Shown here in pieces: positions 1 to 64,000 of a DNA stretch of 64,000 nt. This stretch comes from Terriglobia bacterium (GTDB taxonomy: Bacteria; Acidobacteriota; Terriglobia; Terriglobales; Acidobacteriaceae): the NCBI GenBank assembly GCA_020073185.1, contig JAIQFT010000019.1, positions 1 through 64,000 of the forward strand. Reading direction: 5' to 3'. A program made the translations under genes and the position numbers. The notes beneath the pieces are model-generated. The model ran no database searches. It worked only from the letters and a program-made list of their open reading frames with translations, and was not told the DNA's origin. Positions within the stretch are counted from its first letter, which is position 1. Every line of letters begins with the position of its first letter.

Positions 1-50
1 GCAGAGAGTTCCGCAAGAGACTTGCGGCCGAAATTTCGGAACTTCAATAG

Positions 51-1418
51 CTCCGATTCATTCCGCCGTACCAGATCGGCGAGGGTTTTGATGTTCGCTG
101 GGTAGCCGACGCCGCCACGTGGAACGCCCGCGAAATCTGGCACAGCAACGACGACGCCAACGGATCATTCCCCAACCTCGTCGAGGAGGAGGCGTTTCGC
201 TTCGCCGCCGGCGACCGCGTGATCTTCGCCAGCGAGCAGGACGGCTGGGCGCACCTGTACTCGATCTCCGCCAGCGGCGGCAAGGCAACGCTGCTCACGC
301 CGGGCCAGTTCGAATTCGAAGATGTGGCGCTCAGCGCGGACAAGAAATCGGTGATCTACACTTCCAACCAGGACGACATCGATCGCCGTCACGTCTGGCG
401 GGTGCCGGTCGCGGGCGGAACGCCGCGGCCAGTTTCGGGCGGGGAAACGATTGAATGGGCGCCCTTGGAGACGGGCGACGGGAAGTTCGTGGTCTGCCTC
501 GGCTCGACCGCAACCTCGCCGGCCATGCCGTATTTCCTGACCGCGCAGGCCCGGCAGATGATCGCCAAAGAAGCGCTGCCCACGGATTTCCCCAGCGCCG
601 AACTGGTCACGCCGAAGCAGGTGCTGTTCAAATCAGAAGACGGGCTGGAAATTCACGGCCAGCTTTTCGTCCCGCCGGGTCGCATAGCGCCTGGCCCCGC
701 GCTCATCTTTACGCACGGCGGCTCGATGCGCCAGATGATGCTGGGCTTCCACAACATGGGTTACTACCACAACGCGTACGCCGAGAATCAGTACCTGGCG
801 TCGCTCGGCTACGTGGTGCTCTCGGTGAACTACCGCACCGGGATCATGTACGGGCGCGCGTTTCGCATGGCGCCCAACACCGGCTGGCGCGGCGGAGCCG
901 AATATCAGGATGTGGCCGCCGGGGCGAAATATCTGCGCTCGCTGGCCTACGTGGACGCGCAGAAGATTGGCTTGTGGGGCGGCTCCTACGGCGGGTATCT
1001 GACCGCGATGGGCCTGGCGCGCAACTCCGACCTGTTCGCCGCCGGGGTGGACATGCACGGCGTCCACGACTGGTTTTCGGAGGCGCGGCACTGGCACCCC
1101 ACGCTGGGCGAAGACGCGCCTGACCTGGAGCAGGCCAAGAAGCTGGCGTTAGAGTCGTCGCCGATCTCGACGATTGCGCAGTGGCGCTCGCCGGTGTTGC
1201 TGATCCAAGGCGACGACGATCGCAACGTCCCGTTCGACCAAACCGTTGATCTGGTGCAGCGCCTGCGTGCCCAGAAGACGCCATTCGAAACCGTCGTCTT
1301 TCCCGACGAGATCCACGACTTCCTGCTGTGGCGAAGTTGGGTACGTGCCTACCAAGCGACGGCCGACTTTTTCGACCGCGTGCTGAAACGCGGCGAGAAA
1401 GTCGGAGTGCCGAACTAG
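51..1418 (+). CDS. S9 family (prolyl oligopeptidase-type) peptidase, 5'-truncated
   Basis: The C-terminal part of a serine peptidase of the prolyl oligopeptidase/dipeptidyl aminopeptidase family, which cleaves peptides, usually in the periplasm or outside the cell. The catalytic triad is visible: Ser in GGSYGG (codon 984-986), Asp in QGDDDRNVP (about 1218-1220) and His in DEIHDF (codon 1314-1316). Before it lies part of a beta-propeller domain with WD40-like strands such as [12 protein letters not shown]. The frame is open from 51, but a stop lies in frame at 48-50. The upstream propeller half is not visible in any single frame, so the gene is either cut by the window edge with a frame error near the end, or disrupted. 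The GTG at 219 is not a credible true start because propeller-like sequence continues upstream of it. Confidence 0.85.
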
Positions 1419-1468
1419 ATCGCCAGCAACTGCGCTGCGGGGTCTATTCGACCATTTGGCATATGGAG

Positions 1469-4400
1469 TCAGTGGGCCGACGCGCCGGGCTTGAGCGGAT
1501 CGTGTGGCAAGGTCTGATACCGGAACCGGTATTCCGACTCCGCCGCTCCCCAGTAAAAACGCGTGTTGTATTCGAGCAGGTAATGGATGTAGGACGCGTC
1601 GCGGGGCGAGCTTGCCGGCGCGTAGGGATATTCCGGCATGGCGTGGAAGGGCAGCGGTTCGACCGTCTGCCCGTCAGCGGCGTAGAAATCCATGTCCTTC
1701 TCGAAGCCGTCGGCGAAGAAAAAGAAGTCGCGCTTCCAGCCGGGCGGTAGCACGGGAAGCTTGGCGGGATCAAACTCCAGTTGCACCTCATCGCCGGAAC
1801 CGAAGACGACGTGGCGATCGTCCGCCGCCGACAGAAGTTCGCGCACCTCGCCCAGCCGAGTGTACGCGCCCGCCTGCCGCGCGTACGGTCCGGTGAGACT
1901 CACGTCTGCGTAGATATAGGAGAGGTCGCCGGGCGTGTTCCCTTCGATGGGACGCGGATAGCCGTGGAACGCAAGCTTCGCCTGCGCCAGCGGCACCTCC
2001 TCGGTGCGGACGGGAACGCCGGGCGCGGTGCGATCCACCAGGATCTGGTCCCAGTAAATCTGCAAGTTGGCGCCGATGCGAATGCGGCGCGTGCCAACGG
2101 GCAATTTGCCGGTGAGATCGGCCACCGTGGTACGCGAAAGACCGGCGGGGAAGCCCATGTCCTCGACGATTTTTTCCCAATGGCCTTCGGGATCGAGCGC
2201 TTCGACGTAGGGGGCCACCGGCGTGAGGCCCGCCTGGCCGGCGGCGTACATCGAGGTCGCCGTGAAGTATTCGATGTAGCCGTGCAGCAGCAGGCGCAGC
2301 GGACCGGATACATACGGCGCGCCCAAGTCCAGTTCCAGTGAATGCGGCTGAGTGAAGCCCTTGTAGGGAAGCAGTTCGAAGGCAGTGACGTAGCGGTGAT
2401 CGCGTTCGCGCAACACGGGTAGCACATCGCGCCCGCGATCATCCCATGCGCCCGCCGGTGGCCGCGCATTGTGGCTGGCGATGACCTTGAACTCCGGAAA
2501 CGGGGGATTCGAGGCGAAGTACTCGTTGGGATACACCTCGACGTCCGCGGGATGATCCACGGCGAGCAAGCGCACTTGGTCGAGGTACACCACTTCCTCC
2601 ATCGGCTCCATCAGGCGGAAGCGCAGCCAGCCGCCGCGCGCGGCGACGTGGCCGACCTTGATGTACTCCGTCGGATCCGGCGCATTGCGCTGCCCCGGCC
2701 CGATCCAGTGGCCAACCACGCCCGCGCCGATCATGTCGGCGACGAAGCGGTACCGGCTGCCGTCCCAGGCAAACAGCAAAGGACACGAGCTGCCGCGGCG
2801 GTCAATCTCATCAATCTTCGCCACGCCCGCGGCGACATTGACTTCGTCCTGCACCACCCCGGTGGGCCAGAGCAGGCGCAGCATATCGACTTGCTTCTCC
2901 CGGCCGATGCCGATGTCCACCGTGGTGACGCTTTGGCCGAGGTAGCTCGATCCGGTCACCTCGCGCTTCTGCCACAGGGTTCCGGCAAACGCTTCGAGCT
3001 TGGTGCCGACGCCTGTCTTGTTGTCTGCCAAGCCTTTTAGCGCCACTCGCAGCGATGAATTCTTATTGCCGCCGCGGTTGCGAAACAACACCGGTGAAAA
3101 TCCCCTGGCTTGCGTAACCAGGACGTCGTCAGCGCCATCACCGTTATAGTCCGCGATCACAATTGCGCGCGGGTTGGTGAGTTGAATTTTGTCAAGCCCG
3201 ACCTGTGCGGTGACGTCGGTGAACCCGTTTGCTCCGATGTTGCGCAGCAGGCGGATTTCCCCACGACCGTCCGCGGTCTCGCCAACAGCGACCAAGTCAA
3301 TCCAGCCGTCGTTGTCGTAGTCGAAAGCGGCAACACCCCAGGCGCGAGTCCAATGCATATCCGGGAGAGATACCGGCTCGAAGCGCTTACCCTCAACATT
3401 CCGCCACAGGGTCAACCCCGGCGCTGAGCGGTGCGTGAACGCCAGGTCCATCCAGCCGTCTTTGTTGAAGTCCAGTGCCGCCACGCCGACGACCGGCTCC
3501 ACCGGCTGTGACCACGGCTCGACCGGCTTGAACTTCCCTTCCCGGGGATTGACCATCATGCGCGGCGGTTCGCCGTCGGTCGCAACCAACAGGTCAATCG
3601 CCCGATCGTTATTGAAGTCGGTGGCGACAACAGAAAAGCCTGGACCACCACCGAGTCCGGTTTGTTCCGTCCATTCAGTAAAGGTTCCGTTGCCATTGTT
3701 GCGCCAGAGCTGGCTGTTGGAAACTTTCCCGGCGCTGCCTGTAACCGGATTGCCGGAGACGTACAAGTCCACATCGCCGTCGTGGTCGTAATCAATCCAC
3801 GCCAGACCGAATGGCGCGTGCGTGGCGCGAACGCCGCTGGTTTCGGTCACATCTTTGAAGGTACCGTTGTGCTGGTTGTGAAACAGGGCGAGGTGATCTT
3901 CGAAGCTGAGCGCAACATCGGTCCAGCCGTCGTTGTCGTAATCCGCAGCGGCGCAGCCAATCGCGTGAGCGCTCGGATCGAACCCCGCCGGGCGAGTCAC
4001 GTCGGCGAAACGCCCTCGACCGAGATTGCGAAGCAGTGTTAGCCCGCCCTGCGGACCGTTGTCACCGAGCAGAAGATCGGGGAGGCCGTCTCCGTCGAAG
4101 TCGAGGAAGCAAGCGCCGGAGTCGAAAGGATTCGGCGAGACTGGTTTGGCCGGTTTTGCCGTTGTAGCCAGCCCCGCTTCGATGGTCACGTAAGCAAAGC
4201 GCACCGGAATCGCCGGCGGCGCGGACTGCAGCAGGGCCTTGACCGGTTCCGCCAGCGAAAGCGGACCCTGCTCACCGTAAGCCTGTCCGACAACCGAGCC
4301 CAGCTTGTTGCGCGTGAGGTCCTGGAAGCGCGCCAAGTGTGGCTTGGCTTCTTCGGTTTCGTTCACACGCAGATAGGCCCGCGCCAGTGCGAACTCGGCC

Positions 4401-4933
4401 GAGGCATGAAACGGATCCAGCGCCAGCGCTTGCTGCAGCGCCGCAATCGCTTCCTGCTCGCGATGCAACTGCGAGTAGATGGCACCGAGGAAATAAGCGG
4501 TGTCGGCGTCTGCGGGGGCCAGCTTGGCGGCGCGGCGGAAGTCCTCCAACGCGGCCACGTCCTGCCCTTGCGCGCGATCCAACAGGCCGAGGTTGTACCA
4601 GGCCTTGGCGTGGTTCGGATCGCGCTCGACGATCCCCCGTAGCAACCGCCGCGCTGGCGAGAAGCGCTGCAAATTCAGCAGCGCAATGCCTTCATTCAGC
4701 CGCGACAATTCCAACTTGGGATCAAGCTGCTGCGCGCGCCGGAACACGCGCAGCGCATCCTCCAACCGCTGCTGGCCCATGTAGGCCACGCCGATGTTGT
4801 TCAGGCGCAATGCTTCGGCCCGCGGATTCACCTTCGGCGCGGGTTTTCGAGACTGCGCTACGGCGCTGCCCACCGCCAAGGCGGCGGCCAGCACGCACGC
4901 CAGCCACTTCGAACCGGGCGTCCGTTCCAACAA
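1469..4933 (-). CDS. TPR / FG-GAP (CRTAC1, UnbV) fusion protein with large C-terminal domain
   Basis: A 1154-residue exported protein. A signal peptide (residues 1-27) is followed by TPR helices (about 38-205), a beta-propeller of FG-GAP/VCBS repeats with DxDxDG calcium-type loops (about 275-620, for example DFDGDGLPD), an ASPIC/UnbV-like strand region (about 640-715, GSSYLGQS and WPTG), then roughly 430 residues I cannot assign to a family. That C-terminal part starts at a CPLLFAWDGSRYRF segment and is rich in aromatic residues. The gene starts 4 bp after the stop of the CRTAC1 gene upstream, so it is the last member of a three-gene unit. Function is unknown. Propeller and TPR parts suggest extracytoplasmic protein-protein contacts. 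Confidence 0.88.
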   Translation of the reverse strand: MLERTPGSKWLACVLAAALAVGSAVAQSRKPAPKVNPRAEALRLNNIGVAYMGQQRLEDALRVFRRAQQLDPKLELSRLNEGIALLNLQRFSPARRLLRGIVERDPNHAKAWYNLGLLDRAQGQDVAALEDFRRAAKLAPADADTAYFLGAIYSQLHREQEAIAALQQALALDPFHASAEFALARAYLRVNETEEAKPHLARFQDLTRNKLGSVVGQAYGEQGPLSLAEPVKALLQSAPPAIPVRFAYVTIEAGLATTAKPAKPVSPNPFDSGACFLDFDGDGLPDLLLGDNGPQGGLTLLRNLGRGRFADVTRPAGFDPSAHAIGCAAADYDNDGWTDVALSFEDHLALFHNQHNGTFKDVTETSGVRATHAPFGLAWIDYDHDGDVDLYVSGNPVTGSAGKVSNSQLWRNNGNGTFTEWTEQTGLGGGPGFSVVATDFNNDRAIDLLVATDGEPPRMMVNPREGKFKPVEPWSQPVEPVVGVAALDFNKDGWMDLAFTHRSAPGLTLWRNVEGKRFEPVSLPDMHWTRAWGVAAFDYDNDGWIDLVAVGETADGRGEIRLLRNIGANGFTDVTAQVGLDKIQLTNPRAIVIADYNGDGADDVLVTQARGFSPVLFRNRGGNKNSSLRVALKGLADNKTGVGTKLEAFAGTLWQKREVTGSSYLGQSVTTVDIGIGREKQVDMLRLLWPTGVVQDEVNVAAGVAKIDEIDRRGSSCPLLFAWDGSRYRFVADMIGAGVVGHWIGPGQRNAPDPTEYIKVGHVAARGGWLRFRLMEPMEEVVYLDQVRLLAVDHPADVEVYPNEYFASNPPFPEFKVIASHNARPPAGAWDDRGRDVLPVLRERDHRYVTAFELLPYKGFTQPHSLELDLGAPYVSGPLRLLLHGYIEYFTATSMYAAGQAGLTPVAPYVEALDPEGHWEKIVEDMGFPAGLSRTTVADLTGKLPVGTRRIRIGANLQIYWDQILVDRTAPGVPVRTEEVPLAQAKLAFHGYPRPIEGNTPGDLSYIYADVSLTGPYARQAGAYTRLGEVRELLSAADDRHVVFGSGDEVQLEFDPAKLPVLPPGWKRDFFFFADGFEKDMDFYAADGQTVEPLPFHAMPEYPYAPASSPRDASYIHYLLEYNTRFYWGAAESEYRFRYQTLPHDPLKPGASAH

Positions 4934-4937
4934 GGTG

Positions 4938-6629
4938 CTATTCCGATCGCTTGGAGTACTTGCGAGAAGATATTACGCCGCGGCCTTGCTGGATAGTAAC
5001 CGTCTGGTCGGCGGCGACGTTTTGCAGGCGGTCCACCTGCCCGCTGGGCCACTGCACTTCGACCTCGGAGGTTTGTGGATTGGCGCCCAGGCCGAAGGTC
5101 AGCACCAGCTCGCTTTGCGACAAGTAGCTGGAGCCGCTGCGCAGCATCTGCCACTGTTGGTCCTTGCCGGAATGCACGCGCACCACCGCGCCGATGCCGT
5201 CGCGATTGGATTTTGTTCCCACCAGTTTGACACGCAGGCTGTGGTTGGTGGCGCCGTCGTTGCGGAAGAGCACGGCGGGGCCGCCGTTGGTGGTGATCAG
5301 CAGGTCGAGGTCGCCGTCATTATCAATATCGGCGTAGGCGGCGCCGCGCGCAACCCGCGGCTTGTCAAAAGCGGCTCCCGCCGACGCCGCCACATCGGCA
5401 AACTTTCCGTTGCCGAGATTGCGGAACAGATGCGGCGGCTGGCGGTACTTGATGCGTTTCTGGATGCGCTCGATGTCGTTATCCAAGTGCCCGTTGGCAA
5501 CGAACATGTCCAGCCAGCCGTCGAGATCGAAGTCGAAAAAGAAGCAGCCAAATCCCAGCGTCAGCAGGCTGGCGCGCCCGACCTCGGAGCGCGGCGCTTC
5601 GTCGACGAACAAGCCGTTGCCCTCGTTGTGATACAGCGCCATCATCTGGTTGGAAAAATTCGTGATGATGATGCTGGGCCGCCCGGAGCGGTCGTAATCG
5701 GCCGCATCCACGCCCATGCCGGAGCGCGCCACACCATCTTCGCTGAAGGCAATCCCCGCGGTGGTGCCGTGCTCGCTGAAGGTCCCGTTGCGGTTGTTCC
5801 GGTAGAGTTTGTTGGGCTGGGTATCGTTGGCCAGCAGCAGGTCAGGCCAGCCGTCCTGGTCGTAGTCGAGCACCGCGACGCCGAGCCCCTTGGAATTCGG
5901 GTCGTGCAAGCCCGCCTTGGCGGTCGCGTCCTCGAACTTTCCGTGACCCAGGTTGTGCCACAGCCGCAGCGACGCTCCCTTGTACGACTCCGGCGTGCAG
6001 TACGACTTGTGCGTCCCGTCCATCGTGCAGAACAGGTCCTTTTCGGGCGACCATTGCACGTAGTTGGCGACCACCAGGTCCAGCAGTCCGTCTTTGTCGT
6101 AATCCACCCAAGCCGCGCTGGTGCTGAATTCCTGGATGCCCCACAAGCCGGCGGCGCGCGTCACATCGGTGAAGGTCCCGTTGCCGTTGTTGTGAAACAG
6201 CCGACTCTGGCCCACCGCGGTGATGAAGATGTCGTCGTAGCCGTCGTTGTCGTAGTCGCCCACCGCCGCGCCCATGCCGTACATGCTGACCGCCAGCCCG
6301 GCCTTGGCGGTCACGTCGCTGAACGTGCCGTTGCGGTTATTGTGATACAGCTTCAGCGTGGTCGCGGCGCGCCCATGTCCCGGCCAGGCCGCGCCATTGA
6401 CCAGCAGGATGTCGGGATAACCGTCGTTGTCGTAATCCAGGAATGCGCAGCCGGGGCCAAGCGTTTCCGGGAGATACTTTTTCCCGAAGGCGCCATTGTT
6501 GTGCACGAAGCGGATGCCCGCCTCTTGTGTGATGTCACGGAATTGAATTTGTCCCGGCTTGCTTTGCGCGACCGCCGAGGCCGCCAATGCCACTGCCGCC
6601 AGCACGCGCGCAGAAAGGATTTTCATCAC
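4938..6629 (-). CDS. CRTAC1 family protein (FG-GAP beta-propeller with UnbV/ASPIC domain)
   Basis: A 563-residue exported protein with a signal peptide ending near residue 22 (AASAVAQ). About seven FG-GAP/VCBS blades follow, each with DYDNDGY- or DYDQDGW-type acidic loops that probably bind calcium, then a C-terminal ASPIC/UnbV region with GSSYLSQSE and VQWPSGQVDRL. A loop near residue 195 carries two cysteines (FC...SYC) that could form a disulfide. The same two-cysteine loop occurs in the CRTAC1 protein at 12252-14060. The start codon overlaps the stop of the cytochrome gene upstream by 4 bp (ATGA), implying translational coupling. The biochemical role of this family in bacteria is not established. 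Confidence 0.9.
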   Translation of the reverse strand: MMKILSARVLAAVALAASAVAQSKPGQIQFRDITQEAGIRFVHNNGAFGKKYLPETLGPGCAFLDYDNDGYPDILLVNGAAWPGHGRAATTLKLYHNNRNGTFSDVTAKAGLAVSMYGMGAAVGDYDNDGYDDIFITAVGQSRLFHNNGNGTFTDVTRAAGLWGIQEFSTSAAWVDYDKDGLLDLVVANYVQWSPEKDLFCTMDGTHKSYCTPESYKGASLRLWHNLGHGKFEDATAKAGLHDPNSKGLGVAVLDYDQDGWPDLLLANDTQPNKLYRNNRNGTFSEHGTTAGIAFSEDGVARSGMGVDAADYDRSGRPSIIITNFSNQMMALYHNEGNGLFVDEAPRSEVGRASLLTLGFGCFFFDFDLDGWLDMFVANGHLDNDIERIQKRIKYRQPPHLFRNLGNGKFADVAASAGAAFDKPRVARGAAYADIDNDGDLDLLITTNGGPAVLFRNDGATNHSLRVKLVGTKSNRDGIGAVVRVHSGKDQQWQMLRSGSSYLSQSELVLTFGLGANPQTSEVEVQWPSGQVDRLQNVAADQTVTIQQGRGVISSRKYSKRSE

Positions 6630-9475
6630 TTGCCGCCGCCCCCATGCGCCGCATACCTCGCTACTTGCGCATGCTCGGCGTTGTAGGCGGACAGCACCGC
6701 AAGGGGCACGGACACGTGATCATGGATCGGCTGGCGCTCGTTGTTGTCCTCCGGATGCGTCCGCCGGTACGCGCCCGTGATCGCCTGCGATGACTCATCC
6801 GCCTTGAAACGCAGGTAGAGCATCTGTTCGCGCCGCGCGTCCGCCTCGTTCCCCAGCCCCTGATAGCACAGCATCAGGTTGTAGTGTGCCTGCAGGTCCT
6901 CCGGATCGATCGCCAGCACCGCCTGAAACTGCCCCACCGCTTCCCCGTACTTGCGCTGCAGAAACTGAACGCGGCCCAGGTCGTTGCGCGCCACGCGATC
7001 GCGGGGATATTGCGCCAGCACCTGCCGCAGATGCTTCTCCGCTTCGTCGTACTCGCCGACATTACGCAGCACCCGCGCGTAAAAATAATGCGCCGCCGCC
7101 AACTGTGGCTTCAGCGTCAGCGCCCGTTCCAGCACCTGGCGCGCGCGTCCCATGTCACCCTCCTGCACAGCCACGCGCCCAAGGTTCACCCAAGCATCCG
7201 CCTTGCTGGGATCAATCTCGGCGATCTTCTGAAACGCCGCACTCGCGCCCTTCAGATCGCCTTGCAGGAACAGGCCGATACCGTAATCGTTCCAGCGCGT
7301 CCAGTCATCGGCGAGTAACTGGGTTTGCGGACGCGGATTGGGCGCGCCGCGCGGCGCCACCCGCAGTGCCACCTCGTCTTCCGCCAGCGCCACGATGGGC
7401 AAGTTGGGGACGGACTTGATCTTTCCCGACACATCTGCCGTGCTGCCGGTGAACACCATGCGGCGATCGTCGTAATTGGGGGTGAATTGCGCCCCTTGCT
7501 GCTGTGGATCGGGAATCCCGGCAAAGGAAAACTGCGTGTTCCACCAGGAGAACTTGCGGTAGCACAACCGGGCATGCAGCTTGATCTCGCCTCCGGCGTT
7601 TTCCGGCACATGCAGCCGGAAGTGCACCGTATCCGCCGCGCCCGGCGGAATCAGGTGAACATACACCACCGCTCGCGCCGACCATGCGTTGCGCTTGTTA
7701 ATGGGATTGCCATTGCCGTCAACCAACAGGGCGCGATAGAAGTGCGCTCCCTTCTCCACCGGGCCGCGGCCGTTGTCTCCCACCATGCCGCTCCAGAACA
7801 GGACCTGGCCTTTGCTGTCGATGGCTTTCAACTCCAGCCAGGTGTCGTAGGCATCCACGGTGCCACCAGGGAAGAAGTGTCCCACAGTTCGCGTGCGCAC
7901 CACCACGTCCACGCGCATGGTGTCGCCGCGGCGCACTACGCCCCGCACGCGATTGAGCGGGGCCGTAACCGGCGCGGCTTCGAGGCCGGAGGGCGCAATG
8001 TTGGTTTCACTTTCTTCGCCCACGCCGAAGGTGGTTGCCATCTCGCTGGTGGGGCCGCCCGTAGCCTGCTCCGGGGGCAGCGCCGGAGACAGCGCGAAGA
8101 TGTCCACCGAGACAGATTTTTTCAGGAAATTCTCCACCGCGGCCAGTTGCGCGGCGTCTTGATTGGCAGTCGGCAGAGCGGTGTTGGCGGCGGCAAAGGC
8201 ATGCGAGCGAAGGATTCCCTTCACGTTCCCTGCCTCGTTCGACTTGACCGGCGGCATGTGGCAATCGGCGCATTGCGCCGGCTTCGGCGGATAGTAGAAC
8301 GAGCGCGCGCCCTGGCCCGACACGCCGCTCGCCTGCCAGTTGTCGTATTCGTTGAAGCCGCGGATCCAGCGGTAGTGGTTCACCGGCACATCGAGATGGA
8401 CCTTGTGGCAAGTTGAGCAGAACTCCGCCGTCTGGGTGCGCATGAAGGGCTTGAGAAATACCCGCCGGTGCGGTTCCGGGTTCAACTTCACCATGAAATC
8501 GTGTAGCGCGCGGACCACCGGATTCTTGCTCGCCGCCAAGTCGTGCAACTGCGGGTATTCCAGCAGGAAGTCGCCCTGCCCCATGGTGCTCTTTACCTTG
8601 GCGATGGAGTGGCACATCACGCAGCCCAGGCCCGCCTGCGCCTCCGGCTTATGAATGTTCCGCTTGATCGGGGTGTCCATCATGCCGCTGAATAGCACCG
8701 CCGGATCGTGACAGCCGCCGCACCACTTGGACGGCCGCGTGCCCACCACCTCCTGCATGTACTCGATACTCTTGCGGTACCACTGGTTGTTGAACGAGGA
8801 AAAATGGTGCGCCGAGCCGTACCACTGTTTGTAAATCGTCTCGTGGCAGCGTTCGCAGGCTCGCGATTCCAGGAAAAACTTGCCGGGAATCAGCTTGCCG
8901 TCGGCGGTCTGCGCCGAACTGGGGAAGAACGTGCCCTTGGGGCCGTCGCCCTCTCCGTCCATCGCCGCCGGCGCGGGACGGTTCTTGATGACGTGGCTGC
9001 GCAACCACTCTCCGTTGCGCCACGAGTAGCCGAAGCCGGAAATCGCCGCGACCGCGACAATACATATCGCGACACGAGCTACCGCTCCACCGGCCCCGGC
9101 AAACCAGCGGCGCCTTTCCCATCCATGCGCTGCCAGGGCCACAACCGCGGCCAGCGAAAGCAGGATGTGGAGGTACATCCAGTTCCACGCCGAGTGCGGC
9201 GTTCCCGTGAAAATCAGAAGCACGCCGAGAATTCCGCCGGCGCCGAACAGCGCCCACCCAGCCCAGGATAGCGCGCTCCATTCGCGAAAATGGCGCACCG
9301 CATACCACGCCAGCAGCACCATCGCTACTACGCCGGCAAGCACATGCAGCAGATCGATGGCCGGGTAAACCAGCGTGGGCGACGGGAACGTGTACAGGTA
9401 AACGGCGGAGAGAAACAGGAAAGCGACCAGCGCCGCCAGCACCGTGCGAACAGAATTAGGTCGCCTGACTGACAT
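6626..9475 (-). CDS. membrane multiheme cytochrome c with C-terminal TPRs
   Basis: A roughly 949-residue protein. Five hydrophobic segments lie within residues 10-150. Histidines sit near both ends of two of them (H44/H62 and H103/H117), as expected for b-heme ligation. A periplasmic region follows with five CXXCH heme c motifs (about 207-211, 252-256, 285-289, 353-357, 402-406) in a cytochrome c554-like arrangement (CERCHETIYKQW, CGGCH, CVMCH, CSTCH, CADCHMPP). A beta-rich region and TPR helices (about 720-885) complete it. It is the first gene of a unit with two CRTAC1 proteins. The ATG at 9475 is preferred, but in-frame GTGs at 9484 and 9493 are possible. The likely role is electron transfer across or outside the inner membrane. 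Substrate and partner are unknown. Confidence 0.88.
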   Translation of the reverse strand: MSVRRPNSVRTVLAALVAFLFLSAVYLYTFPSPTLVYPAIDLLHVLAGVVAMVLLAWYAVRHFREWSALSWAGWALFGAGGILGVLLIFTGTPHSAWNWMYLHILLSLAAVVALAAHGWERRRWFAGAGGAVARVAICIVAVAAISGFGYSWRNGEWLRSHVIKNRPAPAAMDGEGDGPKGTFFPSSAQTADGKLIPGKFFLESRACERCHETIYKQWYGSAHHFSSFNNQWYRKSIEYMQEVVGTRPSKWCGGCHDPAVLFSGMMDTPIKRNIHKPEAQAGLGCVMCHSIAKVKSTMGQGDFLLEYPQLHDLAASKNPVVRALHDFMVKLNPEPHRRVFLKPFMRTQTAEFCSTCHKVHLDVPVNHYRWIRGFNEYDNWQASGVSGQGARSFYYPPKPAQCADCHMPPVKSNEAGNVKGILRSHAFAAANTALPTANQDAAQLAAVENFLKKSVSVDIFALSPALPPEQATGGPTSEMATTFGVGEESETNIAPSGLEAAPVTAPLNRVRGVVRRGDTMRVDVVVRTRTVGHFFPGGTVDAYDTWLELKAIDSKGQVLFWSGMVGDNGRGPVEKGAHFYRALLVDGNGNPINKRNAWSARAVVYVHLIPPGAADTVHFRLHVPENAGGEIKLHARLCYRKFSWWNTQFSFAGIPDPQQQGAQFTPNYDDRRMVFTGSTADVSGKIKSVPNLPIVALAEDEVALRVAPRGAPNPRPQTQLLADDWTRWNDYGIGLFLQGDLKGASAAFQKIAEIDPSKADAWVNLGRVAVQEGDMGRARQVLERALTLKPQLAAAHYFYARVLRNVGEYDEAEKHLRQVLAQYPRDRVARNDLGRVQFLQRKYGEAVGQFQAVLAIDPEDLQAHYNLMLCYQGLGNEADARREQMLYLRFKADESSQAITGAYRRTHPEDNNERQPIHDHVSVPLAVLSAYNAEHAQVARYAAHGGGGK

Positions 9476-9580
9476 ATCTGCCACAACCCCCACAAATTGT
9501 CGGCTAGCTTATCCGCTGGGCAGAGGTCATGTCCAGCGCCGGCGGACCGCAGATCTATCGCGGAGCGAGTAACCGACGCT

Positions 9581-11017
9581 TCATTCGGTGCGTGCTTCGC
9601 GCGTCCAGGTCAGCGGAGGCGGCTGCCATCCGAACGCCTCTTCGATCACCGACGCCACTTCGAGTACTACCTCTTCCTCGTGGGGCCTGCCGATCACCTG
9701 CACTCCGATCGGCAGTCCTTCCGGCGACTTCGTCACCGGGACCACGGCCGCCGGCAGACCCAGCAGGTTGAACCACTGCGTGAAGCGCATCGTCACCAGG
9801 TAATTCGCCGGGTCGCCCTCGGTCCATCCGCCTTCGCCATGGCGGAATGCCGGGCCGCTCGAGACCGGCAACAGCAAAACCGGCCACGTCTCCATCTGCT
9901 GCAGGAAGCGCGCGCGCAACAAGTCGCGGTTGATCAACGCCGTCAGCAGCCGCTCGCCCGACATCGGGGGTTCCGCCGAAAAGGTCGCGAGAAAGCGCAC
10001 CAGCATCGGGCTCAGCTCGGCTTCGCGAGCCGCGGCCACGCCCCTCACCAGCATCGAACCCGCCTGGCAGAAGAATACGCGCCACAACTCGCCCGCTTCT
10101 TCCAATCCTTCCGGGCGGACGGACTCGACCGCCAAACCCGCGCGCTGAAGCGCGCTCGCGGCAGCGTGCACGGCGGCGCGAGTCTCCGCAGACGTGGTCC
10201 CCATCGCCTCGTCGGTCAAACATCCAATCCGCAAATGGCGCACCGTGCGGCGGTCCGCGGCGGCCGGGGCAAAGTTGGCGGACATGGGATCGCCGAGATC
10301 GTACCCACTCATGACGCTCAACATCAGGCGCAGATCGGCAACCGTCCGCGCCATGGGCCCAACCACGCCCAGGAAGGCGAACGGCCCCACGCAGGCGGGA
10401 AAATGCTGCGTCCCCGGAATCCGTCCCGGCGTCGGCTTCAGCCCGCAGATGCCGGTGAAATGCGCCGGCACGCGGATGGACCCGCCGCCGTCGCTGCCCA
10501 CTCCCGCCGCCACGCATCCCGCCGCAATGGCCGCCGCCTCGCCGCCGCTCGATCCGCCCGGCGTGCGCTGCAGATCCCACGGATTGCAGGTCCGGCCAGC
10601 GAGGACGTTATCCGTCTCGTAGGCCATCAGCAGCTCCGGCGTATTACTGTTGCCGAGAACAATGGCGCCGGCGCGTTTGAGCCGCGCTACCAGCGGGGCG
10701 TCAGTTTCGGCAACATACCCCGCCCGCAGCCGCGAGCCCGCCTCGCACCTCAGCCCGGCAACATCAATCGAGCTCTTGACACTGATCGGCACGCCAAACA
10801 GCGGCGGCAGCTCCGCACCGCGTATCAGGGCCGCGTCCGCTTCGGCAGCCTGCCGCGTGGCGCGATCGCCATCCACTGTGACGAACGCATTCAGCCGCGG
10901 CTGCAGTTCGTCGATACGTTTCAAGTGCGCCGATACCAACTCCAGCGGCGAGACCTTCTTTGTTCTTACCATCTGCGCCATTTCAGCGGCGCTCATCGTC
11001 GTCAGGGAAGTCGTCAA
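9581..11017 (-). CDS. amidase signature (AS) family amidase
   Basis: An amidohydrolase with a Ser-cisSer-Lys triad. With the start used here (478 residues) the triad is Lys81 (GVPISVKSS), cis-Ser156 (PGGSSGGEAA) and nucleophile Ser180 (GSDGGGSIRVP). The 24-residue spacing between the two serines matches fatty acid amide hydrolase. It resembles amidases that act on small or aliphatic amides, but the substrate cannot be told. The frame is open to an ATG at 11095, but those residues look unlike a protein N-terminus. A TTG at 11017 has GGAG seven bases upstream and gives an N-terminus matching the family. An ATG at 10996 is a third option. The gene stands alone. Confidence 0.9.
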   Translation of the reverse strand: MTTSLTTMSAAEMAQMVRTKKVSPLELVSAHLKRIDELQPRLNAFVTVDGDRATRQAAEADAALIRGAELPPLFGVPISVKSSIDVAGLRCEAGSRLRAGYVAETDAPLVARLKRAGAIVLGNSNTPELLMAYETDNVLAGRTCNPWDLQRTPGGSSGGEAAAIAAGCVAAGVGSDGGGSIRVPAHFTGICGLKPTPGRIPGTQHFPACVGPFAFLGVVGPMARTVADLRLMLSVMSGYDLGDPMSANFAPAAADRRTVRHLRIGCLTDEAMGTTSAETRAAVHAAASALQRAGLAVESVRPEGLEEAGELWRVFFCQAGSMLVRGVAAAREAELSPMLVRFLATFSAEPPMSGERLLTALINRDLLRARFLQQMETWPVLLLPVSSGPAFRHGEGGWTEGDPANYLVTMRFTQWFNLLGLPAAVVPVTKSPEGLPIGVQVIGRPHEEEVVLEVASVIEEAFGWQPPPLTWTREARTE

Positions 11018-11116
11018 GCGAATGCTCCGGAAGAACTGTGTTGGAACTGAGCAGACTACCGCAAACCTCGGCGACGCGGTACGCTTTGGTATCATGACGC
11101 GGTAAAGTGGTGCAAG

Positions 11117-11189
11117 CGCCGGGCTTCAGCCCGGCGAGACCGATGCCGCAACCGCAAAGGGGTTTAGCCCGGGTGGGCGAGGGCTAAAC
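11117..11189. repeat. REP-like pair of hairpins (copy 1)
   Basis: Two short inverted repeats between the amidase and TPR genes. The first, 11117-11136, has 9-bp arms around a 2-nt centre with core GGGCTTCAGCCC. The second pairs 11162-11170 (GTTTAGCCC) with 11181-11189 (GGGCTAAAC). The same GGGCTNNAGCCC-type core recurs near 19.25, 34.03, 46.1 and 49.6 kb, so this is an interspersed family rather than a gene-specific terminator. No T-tract follows. Confidence 0.7.
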
Positions 11190-11229
11190 TTCGCAGGGGT
11201 GTCGTTTGAGGACTTGCAGTAGGCGCGTG

Positions 11230-12255
11230 GTGACGCTGCTCAGGTGGGTTCCCTTCGCCGTCATTGTCCTGATTTCCACAGCCGCTCTGGCGCAAGAATC
11301 AGGGGCCACCCTGATCCAGCAGGGCCAACAAGCGCTCCGGGCCGAGCAATTCAACCGGGCTGCGGAAATTTTCCAATCCGCGGTGCAGCGCGATCCTGCG
11401 AGCAAGTCCGCCTATTCCGGGCTTCTGCTCTCCTGTCTGAAATCCAAGCGCGCCGCCGATGCCATTCGCGTGGGCACGCAAGCGGCCGAGCGCTGGCCCC
11501 AGGACGCCGATTTCGCTCACTACCTCGGCCTCGCCTACATGCAATCCGGCGACCTGCAGCAGGCCATCCCGCATCTGCAGCGCGCCACCACGCTGGCGCC
11601 GCGCGACTTCGACTCGCATTACGACCTGGCGCTCGCCTTCCTCGAGCAAAACCAGTACGGACCTGCAGCGGAACAACTGGAGCAGGCCGTGCACATCGAT
11701 CCTTCAGCGCCGCTGGCTCACATCCTGCTGGGGCGCGCCTGCCAGAACAGCAACCGCACGCTGGAAGCGGTAGAGCAGTTTCAAATCGCGCTCCGCCTCG
11801 ATCCCAAAATCCCGCTCGGCCACTACCATCTCGGTTTCGCTTACGGCAGCCTGGGGAGGAATCGGGAGGCCATCGCCGAATATGAAACCGAGTTGCGCGG
11901 CGGCAACCGCGATGCCGAGGTCTATTACCAACTCGCTCACCTGCAACTGGAACTGGGCAACCTGCAGGCTGCGGTTTCCAACGACCGTGCCGCCCTGGCA
12001 GTGAAACCGCGCGCCGACGCCAACTACGACCTTGGTAAAGCTCTCGCGCTGCTCGGCGAGACGCAGGCCGCACGCGAAGCGCTGGAGCGCTCCATCGCCC
12101 TCAACCCGAACGACCCCAGTCCGCACTACCAACTGGCGCGCGTGCTGGCTCAACTCAATCAGCGCCCTGCCGCCGAACAGGAAATGAAGCGCTTCGCCGA
12201 GCTGACCCAGGCCCAGCAGCGCGCCGGAGGCATGGCCTCGGGCCGGCTGCAGTGA
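11230..12255 (+). CDS. exported TPR protein
   Basis: About 341 residues. A signal peptide (hydrophobic stretch VPFAVIVLISTAALAQ) is followed by eight or so consecutive TPR units covering nearly all of the mature protein, each with the usual A/L/Y pattern and an NP or DP turn. No enzymatic domain is visible, so it probably acts as a periplasmic or surface scaffold. The frame is open from a TTG at 11206. The GTG at 11230, six bases after AGTAGG, gives the best signal peptide. Its stop overlaps the start of the CRTAC1 gene downstream (GTGA), so the two are likely translated together and may interact. Confidence 0.85.
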   Translation: MTLLRWVPFAVIVLISTAALAQESGATLIQQGQQALRAEQFNRAAEIFQSAVQRDPASKSAYSGLLLSCLKSKRAADAIRVGTQAAERWPQDADFAHYLGLAYMQSGDLQQAIPHLQRATTLAPRDFDSHYDLALAFLEQNQYGPAAEQLEQAVHIDPSAPLAHILLGRACQNSNRTLEAVEQFQIALRLDPKIPLGHYHLGFAYGSLGRNREAIAEYETELRGGNRDAEVYYQLAHLQLELGNLQAAVSNDRAALAVKPRADANYDLGKALALLGETQAAREALERSIALNPNDPSPHYQLARVLAQLNQRPAAEQEMKRFAELTQAQQRAGGMASGRLQ

Positions 12256-14060
12256 CCACCCACGCTCACCTGTCATTCCGCAACGCGCACCTGACCGCAG
12301 CCGCCGTCCTGTTGCTGTGCGCCTTGCCGCAGTCTGCGCAAACCAAGTCCAAGCCATCGCATCCCATCAAGCCCGCTGCGGCTTCCGGCCGGTTGCGCTT
12401 CCAGGACATCACCCGCGCCGCCGGCATTGATTTTCAGCCCGCCTGCGGCACTGCCGACAAGCTCTACATCATGGATTCACTCTGCGGCGGCGTCGCCTTC
12501 TTCGACTACGACAACGACGGCTGGATGGACATCCTGCTGGTCAACGGTTCCACCCTCCCCGACCTCAAAGCCGACAAGTGCCACGCCTCCAAGCTCTACC
12601 ACAACAATCACGACGGCACCTTCACCGACGTCACCGCCCGATCCGGCCTGGCGCACTGTGGCTGGGGCTTTGGGGTGGCCATCGGCGACTACGACAACGA
12701 CGGCTGGGAAGACGTCTATATCACCGACCTCAAAGGCGGCGCGCTCTACCGCAACAATCGCGACGGCTCCTTCACCGATGTCACCGCCAGAGCCGGCGTC
12801 GGCAACCACGGCCAGTGGGGTACCAGCGCGGCATTTGGCGATTACGACAACGATGGCTACCTCGACCTGTACATCGCGAATTACGTGGATATCGATCTCG
12901 ACCACCTGCCCGAATTCGGCAGCGGCATCTACTGCCAGTACCGCGGCATCCCGGTCTCATGCGGTCCCCGCGGCATGAAGGGCGCGCGCGATCGCCTCTA
13001 TCACAACAACGGCGACGGCACTTTCACCGACGTTTCCGAAACGCTGAACATCGATGCCGACCTCGGCTACGGACTCGGGGTGCTCTGGCTCGACTACGAC
13101 CGGGACGGCTGCCTCGACCTCTACGTGGCCAACGATTCCACGCCCAGCCTGCTCTACCACAACGATTGCCACGGCCACTTCCGCGAGGTTGGCGCCGAAG
13201 CTGGCGTGGCCTATAGCTGGGATGGCAAACTGCAAGCCGGGATGGGTGTTGATGCCGCCGACTACGACCATAGCGGGCTTCCCAGCATTGCCAAAATCAA
13301 CTTTTCCGACGACACCAACAACCTCTACCACAATGACGGCAAAGGCCAGTTCACCGACCGCGCCGGTCCCAGCGGCTTTGGTCCCGTCAGCATTCCGTTT
13401 CTTGGGTTTGGCGTCCGCTTTGCCGATTTCGACGACGACGGCTGGCCCGACATTCTGGTCGCCAACGGGCATGTGAACCCGCAGGTAGACAATTACAAGT
13501 TCGGAGTTACCTACCGCGAACACCCGTTACTTTTTCGTAACCTCGGTGGGGGCAGATTGGAGGAGGACGGACTCCGGGCAGGATCCGCGCTGGCGGTTCC
13601 GCGGGTCGGCCGCGGTCTGGCCGTTGCCGATTTCGAAAATACCGGCCGCCTCGGCGCGCTTATCACCGACTTGGCCGGCCCAGCCGTCTTACTGCGCAAC
13701 GTCGGGTCGGCCCACGGCCATGCGATTCGCATTAAGGCTGTCGGCACCCGATCTAATCGCGACGGCTTCGGAGCGCGCGTCGAGGTCCGCGCCGGCGACC
13801 TGGCGCAATCCGACGAAATCCGCGCTGGTAGCAGTTATCTGTCCGCCAGCGATCCACGCCTGCACTTCGGTCTCGGCCCCGCCACGCGGGCCGATATGAT
13901 CGTGATCCGATGGCCTTCCGGGTGGGTGGACACCATCCGCAACGAGTCCGCCGATCAGGAATTGACCATCCAGGAGGGCCGGGGCGTGATTGCCCGGCGG
14001 CCGTTTGCTTCCCCTGTCCCTGCCGCGCCGAAGACCCACCAACACCCGGTCCGCAAGTAA
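12252..14060 (+). CDS. CRTAC1 family protein (FG-GAP beta-propeller with UnbV/ASPIC domain)
   Basis: A 602-residue exported protein: signal peptide (about 1-30), a propeller of FG-GAP repeats with DYDNDGW and DYDRDGC loops (about 45-440), and a C-terminal ASPIC/UnbV region (about 480-575, GSSYLSASD and RWPSGWVDTI). A loop with two cysteines (GIYCQYRGIPVSC) matches the equivalent loop of the paralog at 4938-6629. It starts at GTG inside the stop of the TPR gene upstream. A TPR protein and a CRTAC1 protein thus sit together here as they do in the 1.5-9.5 kb unit, but without a cytochrome. The tail after UnbV is short and basic. Confidence 0.9.
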   Translation: MTTHAHLSFRNAHLTAAAVLLLCALPQSAQTKSKPSHPIKPAAASGRLRFQDITRAAGIDFQPACGTADKLYIMDSLCGGVAFFDYDNDGWMDILLVNGSTLPDLKADKCHASKLYHNNHDGTFTDVTARSGLAHCGWGFGVAIGDYDNDGWEDVYITDLKGGALYRNNRDGSFTDVTARAGVGNHGQWGTSAAFGDYDNDGYLDLYIANYVDIDLDHLPEFGSGIYCQYRGIPVSCGPRGMKGARDRLYHNNGDGTFTDVSETLNIDADLGYGLGVLWLDYDRDGCLDLYVANDSTPSLLYHNDCHGHFREVGAEAGVAYSWDGKLQAGMGVDAADYDHSGLPSIAKINFSDDTNNLYHNDGKGQFTDRAGPSGFGPVSIPFLGFGVRFADFDDDGWPDILVANGHVNPQVDNYKFGVTYREHPLLFRNLGGGRLEEDGLRAGSALAVPRVGRGLAVADFENTGRLGALITDLAGPAVLLRNVGSAHGHAIRIKAVGTRSNRDGFGARVEVRAGDLAQSDEIRAGSSYLSASDPRLHFGLGPATRADMIVIRWPSGWVDTIRNESADQELTIQEGRGVIARRPFASPVPAAPKTHQHPVRK

Positions 14061-14450
14061 GGCGGCGGCTGAATTGCGCCCGCTGATGTATTTACTTGTA
14101 AGTAAATTTACCTGTGTTGATGCCTCCCGCCATCCATTCCCATTTTGGTATGGGACAGGACTAGCAATATGGTTTTCTGTAGGAGCATCCCATCCCATCG
14201 GACCCAACTAGTTGATCCGCCTTGATTACGGGTTTGGGCAACAACGTGCCCTATTAAATGTCACTCAGGGGTGGGGTATTCCCGGTTAGTGACCAAATTG
14301 CTAATCTGCGAAGTGTTCTTCCCACCCAGCCAGGGCCCACGACTTAGGGTCCCAGTAATTTACTGGTTGTAAGCCGTTTGGTAGTGGGGTGCACGAACCA
14401 CTGAATAATCAGCAATTGTTCTCAATGTTGTTCACTTTCAGGGGGTTGCG
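14061..14450. other. 390-bp intergenic leader upstream of the TonB-dependent receptor
   Basis: No convincing ORF is seen. The region is less GC-rich than its flanks and holds the inverted repeat at 14091-14106. It ends in AGGGGG five bases before the receptor ATG, a good ribosome binding site. A long 5' leader or promoter region for the receptor is likely, but I could not assign -35/-10 boxes or a known riboswitch. Confidence 0.5.
14091..14106. promoter_or_regulatory. inverted repeat, possible operator
   Basis: TTTACTT and AAGTAAA are perfect 7-bp arms separated by GT. It lies 30 bp after the CRTAC1 stop and about 345 bp before the TonB-dependent receptor. The size and AT-rich symmetry fit a dimeric repressor site (TetR or MarR type), but no regulator gene is nearby and no second copy was seen. 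Confidence 0.3.
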
Positions 14451-17400
14451 ATGAGACTACCGTTTGGCCTAGGAAGGGTCGCATTTGCCTGCCTATTGGT
14501 TCTGCTGCTCACCACTATGTTGAGCCTTAGCGCTCTAGCTCAAATCCAGAACGGCACGGTGTCCGGAGACGTCACCGATCCTTCCGGCGCCGCCATCGCC
14601 AACGCCAAAGTTACCATCAAGAATCAGGCGACCGATTTCACCGCCACCGCCACTTCCAACCAGTCGGGCCACTTTACGGCCAACCAGGTGCCGGTCGGCG
14701 CCTACCGGGTGACGGTTGAAGCCCAGGGCTTCAAGTCGGAATCGCATACCAACGTTGTGGTGAACGCCGGTTCGATTGCGCACAACGACTTCAAGCTCCA
14801 GGTCGGCGCGGTCAGCGAAGTGGTGGAGGTTACCGGCGCTCCACCGGCGGTCAACACCGAGAGTTCCCAACTAGGACAGGTTGTGACCGGGACGCAGGTG
14901 GCCAACCTGCCACTCAACGGGCGCAACGTCTACGACCTGATCCAGATGGCCCCCGGCGCCGTCAACGTGCAGGGCGTGGTCATGGAAAACGGCCACGGCA
15001 CAGTGGTCAACGGCCTGCGCGAGGACTTCAATGGGTTTCTGGTAAACGGCGTCTCGAATAAGGGTTTAAGCGGCGGCGTGGTCAACGTTCCGATTCAGGA
15101 CACGGTGCAGGAATTCCAGCAGCTCACGCTCAACAACTCCGCCCAGTATGGCAGCAGCGCGGGCTCCATCACCAACCTGGTGACCAAGTCCGGTACCAAC
15201 TCCTGGCACGGCAGCGGCTGGGACTTCCTGCGCAGCGACAAGGTCGACGCCAACGAGTACTTCCTGAAGCAGCAGGGAGTGCCGAAGCCCAAGCTGCGCT
15301 TCAACCAGTTTGGCGGCACCTTGGGTGGGCCGATTATCAAGGACAAGCTGTTCGTCTTCGTCTCGTACCAGCAGGACCACTTCAACACCATCGCGCCGCC
15401 CATCACCACAACCATCGAATCGCCGCAATTCCGCGCTGCCGTAGCCAATACAGGGGCCTTGGCGAGCAGCGTGTCAAACCTGCTGTATAAGAACTTTGTG
15501 CCTTCGATCGCCGGCAGCAATTGCACCACCCTTACGCCAGCGGACGTGACGGGGCACGCAACCGGGGTCCCGTGGGTTGATGCCCGGCTCACGGCGCTGG
15601 CGGCATCCATTCCGGCGGGTGGAATCCCGTACGAGTGCGACAGCGTCGCCGTCTTTGGCACACAGGTGCAGACGATTGGCAACCTGTTCCAAGGCAAGGA
15701 AGCTTCGGGCAGAATCGACTATCAGCCCAGCGACCGCAACCGCTTCTTCATCCAGTACAACTGGCTGCGCGAAAGCGACACCTACGGCCCTTGCACTGCG
15801 GCCTGTTCGCGCGGCTTTACCAATCCGACGCGCAACATCTTTCCCACCGGCCAGGCTGTCTGGGATCACACTATCAGCTCCAACATTGTGAACGAGGCCC
15901 GTGTCGGCTATACCGAGAACAACACCGGCATTGGCACGGCACTGCCCGGCGTACCCTCGATTTACTTTGACGACGGTACCACTGGCTTTGGCTCCTACAG
16001 CGGCTACCCCCAAGTCTTCAAGGAACATCAATACAGCTACGGCGACATGCTTTCCATCAGCCACGGCAAGCACAACTTGAAGGTGGGAGTCGACATCAAG
16101 CGCAACATCGAGAACAGCGAGTTCAACATTGCTCGTCCTTCGTATGAGTTCTCTGACCCGGTGATGTTCGCGGTCGACGCTCCTTACTTCGAGACGGCAG
16201 GTACCGATCCGGGCTTCATTTCCGGCACCAATTCCGCCCAGTTGTTCGACAATTACCGCCACTGGCGCAACCTGGAAGTTGGCGCCTACTTCCAGGACGA
16301 CTGGAAGGTCAGCAAGACCTTGACCCTGAATCTTGGTCTGCGCTGGGACCTGTTCACCCGCCACGTTGAGCTGAACAACCAGCAGACGCAGTTCATCTAT
16401 GGTACGAGCACAACCCTTACCGGCGGCGACGTCTTTAAGAACGGCACGGCATTTGCCGCAGGACTTCAGTCGGCCAATACGCCGTGCATCACGGTAGCGC
16501 CGTTCAACAACCGCGGAGTGCTGGCGGGAGAGTGCGGTTCGGGCGGATTCGCCGCCGCGAATTCTCTCGGTTCCGGCGACCACAACAACTTCGGTCCGCG
16601 CGTTGGCTTTGCCTGGGACGTCTTCGGCAACGGCAAGACAGCGTTGCGCGGCGGATTCGGCGTCTCCTACGAGGGGACCCTCTACAACCCGCTGTCCAAC
16701 TCGCGTTGGAACCCGCCGTTCTACTCCTTCGGTGCGGCCGACGACGTGAACCTCGACGGCGGGAATGCCAACGTCATTTATGGCCCCATGGTCTGCACCG
16801 GCTCGCTCAACGCGCAGGCCGCCGGCCAATGCATGCCCAGCGGCGCGACCCCAACCTACCTAGGAGGGCCGACCGGCATCGGACAGGGCGTCGGCGTACA
16901 GGCCACCGGCAATATCAGCGGCTGGTATCCGGGGAACCCGGACTTCGCCAACCTGACCGGTATCGTGCCGAAGGACATCAAAGACCCCTACGTGTACAAC
17001 TACTATCTCAGCGTGCAGCATGAAATCCTGCCCAAGCTTTCGCTCGAGGTGGATTATGTTGGGACCCAGGGTCACAAGCTGTTCCGCGCCGACAACACCA
17101 ACCGAATCCCGGGTGCTCGCTTGCCGGTCGGAAGCTGCGTGACAGATAATATCGGACAAACCCTTTGTGGCTACCCGGGACACGTAATCAATCAGAACTA
17201 CGGGACACTGCGCACCTGGTTGAACGAGAACTATTCCAAGTACAACGCCCTCCAGGTCGCGGTGAAAAAGCAAACCAGCCACGGACTGTTGTTCAACCTG
17301 AACTACACCTGGAGTCACAGCCTGGATGATGGTTCCAGTTGGCATAGCGGTGCTACCACGGCGAATGCCGCAGCAGCCGGCGACTCTTACACTACCGAGT

Positions 17401-18116
17401 GGATGAATCCGTCGTTGGACTACGGCAACTCCATCTTCGACATCCGCCACCGCGTGGTGTTCAATTACGTGTGGGATATTCCGCTTGGCCACCACAACGG
17501 TTTCATGGGGGCCATCCTCAACGGCTGGCAGTACAACGGCATCTGGTCGTTCCAGACCGGCGCGCACTGGTCGCCGTTCAACAAAGCCAGCGCCGTTCTG
17601 CTCAATGCTGCCGGAGCGACGTGCACCGCGGCTGATGTCAACAGCGGCAACTGTTTCAACCATGGCGGCGACTTTACGCTCAGTTCCATCGGCTCAACCG
17701 ATCGGAACGCCCGTCCTAACTTCGTCGCCAGTGGTTTCGGCAGCGCCACTCACGACATGTGGGCCAACGGCTGGGGCGGCGCGTTCGTGTGCACGAGCGG
17801 CGATTGCGCAACCTCGACGATGTTCTCCGCTCCCTGCCTAGGCTGCGGCGGAGACCTCCGCCGGAACCAGTTCGTTGGGCCGGGACAGTGGGATGCTGAC
17901 ATGTCTCTCTTCAAGAACTTCAAGGTGACGGAGAGGGTCGGTCTGCAACTGCGCGCCGAGGGCTTCAACGTGTTTAACCACACCAACTTCCTGCTGGCCA
18001 GCACGGCTGCTGGGGCCAACGGTCCACACAACCGTATCGACCAGAAGAGCTTCGGCCAGGCAGGGGCGACCTTGAATCCTCGCAACCTGCAGTTTGGGGT
18101 GAAGCTGAGTTTCTAG
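14451..18116 (+). CDS. TonB-dependent receptor, Oar-like, with N-terminal carboxypeptidase-regulatory domain
   Basis: A 1221-residue outer-membrane protein. A signal peptide (1-31) is followed by a carboxypeptidase-regulatory-like beta-sandwich (about 33-115, GTVSGDVTDPSGAAIANAKV), a plug domain (about 125-250, with LPLNGRNVYDLIQMAPG) and a long beta-barrel ending in GVKLSF, a terminal aromatic residue as usual for outer-membrane proteins. Such Oar-like receptors are numerous in Acidobacteriota and are thought to import or bind oligosaccharides or other large ligands. The ligand cannot be read from the sequence. It has its own ribosome binding site and a strong terminator directly after it. 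Confidence 0.93.
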   Translation: MRLPFGLGRVAFACLLVLLLTTMLSLSALAQIQNGTVSGDVTDPSGAAIANAKVTIKNQATDFTATATSNQSGHFTANQVPVGAYRVTVEAQGFKSESHTNVVVNAGSIAHNDFKLQVGAVSEVVEVTGAPPAVNTESSQLGQVVTGTQVANLPLNGRNVYDLIQMAPGAVNVQGVVMENGHGTVVNGLREDFNGFLVNGVSNKGLSGGVVNVPIQDTVQEFQQLTLNNSAQYGSSAGSITNLVTKSGTNSWHGSGWDFLRSDKVDANEYFLKQQGVPKPKLRFNQFGGTLGGPIIKDKLFVFVSYQQDHFNTIAPPITTTIESPQFRAAVANTGALASSVSNLLYKNFVPSIAGSNCTTLTPADVTGHATGVPWVDARLTALAASIPAGGIPYECDSVAVFGTQVQTIGNLFQGKEASGRIDYQPSDRNRFFIQYNWLRESDTYGPCTAACSRGFTNPTRNIFPTGQAVWDHTISSNIVNEARVGYTENNTGIGTALPGVPSIYFDDGTTGFGSYSGYPQVFKEHQYSYGDMLSISHGKHNLKVGVDIKRNIENSEFNIARPSYEFSDPVMFAVDAPYFETAGTDPGFISGTNSAQLFDNYRHWRNLEVGAYFQDDWKVSKTLTLNLGLRWDLFTRHVELNNQQTQFIYGTSTTLTGGDVFKNGTAFAAGLQSANTPCITVAPFNNRGVLAGECGSGGFAAANSLGSGDHNNFGPRVGFAWDVFGNGKTALRGGFGVSYEGTLYNPLSNSRWNPPFYSFGAADDVNLDGGNANVIYGPMVCTGSLNAQAAGQCMPSGATPTYLGGPTGIGQGVGVQATGNISGWYPGNPDFANLTGIVPKDIKDPYVYNYYLSVQHEILPKLSLEVDYVGTQGHKLFRADNTNRIPGARLPVGSCVTDNIGQTLCGYPGHVINQNYGTLRTWLNENYSKYNALQVAVKKQTSHGLLFNLNYTWSHSLDDGSSWHSGATTANAAAAGDSYTTEWMNPSLDYGNSIFDIRHRVVFNYVWDIPLGHHNGFMGAILNGWQYNGIWSFQTGAHWSPFNKASAVLLNAAGATCTAADVNSGNCFNHGGDFTLSSIGSTDRNARPNFVASGFGSATHDMWANGWGGAFVCTSGDCATSTMFSAPCLGCGGDLRRNQFVGPGQWDADMSLFKNFKVTERVGLQLRAEGFNVFNHTNFLLASTAAGANGPHNRIDQKSFGQAGATLNPRNLQFGVKLSF

Positions 18117-18133
18117 CATTAAGACTTGTGCGG

Positions 18134-18165
18134 GGCTTACCTCGAAAGGGGTAGGCCATTTTTTT
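18134..18165 (+). terminator. rho-independent terminator of the TonB-dependent receptor gene
   Basis: A 10-bp stem (18134-18143 with 18148-18157, two G-U pairs) closes a GAAA tetraloop and is followed by ATTTTTTT. It lies 18 bp after the stop codon. A second 7-bp hairpin (18166-18185) follows directly. Confidence 0.85.
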
Positions 18166-18223
18166 CTGGCCTGGAGGCAGGCCAGCGGAACTGTGCTATA
18201 AATCGGAATCTTTGGGGCACCCA

Positions 18224-19207
18224 ATGCGAGGCCGAATCTTTATCCGATTTGCCGCTCTGGCCTTCCTGTTCGCAATTGTTCCGCTTGCCTGGTCACAATC
18301 CATGGGGTCCATTGTTGGGGTCGCGCGTGTGGTTCGCGGCAGTTTCCCTGAGCCGGTGCTCGTCAATCTTCAGGTGCGGGGCGCAACGATTCAGTCCACC
18401 TATACCGATGCCGAGGGACGATTCGGGTTCAATGCGATCTATGCCAACATGTATCACGTGATGATCAACGACGATCAGTATCAGTCGGTGGATATAGCTG
18501 CCGAACTCAGGCCTGACATCCAACCCGTCTACGTGATGCAGGTGATGCTCATGGAGCGCGCGGGCAAATCGCCTGCGACCAGCGGCGCTTATATCGTAAG
18601 CGCTCCCGATTTGACCAGGATGTATTCCAAGAAAGCGGTTAAGGAATTCGAGCATGGCGTTAAGTCGGAAGCTCAGGACAAACCTGACGAAGCCATGGAT
18701 CACTATCGCAAGGCCATCAAGGAGGCCTCAAATTTCGCGGACGCCCACAACAACTTGGGCGCCCTGCTCATTGGCAGATCCCAGTTCGCCGATGCGCAAA
18801 AGGAGTTAGAGCAAGCCGTCCGGCTCGCCCCAGCGGACCCCAAGGTCTACTTCAACATGGCCAATCTGCTGCTTCTCACCGGCAGGTTGCCCGACGCGGA
18901 GCACTATCTCCAGGAAGGTTTTCGCAAGCAGCCCGACTCCGCCTTCGGCCTGTTTGTGCAAGGATCGGTGGAGGAGCGCAAGGGCAAGTATGCCGACGCG
19001 GAACGCGCACTCAAGCGCGCACTGGAACTCAATCCCAAGATGACCCGCCCCCATCTGGAACTGGTGAATCTGTACCTGCTGCAGCAGCGCTCCGACGATG
19101 CCATTTCTCAGTTGCGGGAGTTTCTCCGGGTGGCGCCCGCCGATCCGCTGGCGCCCAAAGCGCGGGAAGTCCTGCAGAGACTGGAAACCCCATCGTCGCG
19201 GAAGTAG
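18224..19207 (+). CDS. exported TPR protein with N-terminal carboxypeptidase-regulatory-like domain
   Basis: A 327-residue protein. The signal peptide (1-20, ending LAWSQ) is followed by a carboxypeptidase-regulatory-like fold (about 25-105, with VNLQVRGATIQSTYTDAEGRFGF) and five or so TPRs (about 140-315). The N-terminal fold is the same type found in the receptor upstream, so the two may act together at the envelope. That is inference. The ATG at 18224 is chosen over an in-frame TTG at 18212 because the signal peptide begins there. A terminator separates it from the receptor, so it probably has its own promoter (a TATAAA is visible near 18197). Confidence 0.85.
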   Translation: MRGRIFIRFAALAFLFAIVPLAWSQSMGSIVGVARVVRGSFPEPVLVNLQVRGATIQSTYTDAEGRFGFNAIYANMYHVMINDDQYQSVDIAAELRPDIQPVYVMQVMLMERAGKSPATSGAYIVSAPDLTRMYSKKAVKEFEHGVKSEAQDKPDEAMDHYRKAIKEASNFADAHNNLGALLIGRSQFADAQKELEQAVRLAPADPKVYFNMANLLLLTGRLPDAEHYLQEGFRKQPDSAFGLFVQGSVEERKGKYADAERALKRALELNPKMTRPHLELVNLYLLQQRSDDAISQLREFLRVAPADPLAPKAREVLQRLETPSSRK

Positions 19208-19249
19208 CTTCGGCCGTTCCATCGTTGTTATATCCGTATACGGTGGAAG

Positions 19250-19303
19250 CACCGGCCTTCAGGCCGGTGGATTGCTTTCCACCCGCAAAATGGGCTTTAG
19301 CCC
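19250..19303. repeat. REP-like pair of hairpins (copy 2)
   Basis: 19250-19269 is a 9-bp-arm inverted repeat (CACCGGCCT/AGGCCGGTG). 19292-19303 is GGGCTTTAGCCC. The flank GGTGGAAGCACCGG matches, in reverse orientation, the copy near 46.15 kb. It sits between two convergent TPR-bearing genes. Confidence 0.7.
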
Positions 19304-19328
19304 TGGATACACCAACTGTGGATTCGCG

Positions 19329-21425
19329 CTAGCGCGGGTTGCATAATTTCACATCGAGCCGGCAGGCGGTGGCGTATTCTTGGGCAGCGCGCGCGCCCTG
19401 TTGCAGGCGCTCGTAGGCAAAGCCCAAGTTCAAGTGCGCTTCCGCCAAGTCGGGCATCTGCTGCAATGCCGCGCGATAACTGGCCACCGCTTTTTCGAGC
19501 TGTCCCGTCTGGCTGTAAGCAATTCCCAAATAATTCAGCAGGACGGGCTTAGACAACCCAAGGTCGACAGCTTGCTGCAGATGTTGCGCCGCTTGGGCGT
19601 AATCGCGCGCTTGGAACTCGATCATGCCAATGTCGCGATATGCCAAGGCAAAGTTGGGCTGGATTTCAATCGTTTTATGCAACGCGACCAAGGCTTCTTT
19701 CGGCTTGCCGCGGGCCTGGATCCACCCCAGCTCGTACCAAGCACGGAAGTTGCGTGAATTCTTCTCAATTGCCTTCTTCACCCACTTCTCTGCGTCCTCG
19801 TCTCGCCCCTGCTCGTGCAGGCTGCGCGCCACCGCGGTCATCGCCTGGTCGAATTCAGGGTTGAGCTGCAGCGCTTTTTCAAGCTGCGTGGTTGCTTCCG
19901 CCCATTCCTTCCGGTCTAGCGCCTCCTCGCCGATCATGAACGGAACAACGTACAGGTCGGGATCCTTCTCTAGCACCTGCCGCAGCAAGGCTTCGCCCTC
20001 TTTGGGCTTGCCGGCGCGAAACGCGTCGGAGGCTTGCAAGATCGCCTCCAGGACCTGAATTTTGTCTTTGGGATCGGGCAAAGGCTTATCCAGCGCGGAC
20101 GCCGGCACTGGCGAACGATAAGCCAGGTAGCCCAACGCGCGCAGCTTTTCCGTGACCGCATCGTCGGCGCCGGCGCGCGTTCCGGGAGCCTGCGACGGAG
20201 CTCGCGCCACGCGCTCGCTCAACCGTTGCTTCAGCGCCGCCGCGGTTGCGGGTTGGTCGGCGAACAGGTTGTGCAGTTCGCGCGGATCGCTGCGCAAGTT
20301 GTAGAGCTCAGGCCGAGGCGCTTCGATGTAGTGGAAGTCGCTGGTCTCGACGCTGCGCAGCGGGTTCCAGCCAAAGGAGCTGAAAGGATAGAACGTCTCG
20401 CTATAAGCCGCGTCCAGCCTGGGTTTTGGCAGCAGTGGCGCGGTGTCGAATTGCGCCGAAATGCGATCACTGATTCCCGCCAGCTTGAGCAGCGTCGGCG
20501 CCACGGCGGTAATCTCGGCGACATCGTCCAGCCGCCGGCCGCGCTCCGCTCCTCCCGCCGGCTTGATCACCAGCGGCACATGCAACGTGGCGTTGTAGAT
20601 AAAGAACCCATGTTCCCTCTCGCCATGCTCTCCCAGTGATTCGCCGTGGTCGCTCAGCACCACGATGATGGTGTTGTCGTACAAATGGTTCTGCTTCAGC
20701 CACGCGATGACGCGCCCCAGTTGCGCGTCGGCATAGGCGATTTCGCCGTCGTACAGGTGATCGTGATACTCGGAGCGAAACGGTTCCGGCGGATCGTAGC
20801 CGCTGTGTGGATCGTAGAGGTGCAGCCAGAAGAAAAACGGCTTCGCAGGGCGATGGTTGAGCCAGGCCAAGCTGTGGTTGACACTTTCCTCCGCTTTGCG
20901 CTCCACCAGGCCGACACCGGTCTCCAGAAACGCGTTCCCGGCAAACGCATCGTCGTAGTGGGCAAAGCCGCGCGCCAGTCCCCAGCTTCGATTGAGCACA
21001 AACGAACTGATCACGGCCGCGGTCGCGTAGCCGTGATCGGCGAACGCCTGCGCGATGGAGCGGAAGTCCGCCGCCAGCGGCTGTCCGCTGAAGTCCTGCA
21101 CGCCGTTGTGAAAAGGATAGGTTCCGGTGAGGATCGCAACGTGCGAAGGCCAGGTCAGCGGCACCTGCGAGAGGGCGCGCTCGAAAAGCACTCCGTCCTT
21201 GGCCAGTGCGTCGATCGTCGGCGTCTTGACGCTGGTTGCGCCGTAGCATCCGATGTGGTCGGCGCGGACGGTATCAATCGTGACCAGCAGCACGTTGGGG
21301 CGAGTTCGCGCTGGCGCCGCTGGCTTGCGCGCAGGAACGTGTCCCGCATTTTGAGCTGCCGCGACAGCGCAGGCCAGCAAAAGTACGAGCCATACGCATC
21401 GAGTCGCTTTGGCGATGGACATCAT
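19329..21425 (-). CDS. sulfatase-like (alkaline phosphatase superfamily) protein with TPRs, Thr at nucleophile position
   Basis: A 698-residue exported protein: signal peptide (1-24), an alkaline-phosphatase-superfamily hydrolase domain (about 43-430) and C-terminal TPRs (about 460-690). Metal-binding motifs are present: TIDTVRADH near residue 49 and LSDHGESLGEHG. The segment where sulfatases carry CxPxR reads PLTWPSHVAILTG, so the nucleophile position is Thr91 and Arg is replaced by His. A formylglycine cannot form there, so a phosphodiesterase, phosphatase or transferase activity is as likely as sulfatase. Its start lies 6 bp after the stop of the similar gene upstream, so the two are probably co-transcribed. 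Confidence 0.88.
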   Translation of the reverse strand: MMSIAKATRCVWLVLLLACAVAAAQNAGHVPARKPAAPARTRPNVLLVTIDTVRADHIGCYGATSVKTPTIDALAKDGVLFERALSQVPLTWPSHVAILTGTYPFHNGVQDFSGQPLAADFRSIAQAFADHGYATAAVISSFVLNRSWGLARGFAHYDDAFAGNAFLETGVGLVERKAEESVNHSLAWLNHRPAKPFFFWLHLYDPHSGYDPPEPFRSEYHDHLYDGEIAYADAQLGRVIAWLKQNHLYDNTIIVVLSDHGESLGEHGEREHGFFIYNATLHVPLVIKPAGGAERGRRLDDVAEITAVAPTLLKLAGISDRISAQFDTAPLLPKPRLDAAYSETFYPFSSFGWNPLRSVETSDFHYIEAPRPELYNLRSDPRELHNLFADQPATAAALKQRLSERVARAPSQAPGTRAGADDAVTEKLRALGYLAYRSPVPASALDKPLPDPKDKIQVLEAILQASDAFRAGKPKEGEALLRQVLEKDPDLYVVPFMIGEEALDRKEWAEATTQLEKALQLNPEFDQAMTAVARSLHEQGRDEDAEKWVKKAIEKNSRNFRAWYELGWIQARGKPKEALVALHKTIEIQPNFALAYRDIGMIEFQARDYAQAAQHLQQAVDLGLSKPVLLNYLGIAYSQTGQLEKAVASYRAALQQMPDLAEAHLNLGFAYERLQQGARAAQEYATACRLDVKLCNPR

Positions 21426-21431
21426 GCTGGC

Positions 21432-23393
21432 TTACGGGTTGGGCGCTCCCCCCCGCTTCATCTCCTCCACCGCTTCGGCGTGACGGCCCTTGGCCTCCAG
21501 CGCCTTCGCCAGCGAGGCGTGCGCACGCGGATTCTCGGGCTGGAGCCGCACCGCATTCTGCAGTTGCTGCAGCGCGTCATCGACCTTCGACTGGTAGAGC
21601 AGCACTTCGCCGAGGGCGAGATATCCCTGCGCATATTCGGGATAAATCGTGACCGACTTGCGGAATGCGTCGACGGCTTCATCCATGTGCCCCAGGCGCA
21701 GCTCGGCCGCACCCATGTTGAAGGCGGCCGAGAAGTTCGTGTCATCGAGCTTCAACGTCTGCTGGAACGACGCAATCGCGCTTTCATACTGACCCGTTTC
21801 CGCATACGACAAACCCAGCCAATAAACCCCCAGCGCGTAGTCGGAGCTGAGCTTCACGACGCGCTGAAACTCCTCCACCGCTTCGGAAAATTGTTTCATG
21901 CGGTAATAGTTCGAGCCCAGCAGATAGCGCACCGGCACGGATTCGGGCTCCGTCTTCAGCAGTGGCTTGAGTTTCTCGACCGCATCGGTGTAGCGGTGAT
22001 GCTGGCTGTCGTCCATCGCGTCGGCGAACTGCTGGTAGAAATCGAGGCGATCCTTGGCGTCGGGGAGATTGCGATTGCTCACCGCCGGATCGCCGCCGCC
22101 GGCAAACGCGGTGTAACCGAGCGCTCGCAGCCGCTCGGCGAGTGCGGGATCGAGCGGGGTTTTCTCCGCCATGCCCTGGCCTTGCGTGTACTTGGTTACC
22201 ACCGAGCCGAGGCGCAACTGCAGTTCCTGCGACACCGCGGGTTTGGCGGCGTACAAATTGTGGAGTTCGCCGGGATCCGAGGAGAGATCGTACAGTTCGG
22301 GCTTCGGCCCGTCGATGAACTTGTACGATTGGTCCTGCAAGCCGCGCAATTCGCTCCAGTTGAAATGCAGGCGCGGCAGGAAACTCTCGCTGTAGATCGG
22401 ACTCGCATCGGCGGTTCTTCCGCGCAAGGCCGCCGCCAGCGTGCGTCCCTGCACCGCCTTGGGGACCGCGATCTGCAATTCGCCAAGGATGGTCGGCAGC
22501 ACGTCCACCGTGCTGACCGCCTGCGTTACCTGGCGACGCGCACCCGCCGCGGGCAGCTTGAAGATGAGCGGCACGTGCAAGGTGGAGTTGTAGATGAAAA
22601 AACCATGGTTCTCTTCACCGTGATCGCCCAGGCCCTCGCCGTGATCGGCCAAGAAGACAATCAGGGTATGGCCATACACACCTTTTTTCCGCAAAAAGGC
22701 GAGAATGCGCCCAAGCTGCGCGTCGGCGAAGGCGATCTCGCCGTCATAAGGTTGAGCCTTGAAAGTTTCGCGATAAGGTGCCGGCGGATTATACGGATGA
22801 TGCGGATCGTAAAGGTGCACCCAGAGCAGAAACCGCTTCTGATAGTGCTGCTCCAACCAGCGCAGGGCTTGGTCGACAACCACGTTGGCCGGGCGCTCCA
22901 TGGCATCGAGATTGGTTTCCAGCAGGCGGTTGAAATCGAAGTGGTCGTAGTAGAAGTCGAAGCCGCGATTCAGGCCAAAGCGCGAATCGAGCACGGCGGA
23001 GGCGATCACCGCCCCGGTCGTGTATCCATTGTCCTTCAGGATGGAAGCCAGCGTCGGCTGGTTCGGGCTGACGCGGTTGCCGCTGAAGTCGTGCATGCCA
23101 CTCAGCATCGGGTAGGTGCCAGTGAAGATCACCGTGTGCGACGGAAGCGTAATCGGGACCGGCGTGAATGCCTGCTTGAAAAGCACGCCATCGGCGGCGA
23201 GGCTGTCAATGTTCGGCGTCTGCGCTGGCTTGTAGCCGTAGCAGCCGACGTGGTCGGCGCGCAGCGTATCGATGGTAACGATCAGGACGTTCGGCTTATC
23301 GGAAACCCCCGCCCAGCCGGCCTGTGCGGCGAGACAGCACAAACAGAGGATCGACGCCCGAATGAAATTGCGGAGACGCATGACAGGAAACAC
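21432..23393 (-). CDS. sulfatase-like protein with TPRs, Thr at nucleophile position
   Basis: A 653-residue paralog of its neighbour with the same layout: signal peptide (about 1-28), hydrolase domain (about 33-420, TIDTLRADHVGCYG and LADHGEGLGDHG), and TPRs (about 450-640). The nucleophile segment reads PITLPSHTVIFTG, with Thr82 in place of the sulfatase Cys and His in place of Arg. It is the first gene of a two-gene unit with the sulfatase-like gene at 19329-21425. The EamA transporter gene lies 63 bp upstream on the same strand. Substrate is unknown. Confidence 0.88.
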   Translation of the reverse strand: MFPVMRLRNFIRASILCLCCLAAQAGWAGVSDKPNVLIVTIDTLRADHVGCYGYKPAQTPNIDSLAADGVLFKQAFTPVPITLPSHTVIFTGTYPMLSGMHDFSGNRVSPNQPTLASILKDNGYTTGAVIASAVLDSRFGLNRGFDFYYDHFDFNRLLETNLDAMERPANVVVDQALRWLEQHYQKRFLLWVHLYDPHHPYNPPAPYRETFKAQPYDGEIAFADAQLGRILAFLRKKGVYGHTLIVFLADHGEGLGDHGEENHGFFIYNSTLHVPLIFKLPAAGARRQVTQAVSTVDVLPTILGELQIAVPKAVQGRTLAAALRGRTADASPIYSESFLPRLHFNWSELRGLQDQSYKFIDGPKPELYDLSSDPGELHNLYAAKPAVSQELQLRLGSVVTKYTQGQGMAEKTPLDPALAERLRALGYTAFAGGGDPAVSNRNLPDAKDRLDFYQQFADAMDDSQHHRYTDAVEKLKPLLKTEPESVPVRYLLGSNYYRMKQFSEAVEEFQRVVKLSSDYALGVYWLGLSYAETGQYESAIASFQQTLKLDDTNFSAAFNMGAAELRLGHMDEAVDAFRKSVTIYPEYAQGYLALGEVLLYQSKVDDALQQLQNAVRLQPENPRAHASLAKALEAKGRHAEAVEEMKRGGAPNP

Positions 23394-23456
23394 TGCAAGT
23401 GCGCTTTATTATATATGGTCGTGCGCGCCACGGGCGGCATGGAGCGCGCGCCGGGC

Positions 23457-24296
23457 TCATCTTCCGGCGATCATGGCAACCGCGAAAAGCGCGAGCACCA
23501 TGCCGGCGAACTGCAACCGCGAAAGATGTTCCTTCAGCACCAAGCGGGCCAGTACGACCGTGCTGGCGGGATAGAGAGAGGAGAGCACGGCAGCCACGTC
23601 CAGGCGGCCGCGATGGGCGGCGGCGACGAACAGCGCATTGGCGCCGGAGTCGAAGACGCCCGCCAGCAGCATCCAGGACAGCGCGGCGTGGCCCATGTTC
23701 CAAGCGCCGCTAGACAGCAGAAAAATGGCCAGCATCAGAAGCGTCGAGGCAGCGCGGGCGGAGACCAGCGGCCAGAACACCGATTGCGATCCCGCCAGCT
23801 TGATGCAGAGAAGAAAGCCGCCGAAACCGATGCCGGCGAGCACGGCGAGGGCGAGGCCTTTGGATTTACCGGAGGCGCCGTGCGGCGAGGCGATCATCCA
23901 GATACTCAGCATCGCCAGCGTAAACCCGATTATCTGAACCGCATGCGGCAGACCTTCGGTGATGAAGCTGAACAGCAGTGGAACCAGCGCGGTGATCACG
24001 GCTGAGAGAGGCGCGTTGATGCCCATGGTACCGATGGCCAAAGCCTTGTAAAAGGCCGCCAGGCCGATGCCGCCAATCACGCCCGCGACCGCTCCCCAAA
24101 GCAGGGTGGTTGAACCCGGAACCGGTTCGCCGAACAGCAGGGCCAGCGACAGCATGAACACCAGGCCTGTGGCGTGCGCGACCACCACAACGTTGAAAGC
24201 GTTGGCGGTCTTGGCGGCAATGCCACCGCTGAAGTCACCTGCGCCCCAGGTGACGGCGGCGGAGAGGCTCAGAGCGGGAGAAGTGAGGTCGGGCAC
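23457..24296 (-). CDS. EamA (DMT superfamily) transporter
   Basis: A 279-residue inner-membrane protein with about ten hydrophobic segments arranged as two EamA repeats of roughly 140 residues. Motifs such as WGAGDFSGGIAAK at the N-terminus and APLSAVITALVPLLFS and ASTVVLARLVLKEHL at the repeat ends are typical of drug/metabolite transporters. Such proteins export or import small metabolites. The substrate cannot be predicted. It is divergent from the sulfatase-like gene at 24362 (65-bp gap) and may be co-transcribed with the sulfatase-like pair that follows it. Confidence 0.88.
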   Translation of the reverse strand: MPDLTSPALSLSAAVTWGAGDFSGGIAAKTANAFNVVVVAHATGLVFMLSLALLFGEPVPGSTTLLWGAVAGVIGGIGLAAFYKALAIGTMGINAPLSAVITALVPLLFSFITEGLPHAVQIIGFTLAMLSIWMIASPHGASGKSKGLALAVLAGIGFGGFLLCIKLAGSQSVFWPLVSARAASTLLMLAIFLLSSGAWNMGHAALSWMLLAGVFDSGANALFVAAAHRGRLDVAAVLSSLYPASTVVLARLVLKEHLSRLQFAGMVLALFAVAMIAGR

Positions 24297-24361
24297 GCGT
24301 CAGGTCTTTCGAGTTTGCAGGAACGGCAGTATAACGCGGTTTGTGCTAGCCTGACCCACTG

Positions 24362-26323
24362 ATGCGTGCCCGTTTCTCCCACCTCGCTTTGTTTCTCAGC
24401 GCAGCGACGCTGCTGCAAGCGCAAGCCAAACCTGGCACCACAGCCGAGCCGCGGCCGCGCCCCGACGTTTATCTGATCACCATGGATACGCTGCGCGCGG
24501 ACCATGTCGGCTGCTATGGCTACAAGCGGGTGCAGACGCCCAACCTTGATGCCGTGGCGGCGGACGGCGCGCGCTTCACCGAGGCGTTCACCGTCAGCCC
24601 GATTACCAACAGCTCTCACGCCAGCATTCTGACCGGCGATTATCCCTCCACGCATGGAGTGCGGGATTTCGGCTCGCCCCTGGCGGCGAAATATCCGACC
24701 TGGGCGGAACTGCTGAAGGGAAATGGCTATCACACGGCGGCGTTCATCGGAGCGGTGATTCTCGATAGCAAAGCGCTGGCGCCGGGCTTCGACCGCGGCT
24801 TCGACTTCTACGACAACTTCCCCGAGAAAGCTCCCGGCAAGTCGCGTTGGGGGCGGGTGGAGCGCCGCGGGATGGAGGTGGCGCAGCGCGCGGAAGACTG
24901 GCTGCGAGCCCATCGCGCCGCCCCGCAGTTTGTGTGGGTGCATTTCTACGACGCGCACGATCCCTACGAGCCGCCGGCGCCTTACAGCGAAAAATACAAG
25001 GACCATCTCTACGATGGCGAGATTGCCTATGCCGACGCTGCCCTGGGGCATTTCCTTCGCTTCCTGCGGCAACAAGGCCGGTACGACAACGCGCTGGTAA
25101 TCATCGTGGGCGACCACGGCGAGGGTTTGGGCGAGCATCGCGAGGACACCCACGGCATCTTTCTTTATGACTCGACCACGCATGTGCCGCTGCTGATCAA
25201 ATTGCCGGGTAGCGCGCGTGCAGGCCGGACCATCGCTGCGCAGGTGCGCACCACCGACCTGCTGCCCACGGTGCTGGACGTGCTGGGCATCAAGGCGCCG
25301 TCGAAGTTCGATGGAACGTCGTTGAAGCCAGACCTCCAGGGCAGCGAAACTGCCGATCGGCCAGCGCTGGCGGAAACGGAGTATCCACTGCACTTCGGGT
25401 GGGCGCCGCTACGGGCGGCGCGCGCCACCGGCTTCAAGTACATCGAAGGGCCGCAGCCGGAGCTGTACGACCTACACGCCGATCCCGGCGAACTCCACAG
25501 CCTGTACGCGCCGTGGGACGCGAAAGTCCGGGAACTGCGCGCGATGGTGGCAACGCTGCCGCCGTTGAACCCGACCTCGGAGGGAGCGGTGGGCCCAGAG
25601 AAGATCGCCGAGTTGAAGGCGCTGGGATATTTTCCCGAGACCCGCGGCTCGACAACGGTTCCCGAGCCGTCGCTGCTGCCCGATCCCAAGGACAAGATCG
25701 AAATCCAAAATTTGATTCACAAGGCCGATCTTGCTATCGAGGATGGCAGGACAGAGGAAGCACGCGCCGATTTGCAGAAGGCGGTTGCGCTGGATGCGTC
25801 GTCGGCGCCGGCGCTATCAGAGCTTGGGCAAGTGGAAATCAAGGCGGCGGACTACCCGCAAGCTGCCGAACATCTCGCGGCCGCAGTCAGCCTGCGCCCC
25901 AGCGACTCCAACGCTCTCTACTACCTGAGCGTGGCGCGCGCGAAAGCCGGAGACCAAGCAGGCGCGGCGGAGGCGCTGGAGCAAAGCCTCAGGTTGGCGC
26001 CGACACAATTCGAGGCCCGATGGCTGTTGGGTGAGGTATATGGTCGAAGCGGTCAACGGAAGAAAGCAGCGGACGAGTTGGAGGCCGCGGTCCTGATGCA
26101 GCCGGAAAACAGCGGAGTCAGGCTGGAGTTAGGACGCATTCTGCTGGAGGACAAAGAATATTCCGCCGCCGTCCGCCAGCTTGAGCAGGTAACGCGCCTG
26201 CAGCCGAAGAATGCCGCGGCGTACACCCTGCTCGAACAAGCCTACCGTGCCACCGGCAATGAGGCCGAGGCCCGCAAAGCGGCCGCCAATGCCGCGCGCC
26301 TGGGGCCGAAGAGAACCCCATAA
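24362..26323 (+). CDS. sulfatase-like protein with TPRs, Thr at nucleophile position
   Basis: A third paralog, 653 residues: signal peptide (about 1-22), hydrolase domain (about 33-410, TMDTLRADHVGCYGYK and VGDHGEGLGEHR) and TPRs (about 455-640). The nucleophile segment reads PITNSSHASILTG, with Thr82 where sulfatases have Cys and His where they have Arg, as in the two neighbours. The proline between them is also lost (Ser). Retention of Thr and His in all three copies suggests a distinct active-site class rather than random decay. It converges with the phosphatase gene at 26371. Confidence 0.88.
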   Translation: MRARFSHLALFLSAATLLQAQAKPGTTAEPRPRPDVYLITMDTLRADHVGCYGYKRVQTPNLDAVAADGARFTEAFTVSPITNSSHASILTGDYPSTHGVRDFGSPLAAKYPTWAELLKGNGYHTAAFIGAVILDSKALAPGFDRGFDFYDNFPEKAPGKSRWGRVERRGMEVAQRAEDWLRAHRAAPQFVWVHFYDAHDPYEPPAPYSEKYKDHLYDGEIAYADAALGHFLRFLRQQGRYDNALVIIVGDHGEGLGEHREDTHGIFLYDSTTHVPLLIKLPGSARAGRTIAAQVRTTDLLPTVLDVLGIKAPSKFDGTSLKPDLQGSETADRPALAETEYPLHFGWAPLRAARATGFKYIEGPQPELYDLHADPGELHSLYAPWDAKVRELRAMVATLPPLNPTSEGAVGPEKIAELKALGYFPETRGSTTVPEPSLLPDPKDKIEIQNLIHKADLAIEDGRTEEARADLQKAVALDASSAPALSELGQVEIKAADYPQAAEHLAAAVSLRPSDSNALYYLSVARAKAGDQAGAAEALEQSLRLAPTQFEARWLLGEVYGRSGQRKKAADELEAAVLMQPENSGVRLELGRILLEDKEYSAAVRQLEQVTRLQPKNAAAYTLLEQAYRATGNEAEARKAAANAARLGPKRTP

Positions 26324-26354
26324 ATAAAAAGCCCGGCCTTGGCGGGACCGGGCT
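26321..26354 (-). terminator. rho-independent terminator for the minus-strand phosphatase gene
   Basis: AGCCCGG (26330-26336) and CCGGGCT (26348-26354) form a 7-bp stem with an 11-nt loop. Read on the minus strand it is followed by TTTTTATTTA, which overlaps the stop codon of the convergent plus-strand gene. There is no T-tract on the plus strand. Confidence 0.8.
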
Positions 26355-26370
26355 CGTGCAACCAAGACGC

Positions 26371-27633
26371 TCAGTGCGAGTGTTCCGCCGACGCCGGTGC
26401 CGCCGAAGCGGTTTTCACCGGGGCCACGCCGCCGGTAAAGATCTCCGTCAGCACATGACCCTGCATCTCCGGCCCAGGCTTGATGCCGTAGATGTACAGC
26501 AAGGTGGGAGCGATGTCGAACACGCTCGCCTCCAAGCCCATCAGCCGGTTGTCCTTCTTGATGTTCGGTCCCATGGCGATGATGGAGCCGGGAACGTCGT
26601 CGCCGTCGGCGAAGTCATGCTTGGCGATCACCGGCGTCGTCTTCTCGTGATCCATGTGCGCGTGCGGGTCGGTTTGTTCGAACTCGCGCAGCGGCTTGAT
26701 GCCATGGTCGGAGATCATGAACACGTAGGTGTTCTCGTCGGTGTGCTTCAGGATCGTCCCCAAGACCTTGTCCATGGCGATGTACTGGTTGGGGAATGCA
26801 TTGAGGCGCACATCATTGATCTTCGGGTTGTAGCCAGCGTTGAAGGGCTGGATGGGATAGAGCCAGTGTCCGACGCGGTCCTCGCAGGACTGGCCCAGGA
26901 AGGTGAAGTCCTTGGGATGGTGAGTCAGCAGATAATCGAACAGCTTGGTCTGCTGCGCGCGAATCAGGTCCACCTTGGCCAGCCAGGCGTTGACTACCTG
27001 TGCTTCCTTGCCCTTGAGTTCCTCGGCGGAGGGCATGCGGGAGCAATCGATGTAGTAATCGCCGACGTTGGTGAGCAACTCCTGCTTCAGGCTGTCGGGA
27101 TAGACCGCCTTGCCGCCTTCGACCTCCGTCAGCTTGGGAGCGCACAGGACGCCGTCTTCGCAGTCCTTGCCGCGGGTAAGCATGCCGCTAACCATATAGC
27201 CGTTGACCGGCATTACCGGGAAAGTCGCCGGGACGTTGGCCATGCCGACCGTCACCCCCGCCTTGGAGAGGAAGGACCAGATGGGCTCCTCTTTCAGCAT
27301 GTGGGTGTTGGCGGTGATGCCGTTCACCAGGAAGCCGGTGACGCCATGCTCGGCCGGCGGCGTGCTCGTAAAGATGGTGCTGTAAACCTTGGGGCAGTTA
27401 GGCGCCTCGACGGTGCGCAGTTTTCCGTAGGTGCCGTTCTTGATCAGGTGCGCCAGGTTGGGCAGCTTCCCTTCTACCAGGAGCGGACGAATGATGTCCC
27501 ACTCCATGCCGTTCACACCAAAGACAACGACGCGCGGACGTGTGGAAGCATTCGCATTCTGCGCCGCCACGGGAAGCGCGGCCAGGCATAGCACAGCCAG
27601 GCAAATACCGATGCCGGTCAATGTCCTTTTCAT
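26371..27633 (-). CDS. alkaline phosphatase family protein (type I phosphodiesterase-like)
   Basis: A 420-residue exported protein with a signal peptide (1-24, ALPVAAQ) and one alkaline-phosphatase-superfamily domain of the phosphodiesterase/nucleotide pyrophosphatase type. Visible metal-site motifs are VFGVNGMEWD near residue 40 and ISDHGIKP. In the segment where relatives read SP...WTTIATG, this protein reads NCPKVYSTIFTS, which puts Cys80 at the usual Ser/Thr nucleophile. I cannot say whether it is active or what it cleaves. A clear terminator follows. PhoU lies upstream on the same strand across a 175-bp gap. Confidence 0.8.
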   Translation of the reverse strand: MKRTLTGIGICLAVLCLAALPVAAQNANASTRPRVVVFGVNGMEWDIIRPLLVEGKLPNLAHLIKNGTYGKLRTVEAPNCPKVYSTIFTSTPPAEHGVTGFLVNGITANTHMLKEEPIWSFLSKAGVTVGMANVPATFPVMPVNGYMVSGMLTRGKDCEDGVLCAPKLTEVEGGKAVYPDSLKQELLTNVGDYYIDCSRMPSAEELKGKEAQVVNAWLAKVDLIRAQQTKLFDYLLTHHPKDFTFLGQSCEDRVGHWLYPIQPFNAGYNPKINDVRLNAFPNQYIAMDKVLGTILKHTDENTYVFMISDHGIKPLREFEQTDPHAHMDHEKTTPVIAKHDFADGDDVPGSIIAMGPNIKKDNRLMGLEASVFDIAPTLLYIYGIKPGPEMQGHVLTEIFTGGVAPVKTASAAPASAEHSH

Positions 27634-27808
27634 GGGAGAAACCCTCGTCTTCTAGAAAAATTGCCGCAATTCGAGGAACAATTCACCCCAAAGATATGCA
27701 CGAATTATACTCCATAGCGGGCACGAGAAGAACCCATTGCTGCCCGAGATAAGCAGGTTTTTTCCAGTGAGTTTCGGGACCGGCGGTAAGGCCAAAACCC
27801 GCGCCCCG

Positions 27809-28531
27809 TCAGCGTTTTGCGCTCTGGCGGCGCATGAAGTCTACGAACATCTCCTCGAAGGGCTTGTCGGCAGCGCGCAGCAGGTGGCGCACGCTGCGGC
27901 CAGTCAGCAGATGGCAGACTTCCTCCCCCATGTTCTTGGCGTGGTCCCCGGCGCGCTCCAGGGTCTGGGTCATGAAAACCAGGTGGAAGCTCTCCAGGCA
28001 CACGTGTTGTTCGGGATTATCAATGTGGCGCACGAACATGAGGTTGCGCAGGCGGTCCATCTCGGCGTCGGCACGCAGGACGGCAAGGGCACGTTGCAGG
28101 TCGCGATCACGAAATGCGATGAGGGCGTCCGAGAGCATCTGTTGCAGCAGCACGGCCATGTGCTTCAGGTCGGATGCGTCCAGTGGCTCAATGCGCGCGG
28201 CGACGGCAGCGGCGCGGTTGGCAACGTTCAACAGCAGATCGCCGATGCGCTCCAGTTCCAGGATGAACTTCAGGCATGAGAGAAGTTCGCGGGCCTCGCC
28301 TTCGCTTACGCCGGCAATGGCGGTGGTGACACCTTCATTGACCTGACGATCCAGCGCGTCTAGATCTTCCTCGTAACCGCGGACGGCATCGAGCGGTTCA
28401 GCGGCGCCGGTGGCGATGCCCAGGGCTGCGGCGGCCGCCGCCCGGCGCGCGATTTCGCAGCCGCGCAGCGTCAGCTCCCGCATCTGTTGGGCGGAGGGTT
28501 GGGGCATGTCGCTCGATGCTGCGGCGTTCAT
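27809..28531 (-). CDS. phoU: PhoU-like phosphate signalling protein
   Basis: A 240-residue cytoplasmic helical protein with two PhoU repeats. Each has the metal-binding signature: ELERIGDLLLNVANR (about 115-130) and LERAGDHAKNMGEEV (about 190-205). PhoU normally restrains PhoR/PhoB and the Pst phosphate transporter. No pst, phoR or phoB gene is in the window, but a phosphatase-superfamily gene lies downstream. The start is well supported by GGAGGT five bases before the ATG. The N-terminal 20 residues are poorly conserved and low in complexity. Confidence 0.82.
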   Translation of the reverse strand: MNAAASSDMPQPSAQQMRELTLRGCEIARRAAAAAALGIATGAAEPLDAVRGYEEDLDALDRQVNEGVTTAIAGVSEGEARELLSCLKFILELERIGDLLLNVANRAAAVAARIEPLDASDLKHMAVLLQQMLSDALIAFRDRDLQRALAVLRADAEMDRLRNLMFVRHIDNPEQHVCLESFHLVFMTQTLERAGDHAKNMGEEVCHLLTGRSVRHLLRAADKPFEEMFVDFMRRQSAKR

Positions 28532-28692
28532 CAGCGACCTCCGAGTGCTGCCGTGAGTTTCTACAGTATGCGCTGCAACAGCCCGTTATGGGTCGGATGC
28601 AACACAAATTTTCCGGACTGCGCGCAGTCCATATTGGTCCTGAACTACCACCCAACGCAAGCAGTCTCCGCCCGTTTTTGCTCGCAATCCTC

Positions 28693-29334
28693 TCAGTTGG
28701 ACTTTGGGGTCTCATCCGTGCCCTGAGCAACTCCGCCCACACGGGCAATCTCGATCAAGCTGCCGTCGCCGCGCGCGCGCACCTTGATGGTGACCATGCC
28801 TTGGTCGCTGCTGAACACCATGCTGTTATCGGCGCCCACCACCCGGAGCGCCGCCTGCGGATACTTCCGCCGATAAAACTCGATAATCTTCTCCGGGGTG
28901 GCGTCGCTCTCAAATTTCGCCGCCGCCACCTGCATGCCGCCGAAGCCGACCGCGGCGCTGCCCTTGATGCCGCGCGCTCCCGGATACACCTCCACGCCGA
29001 GCTGCTTGGCGACGGCCGTGGGCTCATCGGCCGTGATCGTGCCGAACGGAGTCGTGACCACCGCCGAATTCGACCCCGCCTCAACCCGCACCCGGCGCGC
29101 CATTTTCTTAAGGGCGAATACCGTCCCGACGGTGGCCACTGCACCCAGCGCAACTATCACCGCCAGGACAATGAGGACGATGCTCAGCGCATTACGGCCG
29201 GTGTTTTGGCGCACCATGGGCGCCGCCTGAGCCGGGGCTGACGCCACCGCCGACGCAGCGACGCCGGCGCCACATTTCGCGCACACTCGCGCGCTATTGT
29301 CCAGGGTCGCGCCGCAAGCCGTACAGAAAGCCAT
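28693..29334 (-). CDS. zinc-ribbon membrane protein
   Basis: A 213-residue protein. An N-terminal zinc ribbon (C4, C7, C18, C21 in MAFCTACG...CAKCG) is followed by an alanine-rich linker, one transmembrane helix (about 47-68, ALSIVLIVLAVIVALGAVATV) and a soluble C-terminal domain of about 130 residues. The topology would place the ribbon in the cytoplasm and the C-terminal domain outside. The architecture is common in Acidobacteriota, but I know no function. It lies 58 bp downstream of the last cox gene on the same strand and could be read through from that operon. Confidence 0.75.
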   Translation of the reverse strand: MAFCTACGATLDNSARVCAKCGAGVAASAVASAPAQAAPMVRQNTGRNALSIVLIVLAVIVALGAVATVGTVFALKKMARRVRVEAGSNSAVVTTPFGTITADEPTAVAKQLGVEVYPGARGIKGSAAVGFGGMQVAAAKFESDATPEKIIEFYRRKYPQAALRVVGADNSMVFSSDQGMVTIKVRARGDGSLIEIARVGGVAQGTDETPKSN

Positions 29335-29392
29335 GCATTCACCTCGGGAAACAGTTCATGATAGCTGAAAAATGGAACAGCGGGACGCGCGC

Positions 29393-29695
29393 TCAATGCC
29401 CGGCCACACCCAGATATCCGCGGCTCAGGTAGTCGGTCATGCTCAGCGCCAGCAGGATCCCCAGCCAGAAGAAGCCGGCAATGACCACCACCCAGGTAAT
29501 CTTCTGGTCTTCGTAGCGCACGTGCATGAAAAACAGGATCACCAGCAGCGCTTTGATGACGGCGATTACCATCGCCACCACGGTGCTCCACTCGCCCAGG
29601 TCAATGCGCGACAACCCGGCGGTCAGCACCATCAGCGCCATCAGCGCGACCCAGACCACGATGTACGTCTTGCGCGATACTACGTGCTCAGCCAT
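29393..29695 (-). CDS. cytochrome c oxidase subunit IV family protein
   Basis: A 100-residue inner-membrane protein with three hydrophobic helices (about 10-28, 38-58, 68-88) and the family pattern IKALLVILFFMHVRYE. It is the small fourth subunit of caa3/cbb3-like terminal oxidases of the CtaF/CoxD type, needed for assembly or stability rather than catalysis. It lies 6 bp after the subunit III gene and closes the act-cox operon. Confidence 0.88.
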   Translation of the reverse strand: MAEHVVSRKTYIVVWVALMALMVLTAGLSRIDLGEWSTVVAMVIAVIKALLVILFFMHVRYEDQKITWVVVIAGFFWLGILLALSMTDYLSRGYLGVAGH

Positions 29696-29701
29696 GTCCT
29701 T

Positions 29702-30353
29702 CTATGCCTTCTTGTGCGCGATCAGGTAGAGCAGCGGATAAAGGAAGATCCACACTACGTCCACGAAATGCCAATACAGCCCACTGACGTGCACCGGGCT
29801 GTAATACACGGGCGAGTACCGTCCTCGGGCGGCCCGCCAGCCGATCACCGCCAGCAATCCAACGCCGATCGTCACGTGCAGCGCGTGCAGCCCGGTCATG
29901 ACGAAATAGATGTAAAAGAACATCTGCACCGCCCGCGGATCCGGCACCGCCAGCTTCCACAGCGCACCCGGCACAGCGCCTTCCACGAAGTGAGCGTGGT
30001 ACTCGATTCCCTTCAGCACCAGGAACGCGACGCCCATGGCCGAGGCGATCCACAGGTAGGTGGCGCACATCCGGTTCTGCCCCACCTGCACCGCGTGCAC
30101 CGACAACGCCACCAGCAGGCTGCTGCACAGCAGGATTACGGTGTTGATCGTCCCGAGCCAGAAGTTCATGTGCTCGCTGCCGATCACCCAGGCGTCGTAG
30201 TGCGCGGTGCGGTACACCAGGTACGCCGCGAACAGCCCGCCGAAGAACATGATCTCGGTAACCAGGAACACCCACATGCCCAGCGTGGAGCTGGCGCGCT
30301 GCTGTTCCATGTCGGCGAAGTGGTGCCGCAGGCCGTGCGTCGCGACTGCCGAG

Positions 30354-30364
<11 letters not shown>
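29702..30364 (-). CDS. ctaE: cytochrome c oxidase subunit III
   Basis: A 220-residue inner-membrane subunit with about five transmembrane helices, lacking the first two helices of the mitochondrial type. The family motifs [27 protein letters not shown] and HALHVTIGV are present. Subunit III stabilises proton uptake in the oxidase. The frame is open to an ATG at 30388, but the TTG at 30364 is preferred. It has GGAGGT five bases upstream and gives [16 protein letters not shown], a natural N-terminus. The gene then overlaps the 3' end of coxA by 11 bp, suggesting coupled translation. Confidence 0.92.
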
Positions 30365-31982
<1,618 letters not shown>

Positions 31983-31996
31983 AGATAAAAATCGCC

Positions 31997-32998
31997 TCAG
32001 CGGCTCCTCGCAGGGGCCAATGCAGGATGCGGCGGTGCAGCCGGGCGGGTACTGCCCGGCTCGCGCAGCTCCGGTTGTGACAACGACTTGATGTAGGCGG
32101 CCAGCGACAGCAATTGCTCCTCGCTCACGATCCCCTGGAATGTCGGCATGATCGGCTTGAAACCCGCCACCACCTTCGCTCCCGGGGTGAGGATGGATTC
32201 GCGGAGGTAGTTGTCGTTGGCGGTGACCGTGCGCCCGTCATCCAGCAGTACCGGCTTGCCGTACAGCCCCACCAGGTTCGGCCCGCGCCCCGGCGTGTCG
32301 AAGCGGTGGCAAGTGGTGCAGCCGAGTTGCTGGAACAGCTTCTGCCCGGTGGAGGCCAGCGATCCTTCCGCGTTCCCGCCCGACAGCCACGCCTGGTACG
32401 CCGCCGGCTCCATCACCACGACCTCGCCGATCATGCCGGAGTGCATGGTGCCGCAGTATTGCGTGCAAAACAGGTGATAGCTCCCCGGCTTGGTGGTCTG
32501 GAACCACGTCGTCGTGTAGCGTCCCGGCAGCACATCCTGCTTCACCCGGAACTCGGGCAGAAACAGGCTGTGGATCACATCCTGGGAAATCATCGTCAGC
32601 CGGATGGCGCGTCCCAGAGGCACGTGAAGCTGGTCGATCTCGCGCTGTCCCTGCGGGTGCTCGAACTTCCACATCCACTGCTTGCCGACCACGAAGACTT
32701 CCTCCGCGTCCGGCGACGGCTGCGCCCAGGTCATGTAAATCCCCGCGCTCCAGAGGAACATGACCATGAAGATGCCGAACGGGATCAGGGTCCAGGCCGC
32801 CTCCAACGCGTTCGACCCTTCAATGTGCGTGGCAACTGGGTTCCTGGTCCGCCGGAACTTCAGCGCGAAGATGAAAATCAGGATGAAGATCATCAGCGTG
32901 AAGAAGCCGGTTACCGCCAGCATGAAAATCATGAGCGCGTCGGTGCGACCCGCCAGCGTCGAGGCCCGTGCCGGCCACAGGGGTAGCGTCTGCCACAT
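31997..32998 (-). CDS. ctaC: cytochrome c oxidase subunit II with fused cytochrome c (caa3 type)
   Basis: A 333-residue subunit. Two transmembrane helices (about 20-48 and 68-90) precede the CuA domain with His143, Cys178, Cys182, His186 and Met189 ([12 protein letters not shown]). Gln180 replaces the common Glu. A C-terminal cytochrome c domain carries CTTCH (227-231). The fused heme takes electrons from complex III and passes them to CuA and subunit I. No signal peptide precedes the first helix. It sits 3 bp after sco and 14 bp before coxA. Confidence 0.94.
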
Positions 32999-33001
32999 CG
33001 G

Positions 33002-33877
33002 CTAGCTCCCTCCCGCCCGGCGGCTTCCGCCGCTCTTCACGTTGTGCCTTGGTTCCAGCCTGAACATCGCGATCAGAAATCCGCCCAGCACCACCATGGT
33101 GATCACGCCCACGACCTTCAGCACCCGCGAGATGATCGCGCCGTACCGCCCAGTGCGCGGGTCGTAGTGGTAGCAGTACAGCAGCACCTGGTCCACCATG
33201 GTCCCGATGTGTCCCTGCGAAGCCTCCACCATCCCCAACCGCAGGTCCTTCGGCGAATATTCAACTCCGTAGTAGTACTGCGCGATTTTGCCCTGCGGCG
33301 TCAGGACCATGATGGCGGTCGCGTGTGCGAACTGCTGCGTCTGCGCGTCCCACTGATAGTGGAAGCCGACCGCCTTGGTCAGCGCATTAATCGAGGCCGG
33401 CTCCCCGGTCAGAAAATGCCAGCCCTGCTCGGCGCCGGGACGTCCGTAGCGCCGCAGGTAGGTGACCTTCTTTGCTCTTGCCAGCTCCGGCTTCTCTCTC
33501 GGGTCGAAGCTGACCGCCACTACGTCATACTCTTTGCCGATGTCGAACTTCAGCACGGAGAACGCGCTCACCATCCCGCTCAGCACTTCGGTGCACAGCA
33601 TGGGGCAGTCGTAGTACACCAGCGCCAGCACCACCGGCCTCCTGCCGAAGTAGTCGCCCAGCTTGACCGTCCTGCCGTCTTCATCCTTGAACGCGAGATC
33701 AAGCGGTACCGGTGCGTTCAGCTTCTGTTCGATGGCGATGTTGTTGAGGATTTGCGGCGGCGGCGGCGCCGGCGTCACCACGGGCGGCCCCATCCCCTGC
33801 CCCGCCGCCAGCGCGCTCATCATCAGCACGCAGACTGCAAGCAGTTCCCTACGATTTATTCCGACTGCACAAATCAC
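33002..33877 (-). CDS. SCO1/SenC family copper chaperone
   Basis: A thioredoxin-fold protein that delivers copper to the CuA site of subunit II. The copper cysteines are in YYDCPMLC (Cys91 and Cys95 with this start). A His further on (FAHATAIMVL) is the expected third ligand. There is a signal peptide-like segment at the N-terminus and a C-terminal hydrophobic anchor (GVITMVVLGGFLIAMF). The frame is open to 33982, but those codons run through degenerate intergenic repeats. The GTG at 33877 has GGAG five bases upstream and is used here. It leads the cox half of the operon. Confidence 0.9.
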   Translation of the reverse strand: MICAVGINRRELLAVCVLMMSALAAGQGMGPPVVTPAPPPPQILNNIAIEQKLNAPVPLDLAFKDEDGRTVKLGDYFGRRPVVLALVYYDCPMLCTEVLSGMVSAFSVLKFDIGKEYDVVAVSFDPREKPELARAKKVTYLRRYGRPGAEQGWHFLTGEPASINALTKAVGFHYQWDAQTQQFAHATAIMVLTPQGKIAQYYYGVEYSPKDLRLGMVEASQGHIGTMVDQVLLYCYHYDPRTGRYGAIISRVLKVVGVITMVVLGGFLIAMFRLEPRHNVKSGGSRRAGGS

Positions 33878-33892
33878 GATTGCTCCAACTCC

Positions 33893-33965
33893 TTGGCGGT
33901 TGTCGGTTATCGGTGTTCGGTAGCCGGGTTCGCAATTGATCGATGACCGAAAACGATGACCGACA
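33893..33965. repeat. degenerate short tandem words (CGGTTATCGGT type)
   Basis: A run of imperfect 8-12 nt units such as GGTTGTCGGTTATCGGTG and, further on, two CGATGACCGA units. The same vocabulary occurs at 44348-44400. It is noncoding filler just upstream of sco. Confidence 0.5.
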
Positions 33966-33995
33966 AATAAATCCCACGCCAACTCCTAAGGAAAC

Positions 33996-34102
33996 TCTGA
34001 TCAAGCACGTCGTCAGTCCCTGAGCGGCTAAAGCCGTGCTATTTCTGCGGCATTTTCGGACGGCCTGAAGACCGTCCCCTTCAAAAACCGGAGTTGATCA
34101 GA
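33996..34102. repeat. REP-like element with terminal inverted repeats (copy 3)
   Basis: Perfect 9-bp terminal inverted repeats, TCTGATCAA (33996-34004) and TTGATCAGA (34094-34102), enclose two hairpins: CGGCTAAAGCCG (34025-34036) and a 6-bp stem GGACGG/CCGTCC (34058-34077). It splits the act and sco-cox halves of the operon. The layout resembles a REP doublet or a very small MITE. Confidence 0.6.
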
Positions 34103-34119
34103 CCCTCCCTAACTACTCA

Positions 34120-34662
34120 CTACTGGTTTCCCTTGGGCTCGGTTCCTCCACCCTCTCCCGCCGTGGTGCCGTCACCGCTGCCGAAGCTTGCCCGCGGCGG
34201 CAGCATCGGCTGCGGACGCACCGGCAATCCTCGTTGCAACACGATCTCCATCGCCCGCTCGATCGGGATGTGCGCCACGCCGTTTTTCTGATCCACCCAG
34301 CCGTAGCTGTTCAGTTGTTCCTCCTGCATGGTGCGGAACTTGTTCAAGTCCGTCACCGGATCAGGCTGCAACTGCGGCGCCGGAAAGCGCAGCACCGGGT
34401 TGCTGGTGGAACTCCACGATGGCGGCACGACCACCGCATTCCGTGGCGCCGGCGTCAACTGATTGCGCGCGAAGTACCGCAGCAGCCCCCAGGAGATCAG
34501 GTGAATCGCCACAATGGTGACAGCCAGCGAGATCAGAAACCACACGATGCCGCGCGCCGCCAAGTCGCTGCGGTCGTACATGGTTTCCGGATGGCGCGCC
34601 GTCCCCTGCGGAATCTCGGGTTCCGTTTCCGGCCGCCTCGACTCGTCTTTCGCTTCACTCAT
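34120..34662 (-). CDS. unassigned single-TM protein in the act-cox operon
   Basis: A 180-residue protein I do not recognise. The N-terminal ~35 residues are charged and hydrophilic. One transmembrane helix follows (about 38-60, IVWFLISLAVTIVAIHLISWG), then a Pro-rich outer segment with FRTMQEEQLNSYGWVD and a glycine-rich tail. It overlaps the end of actF by 8 bp, so it is co-translated with complex III genes and may be a small accessory subunit or a linker to the oxidase. The ATG at 34662 is preferred over 34698 because of that overlap. No heme or metal motif is present. Confidence 0.8.
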   Translation of the reverse strand: MSEAKDESRRPETEPEIPQGTARHPETMYDRSDLAARGIVWFLISLAVTIVAIHLISWGLLRYFARNQLTPAPRNAVVVPPSWSSTSNPVLRFPAPQLQPDPVTDLNKFRTMQEEQLNSYGWVDQKNGVAHIPIERAMEIVLQRGLPVRPQPMLPPRASFGSGDGTTAGEGGGTEPKGNQ

Positions 34663-35863
34663 GCTGCTTCGCCAACAACGCCGCCAAGTGCGGATCATGC
34701 AACGCGACCAGCGGCCGCCGTCTCAGGTTCCACAGAAAATATCCCAGCCACAGCGCCGACATCGCCAGCGGCAGCACCGCGTCCAGCCAGCTATAGTGCA
34801 GTTTCGCCGTGTCGAAACTGGGTTTGATGTTCCAGTACAGGTCCAGGTACCGCATCAGGATCAGCCACACCGCAATCCACATCAGCTTGCGCGAATTTTG
34901 TTTCAGGCCGCGCGACAGCAACAGCGCGAACGGAATCGCGAAGTGCCCCACGATCAGCGCCAGCCCCATCGCGCCCCAGTCGCCCTTAATGCGGTCCTGG
35001 AACCAGTGGATCTCCTCCGGCAGGTTGCCCGACCAAACGATCAGCCACTGCGAAAAGCTGAAGTACGCCCACAGCATCACGAAGGTGAGAATCAGCTTGC
35101 CGTAGTCGTGGAAGCTCCGCGTCGTCAGCACCTCCGACATGGGCCCACACGACCGCAGCCTGTGTCCGACGATCGTCGCCAGGCACAGCGCAATCAGCCC
35201 CTGGCCCACCATGAAGATCAGCCCGTAAATCGTCGAGGTAAACTCCGGCGTCAGCGACATCACCCAGTCGATCACCGCGAAGGTCAGCGTCCACCCGTAA
35301 ATAATGATGCCCACCGCGCTCAGCGCCTGAAAACGCTTGTCCGGCGGGCGTTCCGGCGGGCGGTCCTGGGCCGCCGACCACGTCAGCAGGAAATACGCCA
35401 TGACGCCCCACGCGATGAAGTACAGGACCCCGCGCGCCAGGAACAGGTTCGGATTCAGGTACTGCGACGCCTGGTGCATCAGGTGCTCGCTGCGCTTCAA
35501 CTCCTCGGGATTCGCCCACGGATAATTCAGGTGCAGGTACGCGCCGAGGACGATGGGAATGAACGCCGCCGCCAGCATGGGCAGCGTGCCCATGGCGGCT
35601 TCCAAGATGCGCCGGATTCCCACGCCCCAGTCTCCGCCGGTCAGGTGACACACCATCAACAGCGCCATCGCGCCTAGCGTCGGCCCCAGGCAGAGCATGA
35701 ACGCCAGCAGGTAGGAATGCATCGCCTGCCGCGGCTGCGCCACCAGCCCGGCGAGCGCTGCCAGCGCCAACACCGCACCCACCAACAGCGCGCGCTGTTG
35801 CAGCCTAGCGAAGGTCGGCGGTGCGGTGAAGTCCCGGTTCTCGAGGCGCACGTCGCTGCTCAT
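34655..35863 (-). CDS. actF: alternative complex III subunit ActF (membrane quinol-binding type)
   Basis: A 402-residue inner-membrane protein with about ten transmembrane helices, related to NrfD/PsrC and to ActC. Alternative complex III oxidises quinol and reduces cytochrome c or the oxidase directly. ActC and ActF are its two large membrane subunits. Recognisable stretches include HLTGGDWGVGIRR, FSFSQWLIVWSGNLPEEI and WMSL-type helix ends. It overlaps actE upstream by 4 bp and the unassigned membrane protein downstream by 8 bp. Confidence 0.9.
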   Translation of the reverse strand: MSSDVRLENRDFTAPPTFARLQQRALLVGAVLALAALAGLVAQPRQAMHSYLLAFMLCLGPTLGAMALLMVCHLTGGDWGVGIRRILEAAMGTLPMLAAAFIPIVLGAYLHLNYPWANPEELKRSEHLMHQASQYLNPNLFLARGVLYFIAWGVMAYFLLTWSAAQDRPPERPPDKRFQALSAVGIIIYGWTLTFAVIDWVMSLTPEFTSTIYGLIFMVGQGLIALCLATIVGHRLRSCGPMSEVLTTRSFHDYGKLILTFVMLWAYFSFSQWLIVWSGNLPEEIHWFQDRIKGDWGAMGLALIVGHFAIPFALLLSRGLKQNSRKLMWIAVWLILMRYLDLYWNIKPSFDTAKLHYSWLDAVLPLAMSALWLGYFLWNLRRRPLVALHDPHLAALLAKQHE

Positions 35864-36552
35864 TCCTTCCTCTCCGGCACGCCTGGCGCTGCGCCTGGAG
35901 GCAACGTCGCTCCGCTCGGCGCCGCGCTCGGAACCTGCACCTGCTGTGACGGCATCTGCTGTCCCGCCGGTACCGCGCTTGCCGGCGCGTTCTGGCTGAA
36001 CTGCAGCACCCGTATATACGCCGCGATCGCCCAGCGGTCGCGCGTGTTCACCTGCGCCGCGTAATCCGGCATGACGCCGAAGCCGTTGCTCATGACGTCA
36101 AAGAAATGTCCCAGCACCGCCTGCCGCAACCGCGGCTCGTGAAACGACGGCGGCCTGCGGAACCCGCGCTGCACGATCATCCCGTTCCCGTCTCCCAGCC
36201 GCGAATGGCACGGCGTGCAGAAGATATCGAAGCGCTCGCGCCCGCGCTCCAGCACCGCCCGCGTGGCCGGGAACGGCATCGTGTCGCCCGGTTTCCCGTT
36301 GATCATCCCGGTGTGCAGGTAAGTGTCTTCGCGCAACTGCCCGCGCGCCACCGTGCCCTCCGGCGGCGTTCGCGACCCGCGCCCGTCCGCGAAAAAATCG
36401 CTCTGCCGCAGCGGCAGGATCTTGGGCTGCACGTGCATGTCGTTGCGGCAGGCGGTCAGCATCGCCGTTGCCATCATGACCAGCAGCACGCAGGCAATTC
36501 GCAAATTCGGCAATTCGACAATTCGACTATTGTCAAGGCGCCGCCATTTCAA
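35860..36552 (-). CDS. actE: alternative complex III subunit ActE (monoheme cytochrome c lipoprotein)
   Basis: A 230-residue cytochrome c with one heme motif CTPCH (112-116). A hydrophobic N-terminal segment ends in the lipobox LTAC (Cys35), so it is probably a lipoprotein on the periplasmic face. In complex III it carries electrons from ActA/ActB toward the oxidase. The C-terminus is Pro/Gln-rich. Its n-region (NSRIVELPNLRI) is encoded by a degenerate AATTCG repeat (36494-36531), so the real start could be internal. Stop and start codons overlap actF by 4 bp. Confidence 0.9.
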   Translation of the reverse strand: MKWRRLDNSRIVELPNLRIACVLLVMMATAMLTACRNDMHVQPKILPLRQSDFFADGRGSRTPPEGTVARGQLREDTYLHTGMINGKPGDTMPFPATRAVLERGRERFDIFCTPCHSRLGDGNGMIVQRGFRRPPSFHEPRLRQAVLGHFFDVMSNGFGVMPDYAAQVNTRDRWAIAAYIRVLQFSQNAPASAVPAGQQMPSQQVQVPSAAPSGATLPPGAAPGVPERKE

Positions 36553-36559
36553 CTCGCCC

Positions 36560-37093
36560 CTAATGCGGCACCTCCGTGATCATTCGCGGTCCCAGGCTCG
36601 ACAGGAACTTATAGGTCGTCTCCCGATCGAATTTCGGATCCATCGCCTCGATGCACAGGAAAAACTTGTCGCGCGAGGCGAAGCTGAAGCTGGGCACGTT
36701 GAACAGCGGGTGATACGGCATGGGCAGCCCGTTGATCGCCAACATCCCGAACGCCGCCGCCAGTCCGCCGAACAATACCGTCATCTCGAAGCACACCACG
36801 ATGAAGGCCGGCCAGGAGTGGAACGGCCGCCCGCCGACGTTGGTGGGATACGCGATCACGTTGATCCAGTACTGCATCACGTATGCCGTCGCCAGCCCCA
36901 GCACGCCGCCCACCAGGCAGATCAGCGCCACGCCGTCCTTGTGAAAGCCGATCGCCTCGCTCAATCCCTCCACCGGAAACGGGCTGTAGGCGTCCATCTT
37001 GCGGTAGCCTTCCTCATGCGCGCGCCGCGCCGCCGCCACGATTTCCGCCGGCGTGTCGAATTCCGCTACCAGTCCATAAATCTGCGGCTTCAT
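36560..37093 (-). CDS. actD: alternative complex III subunit ActD (DUF3341)
   Basis: A 177-residue inner-membrane subunit with an N-terminal soluble part (KPQIYGLVAEFDTPAEIVAAARRAHEEGYRKMDAYSPFPVE in shorter pieces) and two transmembrane helices (about 54-80 and 95-120). The opening IYGLVAEF and the MDAYSPFPVEG segment are characteristic. The frame stays open upstream to 37714, but that stretch lies antisense or out of frame over actC. The ATG at 37093 overlaps the actC stop by 4 bp and is clearly the start. Confidence 0.93.
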   Translation of the reverse strand: MKPQIYGLVAEFDTPAEIVAAARRAHEEGYRKMDAYSPFPVEGLSEAIGFHKDGVALICLVGGVLGLATAYVMQYWINVIAYPTNVGGRPFHSWPAFIVVCFEMTVLFGGLAAAFGMLAINGLPMPYHPLFNVPSFSFASRDKFFLCIEAMDPKFDRETTYKFLSSLGPRMITEVPH

Positions 37094-38490
37094 GACTGCG
37101 ACTCCAGCGGCGCCTTCGCTTCCGAGGAGGGCAGCAGGCTTTTCATCTCGGCGATGGAAATCATCGGCATCACGCGGATGAACAGCATGAAGCACAGCGT
37201 GAAGAACCCGATGGTTCCGATGAACGTCATCCAGTCCCAGCGCGTCGGAATGTAAATCCCCCACGACGATGGCAGGAAATCCTGCGACAGGCTGACCACC
37301 ACGATCACGAAGCGCTCCAGCCACATCGCCACCAGGACGACCAGCGAGACGAACCACAGCAGCTTGGGCGTGAACCTCACCTTCTTCGTCCACAGCACGT
37401 TGACGAACCCGACGTTGATCGCAATCAGCGCCCAGTACAGCGCCCGGTACGGCCCGTGCATGCGGTTCCAGATCAGGTGCTTGTCGTAGAGGTTGCCGCC
37501 GTACCACGCCATGAAGGTCTCCATGATGTAGCCGTAGGCGACGATGAGCCCGGTCGCCAGCATGATCTTGGCGCAGTTGTCCAGGTGCCGGTCGGTGATC
37601 ATGTCTTCCAGGTTGTAGATGTGGCGGATGGGAATCGCCAGGATCAGCACCATGGCGAATCCGGAATAGATCGCGCCGGCCACGAAGTACGGCGGGAAGA
37701 TCGTGCTGTGCCATCCCGGCACGATGGCGATGGTGAAGTCGAAGCTCACCACCGTGTGCACCGAGAGCACCAGCGGCGTGGCCAGGCCGGCCAGCAGCAG
37801 GTACGCGGTTTCATAGCGGTGCCAGTGGCGCGCCGAGCCTCGCCATCCCAGCGCCAGCACGGCGTAGATCATGCGCGCCGCGCGGTTCTGCGCCCGGTCG
37901 CGCAGCGTCGCCATGTCCGGCACCAGCCCGATGTACCAGAACACCAGCGAAATCGTGAAATAGGTGGAAACCGCGAACACGTCCCAGACCAGCGGGCTGC
38001 GGAACTGCGGCCACACCGTCATGGTGTTGGGATACGGGAACAGCCAGTAGAACAGCCACGGACGCCCCAGGTGGAGCAGCGGGAACAGGCCCGCCTGCAT
38101 GACCGCAAAAATCGTCATCGCCTCCGCGAAGCGGTTGATCGAATTGCGCCACGACTGCCGCAGCAGCAGCAAAATCGCCGAGATCAGCGTGCCCGCGTGG
38201 CCGATTCCGATCCACCACACGAAATTCACGATGGCGAAGCCCCACGCCACCGGGTGGTTGATGCCCCAGATCCCAACGCCCTGGTACATCAGGAACCCGA
38301 TCGCGTACAGCAGCACCGCCGAAAGCATTCCGGCGATTCCCACGCCCACGAACCAGCCCAGCGGCGTCTGCTTGGTCAGCACGATGGCGCTGATTTTGTC
38401 GGTGATCGTGGCGAAGGTGTGTCCCGGCTGCAATACCGGCGGCTGCTCTTGCCCGACCGCCATCGCCTCGCCTGGATCTTTATGCGCCAT
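37090..38490 (-). CDS. actC: alternative complex III subunit ActC (NrfD/PsrC-like)
   Basis: A 466-residue inner-membrane protein with about ten helices of the polysulfide reductase NrfD fold. It is expected to hold the quinol-oxidising site next to the Fe-S clusters of ActB. Motifs such as WGINHPVAWGFAIVNFVWW and GIGHAGTLISAILLLLRQ are family-typical. The start codon shares one base with the actB stop, and its own stop overlaps actD. All act genes are thus coupled. Confidence 0.94.
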   Translation of the reverse strand: MAHKDPGEAMAVGQEQPPVLQPGHTFATITDKISAIVLTKQTPLGWFVGVGIAGMLSAVLLYAIGFLMYQGVGIWGINHPVAWGFAIVNFVWWIGIGHAGTLISAILLLLRQSWRNSINRFAEAMTIFAVMQAGLFPLLHLGRPWLFYWLFPYPNTMTVWPQFRSPLVWDVFAVSTYFTISLVFWYIGLVPDMATLRDRAQNRAARMIYAVLALGWRGSARHWHRYETAYLLLAGLATPLVLSVHTVVSFDFTIAIVPGWHSTIFPPYFVAGAIYSGFAMVLILAIPIRHIYNLEDMITDRHLDNCAKIMLATGLIVAYGYIMETFMAWYGGNLYDKHLIWNRMHGPYRALYWALIAINVGFVNVLWTKKVRFTPKLLWFVSLVVLVAMWLERFVIVVVSLSQDFLPSSWGIYIPTRWDWMTFIGTIGFFTLCFMLFIRVMPMISIAEMKSLLPSSEAKAPLESQS

Positions 38491-41400
38491 CAGAAATTCT
38501 GCTCCGGTTGCTGCTGCCTGTTGGTGGCAGGAATTTCGGGATTCGGGTTCAGCACCGCCGCCATGTACGTCGTCCGCGGCCGCGTATTCAGCTCTTCCAG
38601 CACCCCGTAATTGCGCGGGTGCCGCTTCAACCGGCGCACCGAGCTGTTCCGGTCATTGATGTCGCCGAAGATGATTGCGTTTGCCGGGCACACCTGCTGG
38701 CACGCCGTCTGGATCTCGCCGTCGCGCACACGCCGGCCGGCTTCTTCCGCCGCGATCCGCCCGTTGGTGATCCGCTGCACACAGTAGGTGCACTTCTCCA
38801 TCACCCCGCGGCTGCGCACCGTGACCTCCGGGTTGCGCACCATCTTGGTCTGGGGCGTGTTCCAATCGTTGAACAGCAGGAAGTTGAACCGGCGCACCTT
38901 CCACGGGCAGTTGTTCTGGCAGTAGCGCGTGCCCACGCAGCGGTTGTAGACCATGTCGTTCAGCCCCTCGCTGCTGTGCACCGTCGCGCCCACCGGGCAC
39001 ACCACCTCGCACGGCGCATCCTCGCACTGCATGCACGGCAGCGGCTCGAAGTACATGCGCGGGTTCGCTGGGTCGCCCTCGTAGTAGCCGTCCACCCGCA
39101 GCCAGTGCATCTTGCGCCCGCGGAGCGTCTGCTCTTTCCCCACCACTGGAATGTTGTTCTCCGCCTGGCACGCGACGATGCAGGCGTTGCATCCCACGCA
39201 CGAGTTGAGGTCGATCTCCATCCCCCAGGCGTACTCCTTGTACTGGTAATCCGGATAGAGCGTGTCCTGGCGCGGCGGCGCGATGTTGTTTTCGTGAGCG
39301 AAATTCGGCATCTCCTGGTAGGTCTCCAGGGGCGCCGCGCGCACGATGTTGCGCCCTTCCAGCGCCTGGTAGCCCTGCAGCGACGCCACCTTGTACGTCG
39401 CCCCGGTCTTGCTGACCTTGGCTCCGCTACCGAAGTTCAGCGCATCGGACGGACGCACTTTGTAAGCATTGAAGCCGTGGTCGTTGCCGGTCCGGCCCGC
39501 GCGCGTGCGTCCGTATCCGAAAAACGCGGTCAGGCATCCGTCCGGCTGTCCCGCCTGCGGCCACAGCGGCGCCTCGACCTCCCGGCCGCGGTAGCTCAGC
39601 TTCACCATCGTGGTGTCCTGCCCCGGCGGCACGCCGAGCCTCTGCGCGTCAGCCGGGCTGATGAACACCACATTGTCCCAGGTCAGCTTGGTGACCGGCC
39701 TTTCCAGCTCTTGCAGCCACGCGTTGTTGGCGAACCGTCCGTCGTACACGCAGGGATCGTGCCGAAACGCGATCTCGAATGAACTATCCTCCGGCTTCGA
39801 CATATCAACGCCGGGCAGCGGCAGCGGACCTTGCCCAGAAAGCTCGGTCCGGAGAGAAGAAATCAAGGACGTGTTATTGGTGATCCGCAGCGTCTTCGGC
39901 TTGAACTCCGTACCCTCCATGAAGCCGTCGTGCACCGCGCGCCGCCAGAATGCTTCGAAGTCCGCGCCCTTGTACTGCGATTTCCAGAACGTCCGGACCA
40001 GGTCGTAAGACGATGTATCCGGCTGGCCGTTGAACACCGCCAGCACCTCGTGCGCGCTCCGCCCGCCGTACAGCGGCGCGATCAGCGGCTGCACGATGCT
40101 CACCATCCCGTCGATCGCTCGCGTGTCGCTCCACTCTTCCAGAAAATGCGCCGCGTTCACGTGCCAGTGCGTGTACACCGAAGTCTCGTTCTGATAGATC
40201 CCGTGATGGATGCGCAGCGGCACCTTGCCCATGGCCGCGGTGATGTCCAGATCCGCCGGCGCATCGAACACCGGGTTTCCGCCCAGGATGAGCAGCAACT
40301 CCACGTTTCCGGCGCTCATGTCGGCGACCAGTTCCTTGATGGACTCAACCTGGCTGACCGGCCCTTCCACGATCGGGTCGGTGTAGATCACCGTCGTACC
40401 CTGCGCGCCCAGTGCGTCGTTCATCGCGTGCGCCAGCGCATGCACCACCGCCGGCTGGTATTCACCGGGAATGATCACCGACTTTCCGCGATGCTGTTGC
40501 AGATCTTTCGCCAGCGCGTCCAGCCACGCGCTGTGCTCCGGGCGCACCGTTCCGCCGGCGCTTACTCCCAGCCGCGAAGCCAACGCCCGCGCGTACTGCT
40601 CGATCTCCGAAGCGCGCACCGGCAGCCGGTGGTCGGCCTTGAAGCCCGACGTCGTTGGCGTGCTCTCGATGGCGTAGGTTCGGTTCATGCCCGCCGGATT
40701 GTCCGGGTTGCGCCGCTTCGCCCACGCGCGCGTGTGCATGGTGAACCCGGGAAAGCCGGCCATCAGGAAGTCGGCATCGAGGGAGACCACGATGTCGGCG
40801 TTCTCCAGCAGGTAACGTGTTTCCACCGGCTGCCCAAAGGCCATCTGCGCCCCGCCGCGCGCACCATCGCGGTTCACCGGCTGCCACTGGCTCCACTTCA
40901 TCTGCGGGAAAAGTCCTTGCAAGCTGCGGATCTGGGCGAGCAGCGTCGGTGACGAGACGGACTGCGTCAGCAAGCGGAATCCTGCGCCGCCGGCCGCTTT
41001 CTGCGCCGCGATCGGCCCCTGCATCGCGCCCACGAACGATGACCATGGCCGCACCTCGCCACCGTAGGTGCTTGTCTGCGAGCGATCGGGATCGTATAAA
41101 TCCAGCAGCGCCGCCTGTGCGTACACGTCGGTCGCCCCCCCGCTTGCCGGATGCTCGGGATTGCCTTCCAGCTTGGTCGGGCGCCCCTCGTAGCTGCACG
41201 CCAGCAGCGGCTCCGCGTAACCGCCAAAGTCCATTGCCGTCGCGAAAAACAGTGGCCGCCCGGGAATGATCTCTTCCGGCTGCCGCACGTAGGGGACAAT
41301 GCTCTCCACCGGCAGCTTGGTGCAGCCGCTCAATCCGGCCAGCGCCAGCGACGCGCTCATCAGTTTGAGAAAATTCCGCCGCGAAAAGTCGCCGCCCGTC

Positions 41401-41594
41401 CACTCGCTCGCCTGCCGCGGAAATTCCCGGTGCAGCAGTTCTGCGAAGCCCTCGCTGTCTGCCAGTTCCTCCAGGCAGCGCCAGTACTGCGGCCCCTGCG
41501 CCGCCTCCAGCTTCGCCCGCACCGCATCGAGATCAAGCGTTGTACCGCTCGCCGGCCGAATCTGCACCAACTCGTCTTGTCTTTCTTCGCTCAT
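38490..41594 (-). CDS. actB: alternative complex III subunit ActB (molybdopterin oxidoreductase-like plus Fe-S)
   Basis: A 1034-residue periplasmic subunit combining a molybdopterin-oxidoreductase-like domain (about 95-740) with a C-terminal ferredoxin domain (about 790-990). Cysteine groups CVGCNACIVAC, CMQCEDAPCEVVC, CVGTRYC and CTYC indicate three [4Fe-4S] clusters and one [3Fe-4S] cluster. A twin-arginine motif SRRNFLK (71-77) lies unusually far from the N-terminus, as is normal for ActB. It is followed by a hydrophobic segment ending LSGC (Cys91). In this family the first domain is thought not to bind molybdopterin. It passes electrons from quinol to the hemes of ActA/ActE. Confidence 0.95.
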   Translation of the reverse strand: MSEERQDELVQIRPASGTTLDLDAVRAKLEAAQGPQYWRCLEELADSEGFAELLHREFPRQASEWTGGDFSRRNFLKLMSASLALAGLSGCTKLPVESIVPYVRQPEEIIPGRPLFFATAMDFGGYAEPLLACSYEGRPTKLEGNPEHPASGGATDVYAQAALLDLYDPDRSQTSTYGGEVRPWSSFVGAMQGPIAAQKAAGGAGFRLLTQSVSSPTLLAQIRSLQGLFPQMKWSQWQPVNRDGARGGAQMAFGQPVETRYLLENADIVVSLDADFLMAGFPGFTMHTRAWAKRRNPDNPAGMNRTYAIESTPTTSGFKADHRLPVRASEIEQYARALASRLGVSAGGTVRPEHSAWLDALAKDLQQHRGKSVIIPGEYQPAVVHALAHAMNDALGAQGTTVIYTDPIVEGPVSQVESIKELVADMSAGNVELLLILGGNPVFDAPADLDITAAMGKVPLRIHHGIYQNETSVYTHWHVNAAHFLEEWSDTRAIDGMVSIVQPLIAPLYGGRSAHEVLAVFNGQPDTSSYDLVRTFWKSQYKGADFEAFWRRAVHDGFMEGTEFKPKTLRITNNTSLISSLRTELSGQGPLPLPGVDMSKPEDSSFEIAFRHDPCVYDGRFANNAWLQELERPVTKLTWDNVVFISPADAQRLGVPPGQDTTMVKLSYRGREVEAPLWPQAGQPDGCLTAFFGYGRTRAGRTGNDHGFNAYKVRPSDALNFGSGAKVSKTGATYKVASLQGYQALEGRNIVRAAPLETYQEMPNFAHENNIAPPRQDTLYPDYQYKEYAWGMEIDLNSCVGCNACIVACQAENNIPVVGKEQTLRGRKMHWLRVDGYYEGDPANPRMYFEPLPCMQCEDAPCEVVCPVGATVHSSEGLNDMVYNRCVGTRYCQNNCPWKVRRFNFLLFNDWNTPQTKMVRNPEVTVRSRGVMEKCTYCVQRITNGRIAAEEAGRRVRDGEIQTACQQVCPANAIIFGDINDRNSSVRRLKRHPRNYGVLEELNTRPRTTYMAAVLNPNPEIPATNRQQQPEQNF

Positions 41595-41639
41595 CCGCTT
41601 TCTATCGAACCCGATTAGCTTTTGCCTAGCTCAGAACTC

Positions 41640-41712
41640 ACACCTCACCAGCAACTCGCAACTTTCTTGCCATCGACCATCGGCCATCGACGCTATTACC
41701 AACGACTAACGA
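41640..41712. repeat. degenerate short words between actA and actB
   Basis: Imperfect units such as CACCAGCAACTCGCAACT and CCATCGACCATCGGCCATCG. It makes up most of the 122-bp actA-actB gap and contains no gene. Confidence 0.45.
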
Positions 41713-41716
41713 CACT

Positions 41717-42415
41717 TCACCGATGGCACGTATCGCAACTCGTGATGGCGTACACGCTCCGCACCCGGAACTTGGACTTCAGATACGTCCCCAGCGACTG
41801 CTGGTCGGCAAATTTCTTCCCGTCCATCTCCAGCGGCCTTTCCCCGCTGGGCGGCTCATAGCGCATGTTGAAAATTTCCGCCCGCGGACGCAGGAACTTT
41901 TCCGGCGCGCGATGGCAGTTCAGGCACCACTCCATCTGCAGCGAAGCTTCCGCGTACATCAGCGGCATACGGTCCACCGGCCCGTGGCACGACGCGCATC
42001 CCACGCCCTTGTTGATATGAATGCTGTGATCGAAATACACAAAGTCGGGGATCTGGTTGGCGCGCTCCCACACCAAGGACTTCCCCGAGCGGAAGCTCTC
42101 TCGCACCGGCGCCAGCATCGCGGCGTTGGTCCAGATCTGCGCGTGGCAGTTCATGCAGGTCTTGGTGGGCGGGATACCGGCAAAGCTCGAAACCTCCACC
42201 GTCGTGTGGCAGTAACGGCAGTCGATGCCCAGCCCTCCGACATGGTGCTGGTGGCTGAACGGCACCGACTGCGTCCGCGCCACCCCCCGCCAGCTCGTGT
42301 ACGGCGACCTCTGCACCTGCTCGGCCACAAAAAAGAATGCCGCCACAGCCACCACGCTGAGCGCGATGGACATTCTCGAAATTGTGTTCGTGCTGCGGTG
42401 GAATACCTGGGCCAT
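41717..42415 (-). CDS. actA: alternative complex III subunit ActA (pentaheme cytochrome c)
   Basis: A 232-residue cytochrome with one N-terminal membrane anchor (about 15-32) and five CXXCH motifs (66-70, 87-91, 140-144, 164-168, 227-231). Bis-His ligation is likely because many extra His residues are present (FSHQHH, FDHSIH). It takes electrons from ActB. It is the first gene of the act-cox operon. A symmetrical site lies 78 bp upstream of its ATG. Five hemes is the usual number for this subunit. Confidence 0.94.
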   Translation of the reverse strand: MAQVFHRSTNTISRMSIALSVVAVAAFFFVAEQVQRSPYTSWRGVARTQSVPFSHQHHVGGLGIDCRYCHTTVEVSSFAGIPPTKTCMNCHAQIWTNAAMLAPVRESFRSGKSLVWERANQIPDFVYFDHSIHINKGVGCASCHGPVDRMPLMYAEASLQMEWCLNCHRAPEKFLRPRAEIFNMRYEPPSGERPLEMDGKKFADQQSLGTYLKSKFRVRSVYAITSCDTCHR

Positions 42416-42890
42416 CTATCCGCCCGATCCTCGTCTTGCTGGGTTGCGGGTGCAGCGGTGGAATACATTCCGCCGTAGTCCATCACACGTTATCGTGACG
42501 TAGGTCACGAAAACCCGTGATTGTAGCAAATCGTCCCACGACGTTTCTCCGCCGCGGGGCCGCCCAAACGCGCGCAGGAGCCGCCCCCGATGCCGCCATC
42601 CGCGTGCTTTCGCCGGCGCCGTTTTGCACCGTTAGGAGAGCCGAAACTTCTTACCCCTGATCAGCAACCGTTGGCCAAGGAAAAATACCGGGCACTTTCC
42701 GACGCCAGTTAACAGCCGACGCGCAGTTCGCATCCCACGGTTGTATTGACGCAGATGATCCAGGCCGCTCTGACGCACCAAGAAAATTTCATTCAGACTC
42801 GCATCTCTGGCGGATAGTTGCGGAAGATAGAGCGCGGTCCGGTGGGGGGTGTGTTCGCGCTCTTGATTTTCGCTAATGCCCGACTCCGAA
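42416..42890. other. 475-bp intergenic region upstream of the act-cox operon
   Basis: No gene seen. It lies between the actA start and the 3' end of the aldehyde dehydrogenase gene, both on the minus strand, so it should hold the act promoter and any dehydrogenase terminator. The only clear structure is the inverted repeat at 42493-42510. I could not assign -35/-10 boxes. Confidence 0.5.
42493..42510. promoter_or_regulatory. inverted repeat upstream of actA, possible CRP/FNR-family operator
   Basis: TCGTGAC and GTCACGA are perfect 7-bp arms around GTAG. The TGAC-N4-GTCA core resembles sites of the CRP/FNR superfamily in general form. It lies 78 bp upstream of the actA start codon. No regulator gene is in the window. 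Confidence 0.45.
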
Positions 42891-44333
42891 CTACTGGATG
42901 TTCATCACCAGCAGTTTCCTCTCCGTCATCTCCTCGATCGCGTACTTCAGCCCTTCGCGGCCAAGACCGGAATCCTTCACACCGCCGTAGGGCATCTGGT
43001 CCATGCGCCAGGTGGGGATGTCACCGGCGATGACGCCGCCGACCTGCAGTTCTTCAAAGGCGCGGAAGATCAGGCGCGCGTCGCGGGTGAACACTCCGGC
43101 CTGCAATCCCCAGGGCGAATCGTTGACGCGGCGCAATGCTTCATTGAAATCATCGTAGGGTTCGACAGTCACGACCGGGGCGAAGACCTCCAGACAATTG
43201 ACGCGCATACCCGGCTTGCTGGCGGTGAGCACCGCCGGTTGCACGAACGAACCTTGACGCTGGCCGCCGCACAGCAGCTTGGCGCCGCCGGCGACCGCTT
43301 CCTGGATCCATTCGGCGGCACGGACGGCGTCGGCTTCGCGGATCATCGGGCCAACATCGGTGCCAGCGTCCAGCGGATCGCCGATTTTCAGATCTTTCGC
43401 GCCCGCGACCAGGTGGTCGGTAAACTCCTGCATGACTTTGCGCTCGACAAAAATTCGCTGCACCGAGATGCACGTCTGTCCGGCATAACCGAATCCGCCG
43501 GTGACGCAACGCTCAGCAGCCTGCTTCAGGTCGGCATCGCCGTGCACGATGCAACCGGCATTGCCGCCCAACTCCAGCACGACGCGCTTCTTGCCGGCTT
43601 TCTTCTTCAGCTCCCAGCCAACGGCGGAACTGCCGGTGAAGCTCAGCAGTCTGATGCGCTCGTCGGTGACCAGCGGCGCAGCGTCCTCGTTGCTGAGGTT
43701 GAGTACGTTGAGCGCGCCGTCGGGCCAGCCGGCCTGCTGCACGAGCTCGGCGAGCATGAGCGCACTGAGCGGGTCCTGCGGCGGCGGCTTCAGAACGACG
43801 GTGCAGCCGCAGGCGATGGCGGGCGCAACCTTGTGCGCCACCAGGTTCAGCGGGAAGTTGAAGGGCGTGATCGCCGAGATCGGGCCCAGAGGAAAGCGCT
43901 TCACAATTCCCCAGCGTCCAGTGGCGGCGGGCGCGGTGTCCAGCGGCAGAACCTCACCGTTGATGCGGGTACTCTCTTCGGCGGCGATGAAGAAGGTCGC
44001 GATGCCGCGCTCGACTTCGGCGCGAGCCTGCTTGAGCGGCTTGCCGGCCTCGCGCGCCAGCACGGTGGCAAACTCGTCCTTGCGCGCGGCCAGCGCTTCG
44101 GCAACGGAGCGCAGCACGCGCTGGCGTTCGTAGGCGGGCAAGCGGCGCGTGGTCTCGAAGGCCTTCACGGCCGCCGCGATGGCGGCCTCGGCGTGGCGCC
44201 GCGTGCCGTACACGACGGCACCGACGATCTCCTGATCGTAGGGGGCGCGAATCTGGTGCAGTTCGCCTTCGGAGATCCAGCGTCCGTCGAGGAGGAATCC
44301 GAAGCTCTTGACTGGCGTCAGTGTGGTGCTCAT
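42891..44333 (-). CDS. NAD(P)-dependent aldehyde dehydrogenase
   Basis: A 480-residue cytosolic enzyme of the ALDH superfamily, oxidising an aldehyde to the acid. Catalytic residues are present: Asn159 (TPFNFPLN), Glu254 (LELGG) and Cys288 (GQTCIS). The cofactor-binding stretch is FTGSSAVG. The overall sequence resembles the lactaldehyde/glyceraldehyde-3-phosphate (non-phosphorylating) branch, but the substrate cannot be fixed from sequence. It stands alone on the minus strand and is divergent from the NTR-domain gene. Confidence 0.92.
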   Translation of the reverse strand: MSTTLTPVKSFGFLLDGRWISEGELHQIRAPYDQEIVGAVVYGTRRHAEAAIAAAVKAFETTRRLPAYERQRVLRSVAEALAARKDEFATVLAREAGKPLKQARAEVERGIATFFIAAEESTRINGEVLPLDTAPAATGRWGIVKRFPLGPISAITPFNFPLNLVAHKVAPAIACGCTVVLKPPPQDPLSALMLAELVQQAGWPDGALNVLNLSNEDAAPLVTDERIRLLSFTGSSAVGWELKKKAGKKRVVLELGGNAGCIVHGDADLKQAAERCVTGGFGYAGQTCISVQRIFVERKVMQEFTDHLVAGAKDLKIGDPLDAGTDVGPMIREADAVRAAEWIQEAVAGGAKLLCGGQRQGSFVQPAVLTASKPGMRVNCLEVFAPVVTVEPYDDFNEALRRVNDSPWGLQAGVFTRDARLIFRAFEELQVGGVIAGDIPTWRMDQMPYGGVKDSGLGREGLKYAIEEMTERKLLVMNIQ

Positions 44334-44347
44334 GGGGAGATTTTAGT

Positions 44348-44400
44348 CTCTTCGCGGGTTGTCGGTTTTCGCTCGTTGGTTATCGCTTTTCGATGTCTTG
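44348..44400. repeat. degenerate short words (GGTTGTCGGTTTTCG type)
   Basis: The string GGTTGTCGGTTTTCGC followed by TTGGTTATCGCTTTTCG. It shares wording with the run at 33893-33965 (GGTTGTCGGTTATCGG). Confidence 0.45.
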
Positions 44401-44417
44401 GTACGTAAGTGGTCGGA

Positions 44418-44530
44418 CCAGGAGATACCCCCCTCCCCCTACCTGATCTCTTAGAATCACTATTTTGCGCAGAGTTGGTCTGCAAAATATTGAACAGCAT
44501 GGACTTATAAGCAAAATCTCGAAAACAAAA
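44418..44530. repeat. C-tract repeat element, copy A
   Basis: It starts with the tract ATACCCCCCTCCCCCT (44425-44440), identical over 16 nt to the reverse complement of 51013-51028. It is followed by two imperfect AT-rich units of about 30 nt: TGCAAAATATTGAACAG and AGCAAAATCTCGAAAACAA. From memory this kind of C-tract plus GCAAAAT..TTGAAA unit is common between genes in Acidobacteriota. Confidence 0.6.
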
Positions 44531-44691
44531 TGATTCGCTCTGCAACGATAACTTGGGAGAACGATTCGGCGGGAGCGAGCGGACTTCATTCCAGTTCGAG
44601 GGTCAGCAAGGCGGGGCAAGAAAGGGAACGTGCACCGATTTCCATTAACCGTTCCGAAGGTAGGAACTGCGTCCAGTGCTATGCTGCCACC

Positions 44692-46056
44692 GTGAAAAGG
44701 CTGGTGTTGACAGCGGCGCTGGTCCTCCTGGACGTGGCGATGGCGTGGGCATGTTCCTGCACGACGCCCGGTCCGGCATGCCAGGCATTTTGGCATACCG
44801 ATGTTGTGTTTATCGGCGAGGTGACCGCGATCGAGACGACTACTGTGCCTATGGACGTGATGGCAAAGAGTTACCAAGTGCCACAGAAGGAGGTTCATTT
44901 CCGGGTGGTTCGAAGCTATCGAGGAAACGTGGGCGCGGAGGCAACCGTGCACACGGGCCTGGGCGGTGGTGACTGCGGCTACAAATTTGAACTCGGGCAC
45001 TCATATCTGGTTTATGCGTCGCAACGTGACGGTGACATCCGCACCGGCATTTGTTCGCGAACCGCCGAGGCGGAAAAGGCGGCGGACGATATCGCGTGGC
45101 TGGATTCGTTGCCGTCACTTGCGAAGAGCGCAACTGCCTTGGGAACAGTAACAACTCAGATCGTGAAAGATCAGGCCTATAAACGGCAACCCATGCCGGG
45201 GGTCGGAATCACCGTGACCGACACGAGTGGTCAAGTAACAAGGACAACGACAGATGCAGGGGGCGCGTACTCTGTCACGGGTCTTGCCGCAGGCGAATAC
45301 AGTGTGGCCGCGATACTGCCGGACGGATTCGTTTCCTCCGGGAGCCCGCGCAAAATCAACCTGCATGAACAAGGGTGTGCTCAAGTTTCATTCTATGCGG
45401 CGCCGAACGGAACGATCCGGGGCCGAGTGCTGGATGCGGAGGGCCAAGGAGTAAAGGGAATGCCGGTTGCCCTGAACTTCCTTGAAGACCCGTATCAGAT
45501 TCGCGACCGGAAGTACCTGACCACGAATAGGATCGCGACGACTGCTGCCAACGGTGAATACGAATTCGATACGCTTCTGCCGGGCAATTACATCGTCATA
45601 GCCAATCAATTTGGCGCCACGAAGGAACATCCTTTCCCACGACTGTTATATCCGGGCGTAGAGGATCCCGTGAATGCAAGTCCGGTTTCGATCGGTTTCG
45701 CAACAGGAGCACATGACATTGATTTCCGGTTGCCGCCGAAGCTGACGCTCACCTCTATTGAGGTAGAAGTGAAGGACGCCAGCGGCAATGCGGTAGCGAA
45801 CGCGCGGGTGTTTGCACACGATCAGGAGCTGACCACTTCAGTGTTGTCGCTCACCGGCAACAGCAATGCGATCGGACTTGCCAGCCTGGAGGTGTTCGAG
45901 GAGCGTGCCTACTTCATTACTGCAACACTCAACGGAGCCAAAGGCGGTCAGCGCTGCGGTGGGCCCGTCATGTGGAAGAAAGGCATGAAACGGGTGGCTG
46001 TGACGATTGAGCGGCTCTACGGCAACTGCATGGCAAGTTTGAAAGACGCACATTAA
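44692..46056 (+). CDS. secreted NTR/TIMP-like domain protein with carboxypeptidase-regulatory-like repeats
   Basis: A 454-residue secreted protein. The signal peptide (1-20) is followed directly by CSC at the mature N-terminus. The pattern AFWHTDVVFIGEV and a later CGYKFELGHSYLVYA complete a netrin/TIMP-like (NTR) OB-fold (about 21-140). The rest is two or three beta-sandwich units of carboxypeptidase-regulatory type (GVGITVTDTSGQVTRTTTDA and GRVLDAEGQGVKGMPVAL). TIMPs use the N-terminal CxC to chelate protease zinc. Whether this protein inhibits a metalloprotease is unknown. The GTG at 44692 is chosen because the signal peptide starts there. The open frame upstream (from 44530) runs through the repeat region. 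Confidence 0.82.
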   Translation: MKRLVLTAALVLLDVAMAWACSCTTPGPACQAFWHTDVVFIGEVTAIETTTVPMDVMAKSYQVPQKEVHFRVVRSYRGNVGAEATVHTGLGGGDCGYKFELGHSYLVYASQRDGDIRTGICSRTAEAEKAADDIAWLDSLPSLAKSATALGTVTTQIVKDQAYKRQPMPGVGITVTDTSGQVTRTTTDAGGAYSVTGLAAGEYSVAAILPDGFVSSGSPRKINLHEQGCAQVSFYAAPNGTIRGRVLDAEGQGVKGMPVALNFLEDPYQIRDRKYLTTNRIATTAANGEYEFDTLLPGNYIVIANQFGATKEHPFPRLLYPGVEDPVNASPVSIGFATGAHDIDFRLPPKLTLTSIEVEVKDASGNAVANARVFAHDQELTTSVLSLTGNSNAIGLASLEVFEERAYFITATLNGAKGGQRCGGPVMWKKGMKRVAVTIERLYGNCMASLKDAH

Positions 46057-46105
46057 CGGTGGGACAACCGCAAAGGCGCCCGGACTTCAAAGGATTTGCC
46101 CTCAG

Positions 46106-46157
46106 CGGCTAATGCCGAATCATCCTAGGTGCGCGATTTCGCCGGGCTAAGGCCCGG
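46106..46157. repeat. REP-like pair of hairpins (copy 4)
   Basis: CGGCTAATGCCG (46106-46117) and CCGGGC/GCCCGG arms (46142-46157). Read on the minus strand the outer flank GGTGGAAGCTCCGGGC resembles copy 2 at 19.25 kb. It lies between convergent genes. Confidence 0.6.
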
Positions 46158-46168
46158 AGCTTCCACCG

Positions 46169-49100
46169 CTATTGCGCGCCGGAGAGGTCGTCGGCGGGGA
46201 GAAGAACGAACTTGCAGTCGGCGGCGGGGGCGCAGGAGAGCGTGCCGCGGCGGAGCAGGCGCGTGGGGGTACTGTCGGGGAAGCTGAACTTAACTTTGGC
46301 GGCGCGGAGAGCGTCGGTGAAGGGCTTGAGCTTGTCGCTGCCGCTGATGAAACGCGCGTCTTCGACTTTCGGGCCGGGACCAACGATGAGATAAAAATCG
46401 GCCTGCGCGGATTCTTTCACCAGTGGTCCAAGGCCGACGGTGCGCAGCGCTTCCAGCTCGTGGCGGGCCTTCTCTACCAGCGCGTCGATCTTCCCATCAA
46501 TCATCGGATTCTGGATAGCGCTTTTGCCGGCGACTTTCCCGGCCACCGGTTTCGCGACCGGCTTATCCAGAGTCTTGTCGTCGCTGGACGCGCCAGCTTG
46601 CTTATCGCCGGAAGGGGCGAGCAGGGCGGCGAGGCGCTGACGGGTTTCCGGCAGTGGCTTATAGGCGGCGAGGGCCTGGGCATACATGGCAATAGTCTTC
46701 TCCTTTTCGCCGCGCTTTTCGAAAATCTGCGCCAGGTGATCGCCGACCTCGCCGTGTTGTCCCAAGAGCCAGGCGGCGGCGATGAATTGTTCGGCCTTGT
46801 CGAGATTGCCGCGCTGGAAATACACCCACCCGAGAGTGTCCCACTGCGCCGCCAGCCCGATGACGAGCGCCTGCTGCTCGAGCTGCATGGTGTCGGCGGT
46901 GAGATTGCGCAGCGCGGCGGCGGTGGAGGCGACGGCGGATTCGGCGTATTGCTGGGCGAGATCGAGGTGCGTGTTCCTCAGGCTGAGCTGGTAGGCGATG
47001 TTGTTCCAGATGCCGGGAGCGGGTGCGATCTTGACGGCGCGGTCGAAGGCGGCGAGCGCCTTGGCGTCGTCGCCGAGTTCGAGTTGCGCCTGCCCGAGGC
47101 TGACGAATGCCTGCGCGTCCTGTGGGTTGAGGGACGCGGCTTTTTCCAGTTCGGGGAGCGCCTCGCGGTTTTTGTGCTCCTCCAGGTACATGGCGCCGAG
47201 GTTACGGTGGGCAAACTTGTCGAGCGGGTAGACGTCGATCTGCTTCTGAAATGATTCGGCGGCCTTGGCGTAGTCGCGCTTGTCCCACCAGGCGCGGCCA
47301 AGATTGTTGAAGGCAAACTCGTCGAAGGGGTTGATCTCGATCTGCTGGTTGTAGGCCTTGATGGCTTCGTCGGTGCGGCGCTGCGCGAGGTAGGCGTTGC
47401 CAAGATCGTTCCACGCCGATTTGTGCCGGGGTTCGAGCTCGACGACGCGCTGCAACAAATCGGCGGCGCCGCGATAATTCTGCGCCTGCAGGGCGCTGAG
47501 CCCGGCTTCGTACAGCTCCTGCGCCTTGACATTCTCGGGCGGCTTGGGCGAGCCCTGCTGAGTGTTGTCGAGGGCAAGCTGCTGGGCTTCGTCGGCGACA
47601 ATGGCGCGGCGGAAGGCGGCGTAATCGCGCAGGCGGGCAGCGGGAATTTCGCGGGCGCGCAGGATCATGGCGCGCTCGGTCGTGAAGGTGTTGCCCTTGA
47701 GGTCGTAAGCGGCGCGGTACTCAGCGTAGTCGCGCTTCATCTGGAAGGGCAGTGGAGCGCGCGCGGTGAAAGTGGAAGGCAGCTCGATCTTCAGACGCAC
47801 GGTGATGCTGCCGGGAGCGCCGATCTCGATGGGCTCGGCGGAATTTTCGTCGGCGTCGGAGAGATCGGGCAGGCGCAGCCGGGCGAGCGGCAGGTCGAGC
47901 TGCGACTGGCGCTTGGACCAGTCAAGGAAATTGGACTGCGCGATATCGAATTCGAGATGGAGGGGGCCGCGGTTGTCAGAGGGATCGTCAGCTTTCAAGT
48001 TGCTGACATCGCCGCGGAGGCCTTCGAGTTGAGCCACCACCTGCGCCAAATCCTTCCAGCGCGCATTTGGCACCTGGCGAAAACCGAGGCGCAGCGGGAG
48101 CTCGCTGTCCCCGCTGAACGCCAGGCGCACGTGGGCGGTGAGCTTGCCCAGATCGCTGACCTTGCCTTCGGTTTCGATCACCTGGACGTTGGCGACGGTC
48201 GCCTCGGCGGGCGTTTCCACCAATTGCGCTGCGCCGGTAGGAGGAATCACGAGCGCCTTCTTTTTGCGCAAGTTGTAAGTGATCAGGCGGAAGGGCGCGA
48301 TTTCCGTGGTGGTATCCAGCCAGACCATTTCCTTGCCGATCGGTACCACGCTGATGACGTGATCGAACTGCGAGGGCGAAGGCAGGTCGGGATCGATCTT
48401 GCGCTTGGAATTCATCAGCGCGGAGGAAGCGTGAATGCCGATGGCTTCCAGCAGACCTTCGAGCAGGGTGTGCTTGTCCTTGCAGTCGCCGTACTGGTTG
48501 GAGAGGACTTCATCAGCGGAGTGCGGCTGATAGCGGCCCAGCCCGAAAGACAGGCTGACGTAACGGAAATCCTTGGCGACGTAATCGTAGATGGCCTGCA
48601 ACTTCTCCATGTCGGTGTTGTGGCCCTTAACCAGTTCCTCGGCGCGGGCGCGCACGGCGGCGGAGGGCTGGCGGCGGTCGCGTTCCAGGCCGGCATACCA
48701 GCGGCCAAGGCTCTCCCAGGAGGCAAAGGTAGTCATTTGCACATCGGGGGGTTCGGGCTGCGCTTTGCGTTTCTTCTTCTTGTCCGTGTCGTCGTCCTCG
48801 CGTTGTTTATGCGAGGAAACCCAGCGGTAGATGCGGCGTCCGCCTTCCTCCGTGATGGTGGGTTCGTGACCGGGGAGGGTCTTCAGCTTGACGGCACGGT
48901 CGCGCGGAATGTTGACCTCGAGCTGGTCGTCGAGAATGATGCCGGCGTCGAAGAAGTGGTGCTCCATCCAGAATTCGCCGGGCGCCAGCGCCGTGGTGAT
49001 GGCGGTGACAACCTGGTATTCGAGCACTTCGCCGGGACGGAGGCCGGGAACGGTGACATGCTTCTGATGGTAATCGGTGTAAACCGGCGCTTCGCGCGCG

Positions 49101-49444
49101 ACCGGAGCCGTGAGGTCCTGGACCGCGCTGGCAGACGCGGTGACGACCGTGCCGTCGGACTTGAGGACGCGCACGTAGGGGATCTGCATGCTCTCGTTGG
49201 CGGAGTTGTAGCCGAAGACGAGCTGGCCGAGAAGTTCGACCCCAGACTCGCTCTGCACGCGGATACGCGCGGAGGTTTCCTTGCGACCAGTGCCGTCGTT
49301 TTCGAAGCGATAGACGGTGCGCTGCAATTCGACGACGTAAGGCTCCTGCGCATAGACATCCTTCTTCGCGGCGTCCGGCACTGGGGGAACGCTTTGGGAG
49401 ACAGCGGCGGAAGCGAGAAGGAGAAAAACGGCAAATAGCTTCAT
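46169..49444 (-). CDS. DUF3857 / transglutaminase-like / TPR protein
   Basis: A 1091-residue exported protein. The signal peptide (MKLFAVFLLLASAAVSQ) is followed by a DUF3857 beta domain (about 30-230), a transglutaminase-like domain (about 265-380) with the papain-like Cys in QYGDCKDKHTLLEGLL and a later His/Asp (QFDHVISV and WLDTT), a linker with a C-terminal beta domain, then at least six TPRs (about 655-950) and a Lys/Ala-rich tail. Proteins with this order are widespread in Acidobacteriota and Bacteroidota. Most act outside the cytoplasm and their reaction is unknown. The ATG at 49444 is chosen over 49552 because the signal peptide begins there. Confidence 0.88.
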   Translation of the reverse strand: MKLFAVFLLLASAAVSQSVPPVPDAAKKDVYAQEPYVVELQRTVYRFENDGTGRKETSARIRVQSESGVELLGQLVFGYNSANESMQIPYVRVLKSDGTVVTASASAVQDLTAPVAREAPVYTDYHQKHVTVPGLRPGEVLEYQVVTAITTALAPGEFWMEHHFFDAGIILDDQLEVNIPRDRAVKLKTLPGHEPTITEEGGRRIYRWVSSHKQREDDDTDKKKKRKAQPEPPDVQMTTFASWESLGRWYAGLERDRRQPSAAVRARAEELVKGHNTDMEKLQAIYDYVAKDFRYVSLSFGLGRYQPHSADEVLSNQYGDCKDKHTLLEGLLEAIGIHASSALMNSKRKIDPDLPSPSQFDHVISVVPIGKEMVWLDTTTEIAPFRLITYNLRKKKALVIPPTGAAQLVETPAEATVANVQVIETEGKVSDLGKLTAHVRLAFSGDSELPLRLGFRQVPNARWKDLAQVVAQLEGLRGDVSNLKADDPSDNRGPLHLEFDIAQSNFLDWSKRQSQLDLPLARLRLPDLSDADENSAEPIEIGAPGSITVRLKIELPSTFTARAPLPFQMKRDYAEYRAAYDLKGNTFTTERAMILRAREIPAARLRDYAAFRRAIVADEAQQLALDNTQQGSPKPPENVKAQELYEAGLSALQAQNYRGAADLLQRVVELEPRHKSAWNDLGNAYLAQRRTDEAIKAYNQQIEINPFDEFAFNNLGRAWWDKRDYAKAAESFQKQIDVYPLDKFAHRNLGAMYLEEHKNREALPELEKAASLNPQDAQAFVSLGQAQLELGDDAKALAAFDRAVKIAPAPGIWNNIAYQLSLRNTHLDLAQQYAESAVASTAAALRNLTADTMQLEQQALVIGLAAQWDTLGWVYFQRGNLDKAEQFIAAAWLLGQHGEVGDHLAQIFEKRGEKEKTIAMYAQALAAYKPLPETRQRLAALLAPSGDKQAGASSDDKTLDKPVAKPVAGKVAGKSAIQNPMIDGKIDALVEKARHELEALRTVGLGPLVKESAQADFYLIVGPGPKVEDARFISGSDKLKPFTDALRAAKVKFSFPDSTPTRLLRRGTLSCAPAADCKFVLLPADDLSGAQ

Positions 49445-49472
49445 GGGTATAAAGCAGTTGTATCGCAAATCG

Positions 49473-49511
49473 TGGACAGTGGCCAGTGTCCAGAGGTCAG
49501 TGGTCAGTGGG
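49473..49511. repeat. degenerate CAGTGG words
   Basis: Imperfect tandem units CAGTGGCCAGTGTCCAG and AGGTCAGTGGTCAGTGG just upstream of the DUF3857 gene. Noncoding. Confidence 0.5.
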
Positions 49512-49518
49512 AACACCA

Positions 49519-49603
49519 GCCTGCGAAGCGGGCGACAGAATGTGTAGCCCACGGCGTAAGCCGTGGGTGGCAGAACATTTGGGTCGAGCCCGCTTCAGCG
49601 GGC
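49519..49603. repeat. REP-like hairpin array (copy 5)
   Basis: Three adjacent hairpins: GCCTGC/GCGGGC (49519-49533), CCCACGGC-GTAA-GCCGTGGG (49548-49567) and GCCCGCT-TC-AGCGGGC (49588-49603). A 24-nt stretch (49543-49566) is identical to 50692-50715, in the same orientation, on the other side of the HEAT-like gene. Confidence 0.7.
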
Positions 49604-49732
49604 GAAAGAATCCTTGATCCGGGCCGTTTTCCCGAGCCGCTGGTCTCAGTTTCACTTCCAGAAATAATTCCTCTGTCCTGAACCGAAAAATGCGCCACCT
49701 CGCCGTTCACTCGCGCCGAAGGAGGAGAAACC

Positions 49733-49975
49733 ATGCCACGAACGGGCTTCATGATGGAAGTGGTGATAGGCTTGGCTGCAGTGCTCGTCTTGTATGTTGC
49801 CTTCGTGGCAAACGAGTTTCTCCAAGCTGGGAGCAGGGCATGGCAAGCAAAGTCTTCGGTAAGTCGGCGGTACGTGCAGTCTTTCACTTTCTTCTATGTT
49901 GCGGGCTGCCGACGGGCATCGCCCGCTGTCAATCGGCGCAACCGCAGGCTGCAAACGAGAGTCCGGCGGAAGTAG
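49733..49975 (+). CDS. possible small membrane protein overlapping the HEAT-like gene
   Basis: An 80-codon frame beginning with ATG at 49733, preceded at ideal distance by AAGGAGGAG, the strongest ribosome binding site nearby. The first ~38 residues look like a real membrane peptide: one helix VVIGLAAVLVLYVAFVANEF and a short charged end. The remaining residues, which overlap the next gene in another frame, are Arg-rich and look like shadow translation. It may be a real small protein, a leader peptide coupling translation of the next gene, or a remnant after a frameshift. I do not recognise it. Confidence 0.4.
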   Translation: MPRTGFMMEVVIGLAAVLVLYVAFVANEFLQAGSRAWQAKSSVSRRYVQSFTFFYVAGCRRASPAVNRRNRRLQTRVRRK

Positions 49976-50658
49976 CCGATGCGATCGCGAAGGTGAAGTC
50001 GGGGAAATTCAACGGCTACCATGTTGAAGTCATCGGCGAAGCGCGGGCGGTTGTAGCCATTCCCGACCTGGAAAAGCAGTTCACGCTCGTATCCGAGCCA
50101 CTTGAGAGAGCAAAGATTGCCCAAGTTTTACTTCTACTCGGAGATAAGAAGGATGAGTATTGGGATTACCTGGCTGGGTTGATGAAGCCTATACTGGACA
50201 GTGATGCACCTTCGCCCGAAGGTCATGACGCACAAGGCAAACTCATCCGACCTCCTTCGCCAGAATTTGTCGAATGGGCACGAAAACATGGGCGCTCTCC
50301 CGGCGAAGCAGCCGAGGATGCCGTTTACCGTTTGCCTGGTATTGTTGGGATCGTCGGAATGACTGGCGATTCGAGGGCACTGCCCTTATTAAGGCGCGCC
50401 CTCCTGTCGCCGAACTTTCACATCGCTTTTGCAGCCGCGTTCGGACTCGCCGAGATGCAGGATACGAGTTCAATACCGCTGATTATTTCGAGGTGCAAAG
50501 AGGCCCCAGCCGAGGCGTCAAGCCTGATCGCGGAGTCGCTGGTGTACTTTGACGATCCCGAGGGACAGAAAGCCGTAGACCGTTTCATTCCGAAGGAAAA
50601 GGCGAAGCTACTACGGGATGCAAGATCGGCAGGAGAGGGCCCGTTGCACGCCAGATAG
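49840..50658 (+). CDS. HEAT-like repeat protein, exported
   Basis: A 272-residue protein with a short signal-like N-terminus (FHFLLCCGLPTGIARCQS), a helical middle, and HEAT-like repeat helices near the C-terminus (GIVGMTGDSRALPLLRRALLSPNFHIAFAAAFGLAEMQD). No catalytic motif is seen, so a binding role is likely. The ATG at 49840 has GGGAG eight bases upstream. The frame is open to 49690, but those residues are not protein-like. It starts inside the small ORF at 49733 in another frame and is flanked by near-identical hairpin repeats. Confidence 0.72.
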   Translation: MASKVFGKSAVRAVFHFLLCCGLPTGIARCQSAQPQAANESPAEVADAIAKVKSGKFNGYHVEVIGEARAVVAIPDLEKQFTLVSEPLERAKIAQVLLLLGDKKDEYWDYLAGLMKPILDSDAPSPEGHDAQGKLIRPPSPEFVEWARKHGRSPGEAAEDAVYRLPGIVGIVGMTGDSRALPLLRRALLSPNFHIAFAAAFGLAEMQDTSSIPLIISRCKEAPAEASSLIAESLVYFDDPEGQKAVDRFIPKEKAKLLRDARSAGEGPLHAR

Positions 50659-50691
50659 CGTGTGAGATGGAGCGCGGCGCGCGAAAGAACA

Positions 50692-50715
50692 TGTAGCCCA
50701 CGGCGTAAGCCGTGG
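50692..50715. repeat. REP-like hairpin (copy 6)
   Basis: CCACGGC-GTAA-GCCGTGG hairpin (50698-50715). 24 nt are identical to 49543-49566 in direct orientation, and the flanks are similar (GCGAAAGAA before, TGGCAG after). Confidence 0.7.
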
Positions 50716-50798
50716 TGGCAGCCGCGCCGAATACCCTTGACACCCATTAACTAATTACTTACAATGTATGTTAGCTGGATAGTTCAGCTACATATCCG

Positions 50799-50845
50799 GG
50801 GCCGCAAGGGAGGGCGACCACCTTGCGGCCCTTTGCTTTGCTTCT
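50799..50845 (+). terminator. possible rho-independent terminator
   Basis: A perfect 11-bp stem (GGGCCGCAAGG, 50799-50809, with CCTTGCGGCCC, 50821-50831) and an 11-nt loop, followed by TTTGCTTTGCTTCT. It is about 140 bp after the HEAT-like gene stop. The T-run is interrupted, so strength is uncertain. Confidence 0.5.
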
Positions 50846-50883
50846 AAACCACTACAGGTTGTGGTATATGTGGCCATCGCTCC

Positions 50884-51035
50884 TTGACAACGCAATATGT
50901 TTGGTATTCCAGAAAACTCGGACGTAAGCTATTGATTATACACAAAGCATCCACGGTAACCGTCGAATTTCCACGGTATACCGTGCGTAAGCTTCTGATT
51001 CCGTTACAGGGCAGGGGGAGGGGGGTATATAACCC
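50884..51035. repeat. C-tract repeat element, copy B, with two palindromes
   Basis: Inverted relative to copy A. It ends in AGGGGGAGGGGGGTAT (51013-51028), the exact reverse complement of 44425-44440. Inside are CGTAAGCT at 50923 and again at 50986 (63 bp apart), the palindrome ACGGTAACCGT (50953-50963) and the perfect 14-bp palindrome CACGGTATACCGTG (50972-50985). Confidence 0.6.
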
Positions 51036-51085
51036 GACTAAGGTTTACCGATTAGTAATAATATCGGTGCTGTCCCCGTGGCATC

Positions 51086-53842
51086 TCACCTCAGCGTGGC
51101 GCGAGCGTTGACGAGGTTCTCTTCCATGTCCAGGCTGAGCTGGAAGTTAAGGCGCTTACAGATGGCACGCATCTCGCGGTTGACGCCGAGCATGGTGGAA
51201 ACGACGTACTGGAGCTTTTCGTCCTTGGCGATTTGCATGAGGCGGCTGACCAGTTCGGTGCCCAGGCCCTTGTGCTGGAATTCGTCGCGAACCAGGACGG
51301 CGATTTCCGCCTCGTTGCGGCCGTGCAACTTGCTGAGGCGTCCCACCGCCAGGATTTCGCCGTGACCGTCGGGATGCTTGAGTTCGGTGACCAGCGCCAT
51401 TTCGCGGTCATAGTCAATGAAGCAGATTCGGGTCAGGCGCTCATGCGCGGTGCGCTGCGTCAGCTTGAGCGGCTGGAAGTAGCGCAGGTATACGCTGCGG
51501 TCGGAGAGACGGCTGTGGAAGTCGATCATCAGCGGCTCGTCTTCGGGGCGAATGGGCCGGATGGTGACCTTGACGCCGTCCTTCATGGTGCATTCGCCGA
51601 CGTATTGCTGCGGATAGGGACGGATTACCGGGCGCGGAAGCTGCTCTTCGCGCATGTCGGCAGGATGCAGGACAACGCGCGCGTCGAGCGCTATCAGCCG
51701 ATCGCCGCCGGCAAGCAGCGGATTGATGTCAATTTCCTTGATCCAGGGCTGCTCCACCACCAGCCGGCTGAAATTCACCAGCAGCGTTTCCAGGCCCGGG
51801 AGGTCGGCGCCGGGTAGGCCGCGCACGCCCTGCAGGGCTTTGAAAATCCGGGTCTGCTCCATCATGCGGCGGGCCAGCGTGGTGTTGAGCGGAGGGAGGG
51901 CGAGGGCGCGGTCGCGCTCGATTTCGACCAACAGGCCGCCCCGCCCGAACAGCAGCACCGGGCCGAACTGCGGGTCGATACTGCTGCCGAGGATGAGCTC
52001 GTACCCGTCGCGCGCAATCATGGGCTGCACGGTCACGCCGAGAAAATGCTCGCCGCCGGCACTGGCGCGGACATTGTCCTCGATCTTGTGGAAGGCGGCG
52101 CGGACGGCGGCCGCATCCTTGAGATTGAGCTGCACACCGCCGACGTCGGTCTTGTGCGTGATGGTGTACGAGTGCAACTTCAGCACGACTGGGTAAGCGA
52201 TCGCCTCGGCATGGGTCACGGCTTCGTCGGCGCTGGTGGCGACTCGAGTTTCGACGGTGGGAATGAAGTAGGCGGCTAAGAGCTGTTTGGATTCGGCTTC
52301 GGAAAGCAAGGAGCGTGTTTCCTGACGCGCTTTCTGGATCAGTTGAGCGACGGTGTTGCGATCTGGCTCGCGCTCGGTCTGGCTGCGCAGCACCGGAGTT
52401 TCATAGAGCCCGCGCAGGTTGTAACTGTAGCGCCACATGAAGGTGAAGGCGCGCGTGGCGGTATCGGGAAACTGGAAGGTCGGAATGCCACCGCGGTTGA
52501 GGATTTCGTTGGCCGCGACGATCTCCGCGCCCCCCATGAAACAAGCAAGGATCGGCTTTCCGGTCGTGTTGGCATAGGGCTTAAGCAGTTCGGCAATTTT
52601 GGTCGGCTCGGCCAGGCCTTGCGGCGCGGTCAGGACAAGGACGCCGTCGGCGTTGGGATCTTTGAGTACGATCTCAAGCGCCTGGCCGTAGCGGTCGGGA
52701 CCGGCGTCGCCGAGAATATCAACCGGGTTGCCGTGGCTCCAGTGCGGCGGCAGGATTTTGTTGAGCTCGGCGTGGGTTTCCGCGGACAGCTCCGCGAGTT
52801 CCCCTCCTTGGTAGGCGACGCCGTCGGCGGCAAGCACGCCCGGGCCGCCGGCGTTGGTCAGGATCGCCAGGCGCGGCCCGCGTGGGCGCGGCTGCTTGGC
52901 CAACACTTCCGACATGTAAAAGATGTCGGAGATGGCATTGACGCGGAGCACGCCGCTGCGCCGGAAGACAGCATCGAACACTTCGTCGCTGCCGACCATG
53001 GCGCCGGTATGCGAAGCGGCGGCCTTGGCGGCGGCTTCGGTGCGGCCGGCCTTGATCACGATGATCGGCTTGTTGAGTGAAACTTCGCGCGCCGCGGAGA
53101 GGAACTTGCGCGCGTCACCGATGGATTCCATGTAGATGAGGATGGACTGGGTACGGCTGTCGTTGCCGAGGTAATCAATGAGGTCGCCCCAGCCGACGTC
53201 GATCATGGAGCCTACGGAGACGAAGGCGCTGAAGCCGACCATCTCGCTGAAGCTCCAGTCGAGAATGGCGGTGCAGAGGGCGCCGCTCTGGCTTAGGAAG
53301 GCGACGTTGCCGGGCCGCGCGATCTGTTGCGAGAAGGTGGCGTTCAGGCCGATGAGCGGGTTCATGACCCCGAGGCAGTTGGGGCCAACCACGCGCAGGC
53401 CAGTGCCCTGGATGCGGTCGGCGATCTGGCGTTCCAGTTCCAGGCCAGCCTCGCCGTGCTCCTTGAAGCCGGCGGAGATGACGACGGCGGTTTTCACGCC
53501 TGCCTGTACACATTCACCGATGATGCCGGGGACGGTGATGGCGGGCGTGGCGATGACCGCCATGTCCACGGATTCCGGAACGGCTGCGACATACGGATAT
53601 GCCTTGATGCCGAGGACACTGGGGCGGTCCTTGCTGACCGGAAATACGACGCCGCCGAAGGGACTGCTGAGCAGGGCCCAGAGGACGCGGCGCCCGATGG
53701 AGCCGGGGCGCTCGGTGGCACCGATGATAGCGACGGTCTTGGGATGGAAGAGCGCATCCAGAGGTTGACTCTCGGTGCGAAGGACGTCGTGCGCTTTGTC
53801 GGTGGTGGAGAGCCTGATGGCGGGCTGCGCGACCTGGTCCAT
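51086..53842 (-). CDS. acyl-CoA synthetase (ADP-forming)-like / GNAT acetyltransferase fusion
   Basis: A 918-residue protein of the Pat/PatZ type, which in other bacteria acetylates lysines of metabolic enzymes such as acetyl-CoA synthetase. Domains: CoA-binding (about 30-130), succinyl-CoA-ligase-like (about 175-470) with the phospho-His region [13 protein letters not shown] (His278 retained), ATP-grasp (about 500-715) and a C-terminal GNAT domain (about 735-895) with the acetyl-CoA loop [17 protein letters not shown]. Retention of His278 leaves open whether the ligase half is active. It could be a protein acetyltransferase, an acyl-CoA ligase, or both. It stands alone. Confidence 0.9.
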
Positions 53843-54297
53843 GGCTGATCGGCTCCTGCGGGCGAACTACCGAGTGTAACCGTTTCCGGCACGGAGAGGG
53901 AGCCGGGATAATCACATTCCCGTGTGACGGGAGACCTGCCGGTAGCGGCCACGCGGTGGCGCGCTTAAAGGCGCGCTCAAAAAGGAAAGCGGCCCGGCGG
54001 GGAAAAATATCGCGCTTGGGCGCCGCAGGGCTTTTTGTTGACCGTCGTAGCCGCGAACATCGTTCCGTGGCCGCCTTCGCGTCCGTGGCGGCCTTTGCAG
54101 TAAGGGGTAAGTACCGGCAAAACCTCGCCGGAACATGTTTTTGGCGGCAGAAGCTCGGAAACAGGAGTAGAATCGCGCTATTCATGTGGGGTGCCCCGGT
54201 GTCGAGAGCCGCGGGTGCCGGTTGATCGCTTTTCATATGGCCTCATCGTGAGGTTTCCCGGTGCGACCGGGGAAACAGGTATGCGGCTGGAGGCCAA
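53843..54297. other. 455-bp intergenic region upstream of a small membrane gene
   Basis: No gene seen. There are a few GC hairpins, such as CCGGC/GCCGG near 54113-54135 and a near-perfect TTTCCCGGT/ACCGGGGAAA hairpin at 54253-54275. I could not match a known riboswitch or structured RNA. A TAGAAT near 54168 could be a -10 box for the gene at 54298. Confidence 0.4.
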
Positions 54298-54453
54298 ATG
54301 CAGCAGGCAACTTCTCCCAACAACCCGCCGACGCCGGCGGCACCGAAGGTGGAGAGCAATCGGAATTTCTGGATCTATACGGGATACGCAGCGGCAGCGC
54401 TGGGCCTGCTGGGAATGGTGGCCTATCACTTCTCCGGGTATCTCCTGAAATAG
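54298..54453 (+). CDS. 51-residue single-TM membrane protein
   Basis: A short gene with a strong ribosome binding site, GGAGG six bases before the ATG. The product has a Pro/Ala/Asn-rich cytoplasmic start (MQQATSPNNPPTPAAPKVE), a charged junction, and one transmembrane helix (about 24-46, FWIYTGYAAAALGLLGMVAYHF) ending SGYLLK. Base use is coding-like and it is followed by purM 151 bp downstream on the same strand. I do not recognise the family. It could be a regulatory peptide or a small subunit of an unlinked complex. Confidence 0.65.
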   Translation: MQQATSPNNPPTPAAPKVESNRNFWIYTGYAAAALGLLGMVAYHFSGYLLK

Positions 54454-54604
54454 GCTGAGAGGCACGGCTGGTACGGCCTGGGTGCGTGTGCGCCCTGCAG
54501 GGACGCCAATTTCGTGGGCCAGCCGCGCGCGGGTTGGTGCGTGCGCAATGGTAGAATGAAGCGTTCTGCCCGGCTCTGATTCCCTCGTAACGGACGTCAC
54601 GCCC

Positions 54605-55657
54605 TTGCCCGAGAACGATCCCAACCGCACGACGGTCACCTACGCCGATGCCGGGGTTGACCTGGAACGCGCCGCCCGCGCCAAGCAGCGCATCCGGTAT
54701 CTTGCCCACAAAACCTTCACCAAATGCGTGCTGAGCGAGATCGGCGGCTTTGGAGGAATGTTTGCCCTGGACAAGGAGAAGTACAAGGACCCGGTGCTGG
54801 TGGCAAGCGTGGACGGAGTGGGAACGAAGTTGAAAGTCGCCTTCGAGATGAACCTGCACCACACCATCGGCGGCGACCTGGTGAACCATTGTGTTAACGA
54901 CATCGCCGTACAGGGCGCCGCACCCCTATTCTTCATGGACTACTACGCCACCGGCAAACTGGACCCGGAGATGGCCGAACGGGTGGTAGCCGGGATCGCC
55001 GATGCTTGCAAGCACAACGGCTGCGCCCTAATCGGCGGCGAGACGGCGGAGATGCCCGGATTCTACGAGCACGGCGAGTATGACTTGGCGGGATTCATCG
55101 TCGGAGTCGTGGAGCGGGAGAGGGTGATCACCGGAAAAAACGTGCAGGTCGGAGACGTACTGGTCGGATTGCCGTCAAACGGGCTGCATACCAACGGCTA
55201 TGCCCTGGCTCGCAAGCTGCTGTTCGAGACCGCGCACTACTCGCCGGAGACCTACGTCAACGAACTGAAGAACAAGGTCGGGAACGAGCTGATGCGCGTG
55301 CACAAGAGCTACTGGCCTCTGCTGAAAAAGCTGCTGGACGGAGAGGCGGTCTCGGCCATGGCGCACATCACCGGCGGCGGCATGACCCTGAACCTGCCGC
55401 GCGCGCTGCCCAAGGGCACGGCGGCGGTGATTGAGATGGGCACGTGGCCGGAACAGCCGATCTTCCAGCACCTGCAACAACTCGGCGGTATCCCGCAGGA
55501 CGAGATGATGCGCACCTTCAACATGGGAATCGGCATGATCCTGGTGGTCCCACCTAAAAAATTCAAGAAGGTGCAGACGGTGCTGGAGCGCGCCGGCGAG
55601 AAGGGATACACCATCGGCCGGATCGTGAAGGGCGAGCGCAAAGTGCTGTACTCCTGA
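54605..55657 (+). CDS. purM: phosphoribosylformylglycinamidine cyclo-ligase (AIR synthetase)
   Basis: A 350-residue cytosolic enzyme that uses ATP to close FGAM into aminoimidazole ribonucleotide, step five of purine synthesis. Family motifs are clear: YADAGVDLERAA near the N-terminus, SVDGVGTKLKVA, GGDLVNHCVNDI, IGGETAEMPGFY and ITGGGMTLNLPRALP. The start is a TTG at 54605 with only a weak ribosome binding site. The conserved N-terminus starts within 15 residues, so the start cannot be much further in. purN follows after a 151-bp gap that contains an inverted repeat. Confidence 0.96.
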   Translation: MPENDPNRTTVTYADAGVDLERAARAKQRIRYLAHKTFTKCVLSEIGGFGGMFALDKEKYKDPVLVASVDGVGTKLKVAFEMNLHHTIGGDLVNHCVNDIAVQGAAPLFFMDYYATGKLDPEMAERVVAGIADACKHNGCALIGGETAEMPGFYEHGEYDLAGFIVGVVERERVITGKNVQVGDVLVGLPSNGLHTNGYALARKLLFETAHYSPETYVNELKNKVGNELMRVHKSYWPLLKKLLDGEAVSAMAHITGGGMTLNLPRALPKGTAAVIEMGTWPEQPIFQHLQQLGGIPQDEMMRTFNMGIGMILVVPPKKFKKVQTVLERAGEKGYTIGRIVKGERKVLYS

Positions 55658-55667
55658 GTTCCTTTTC

Positions 55668-55773
55668 ACCACCGAGAGACAGGGGCAGCGAGTAACACCG
55701 AGAAACATGGGTATTCTTCCGTTATTGAGTTAAGAGACTCTGTGATCCTGGGTGTTCTCGGTGACTCGGTGGT
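55668..55773. repeat. nested inverted repeat (CACCGAG type) between purM and purN
   Basis: Outer arms ACCACCGAG (55668-55676) and CTCGGTGGT (55765-55773). Inner arms CACCGAGAA (55696-55704) and TTCTCGGTG (55755-55763). It would form a long imperfect stem-loop in the purM-purN transcript. Confidence 0.6.
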
Positions 55774-55808
55774 AGATTTTTCCGTCAATCCCCTACAAAA
55801 TACCTCGC

Positions 55809-56438
55809 ATGAAAAAGCTGGGAATCTTACTTTCCGGACGCGGAACGAATTTCGCCGCCATTGCGGAATCGGTAAAACAAGGCCGCATCAACGCGGAGAT
55901 TGCCATCGTGATTTCCAATCGTCCCGAGGCGCCGGGCATCGAGCACGCGCGCAAGCTCGGGCTGGACGCGCGCGTCATCCCCAGCAAGGGACGTCAGCGC
56001 GAGGAGCACGACGCCGACGTGGTCGCGGCGCTGAACGAAAAGCAGGTTGATCTCATCTGCATGGCGGGATACATGCGGCTGCTGTCGCCGCTGTTCATTC
56101 GCGCATTTCCCAACCGCATTCTCAACATTCATCCGTCGCTGCTGCCGTCGTTCCCCGGCCTGGAGGCGCAGAAGCAGGCGATCGAGTACGGCGTGAAGGT
56201 CTCCGGGTGCACGGTGCATTTTGTGGATGAGCACCTGGATCACGGGGCGATCGTGGTGCAACGGGCGGTGCCGGTGCTCGACCGCGATGACGATCACTTG
56301 CTGGCGGCGCGCATCCTGGAGCAGGAGCACATCGCCTACACCGAAGCGATCAACATCGTGCTCGCCGGAAATTACCAGATCGCGGGAAGGCGCGTGGTGC
56401 AGAAGAAGGCCATGGCAGCGGCAATCCCAAGCTCTTAG
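55809..56438 (+). CDS. purN: phosphoribosylglycinamide formyltransferase
   Basis: A 209-residue enzyme transferring a formyl group from 10-formyl-tetrahydrofolate to GAR in purine synthesis. Catalytic residues Asn106, His108 (NIHPSLLPSFPG) and Asp144 (DHGAIVVQ) are all present and have the same numbers as in the E. coli enzyme. The N-terminal phosphate-binding loop is LLSGRGTNF. It is read after purM on the same strand. Confidence 0.96.
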   Translation: MKKLGILLSGRGTNFAAIAESVKQGRINAEIAIVISNRPEAPGIEHARKLGLDARVIPSKGRQREEHDADVVAALNEKQVDLICMAGYMRLLSPLFIRAFPNRILNIHPSLLPSFPGLEAQKQAIEYGVKVSGCTVHFVDEHLDHGAIVVQRAVPVLDRDDDHLLAARILEQEHIAYTEAINIVLAGNYQIAGRRVVQKKAMAAAIPSS

Positions 56439-56460
56439 CTCTTAGCTCATGGCCGTTAGC
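56428..56460. repeat. degenerate CTCTTAGCT words
   Basis: Imperfect units AGCTCTTAGCTCTTAGCTCA and GTTAGCTGG, overlapping the purN stop and running into the gap before dut. Confidence 0.5.
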
Positions 56461-56507
56461 TGGCCCGCATTTGGCGATTTACTCTGCGTGTGGCTTACAC
56501 TCTCCCC

Positions 56508-56942
56508 ATGCTCAGGGTACAGCTGCTGCTGCCCACGGCGAAGGCGCCCACGGTTGCCCATCCCAGTGAAGACCTCGGTTACGACGTCTACGCGGCGGTC
56601 GAGATCACGATTGGCGGGCGCAGCCATGCTGTCGTGTCCACCGGGATCGCCATCGAGATCACCGACGACCACGGCCGGCCCATGGGCGCGCTGTTGCGCG
56701 ACAAGTCATCGATGGCGGCTAAGCGCGTCGTGTTGACCGGCGGCGTGATCGACGCCGGATATCGCGGCGAGATCCGCGTGTTGATGGAAAACCTTGCTGA
56801 CTGGCCGGCGACCGTCCATGTCGGCGACAAGATCGCCAACCTGATTCCCTACCCGGTGCTGACCGGCGAGGTCCGAGTGGTGGAGGAATTGGCGGAGTCG
56901 AAGCGAAAAGGCGGCGGCTTTGGATCTACCGGAAGAAGCTAA
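56508..56942 (+). CDS. dut: dUTP diphosphatase (dUTPase, trimeric)
   Basis: A 144-residue enzyme that hydrolyses dUTP to dUMP, keeping uracil out of DNA and feeding dTMP synthesis. The family motifs are visible: EDLGYDVYA (motif 1), a substrate-binding segment VVLTGGVIDAGYRGEI (motif 3, with the catalytic Asp) and the flexible C-terminal phosphate loop KGGGFGSTG (motif 5). Motif 1 is slightly divergent from the usual AGYDL. A GTG at 56490 could add six residues. The ATG at 56508 is used. Confidence 0.92.
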   Translation: MLRVQLLLPTAKAPTVAHPSEDLGYDVYAAVEITIGGRSHAVVSTGIAIEITDDHGRPMGALLRDKSSMAAKRVVLTGGVIDAGYRGEIRVLMENLADWPATVHVGDKIANLIPYPVLTGEVRVVEELAESKRKGGGFGSTGRS

Positions 56943-56943
56943 G

Positions 56944-57017
56944 CACGGATTTACACCGATGAACACGGACCGGAGAAGAACAAGAAAAGAATCCGTGAAA
57001 ATCCGCGCTAATCCGTG
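56944..57017. repeat. nested inverted repeat (CACGGATT type) between dut and tyrS
   Basis: Outer arms CACGGATT (56944-56951) and AATCCGTG (57010-57017). Inner arms CACGGA (56964-56969) and TCCGTG (56992-56997). It begins 2 bp after the dut stop and resembles the purM-purN repeat in layout but not in sequence. Confidence 0.6.
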
Positions 57018-57074
57018 GTTAGGTTTTTCTTTCCTTTGCGTTGCCTTGTGTCCTTTGCGGTAATCTGTTCGCTT

Positions 57075-58400
57075 ATGCCTTCGTTCCGCCCGGTTGACGA
57101 GCAGCTCGCCTACATCAAGAAAGGCGCGGCGGAGATCATCCGCGAAGACGAACTGCGCGAGAAGCTCAAGAAATCCTACGACTCCGGCAAGCCGCTGCGA
57201 GTCAAGATCGGGCTGGACCCGACCGCGCCCGACCTTCATCTTGGCCACACCGTGGTGCTGCGCAAGCTCAAACACTTTCAGGACATGGGGCACACGGTAA
57301 TCTTCCTGATCGGCGATTTTACCGGCATGATCGGCGATCCTACTGGCAGGTCGGTCACGCGGCCGCCGCTCTCGCGAGAGCAGATCAACCAGAACGCCAC
57401 CACTTATCTCGCTCAAGCGCACAAAATTCTCGATCCCAGCAAAATCGAGATTCGCTACAACAGCGAGTGGCTGGACAAGCTGGGCTCGGAGGGATGGATC
57501 CGTCTGGCGGCGAAGTACACAGTGTCGCAGATGCTGGAGCGCGAGGACTTCCACAAGCGCTTTCAGGAAGAAAAACCGATCGCGCTGCACGAGCTGCTCT
57601 ATCCGCTGGCGCAGGGGTACGACTCGGTAGCGCTGGAGGCCGACGTCGAACTGGGTGGCACCGACCAGAAATTTAACCTGCTGGTCGGGCGGGAATTGCA
57701 GCGCGCGCACGGGCAGCCGTCGCAGGTGGTGCTGACTACGCCGCTGCTCGAAGGCCTGGACGGTGTGCAGAAGATGTCGAAGTCCTACGGCAATTACATC
57801 GGCATCACCGAAGCGCCGCTGGAAATGTATGGCAAAGTGATGTCCATCTCCGACGCGTTGATGTGGCGCTATTACGAATTGCTGACCGACGTGAGTTCGC
57901 CCGAGATCGAGCGCATGAAGTCGGACACGGTGGCCGGGCGCGCCCACCCGATGCAGTTAAAGAAAGACCTGGCGCGCGAGATTGTCACCGATTTCCATTC
58001 GCCGCAGGCGGCGCAGCAGGCGGAACAGGATTGGGCGAAGCAATTCCAGAAGGATGAAGTGCCGGAAGATGTGGAGCGGGTGACGGTTCGCTTATCCGAC
58101 GTGGCACCTTCGGGCTTGGAGACCATTGCTGAAGACGGAGGTGCGAGTCGCAGCTCTTCGCAGGGCGGGTTGGGTTCCATTCGTCCGCGAGAACCTGGTG
58201 AGTTCGTCAGCGTGAAGCTCGACAAGCTACTGGCGCGTACCGGGCTCGCAAGTTCGGTGAGCGACGGTCTGCGCAAGATCAAGCAGAACGCGGTGCGCAT
58301 TGACAATCAGGTCAGGTCGGAGCCGATTTTGAAAATCAAAGTGCCGGCTGAATTGACCGTGCGCGTGGGGCGGCTGCTGAAGAAGATCACCATCCAATAA
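57075..58400 (+). CDS. tyrS: tyrosyl-tRNA synthetase
   Basis: A 441-residue class I aminoacyl-tRNA synthetase. It has the HIGH-type motif HLGH (55-58), the KMSKS loop (233-237, [10 protein letters not shown]), tyrosine/ATP site residues in [13 protein letters not shown], and a C-terminal S4 RNA-binding domain (about 375-440, [12 protein letters not shown]). Between the alpha-helical domain and S4 there is a low-complexity stretch of about 30 residues (Ser/Gly/Arg-rich, about 340-370). The ATG at 57075 is chosen over an in-frame GTG at 57015 because conserved sequence begins there. Confidence 0.96.
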
Positions 58401-58460
58401 CTCCGTGTCCCCCGGGGTTAATTCCTGCTCAGCGTCCATCTGCGTTAAGCTGCGGCACAC

Positions 58461-59360
58461 ATGCGCGCTGCCGTCATTCTCGGAACCAAGGCGACGGGGC
58501 GTGCGCTGCGCGAATTTCTTTTTCCCAACGTAGAGATTGCCGCCGTAGCTGGCCTGCCGGCGGACAGCGCTTTCGATGCGGCATTGATTTTCGGCGGCGA
58601 TGGCAGCGTGCACCGGCAGTTGCCGGCGGCGGTGGCGTCCCAGGCGCCAATCCTGTGCGTGCCTGCCGGCAGCGGTAACGATTTCGCGCGCGCGCTGGGG
58701 CTCGGCACGGTTCGCGACGCGCTCACGGCGTGGCGCCGATTCTGCACCGGCGCCGGCAACGTGCGCGCCATTGACGTTGCAGAAATCTCCTGTGCGGCCG
58801 GCACTCAGAGCCGTCCGCCAACCACTCTCAATTCACCCTTCACAACTCGGAGCTCTCTCTACTGCTGCGTGGCCGGGGCGGGGCTGGACTCGGAGGTCAA
58901 CCGCCGCGCCAATGCCTTACCGGCGTGGCTGCGCGGGCATGGCGGATACGTGGTATCGCTGGCACCGGCGCTGGCGGGGTTCAGGGCGCCGGAAGTCAGC
59001 GTCGAGCTGTTCGATTCCGACGGCCCGAGACGGATCCAAGAACCAGCGATGCTGGTCGCCTTCGCCAATGCGCCCTCCTACGGCCATGGAATGCGGATTG
59101 CCCCGTGCGCGAGCATGGACGACGGCAAACTCGATGTCTGCTTTGTCCGCCGCCTGTCCAAGCTGCGGCTGCTGCGCCTGTTTCCGGCGGTGTTTTCCGG
59201 AGGACACTTGTCGCTGCCGGAAGTCGTGTACGCACAGTGTTCGGGGCTGAGAATCGAGAGCGAGCGCCCGCTGGACATCTTCGGCGACGGCGAGTGGATC
59301 GGGCGCACGCCGGCGGAGGTGCGGGTGCGGCGGGGCGCGCTGCGCGTCATCGTGCCGTGA
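58461..59360 (+). CDS. diacylglycerol/lipid kinase family protein
   Basis: A 299-residue protein of the DAGK_cat fold (YegS/BmrU-like), phosphorylating a lipid or sphingoid substrate with ATP. Nucleotide motifs GGDGS (45-49) and GSGND (70-74) are present, and GDGEWIG occurs near the C-terminus. The usual N-terminal strand is short. An insertion of about 20 residues (111-132, Thr/Ser/Pro-rich) interrupts the domain just before YCCVAGAGLD. Its DNA resembles the intergenic AATTCAC-type words. Lipid substrate unknown. Confidence 0.85.
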   Translation: MRAAVILGTKATGRALREFLFPNVEIAAVAGLPADSAFDAALIFGGDGSVHRQLPAAVASQAPILCVPAGSGNDFARALGLGTVRDALTAWRRFCTGAGNVRAIDVAEISCAAGTQSRPPTTLNSPFTTRSSLYCCVAGAGLDSEVNRRANALPAWLRGHGGYVVSLAPALAGFRAPEVSVELFDSDGPRRIQEPAMLVAFANAPSYGHGMRIAPCASMDDGKLDVCFVRRLSKLRLLRLFPAVFSGGHLSLPEVVYAQCSGLRIESERPLDIFGDGEWIGRTPAEVRVRRGALRVIVP

Positions 59361-59495
59361 GAACGGCAGCGACGGCTGGGTTCCAAATCGGGCCACGGTT
59401 CTTTTCGGGATATCAGCGCCACGATTAACGCCAACGAACGGCAGCGTGGCAGCGACTCCGGCCTATAGTGGCGACAGTGTGTCGGAGGTGATTGG

Positions 59496-59768
59496 GTGAG
59501 TCACTTTCACTTAAAGCATTTTCCTCGAACCGGGCCGCCTAAGGTAAATCTCCACTCGATGTTCCATTCGGAGATTGACGCCCTCAATGCCGCCGGGTTG
59601 GCCAACGCCACCCGCGGCAAGGAATCCGGTTATTACGGCGTCGAGGAATGCCGCATCCGCGTCTGCAAGAAACCGAAGGAGGAAAAGGAAGTTGTTGTGC
59701 CCCGCTCCAAAGCGCCGACGGTGGCGCCTCGTACCCGGGTCTCGCCGCGTCCCAAAATGTTAGACTAA
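59496..59768 (+). CDS. hypothetical small basic protein
   Basis: A 90-residue protein that I do not recognise. It starts at a GTG preceded by GGAGGTGATT, a near-perfect ribosome binding site. The sequence has a His-rich opening (SHFHLKHFPR), a compact middle with Tyr, Glu and two Cys, and a Lys/Pro-rich tail. No membrane segment is seen. It ends 8 bp before the sppA start, so it is probably co-transcribed with sppA. Confidence 0.72.
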   Translation: MSHFHLKHFPRTGPPKVNLHSMFHSEIDALNAAGLANATRGKESGYYGVEECRIRVCKKPKEEKEVVVPRSKAPTVAPRTRVSPRPKMLD

Positions 59769-59776
59769 CGCCTTGT

Positions 59777-60694
59777 ATGGCGAACGGAGGCCGCTCGCGG
59801 GGATTTTTGTGGGTACTGATCGGGGGTGGTGCTTTCTTCATTTTCGTGCTGGCGGTGTACACCCTGGTGTACGTGGCCCTGCGCGCGGAGCAGGGCACGC
59901 AGTACGTGGTCACCGGCAGCGGCGAGCAGATCGCAGTGGTGGACATCGACGGCGTCATCCTGGACGCGCAGTCGACCGTGCGCGACCTGAAGAAATTCGC
60001 CGACGACACCTCCATTAAGGCGATCATTATCCACCTGAACACACCGGGCGGAAGCGCGGCCGCCTCGGAGGAGATTTATCGCGAGGTGCGGCGCATCCGC
60101 GACGACAAGAAGAAGCGTATCGTCGCCGACATCGCCGTGGTCGGCGCCAGCGGCGGGTATTACGTGGCCTCGGGCACGAACAAGATTTTCGCCAACGACG
60201 CCAGCGTGGTCGGCTCCATCGGCGCCATCATGGACTGGTACAACTACGGCGACCTGGTGCGCTGGGCCAAGCTCAAGGAAGAGGTCATTAAGTCGGGCGA
60301 ATTCAAGGACACCGGCGACCCGGCGCGCGAGCTCACTCCCGTCGAACGGGCGTACCTGCAAGGCATGGTCAACAACATGAAGGACCAATTCGTGGCCGCG
60401 ATCGCCAGCGGCCGCGGGTTGAAGGCGGAGGACGTAAGCGCGCTGGCCGACGGCCGCGTCTGGACCGGCCAGCAGGCGCTGACCCTGAAGCTGGTGGACC
60501 AGATTGGTGACTTTGAAGCCGCAGTGAAGGACACGGCCAAGGCGGTGGGGATCAAGGGCGAGCCATCGCTGGTACGGCCGGCCAAGGAACGGCACAGCCT
60601 GCTGGACCTGATTTTCGGCGACGCCTCCCAGTGGCTGCCGGATCGCAGCAAACTGATGCAAAGGAATCCCGGCTTCTATTTTCTCTGGAAGTAG
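59777..60694 (+). CDS. sppA: signal peptide peptidase SppA (S49 family, short form)
   Basis: A 305-residue membrane-anchored serine protease that degrades cleaved signal peptides. One transmembrane helix (about 10-35) is followed by the S49 domain. The Ser-Lys dyad is Ser125 (VVGASGGYYV) and Lys177 (SGEFKDTG), 52 residues apart as in B. subtilis SppA. HLNTPGGSAAASEEIY is the upstream conserved loop. The ATG at 59777 lies in a frame open from 59648, but the upstream codons overlap the preceding gene. The HU/IHF gene follows after 117 bp. Confidence 0.94.
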   Translation: MANGGRSRGFLWVLIGGGAFFIFVLAVYTLVYVALRAEQGTQYVVTGSGEQIAVVDIDGVILDAQSTVRDLKKFADDTSIKAIIIHLNTPGGSAAASEEIYREVRRIRDDKKKRIVADIAVVGASGGYYVASGTNKIFANDASVVGSIGAIMDWYNYGDLVRWAKLKEEVIKSGEFKDTGDPARELTPVERAYLQGMVNNMKDQFVAAIASGRGLKAEDVSALADGRVWTGQQALTLKLVDQIGDFEAAVKDTAKAVGIKGEPSLVRPAKERHSLLDLIFGDASQWLPDRSKLMQRNPGFYFLWK

Positions 60695-60811
60695 GCGTGC
60701 CTGTTCCGGTAGATTGCAGGGCGCACGGACCATGCGGCAGGGCGGCCCTTGCGGAAACCCCAAGAAATCTGAGATGTTATGCGTTCCTAACCCATAGGGA
60801 GAAAGATCATC

Positions 60812-61135
60812 ATGACCAAAGCCGACCTGATTGATGAGGTGTCGCGACTGGCGGAGCTGACGCGCAAAGACAGCGAGATCATTGTCGAGACCATCTTTGA
60901 CAGCATCGTGCGCTCGCTCCGTACCGGCGACAAGATCGAAATCCGCGGGTTCGGCAGTTTCCGCACCCGGCAGCGCAAGCCGCGCGTCGGGCGCAATCCC
61001 AAGACCGGCGACCGCGTCGACGTCCCGGCCAAGAAAATTCCCTTCTTCAAGCCCAGCAAGGAACTGAAGGACCTGGTCAACACCGGCAACGCGAACGCGC
61101 CTGCACCGGCTGGGACGCCACCCGGCCCGAGCTAA
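60812..61135 (+). CDS. HU/IHF family DNA-binding protein
   Basis: A 107-residue histone-like DNA-bending protein. The family pattern is complete: MTKADLIDEVSRLAELTRKD, the GDKIEIRGFGSF strand, RKPRVGRNPKTGDRVDVPAK arm and FKPSKELKD end, followed by a short Ala/Pro tail. The residues fit the IHF-alpha/HimA side of the family better than HU, but with one gene seen the form cannot be fixed. GGGAG lies nine bases before the ATG. It follows sppA on the same strand. Confidence 0.94.
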   Translation: MTKADLIDEVSRLAELTRKDSEIIVETIFDSIVRSLRTGDKIEIRGFGSFRTRQRKPRVGRNPKTGDRVDVPAKKIPFFKPSKELKDLVNTGNANAPAPAGTPPGPS

Positions 61136-61213
61136 GGGAAACATTGACAGGGGCCACTTGGAGCATCACTGTGGCGTGCTTCCCATCAGACGATCTCCCG
61201 AGGTTTTCAAGGG

Positions 61214-61423
61214 ATGACAGCGGAAATCGCGATCCTCAATAAGCCGGTGCGGAAATTTACGTCGTACGCAGAGTATGTAAGAGAATTCTTCCCAGATGCG
61301 AAGGACAATGCCGCTGATGAACACGACAGCGGGGATGAATTCGGCGTCGCGCTTGCGATGGGTTCGCTCACAAAGCACGCCGAGATTCTTCGGTTCGGAA
61401 GACAGGACAGAAATCTCGCCTAG
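61214..61423 (+). CDS. possible small hypothetical protein
   Basis: A 69-codon frame beginning MTAEIAILNK, rich in Asp/Glu (AKDNAADEHDSGDEF) with a basic end. Its first ten residues resemble the start of a proteasome-like family known in many bacteria, but the rest does not, so it may be the 5' remnant of such a gene. The ribosome binding site is weak (AAGG too close to the ATG). It overlaps the end of the convergent pgeF gene by 4 bp. Coding status is uncertain. Confidence 0.35.
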   Translation: MTAEIAILNKPVRKFTSYAEYVREFFPDAKDNAADEHDSGDEFGVALAMGSLTKHAEILRFGRQDRNLA

Positions 61424-62316
61424 CTCTGTCGCCGGATTCCTACTGCGCCCATCATCCTCCCCGTGACTCCCTTTTCTTTGCGGTGCGAGAACAGCAGGTC
61501 CGTGCGGCAGGACGTGCACAAATCCGATATCCAGATGTTTTCCGTGCGTATGCCGGCATCAAGCAGTTGACGCCGGTTGGCCTCGACCAGATCGAGGTGC
61601 ACCTTCTGCGCTGGCTCGCCATGCCCGGGCGCGCGCTGGTTCATGAACATCAGCGGATACTTACGGTGCACCGGGTCGGAAGAAAATACTTCTTCGAATA
61701 AGGCGTCGGCGTAAGAAAACTGGGCGCGAAACTTGTGCCGGAACTCATCGCCGACTTCGTAGCAGCAGCGATGAATGCCGGGTCCGATGGCCGCTTTGAC
61801 ATCGGCGGGATGGCTGCCGAAATGGCGCCGAAACTCACCCACGCCTTTTTCGACAATGCGCGCCAGCGTGCCGCGCCAGCCCGCATGAAATGCGCCTACC
61901 GCGCGCCGCGCTGGGTCGGCGAGCAGCACCGGCAGGCAGTCAGCCGCGCGCACCGAGAGTATGACCCCGGCTCGGTTGGTGACCAGCCCGTCGCCGACGA
62001 GGGGTCGCTGCGGCAAGTCGATAATACGGTGAACCATGCTGGAGTGCACCTGGCGCATGGCGACCGAAGGCCACGGATCGCCCGCCGGAGTGACAGCGCC
62101 GAGTCGGGCAAAGAACAAACGGCGGTTCTGGCTGACCGCCTGGCGCGTGTCCTCGGGAGTGATCCCCAGGTTCAGCGCGCGCCCGCCATACGCCTCCGAT
62201 ACCCCGCCCTGACGCGTGCTGAAGCCGTGCAGAAGCCAGGGAATGCCAGCCAATGTGTCCGACCCGAGTACGCTCACGTCATCCATCCGCTTCTGGGATT
62301 TTGTCCGCGTCGCCAT
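61420..62316 (-). CDS. pgeF: peptidoglycan editing factor PgeF (YfiH, polyphenol oxidase family)
   Basis: A 298-residue protein of the YfiH/DUF152 family, a purine nucleoside-type hydrolase implicated in removing misincorporated residues from peptidoglycan precursors. Conserved zinc-site motifs are visible: MRQVHSS, ADCLPVLL, FHAGWRGT and GPGIHRCCYEV. The ATG at 62316 is chosen over an in-frame GTG at 62328. Both fit the family length. It is the only minus-strand gene in this part of the window. Confidence 0.92.
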   Translation of the reverse strand: MATRTKSQKRMDDVSVLGSDTLAGIPWLLHGFSTRQGGVSEAYGGRALNLGITPEDTRQAVSQNRRLFFARLGAVTPAGDPWPSVAMRQVHSSMVHRIIDLPQRPLVGDGLVTNRAGVILSVRAADCLPVLLADPARRAVGAFHAGWRGTLARIVEKGVGEFRRHFGSHPADVKAAIGPGIHRCCYEVGDEFRHKFRAQFSYADALFEEVFSSDPVHRKYPLMFMNQRAPGHGEPAQKVHLDLVEANRRQLLDAGIRTENIWISDLCTSCRTDLLFSHRKEKGVTGRMMGAVGIRRQS

Positions 62317-62403
62317 CCCACTCACCACTCAAATTAACAACTTACCAAATTGCCCAATCGGCTTTCCCGACGCCGCCCGCGTCATTTATAGTTTGGGGCT
62401 CTT

Positions 62404-62760
62404 ATGTACGCCGACTTTCGTTGTACCGACCGCTGGACGGGAAAACAACTGCACTGCATGTACCAGGCGCTGATCGTGGCCATTGCCACGCGCCACGCCG
62501 ACGCCGTGGATATCAAGTTCCTGGTGGACGGCCAGCCGGTATGGATCGCCCTGCCGCATCCCGCCTGGGTGGAATACCACAAGCGAACCGGCAAGGTCAT
62601 TGCTGACCCGCTGGCGGTCGAGGCTGCAGGGCACTACCTCAAGTGGGCGATTGAGGCGGGTGAGAGCGGCGGCCGCGAGATGCACACTCTCACCGTCGAG
62701 GAAACCCTGCGCCACATCGACGCGGTACTCGCGGAGGAACGCGCCGCGGTGAGTCGCTGA
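62404..62760 (+). CDS. hypothetical cytosolic protein
   Basis: A 118-residue soluble protein I cannot name. It begins with two cysteines (FRCTDRWTGKQLHCMYQ), continues with a beta-type segment (VDIKFLVDGQPVWIALPHPAW) and ends with charged helices. No signal peptide or membrane helix is present. The protein-like composition, and reading on the same strand as pckG downstream, support it being real. It diverges from pgeF with an 87-bp gap. Confidence 0.7.
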   Translation: MYADFRCTDRWTGKQLHCMYQALIVAIATRHADAVDIKFLVDGQPVWIALPHPAWVEYHKRTGKVIADPLAVEAAGHYLKWAIEAGESGGREMHTLTVEETLRHIDAVLAEERAAVSR

Positions 62761-62966
62761 AACGAACTTCCGGCGCAACCGCGACGGCATCACAGATTGG
62801 GGTGACCGTGGGCACATCGGGGTTCGGCGGGATTGTCCAGAATTGTTGTTTTGCGCGGACCGCGGCGGCCCCGGAAGGGCTGCGGCGTGGGCGGCACAAT
62901 TCTTGTACATAATCGTCCCGCGGTAGTGCACAATACATGATTTGGAGGTTGAAGGGAGACGCCATT

Positions 62967-64000
62967 ATGTCCAGTCCTACTATGGAAGCCGTCGAAACTA
63001 GCGGCGGCGAGATGAGGAACCGCAAGCTGGCGGCCTGGATCGAGCAAGTCGCGCAACTGTGCAAGCCCGACAAGGTGCACGTCTGCGACGGCTCGCCCGA
63101 GGAATACCAGGCGATGCTGCGGCTGATGATCACCGGCGGCACCGCCATTGCCATGAACCCCCAGAAGCGGCCGAACAGCATTTTTGTGCGCTCCAATCCG
63201 GCCGACGTCGCGCGCGTGGAGGACCGCACCTTCATCTGCGCCAAGACCAAGGATGAGGCCGGCCCCACCAACAACTGGGAAGATCCGGCGAAAATGAGAG
63301 AGCGGCTCACCCAACTGTACAAAGGCTCGATGGCCGGCCGCACCATGTACGTGATTCCCTACAGCATGGGCCCCATCGGATCGCCGATCGCCAAAGTCGG
63401 CGTCGAAATCACCGATTCTCCCTACGTGGTCGCCAACATGCACATCATGGCGCGCGTCGGCACCAAGGTCCTGGACGTGCTGGGCACCGACGGCGAGTTC
63501 GTCAAGGGCCTGCACTCGGTGGGCGCGCCGCTCGGCCCCAACGATCAGGATTCCCCATGGCCGTGCAACGGCGAGCACAAGTACATCTGCCACTTCCCCG
63601 ACACTCGAGAAATCTGGTCTTACGGCTCCGGCTACGGCGGCAACGCCCTGCTCGGCAAGAAGTGCCACGCGCTGCGCATCGCCTCGGTACAGGCGCGCGA
63701 CGAGGGCTGGATGGCCGAGCACATGCTCATCCTCAAGCTCACCAATCCCGAGGGCCAGGTAAAGTACATCACCGGCGCCTTCCCTTCGGCGTGCGGCAAG
63801 ACCAATTTGGCAATGCTGATCCCCACCATCCCAGGATGGACGGTGGAGACCATCGGCGACGACATCGCGTGGATGAAGTTTGGCGGCGACGGCCGTTTGT
63901 ACGCCATCAACCCCGAAGCTGGCTTCTTCGGCGTGGCCCCCGGCACCAGCATGCAGTCCAACGCCAACGCCATGCTGTCGGTGACCAAGAACTCCATCTT
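62967..64000 (+). CDS. pckG: phosphoenolpyruvate carboxykinase (GTP), 3' end outside the window
   Basis: The first 344 or so codons of GTP-dependent PEP carboxykinase, which converts oxaloacetate to PEP with GTP at the start of gluconeogenesis. The visible signature is the P-loop [12 protein letters not shown] (about 271-282), whose Cys is characteristic of the GTP type, and [10 protein letters not shown] after it. Upstream are [13 protein letters not shown] and [11 protein letters not shown]. The ATG at 62967 has GGGAG ten bases upstream. The frame is open to the window edge. Confidence 0.95.

What the first reader, a model, noticed from the sequence alone, without database searches (positions are those of the whole stretch)
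1469..9475. Cytochrome-propeller module: b/c-type multiheme membrane protein coupled to two CRTAC1 proteins
Three minus-strand genes overlap or abut (4-bp overlap, then a 4-bp gap). The first encodes a membrane protein with five CXXCH motifs and His residues near both ends of two hydrophobic helices (H44/H62, H103/H117; the second pair has 13 residues between, as in b-type cytochromes), plus C-terminal TPRs. The next two are exported FG-GAP/UnbV propellers, one also carrying TPRs. Inference: quinol electrons could pass from b to c hemes toward an extracellular or periplasmic complex held by TPRs and propellers. I know of no described system with this composition.
Basis: partly seen in the sequence, partly recalled or inferred. 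Interest (0 to 1): 0.68.

Follow-up and report, generated by a model that had tools for sequence, protein, structure and literature searches.

The report
Acidobacterial membrane cytochrome with propeller partner
A soil-type bacterium carries a conserved gene module that pairs a membrane-anchored five-heme electron-carrying protein with secreted propeller proteins, a partnership kept in many different acidobacteria that probably moves respiratory electrons away from the cell membrane but that I found no study of.

Summary
Three minus-strand genes, A (6626-9493), B (4938-6629) and C (1469-4933), encode a membrane pentaheme cytochrome with TPRs, an FG-GAP/UnbV (CRTAC1-type) propeller, and a TPR/propeller with a conserved tail of unknown family. 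The module is conserved: B directly follows A in 55 of 57 testable loci, one per genus. A-B pairing also holds in a sister clade A' (9 of 11), and the two sets of B fall in one clade. C is looser: upstream or downstream of A-B, and often present without A.
The diheme-b inference needs correction. In 136 A sequences only one His pair is conserved (H50 134, H109 135); H68 (12) and H123 (11) co-occur only in the window. The full four-His pattern, at identical spacing, is conserved in A' (10 of 10 with the domain). The helices resemble heme-b cytochromes and the heme part T. tepidum cytochrome c552, neither decisively.
Best reading: a quinol-linked b/c electron-transfer protein with a dedicated CRTAC1 partner. 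Electron flow and the propeller's role are inferred. In eight chosen genomes c554-type genes cluster with UnbV genes (20 of 34, 1.15 expected). New variant of a known kind.

The parts
6626..9493 (-). Gene A: membrane pentaheme cytochrome with C-terminal TPRs, 955 aa (949 from the ATG at 9475)
   Evidence: single copy in own genome, other matches being TPR stretches only; AlphaFold2 pLDDT 83.7, pTM 0.82
8996..9454 (-). A, membrane domain of five predicted helices (four-helix bundle plus anchor helix)
   Evidence: VIA-align top rows are heme-b cytochromes, interleaved with unrelated TRPML1 rows; loop charges
9344..9346 (-). Codon of H50, invariant proposed heme-b ligand, periplasmic end of helix 2
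   Evidence: H in 134 of 136 A sequences; codon checked
9167..9169 (-). Codon of H109, invariant proposed heme-b ligand, periplasmic end of helix 4
   Evidence: H in 135 of 136 A sequences; codon checked
9290..9292 (-). Codon of H68, not conserved in A; same spacing as the conserved His of clade A'
   Evidence: 12 of 136 in A, 10 of 10 in A' with the domain
9125..9127 (-). Codon of H123, not conserved in A; conserved in clade A'
   Evidence: 11 of 136 in A, 10 of 10 in A' with the domain
8096..8983 (-). A, pentaheme domain, resembling T. tepidum cytochrome c552
   Evidence: profile E 2.9e-6 to 5ze8 over profile positions 44-137; Z 8.6 over 188 residues; Cytochrome_C554
8843..8857 (-). Heme motif 1 CERCH (CX4CH in several divergent relatives)
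8708..8722 (-). Heme motif 2 CGGCH
8609..8623 (-). Heme motif 3 CVMCH
8405..8419 (-). Heme motif 4 CSTCH
8258..8272 (-). Heme motif 5 CADCH
7355..7978 (-). A, beta domain with invariant H539 (GHFFPGGT), possibly Ig-like
   Evidence: strands in the model; H539 136 of 136 in A and 12 of 12 in A'; Ig-like identity not tested
6758..7312 (-). A, TPR superhelix
   Evidence: Pfam, fold search
6716..6745 (-). A, conserved C-terminal motif NxERQxIHxH
   Evidence: H924 in 60 of 60, 133 of 136 in A but 4 of 12 in A'
4938..6629 (-). Gene B: FG-GAP/UnbV (CRTAC1-type) propeller with signal-peptide-like start, 563 aa, the core partner of A
   Evidence: human CRTAC1 structure 9etn E 1.3e-23; conserved next to A; tree
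1469..4933 (-). Gene C: TPR + FG-GAP/UnbV protein, 1154 aa, looser partner
1472..2833 (-). C tail of about 450 aa, conserved, no Pfam family above cut-off and no PDB sequence match
12252..14060 (+). Third UnbV propeller of the genome, outside the clade of B; neighbour, not counted as part of the module

Best explanation
A is an inner-membrane, quinol-linked electron-transfer cytochrome. Its N-terminal bundle carries one heme b near the periplasmic face, held by H50 and H109 (two hemes b in the sister clade A'). Electrons pass from the quinol pool through this heme into five periplasmic c hemes, probably all bis-His, of the c552 type. The C-terminal TPRs dock the exported CRTAC1-type propeller B, and in many genomes also C, which either hold the terminal acceptor or link A to the outer membrane. 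Shown: domains, conserved His and heme motifs, conserved A-B pairing and co-inheritance. Suggested by comparison: heme-b-like bundle, c552-like heme domain. Inferred: heme b occupancy, quinol as donor, direction of flow, physical A-B contact, role of the propeller. Unknown: the terminal acceptor. In one genus and in clade A'' the membrane bundle is missing, so the core of the module is pentaheme plus propeller, and the b domain is one way of feeding it.
For: B follows A on the same strand in 55 of 57 genus loci with 2.5 kb or more downstream, 46 of them with a gap of 50 bp or less, overlaps included, and in 55 of 61 named GTDB loci, a set that shares some genomes with the first. A' keeps a B-like gene downstream in 9 of 11. 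B of A (38 of 38 sampled) and of A' (8 of the 9) fall in one clade, SH-aLRT 100, quick tree. H50 134, G54 134, H109 135 of 136; H-x17-H / H-x13-H in 10 of 10 A' with the domain. Loops after helices 2 and 4 are positive (mean K+R 2.30 and 2.62, against 0.06 and 1.32 on the other side). VIA-align: hydrogenase-1 cytochrome b Z 11.4 (3.2 A, 116 residues), superoxide oxidase 11.4 (3.8 A, 127), cytochrome b6 10.5, b561 10.2, FdnI 10.0. Heme domain: 5ze8 E 2.9e-6 over one stretch, Z 8.6, 4.0 A, 188 residues. Five invariant non-motif His in the heme and beta domains (H229, H342, H366, H431, H539; 60 of 60) for five hemes. c554 genes lie within 5 kb of UnbV genes in 20 of 34, expected 1.15.
Against: No Pfam cytochrome-b family matches the helices, in A or in the five A'-type proteins scanned. 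TRPML1 channel chains score Z 9.3-10.3 among the cytochrome rows, the tool warns that Z under about 13 may mean only a common arrangement for helical bundles, and Foldseek gave no hit under E 0.001. The bundle is absent in L095 (genus g68), in L188 and in clade A''. In A', H366 is kept in only 8 of 12, so one heme may be five-coordinate there. Both Poribacteria loci (L153, L157) have A without an adjacent B at the threshold used, and the KSB1 contig ends at A, so the pairing is shown only in Acidobacteriota. B- and C-type genes persist without A in L203 and L204. A'' pairs mostly with CRTAC1 genes of other clades.
Confidence: 0.45

Rival explanations
1. A is a periplasmic oxidoreductase with a catalytic five-coordinate heme; the propeller B is a structural or substrate-channel subunit, as propeller and cytochrome parts are in hydrazine synthase.
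For: 136 invariant columns among 42 same-class sequences (counted), more than simple electron carriage would seem to need; H366 not universal in A'; hydrazine-synthase homologues show c554 fusions and a CRTAC1-family neighbour (PMC12758564); related cable-bacteria pentaheme proteins are classed as potentially catalytic (PMC11976967).
Against: In A there are as many invariant extra His in the heme and beta domains as hemes; all five motifs are CXXCH or CX4CH in the sequences checked, apart from two single exceptions (L112, L175); the PDB matches are T. tepidum c552, of no clear function, and a weak MccSep match.
Confidence: 0.25
2. The N-terminal helices are only an anchor without heme; A receives electrons from other carriers, and H50/H109 serve structure.
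For: No cytochrome-b family match; bundle dispensable in g68 and A''; fold match not decisive.
Against: Two His and a Gly kept in 134-135 of 136 in an otherwise variable domain; A' conserves four His at cytochrome-b-like spacing (spacing rule recalled); top structural rows are heme-b bundles.
Confidence: 0.2
3. A belongs to a cell-surface or filament-forming branch of the c552/ExtKL/AvECN lineage used for long-range or extracellular electron transfer, with propellers as surface parts.
For: c552 is linked in print to ExtKL and the AvECN nanowire (PMC11976967); own genome has a separate MtrA/MtrB-like cluster.
Against: A is membrane-anchored; 7 of 8 genomes with A-family genes have no MtrB_PioB match; none of the 10 recurrent neighbours that I read looked like a porin.
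Confidence: 0.07
4. Neighbourhood by chance or by general clustering of repeat proteins, without function in common.
For: UnbV genes are numerous in some relatives (56 in G157); C also pairs with an amidase gene without A.
Against: Only 3 UnbV genes found in the own genome, all here; 55 of 57 adjacency; co-inherited clade; 20 of 34 against 1.15 expected.
Confidence: 0.03

Closest known systems
Thermochromatium tepidum pentaheme cytochrome c552 (5ze8) and the 'PHC family' (ExtKL, GSU2801, cable-bacteria sPHC/lPHC)
   Same: Five c hemes; profile E 2.9e-6 over one stretch and Z 8.6 over 188 residues to 5ze8; a beta domain follows the heme domain (family as described in passages of PMC11976967)
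   Different: A has a fused membrane bundle with conserved His, TPRs and a CRTAC1 partner; ExtKL and GSU2801 were not compared directly
CbcL-type inner-membrane quinol:cytochrome c proteins (cytochrome b fused to multiheme c; recalled, not compared here)
   Same: One chain proposed to carry both b and c hemes at the inner membrane
   Different: One conserved His pair instead of a diheme b; pentaheme part; TPRs; no Pfam cytochrome-b match
Membrane cytochromes b (HyaC, CybB superoxide oxidase, FdnI, b561)
   Same: Four-helix bundle resemblance, Z 10.0-11.4; A' keeps two His on each of two helices
   Different: A conserves only the periplasmic-side pair; no sequence relation detected
Hydrazine-synthase homologue clusters with a CRTAC1-family gene (PMC12758564, passages)
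   Same: Multiheme c554-type protein encoded beside an FG-GAP/CRTAC1-family protein
   Different: Those are hydrazine-synthase alpha/beta-gamma homologues; no hydrazine-synthase chain came up for A or B in the PDB searches
CRTAC1 (cartilage acidic protein 1, 9etn)
   Same: B is similar in sequence (E 1.3e-23) and carries FG-GAP and UnbV_ASPIC domains
   Different: Eukaryotic extracellular protein without a cytochrome partner that I know of (recalled)

Membership tests
c552/PHC pentaheme family | five heme c motifs | tested here: met
   60 of 60
c552/PHC pentaheme family | c552-like fold over the whole heme domain | tested here: inconclusive
   profile match covers positions 44-137 only; Z 8.6 stands among unrelated rows of like Z
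c552/PHC pentaheme family | Ig-like domain after the heme domain | tested here: inconclusive
   beta strands at 513-707 (M7 numbering) in the model; that part was not searched alone
c552/PHC pentaheme family | direct homology to ExtKL/GSU2801 | not tested
   sequences not fetched
Diheme cytochrome b | two bis-His pairs on two helices, conserved | tested here: not met
   for clade A: 12 and 11 of 136, both only in the window; for sister clade A' met in 10 of 10 with the domain
Diheme cytochrome b | four-helix heme-b bundle fold | tested here: inconclusive
   best rows are heme-b cytochromes but channel bundles score nearly as high; Foldseek found nothing under E 0.001
Diheme cytochrome b | match to a Pfam cytochrome b family | tested here: not met
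CbcL-like quinol dehydrogenase | quinol oxidation coupled to c heme reduction | not testable with these tools
   needs biochemistry
CRTAC1/UnbV_ASPIC propeller proteins (B, C) | FG-GAP repeats plus UnbV_ASPIC domain above Pfam cut-off | tested here: met
Hydrazine synthase | homology to hydrazine-synthase subunits | tested here: inconclusive
   no such chain among PDB matches of the A heme/beta profile at E 1 or of B at E 0.01; alignment with the homologues of PMC12758564 not done

The most novel reading that the evidence does not exclude
In Acidobacteriota CRTAC1-type propellers are dedicated electron-transfer partners of c554/c552-type multiheme cytochromes. The module here is a new class of respiratory complex: quinol to a p-side heme b, to five c hemes, to a TPR-docked propeller assembly, with the b domain differing between two hemes (A') and one (A) and lost in some lineages.
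Probability: 0.3. Interest if true: 0.75.

Novelty: new variant of a known kind. Interest (0 to 1): 0.56.

Why it matters
UnbV/CRTAC1-type genes number 3 to 56 in the nine acidobacterial genomes counted, and my literature searches listed no assigned function for them in bacteria. A repeated, co-inherited link to multiheme cytochromes gives them a testable role in electron transfer. Acidobacteriota are abundant soil bacteria, and a conserved b/c-type cytochrome of unknown acceptor in many of their genera points to a respiratory branch that I have not found described.

Tried and rejected
Diheme b in this protein: rejected for clade A on conservation, kept for A'. Whole-model fold search: TPRs filled the list, so the first 460 residues were folded alone. 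Porin partner: of the recurrent neighbour clusters I read ten representatives, none looking like a porin; MtrB_PioB was found in 1 of 8 genomes, the own one, on another contig. In family f1 all 13 genomes with A at E 1e-200 or better have C (tail E 1e-80 or better), but 24 further f1 genomes have C without such an A, and in 5 of the 6 such loci fetched C lies beside an amidase gene. Promoter-like sites: 0 found; terminator-like sites: 9 against 8.8 in shuffles. MtrC/F, NapC and NrfB-like membership: weak Pfam matches only, not pursued. Literature: 10 searches, of which I saw the listings; passages were read in three papers: PMC12758564, PMC11976967 and PMC3174227 (which only lists ASPIC/UnbV proteins among paralogues). 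None was seen to describe this module.

Rows dropped: L080, L155 and L167 (truncated) before the His counts; 10 of 158 sequences were removed as identical. The B tree used 110 of 185 distinct B-like sequences, keeping about one in three of those next to A, by the quick method. The A tree used 63 rows. B counts need a match of 300 bits, C counts 120 bits anywhere in the stretch on A's strand, and gene starts are the first possible ones, so some overlaps are overstated. One search treats genes as independent, its positions were copied, and its eight genomes were chosen by me because they hold A-family genes. A (6 of 42) minor misjudgement by my script on upstream or downstream was put right by using gene midpoints; one search's arrangement counts are not used.

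Full report
What is there. The three ORFs of the finding are confirmed on the minus strand. B (4938-6629) and C (1469-4933) are FG-GAP/UnbV propeller proteins with signal-peptide-like starts (by eye); C also has N-terminal TPRs and a conserved tail of about 450 aa that matches no Pfam family above its cut-off and no PDB sequence. The A/B overlap is 4 bp with B's GTG start or 1 bp with its ATG; the B/C gap is 4 bp. A is single copy in its genome. In that genome three UnbV_ASPIC genes were found, all in the first 14 kb of this window.

Conservation. In 299 genomes of the same class, 214 have a match to A without TPRs at E 1e-20 or better; some of these, above all in the own family, are weak and belong to the distant A'' form. 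In 60 loci taken one per genus, B follows A on the same strand in 55 of the 57 with at least 2.5 kb downstream, 46 of them with a gap of 50 bp or less and 24 with exactly a 4-bp overlap. C is linked in 38 of the 50 loci with enough flank on both sides: 17 downstream (A-B-C, as here) and 21 upstream (C-A-B). The named carriers are Acidobacteriota of several groups, plus two MAGs labelled Poribacteria, one labelled KSB1 and one labelled Acidimicrobiia, the last possibly misassigned. Against the pairing: neither Poribacteria locus has an adjacent B at the threshold used, and the KSB1 contig ends at A.

Deeper relatives. A phylum-wide search (79 of 396 genomes at E 1e-60) showed a second clade, A', 32-41% identical over the aligned length, with pentaheme and TPR parts and, in 10 of the 12 loci fetched, the membrane bundle; L186 is cut by its contig end and L188 has a single helix. 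A B-like gene lies downstream on the same strand in 9 of the 11 loci with downstream DNA. A third form, A'', 27-33% identical and without the bundle, occurs in the own family and has one to three CRTAC1-type genes upstream in 5 of 7 loci. In a quick tree of B-like proteins, all 38 sampled B next to A and 8 of the 9 downstream of A' (the ninth was not in the tree) fall in one clade (SH-aLRT 100), apart from most other CRTAC1 proteins, including the window's third one and the partners of A''. A is one clade (99) in its own tree. So the A-B pair seems to be older than the A/A' split, while A'' has a similar but separate pairing.

General association. In eight genomes chosen for their A-family genes, 20 of 34 Cytochrome_C554 loci lie within 5 kb of a UnbV gene, against 1.15 expected; without the A family it is 10 of 24 against 0.93. 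Genes were treated as independent, so the P values are only a guide. A published case points the same way: homologues of hydrazine synthase, some with c554 fusions, lie beside a 'CRTAC1 family protein' gene (PMC12758564, passages read).

The b-heme question. In 136 distinct A sequences H50 is kept in 134, G54 in 134 and H109 in 135. By exact spacing, H68 is present in 12 and H123 in 11, and both together only in the window's own protein, as often as chance would give (0.97); allowing one residue either way changes this to 14, 14 and still only the window. H50 and H109 lie at the same ends of helices 2 and 4, and positive loops follow the other ends, so both His are near the periplasm. This supports one heme b at most for clade A. 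In A', all 10 sequences with the domain have His at exactly the window's four spacings (17 and 13 residues between). Structure: AlphaFold2 models of A (pTM 0.82) and of its first 460 residues (pTM 0.80). VIA-align ranks heme-b cytochromes first for the bundle (hydrogenase-1 cytochrome b and superoxide oxidase Z 11.4; b6 10.5; b561 10.2; FdnI 10.0), but TRPML1 channel chains reach 10.3, the tool warns about helical bundles at such Z, and Foldseek gives nothing under E 0.001. No Pfam cytochrome b matches. The bundle is missing in L095, where C ends directly upstream of A (the four other genomes of that genus match only from residue 127-148 on), in L188, and in A''.

The c hemes. All five motifs are present in 60 of 60 genus-level sequences. 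In seven divergent sequences, among them Poribacteria and KSB1, the first is CX4CH; L112 and L175 each lack one motif. Five further His of the heme and beta domains are invariant in A (H229, H342, H366, H431, H539), enough for five bis-His hemes, but the ligand assignment is inference. In A', H366 is kept in 8 of 12. The heme domain resembles T. tepidum pentaheme cytochrome c552 by profile (E 2.9e-6, over profile positions 44-137 of 569) and by fold (Z 8.6, 4.0 A, 188 residues, among unrelated rows of similar Z). PMC11976967 (passages read) places that protein with ExtKL, GSU2801 and cable-bacteria pentaheme proteins and notes that c552 has no clear functional role.

Mechanism. I favour a quinol-linked inner-membrane b/c cytochrome that hands electrons to a periplasmic pentaheme domain, with the TPRs docking the propeller B and often C (confidence 0.45). 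The main rival is a catalytic cytochrome with a structural propeller subunit (0.25). Against a strict three-part complex: in the own family 24 genomes have C without a strong A, besides 13 of 13 with both; C then lies beside an amidase gene in 5 of 6 loci fetched, and two such loci also keep a B-clade gene near C (L203, L204). The core is A-B.

Verdict. A real and conserved module that the searches made did not find described; known kinds of parts in a new combination.

Noticed in passing
own genome, L213 (G000:C18:33000-50000), 6287-17002: A cluster with a ten-CXXCH MtrA-like protein, an MtrB_PioB porin, two large multiheme proteins (19 and 11 CXXCH), a cytochrome-b-like membrane protein and a NapC-like protein (names other than the porin by eye): a likely outer-membrane electron conduit. 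The porin was found in none of 7 other genomes tested.
   Followed up: partly
window 11206-14060 (+): A TPR protein overlapping the genome's third UnbV propeller gene, on the other strand from the finding's genes; it falls outside the clade of B.
   Followed up: partly
L199-L204: In genomes without strong A, C lies beside an amidase gene in 5 of 6 loci; an amidase gene is also upstream of A in the window (9581-11095).
   Followed up: partly
L145, L148, L153, L157, L158, L172, L174: The first heme motif of A is CX4CH instead of CXXCH in divergent relatives.
   Followed up: no
window 30354-41594: A terminal-oxidase and quinol:acceptor cluster (oxidase subunits and a molybdopterin/iron-sulfur protein resembling alternative complex III; by eye, not searched).
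   Followed up: no
window 19329-26323: Three sulfatase-like (alkaline-phosphatase superfamily) proteins with C-terminal TPRs close together (by eye).
   Followed up: no
L208 (G072, listed as same genus) 7904-9877: A remote relative with helices, four CXXCH and no propeller neighbour in the stretch (25% identity); G072 has no closer match to A.
   Followed up: no
G157 whole genome: 56 UnbV_ASPIC matches in one 6.2-Mb genome, a large expansion of unknown purpose.
   Followed up: no
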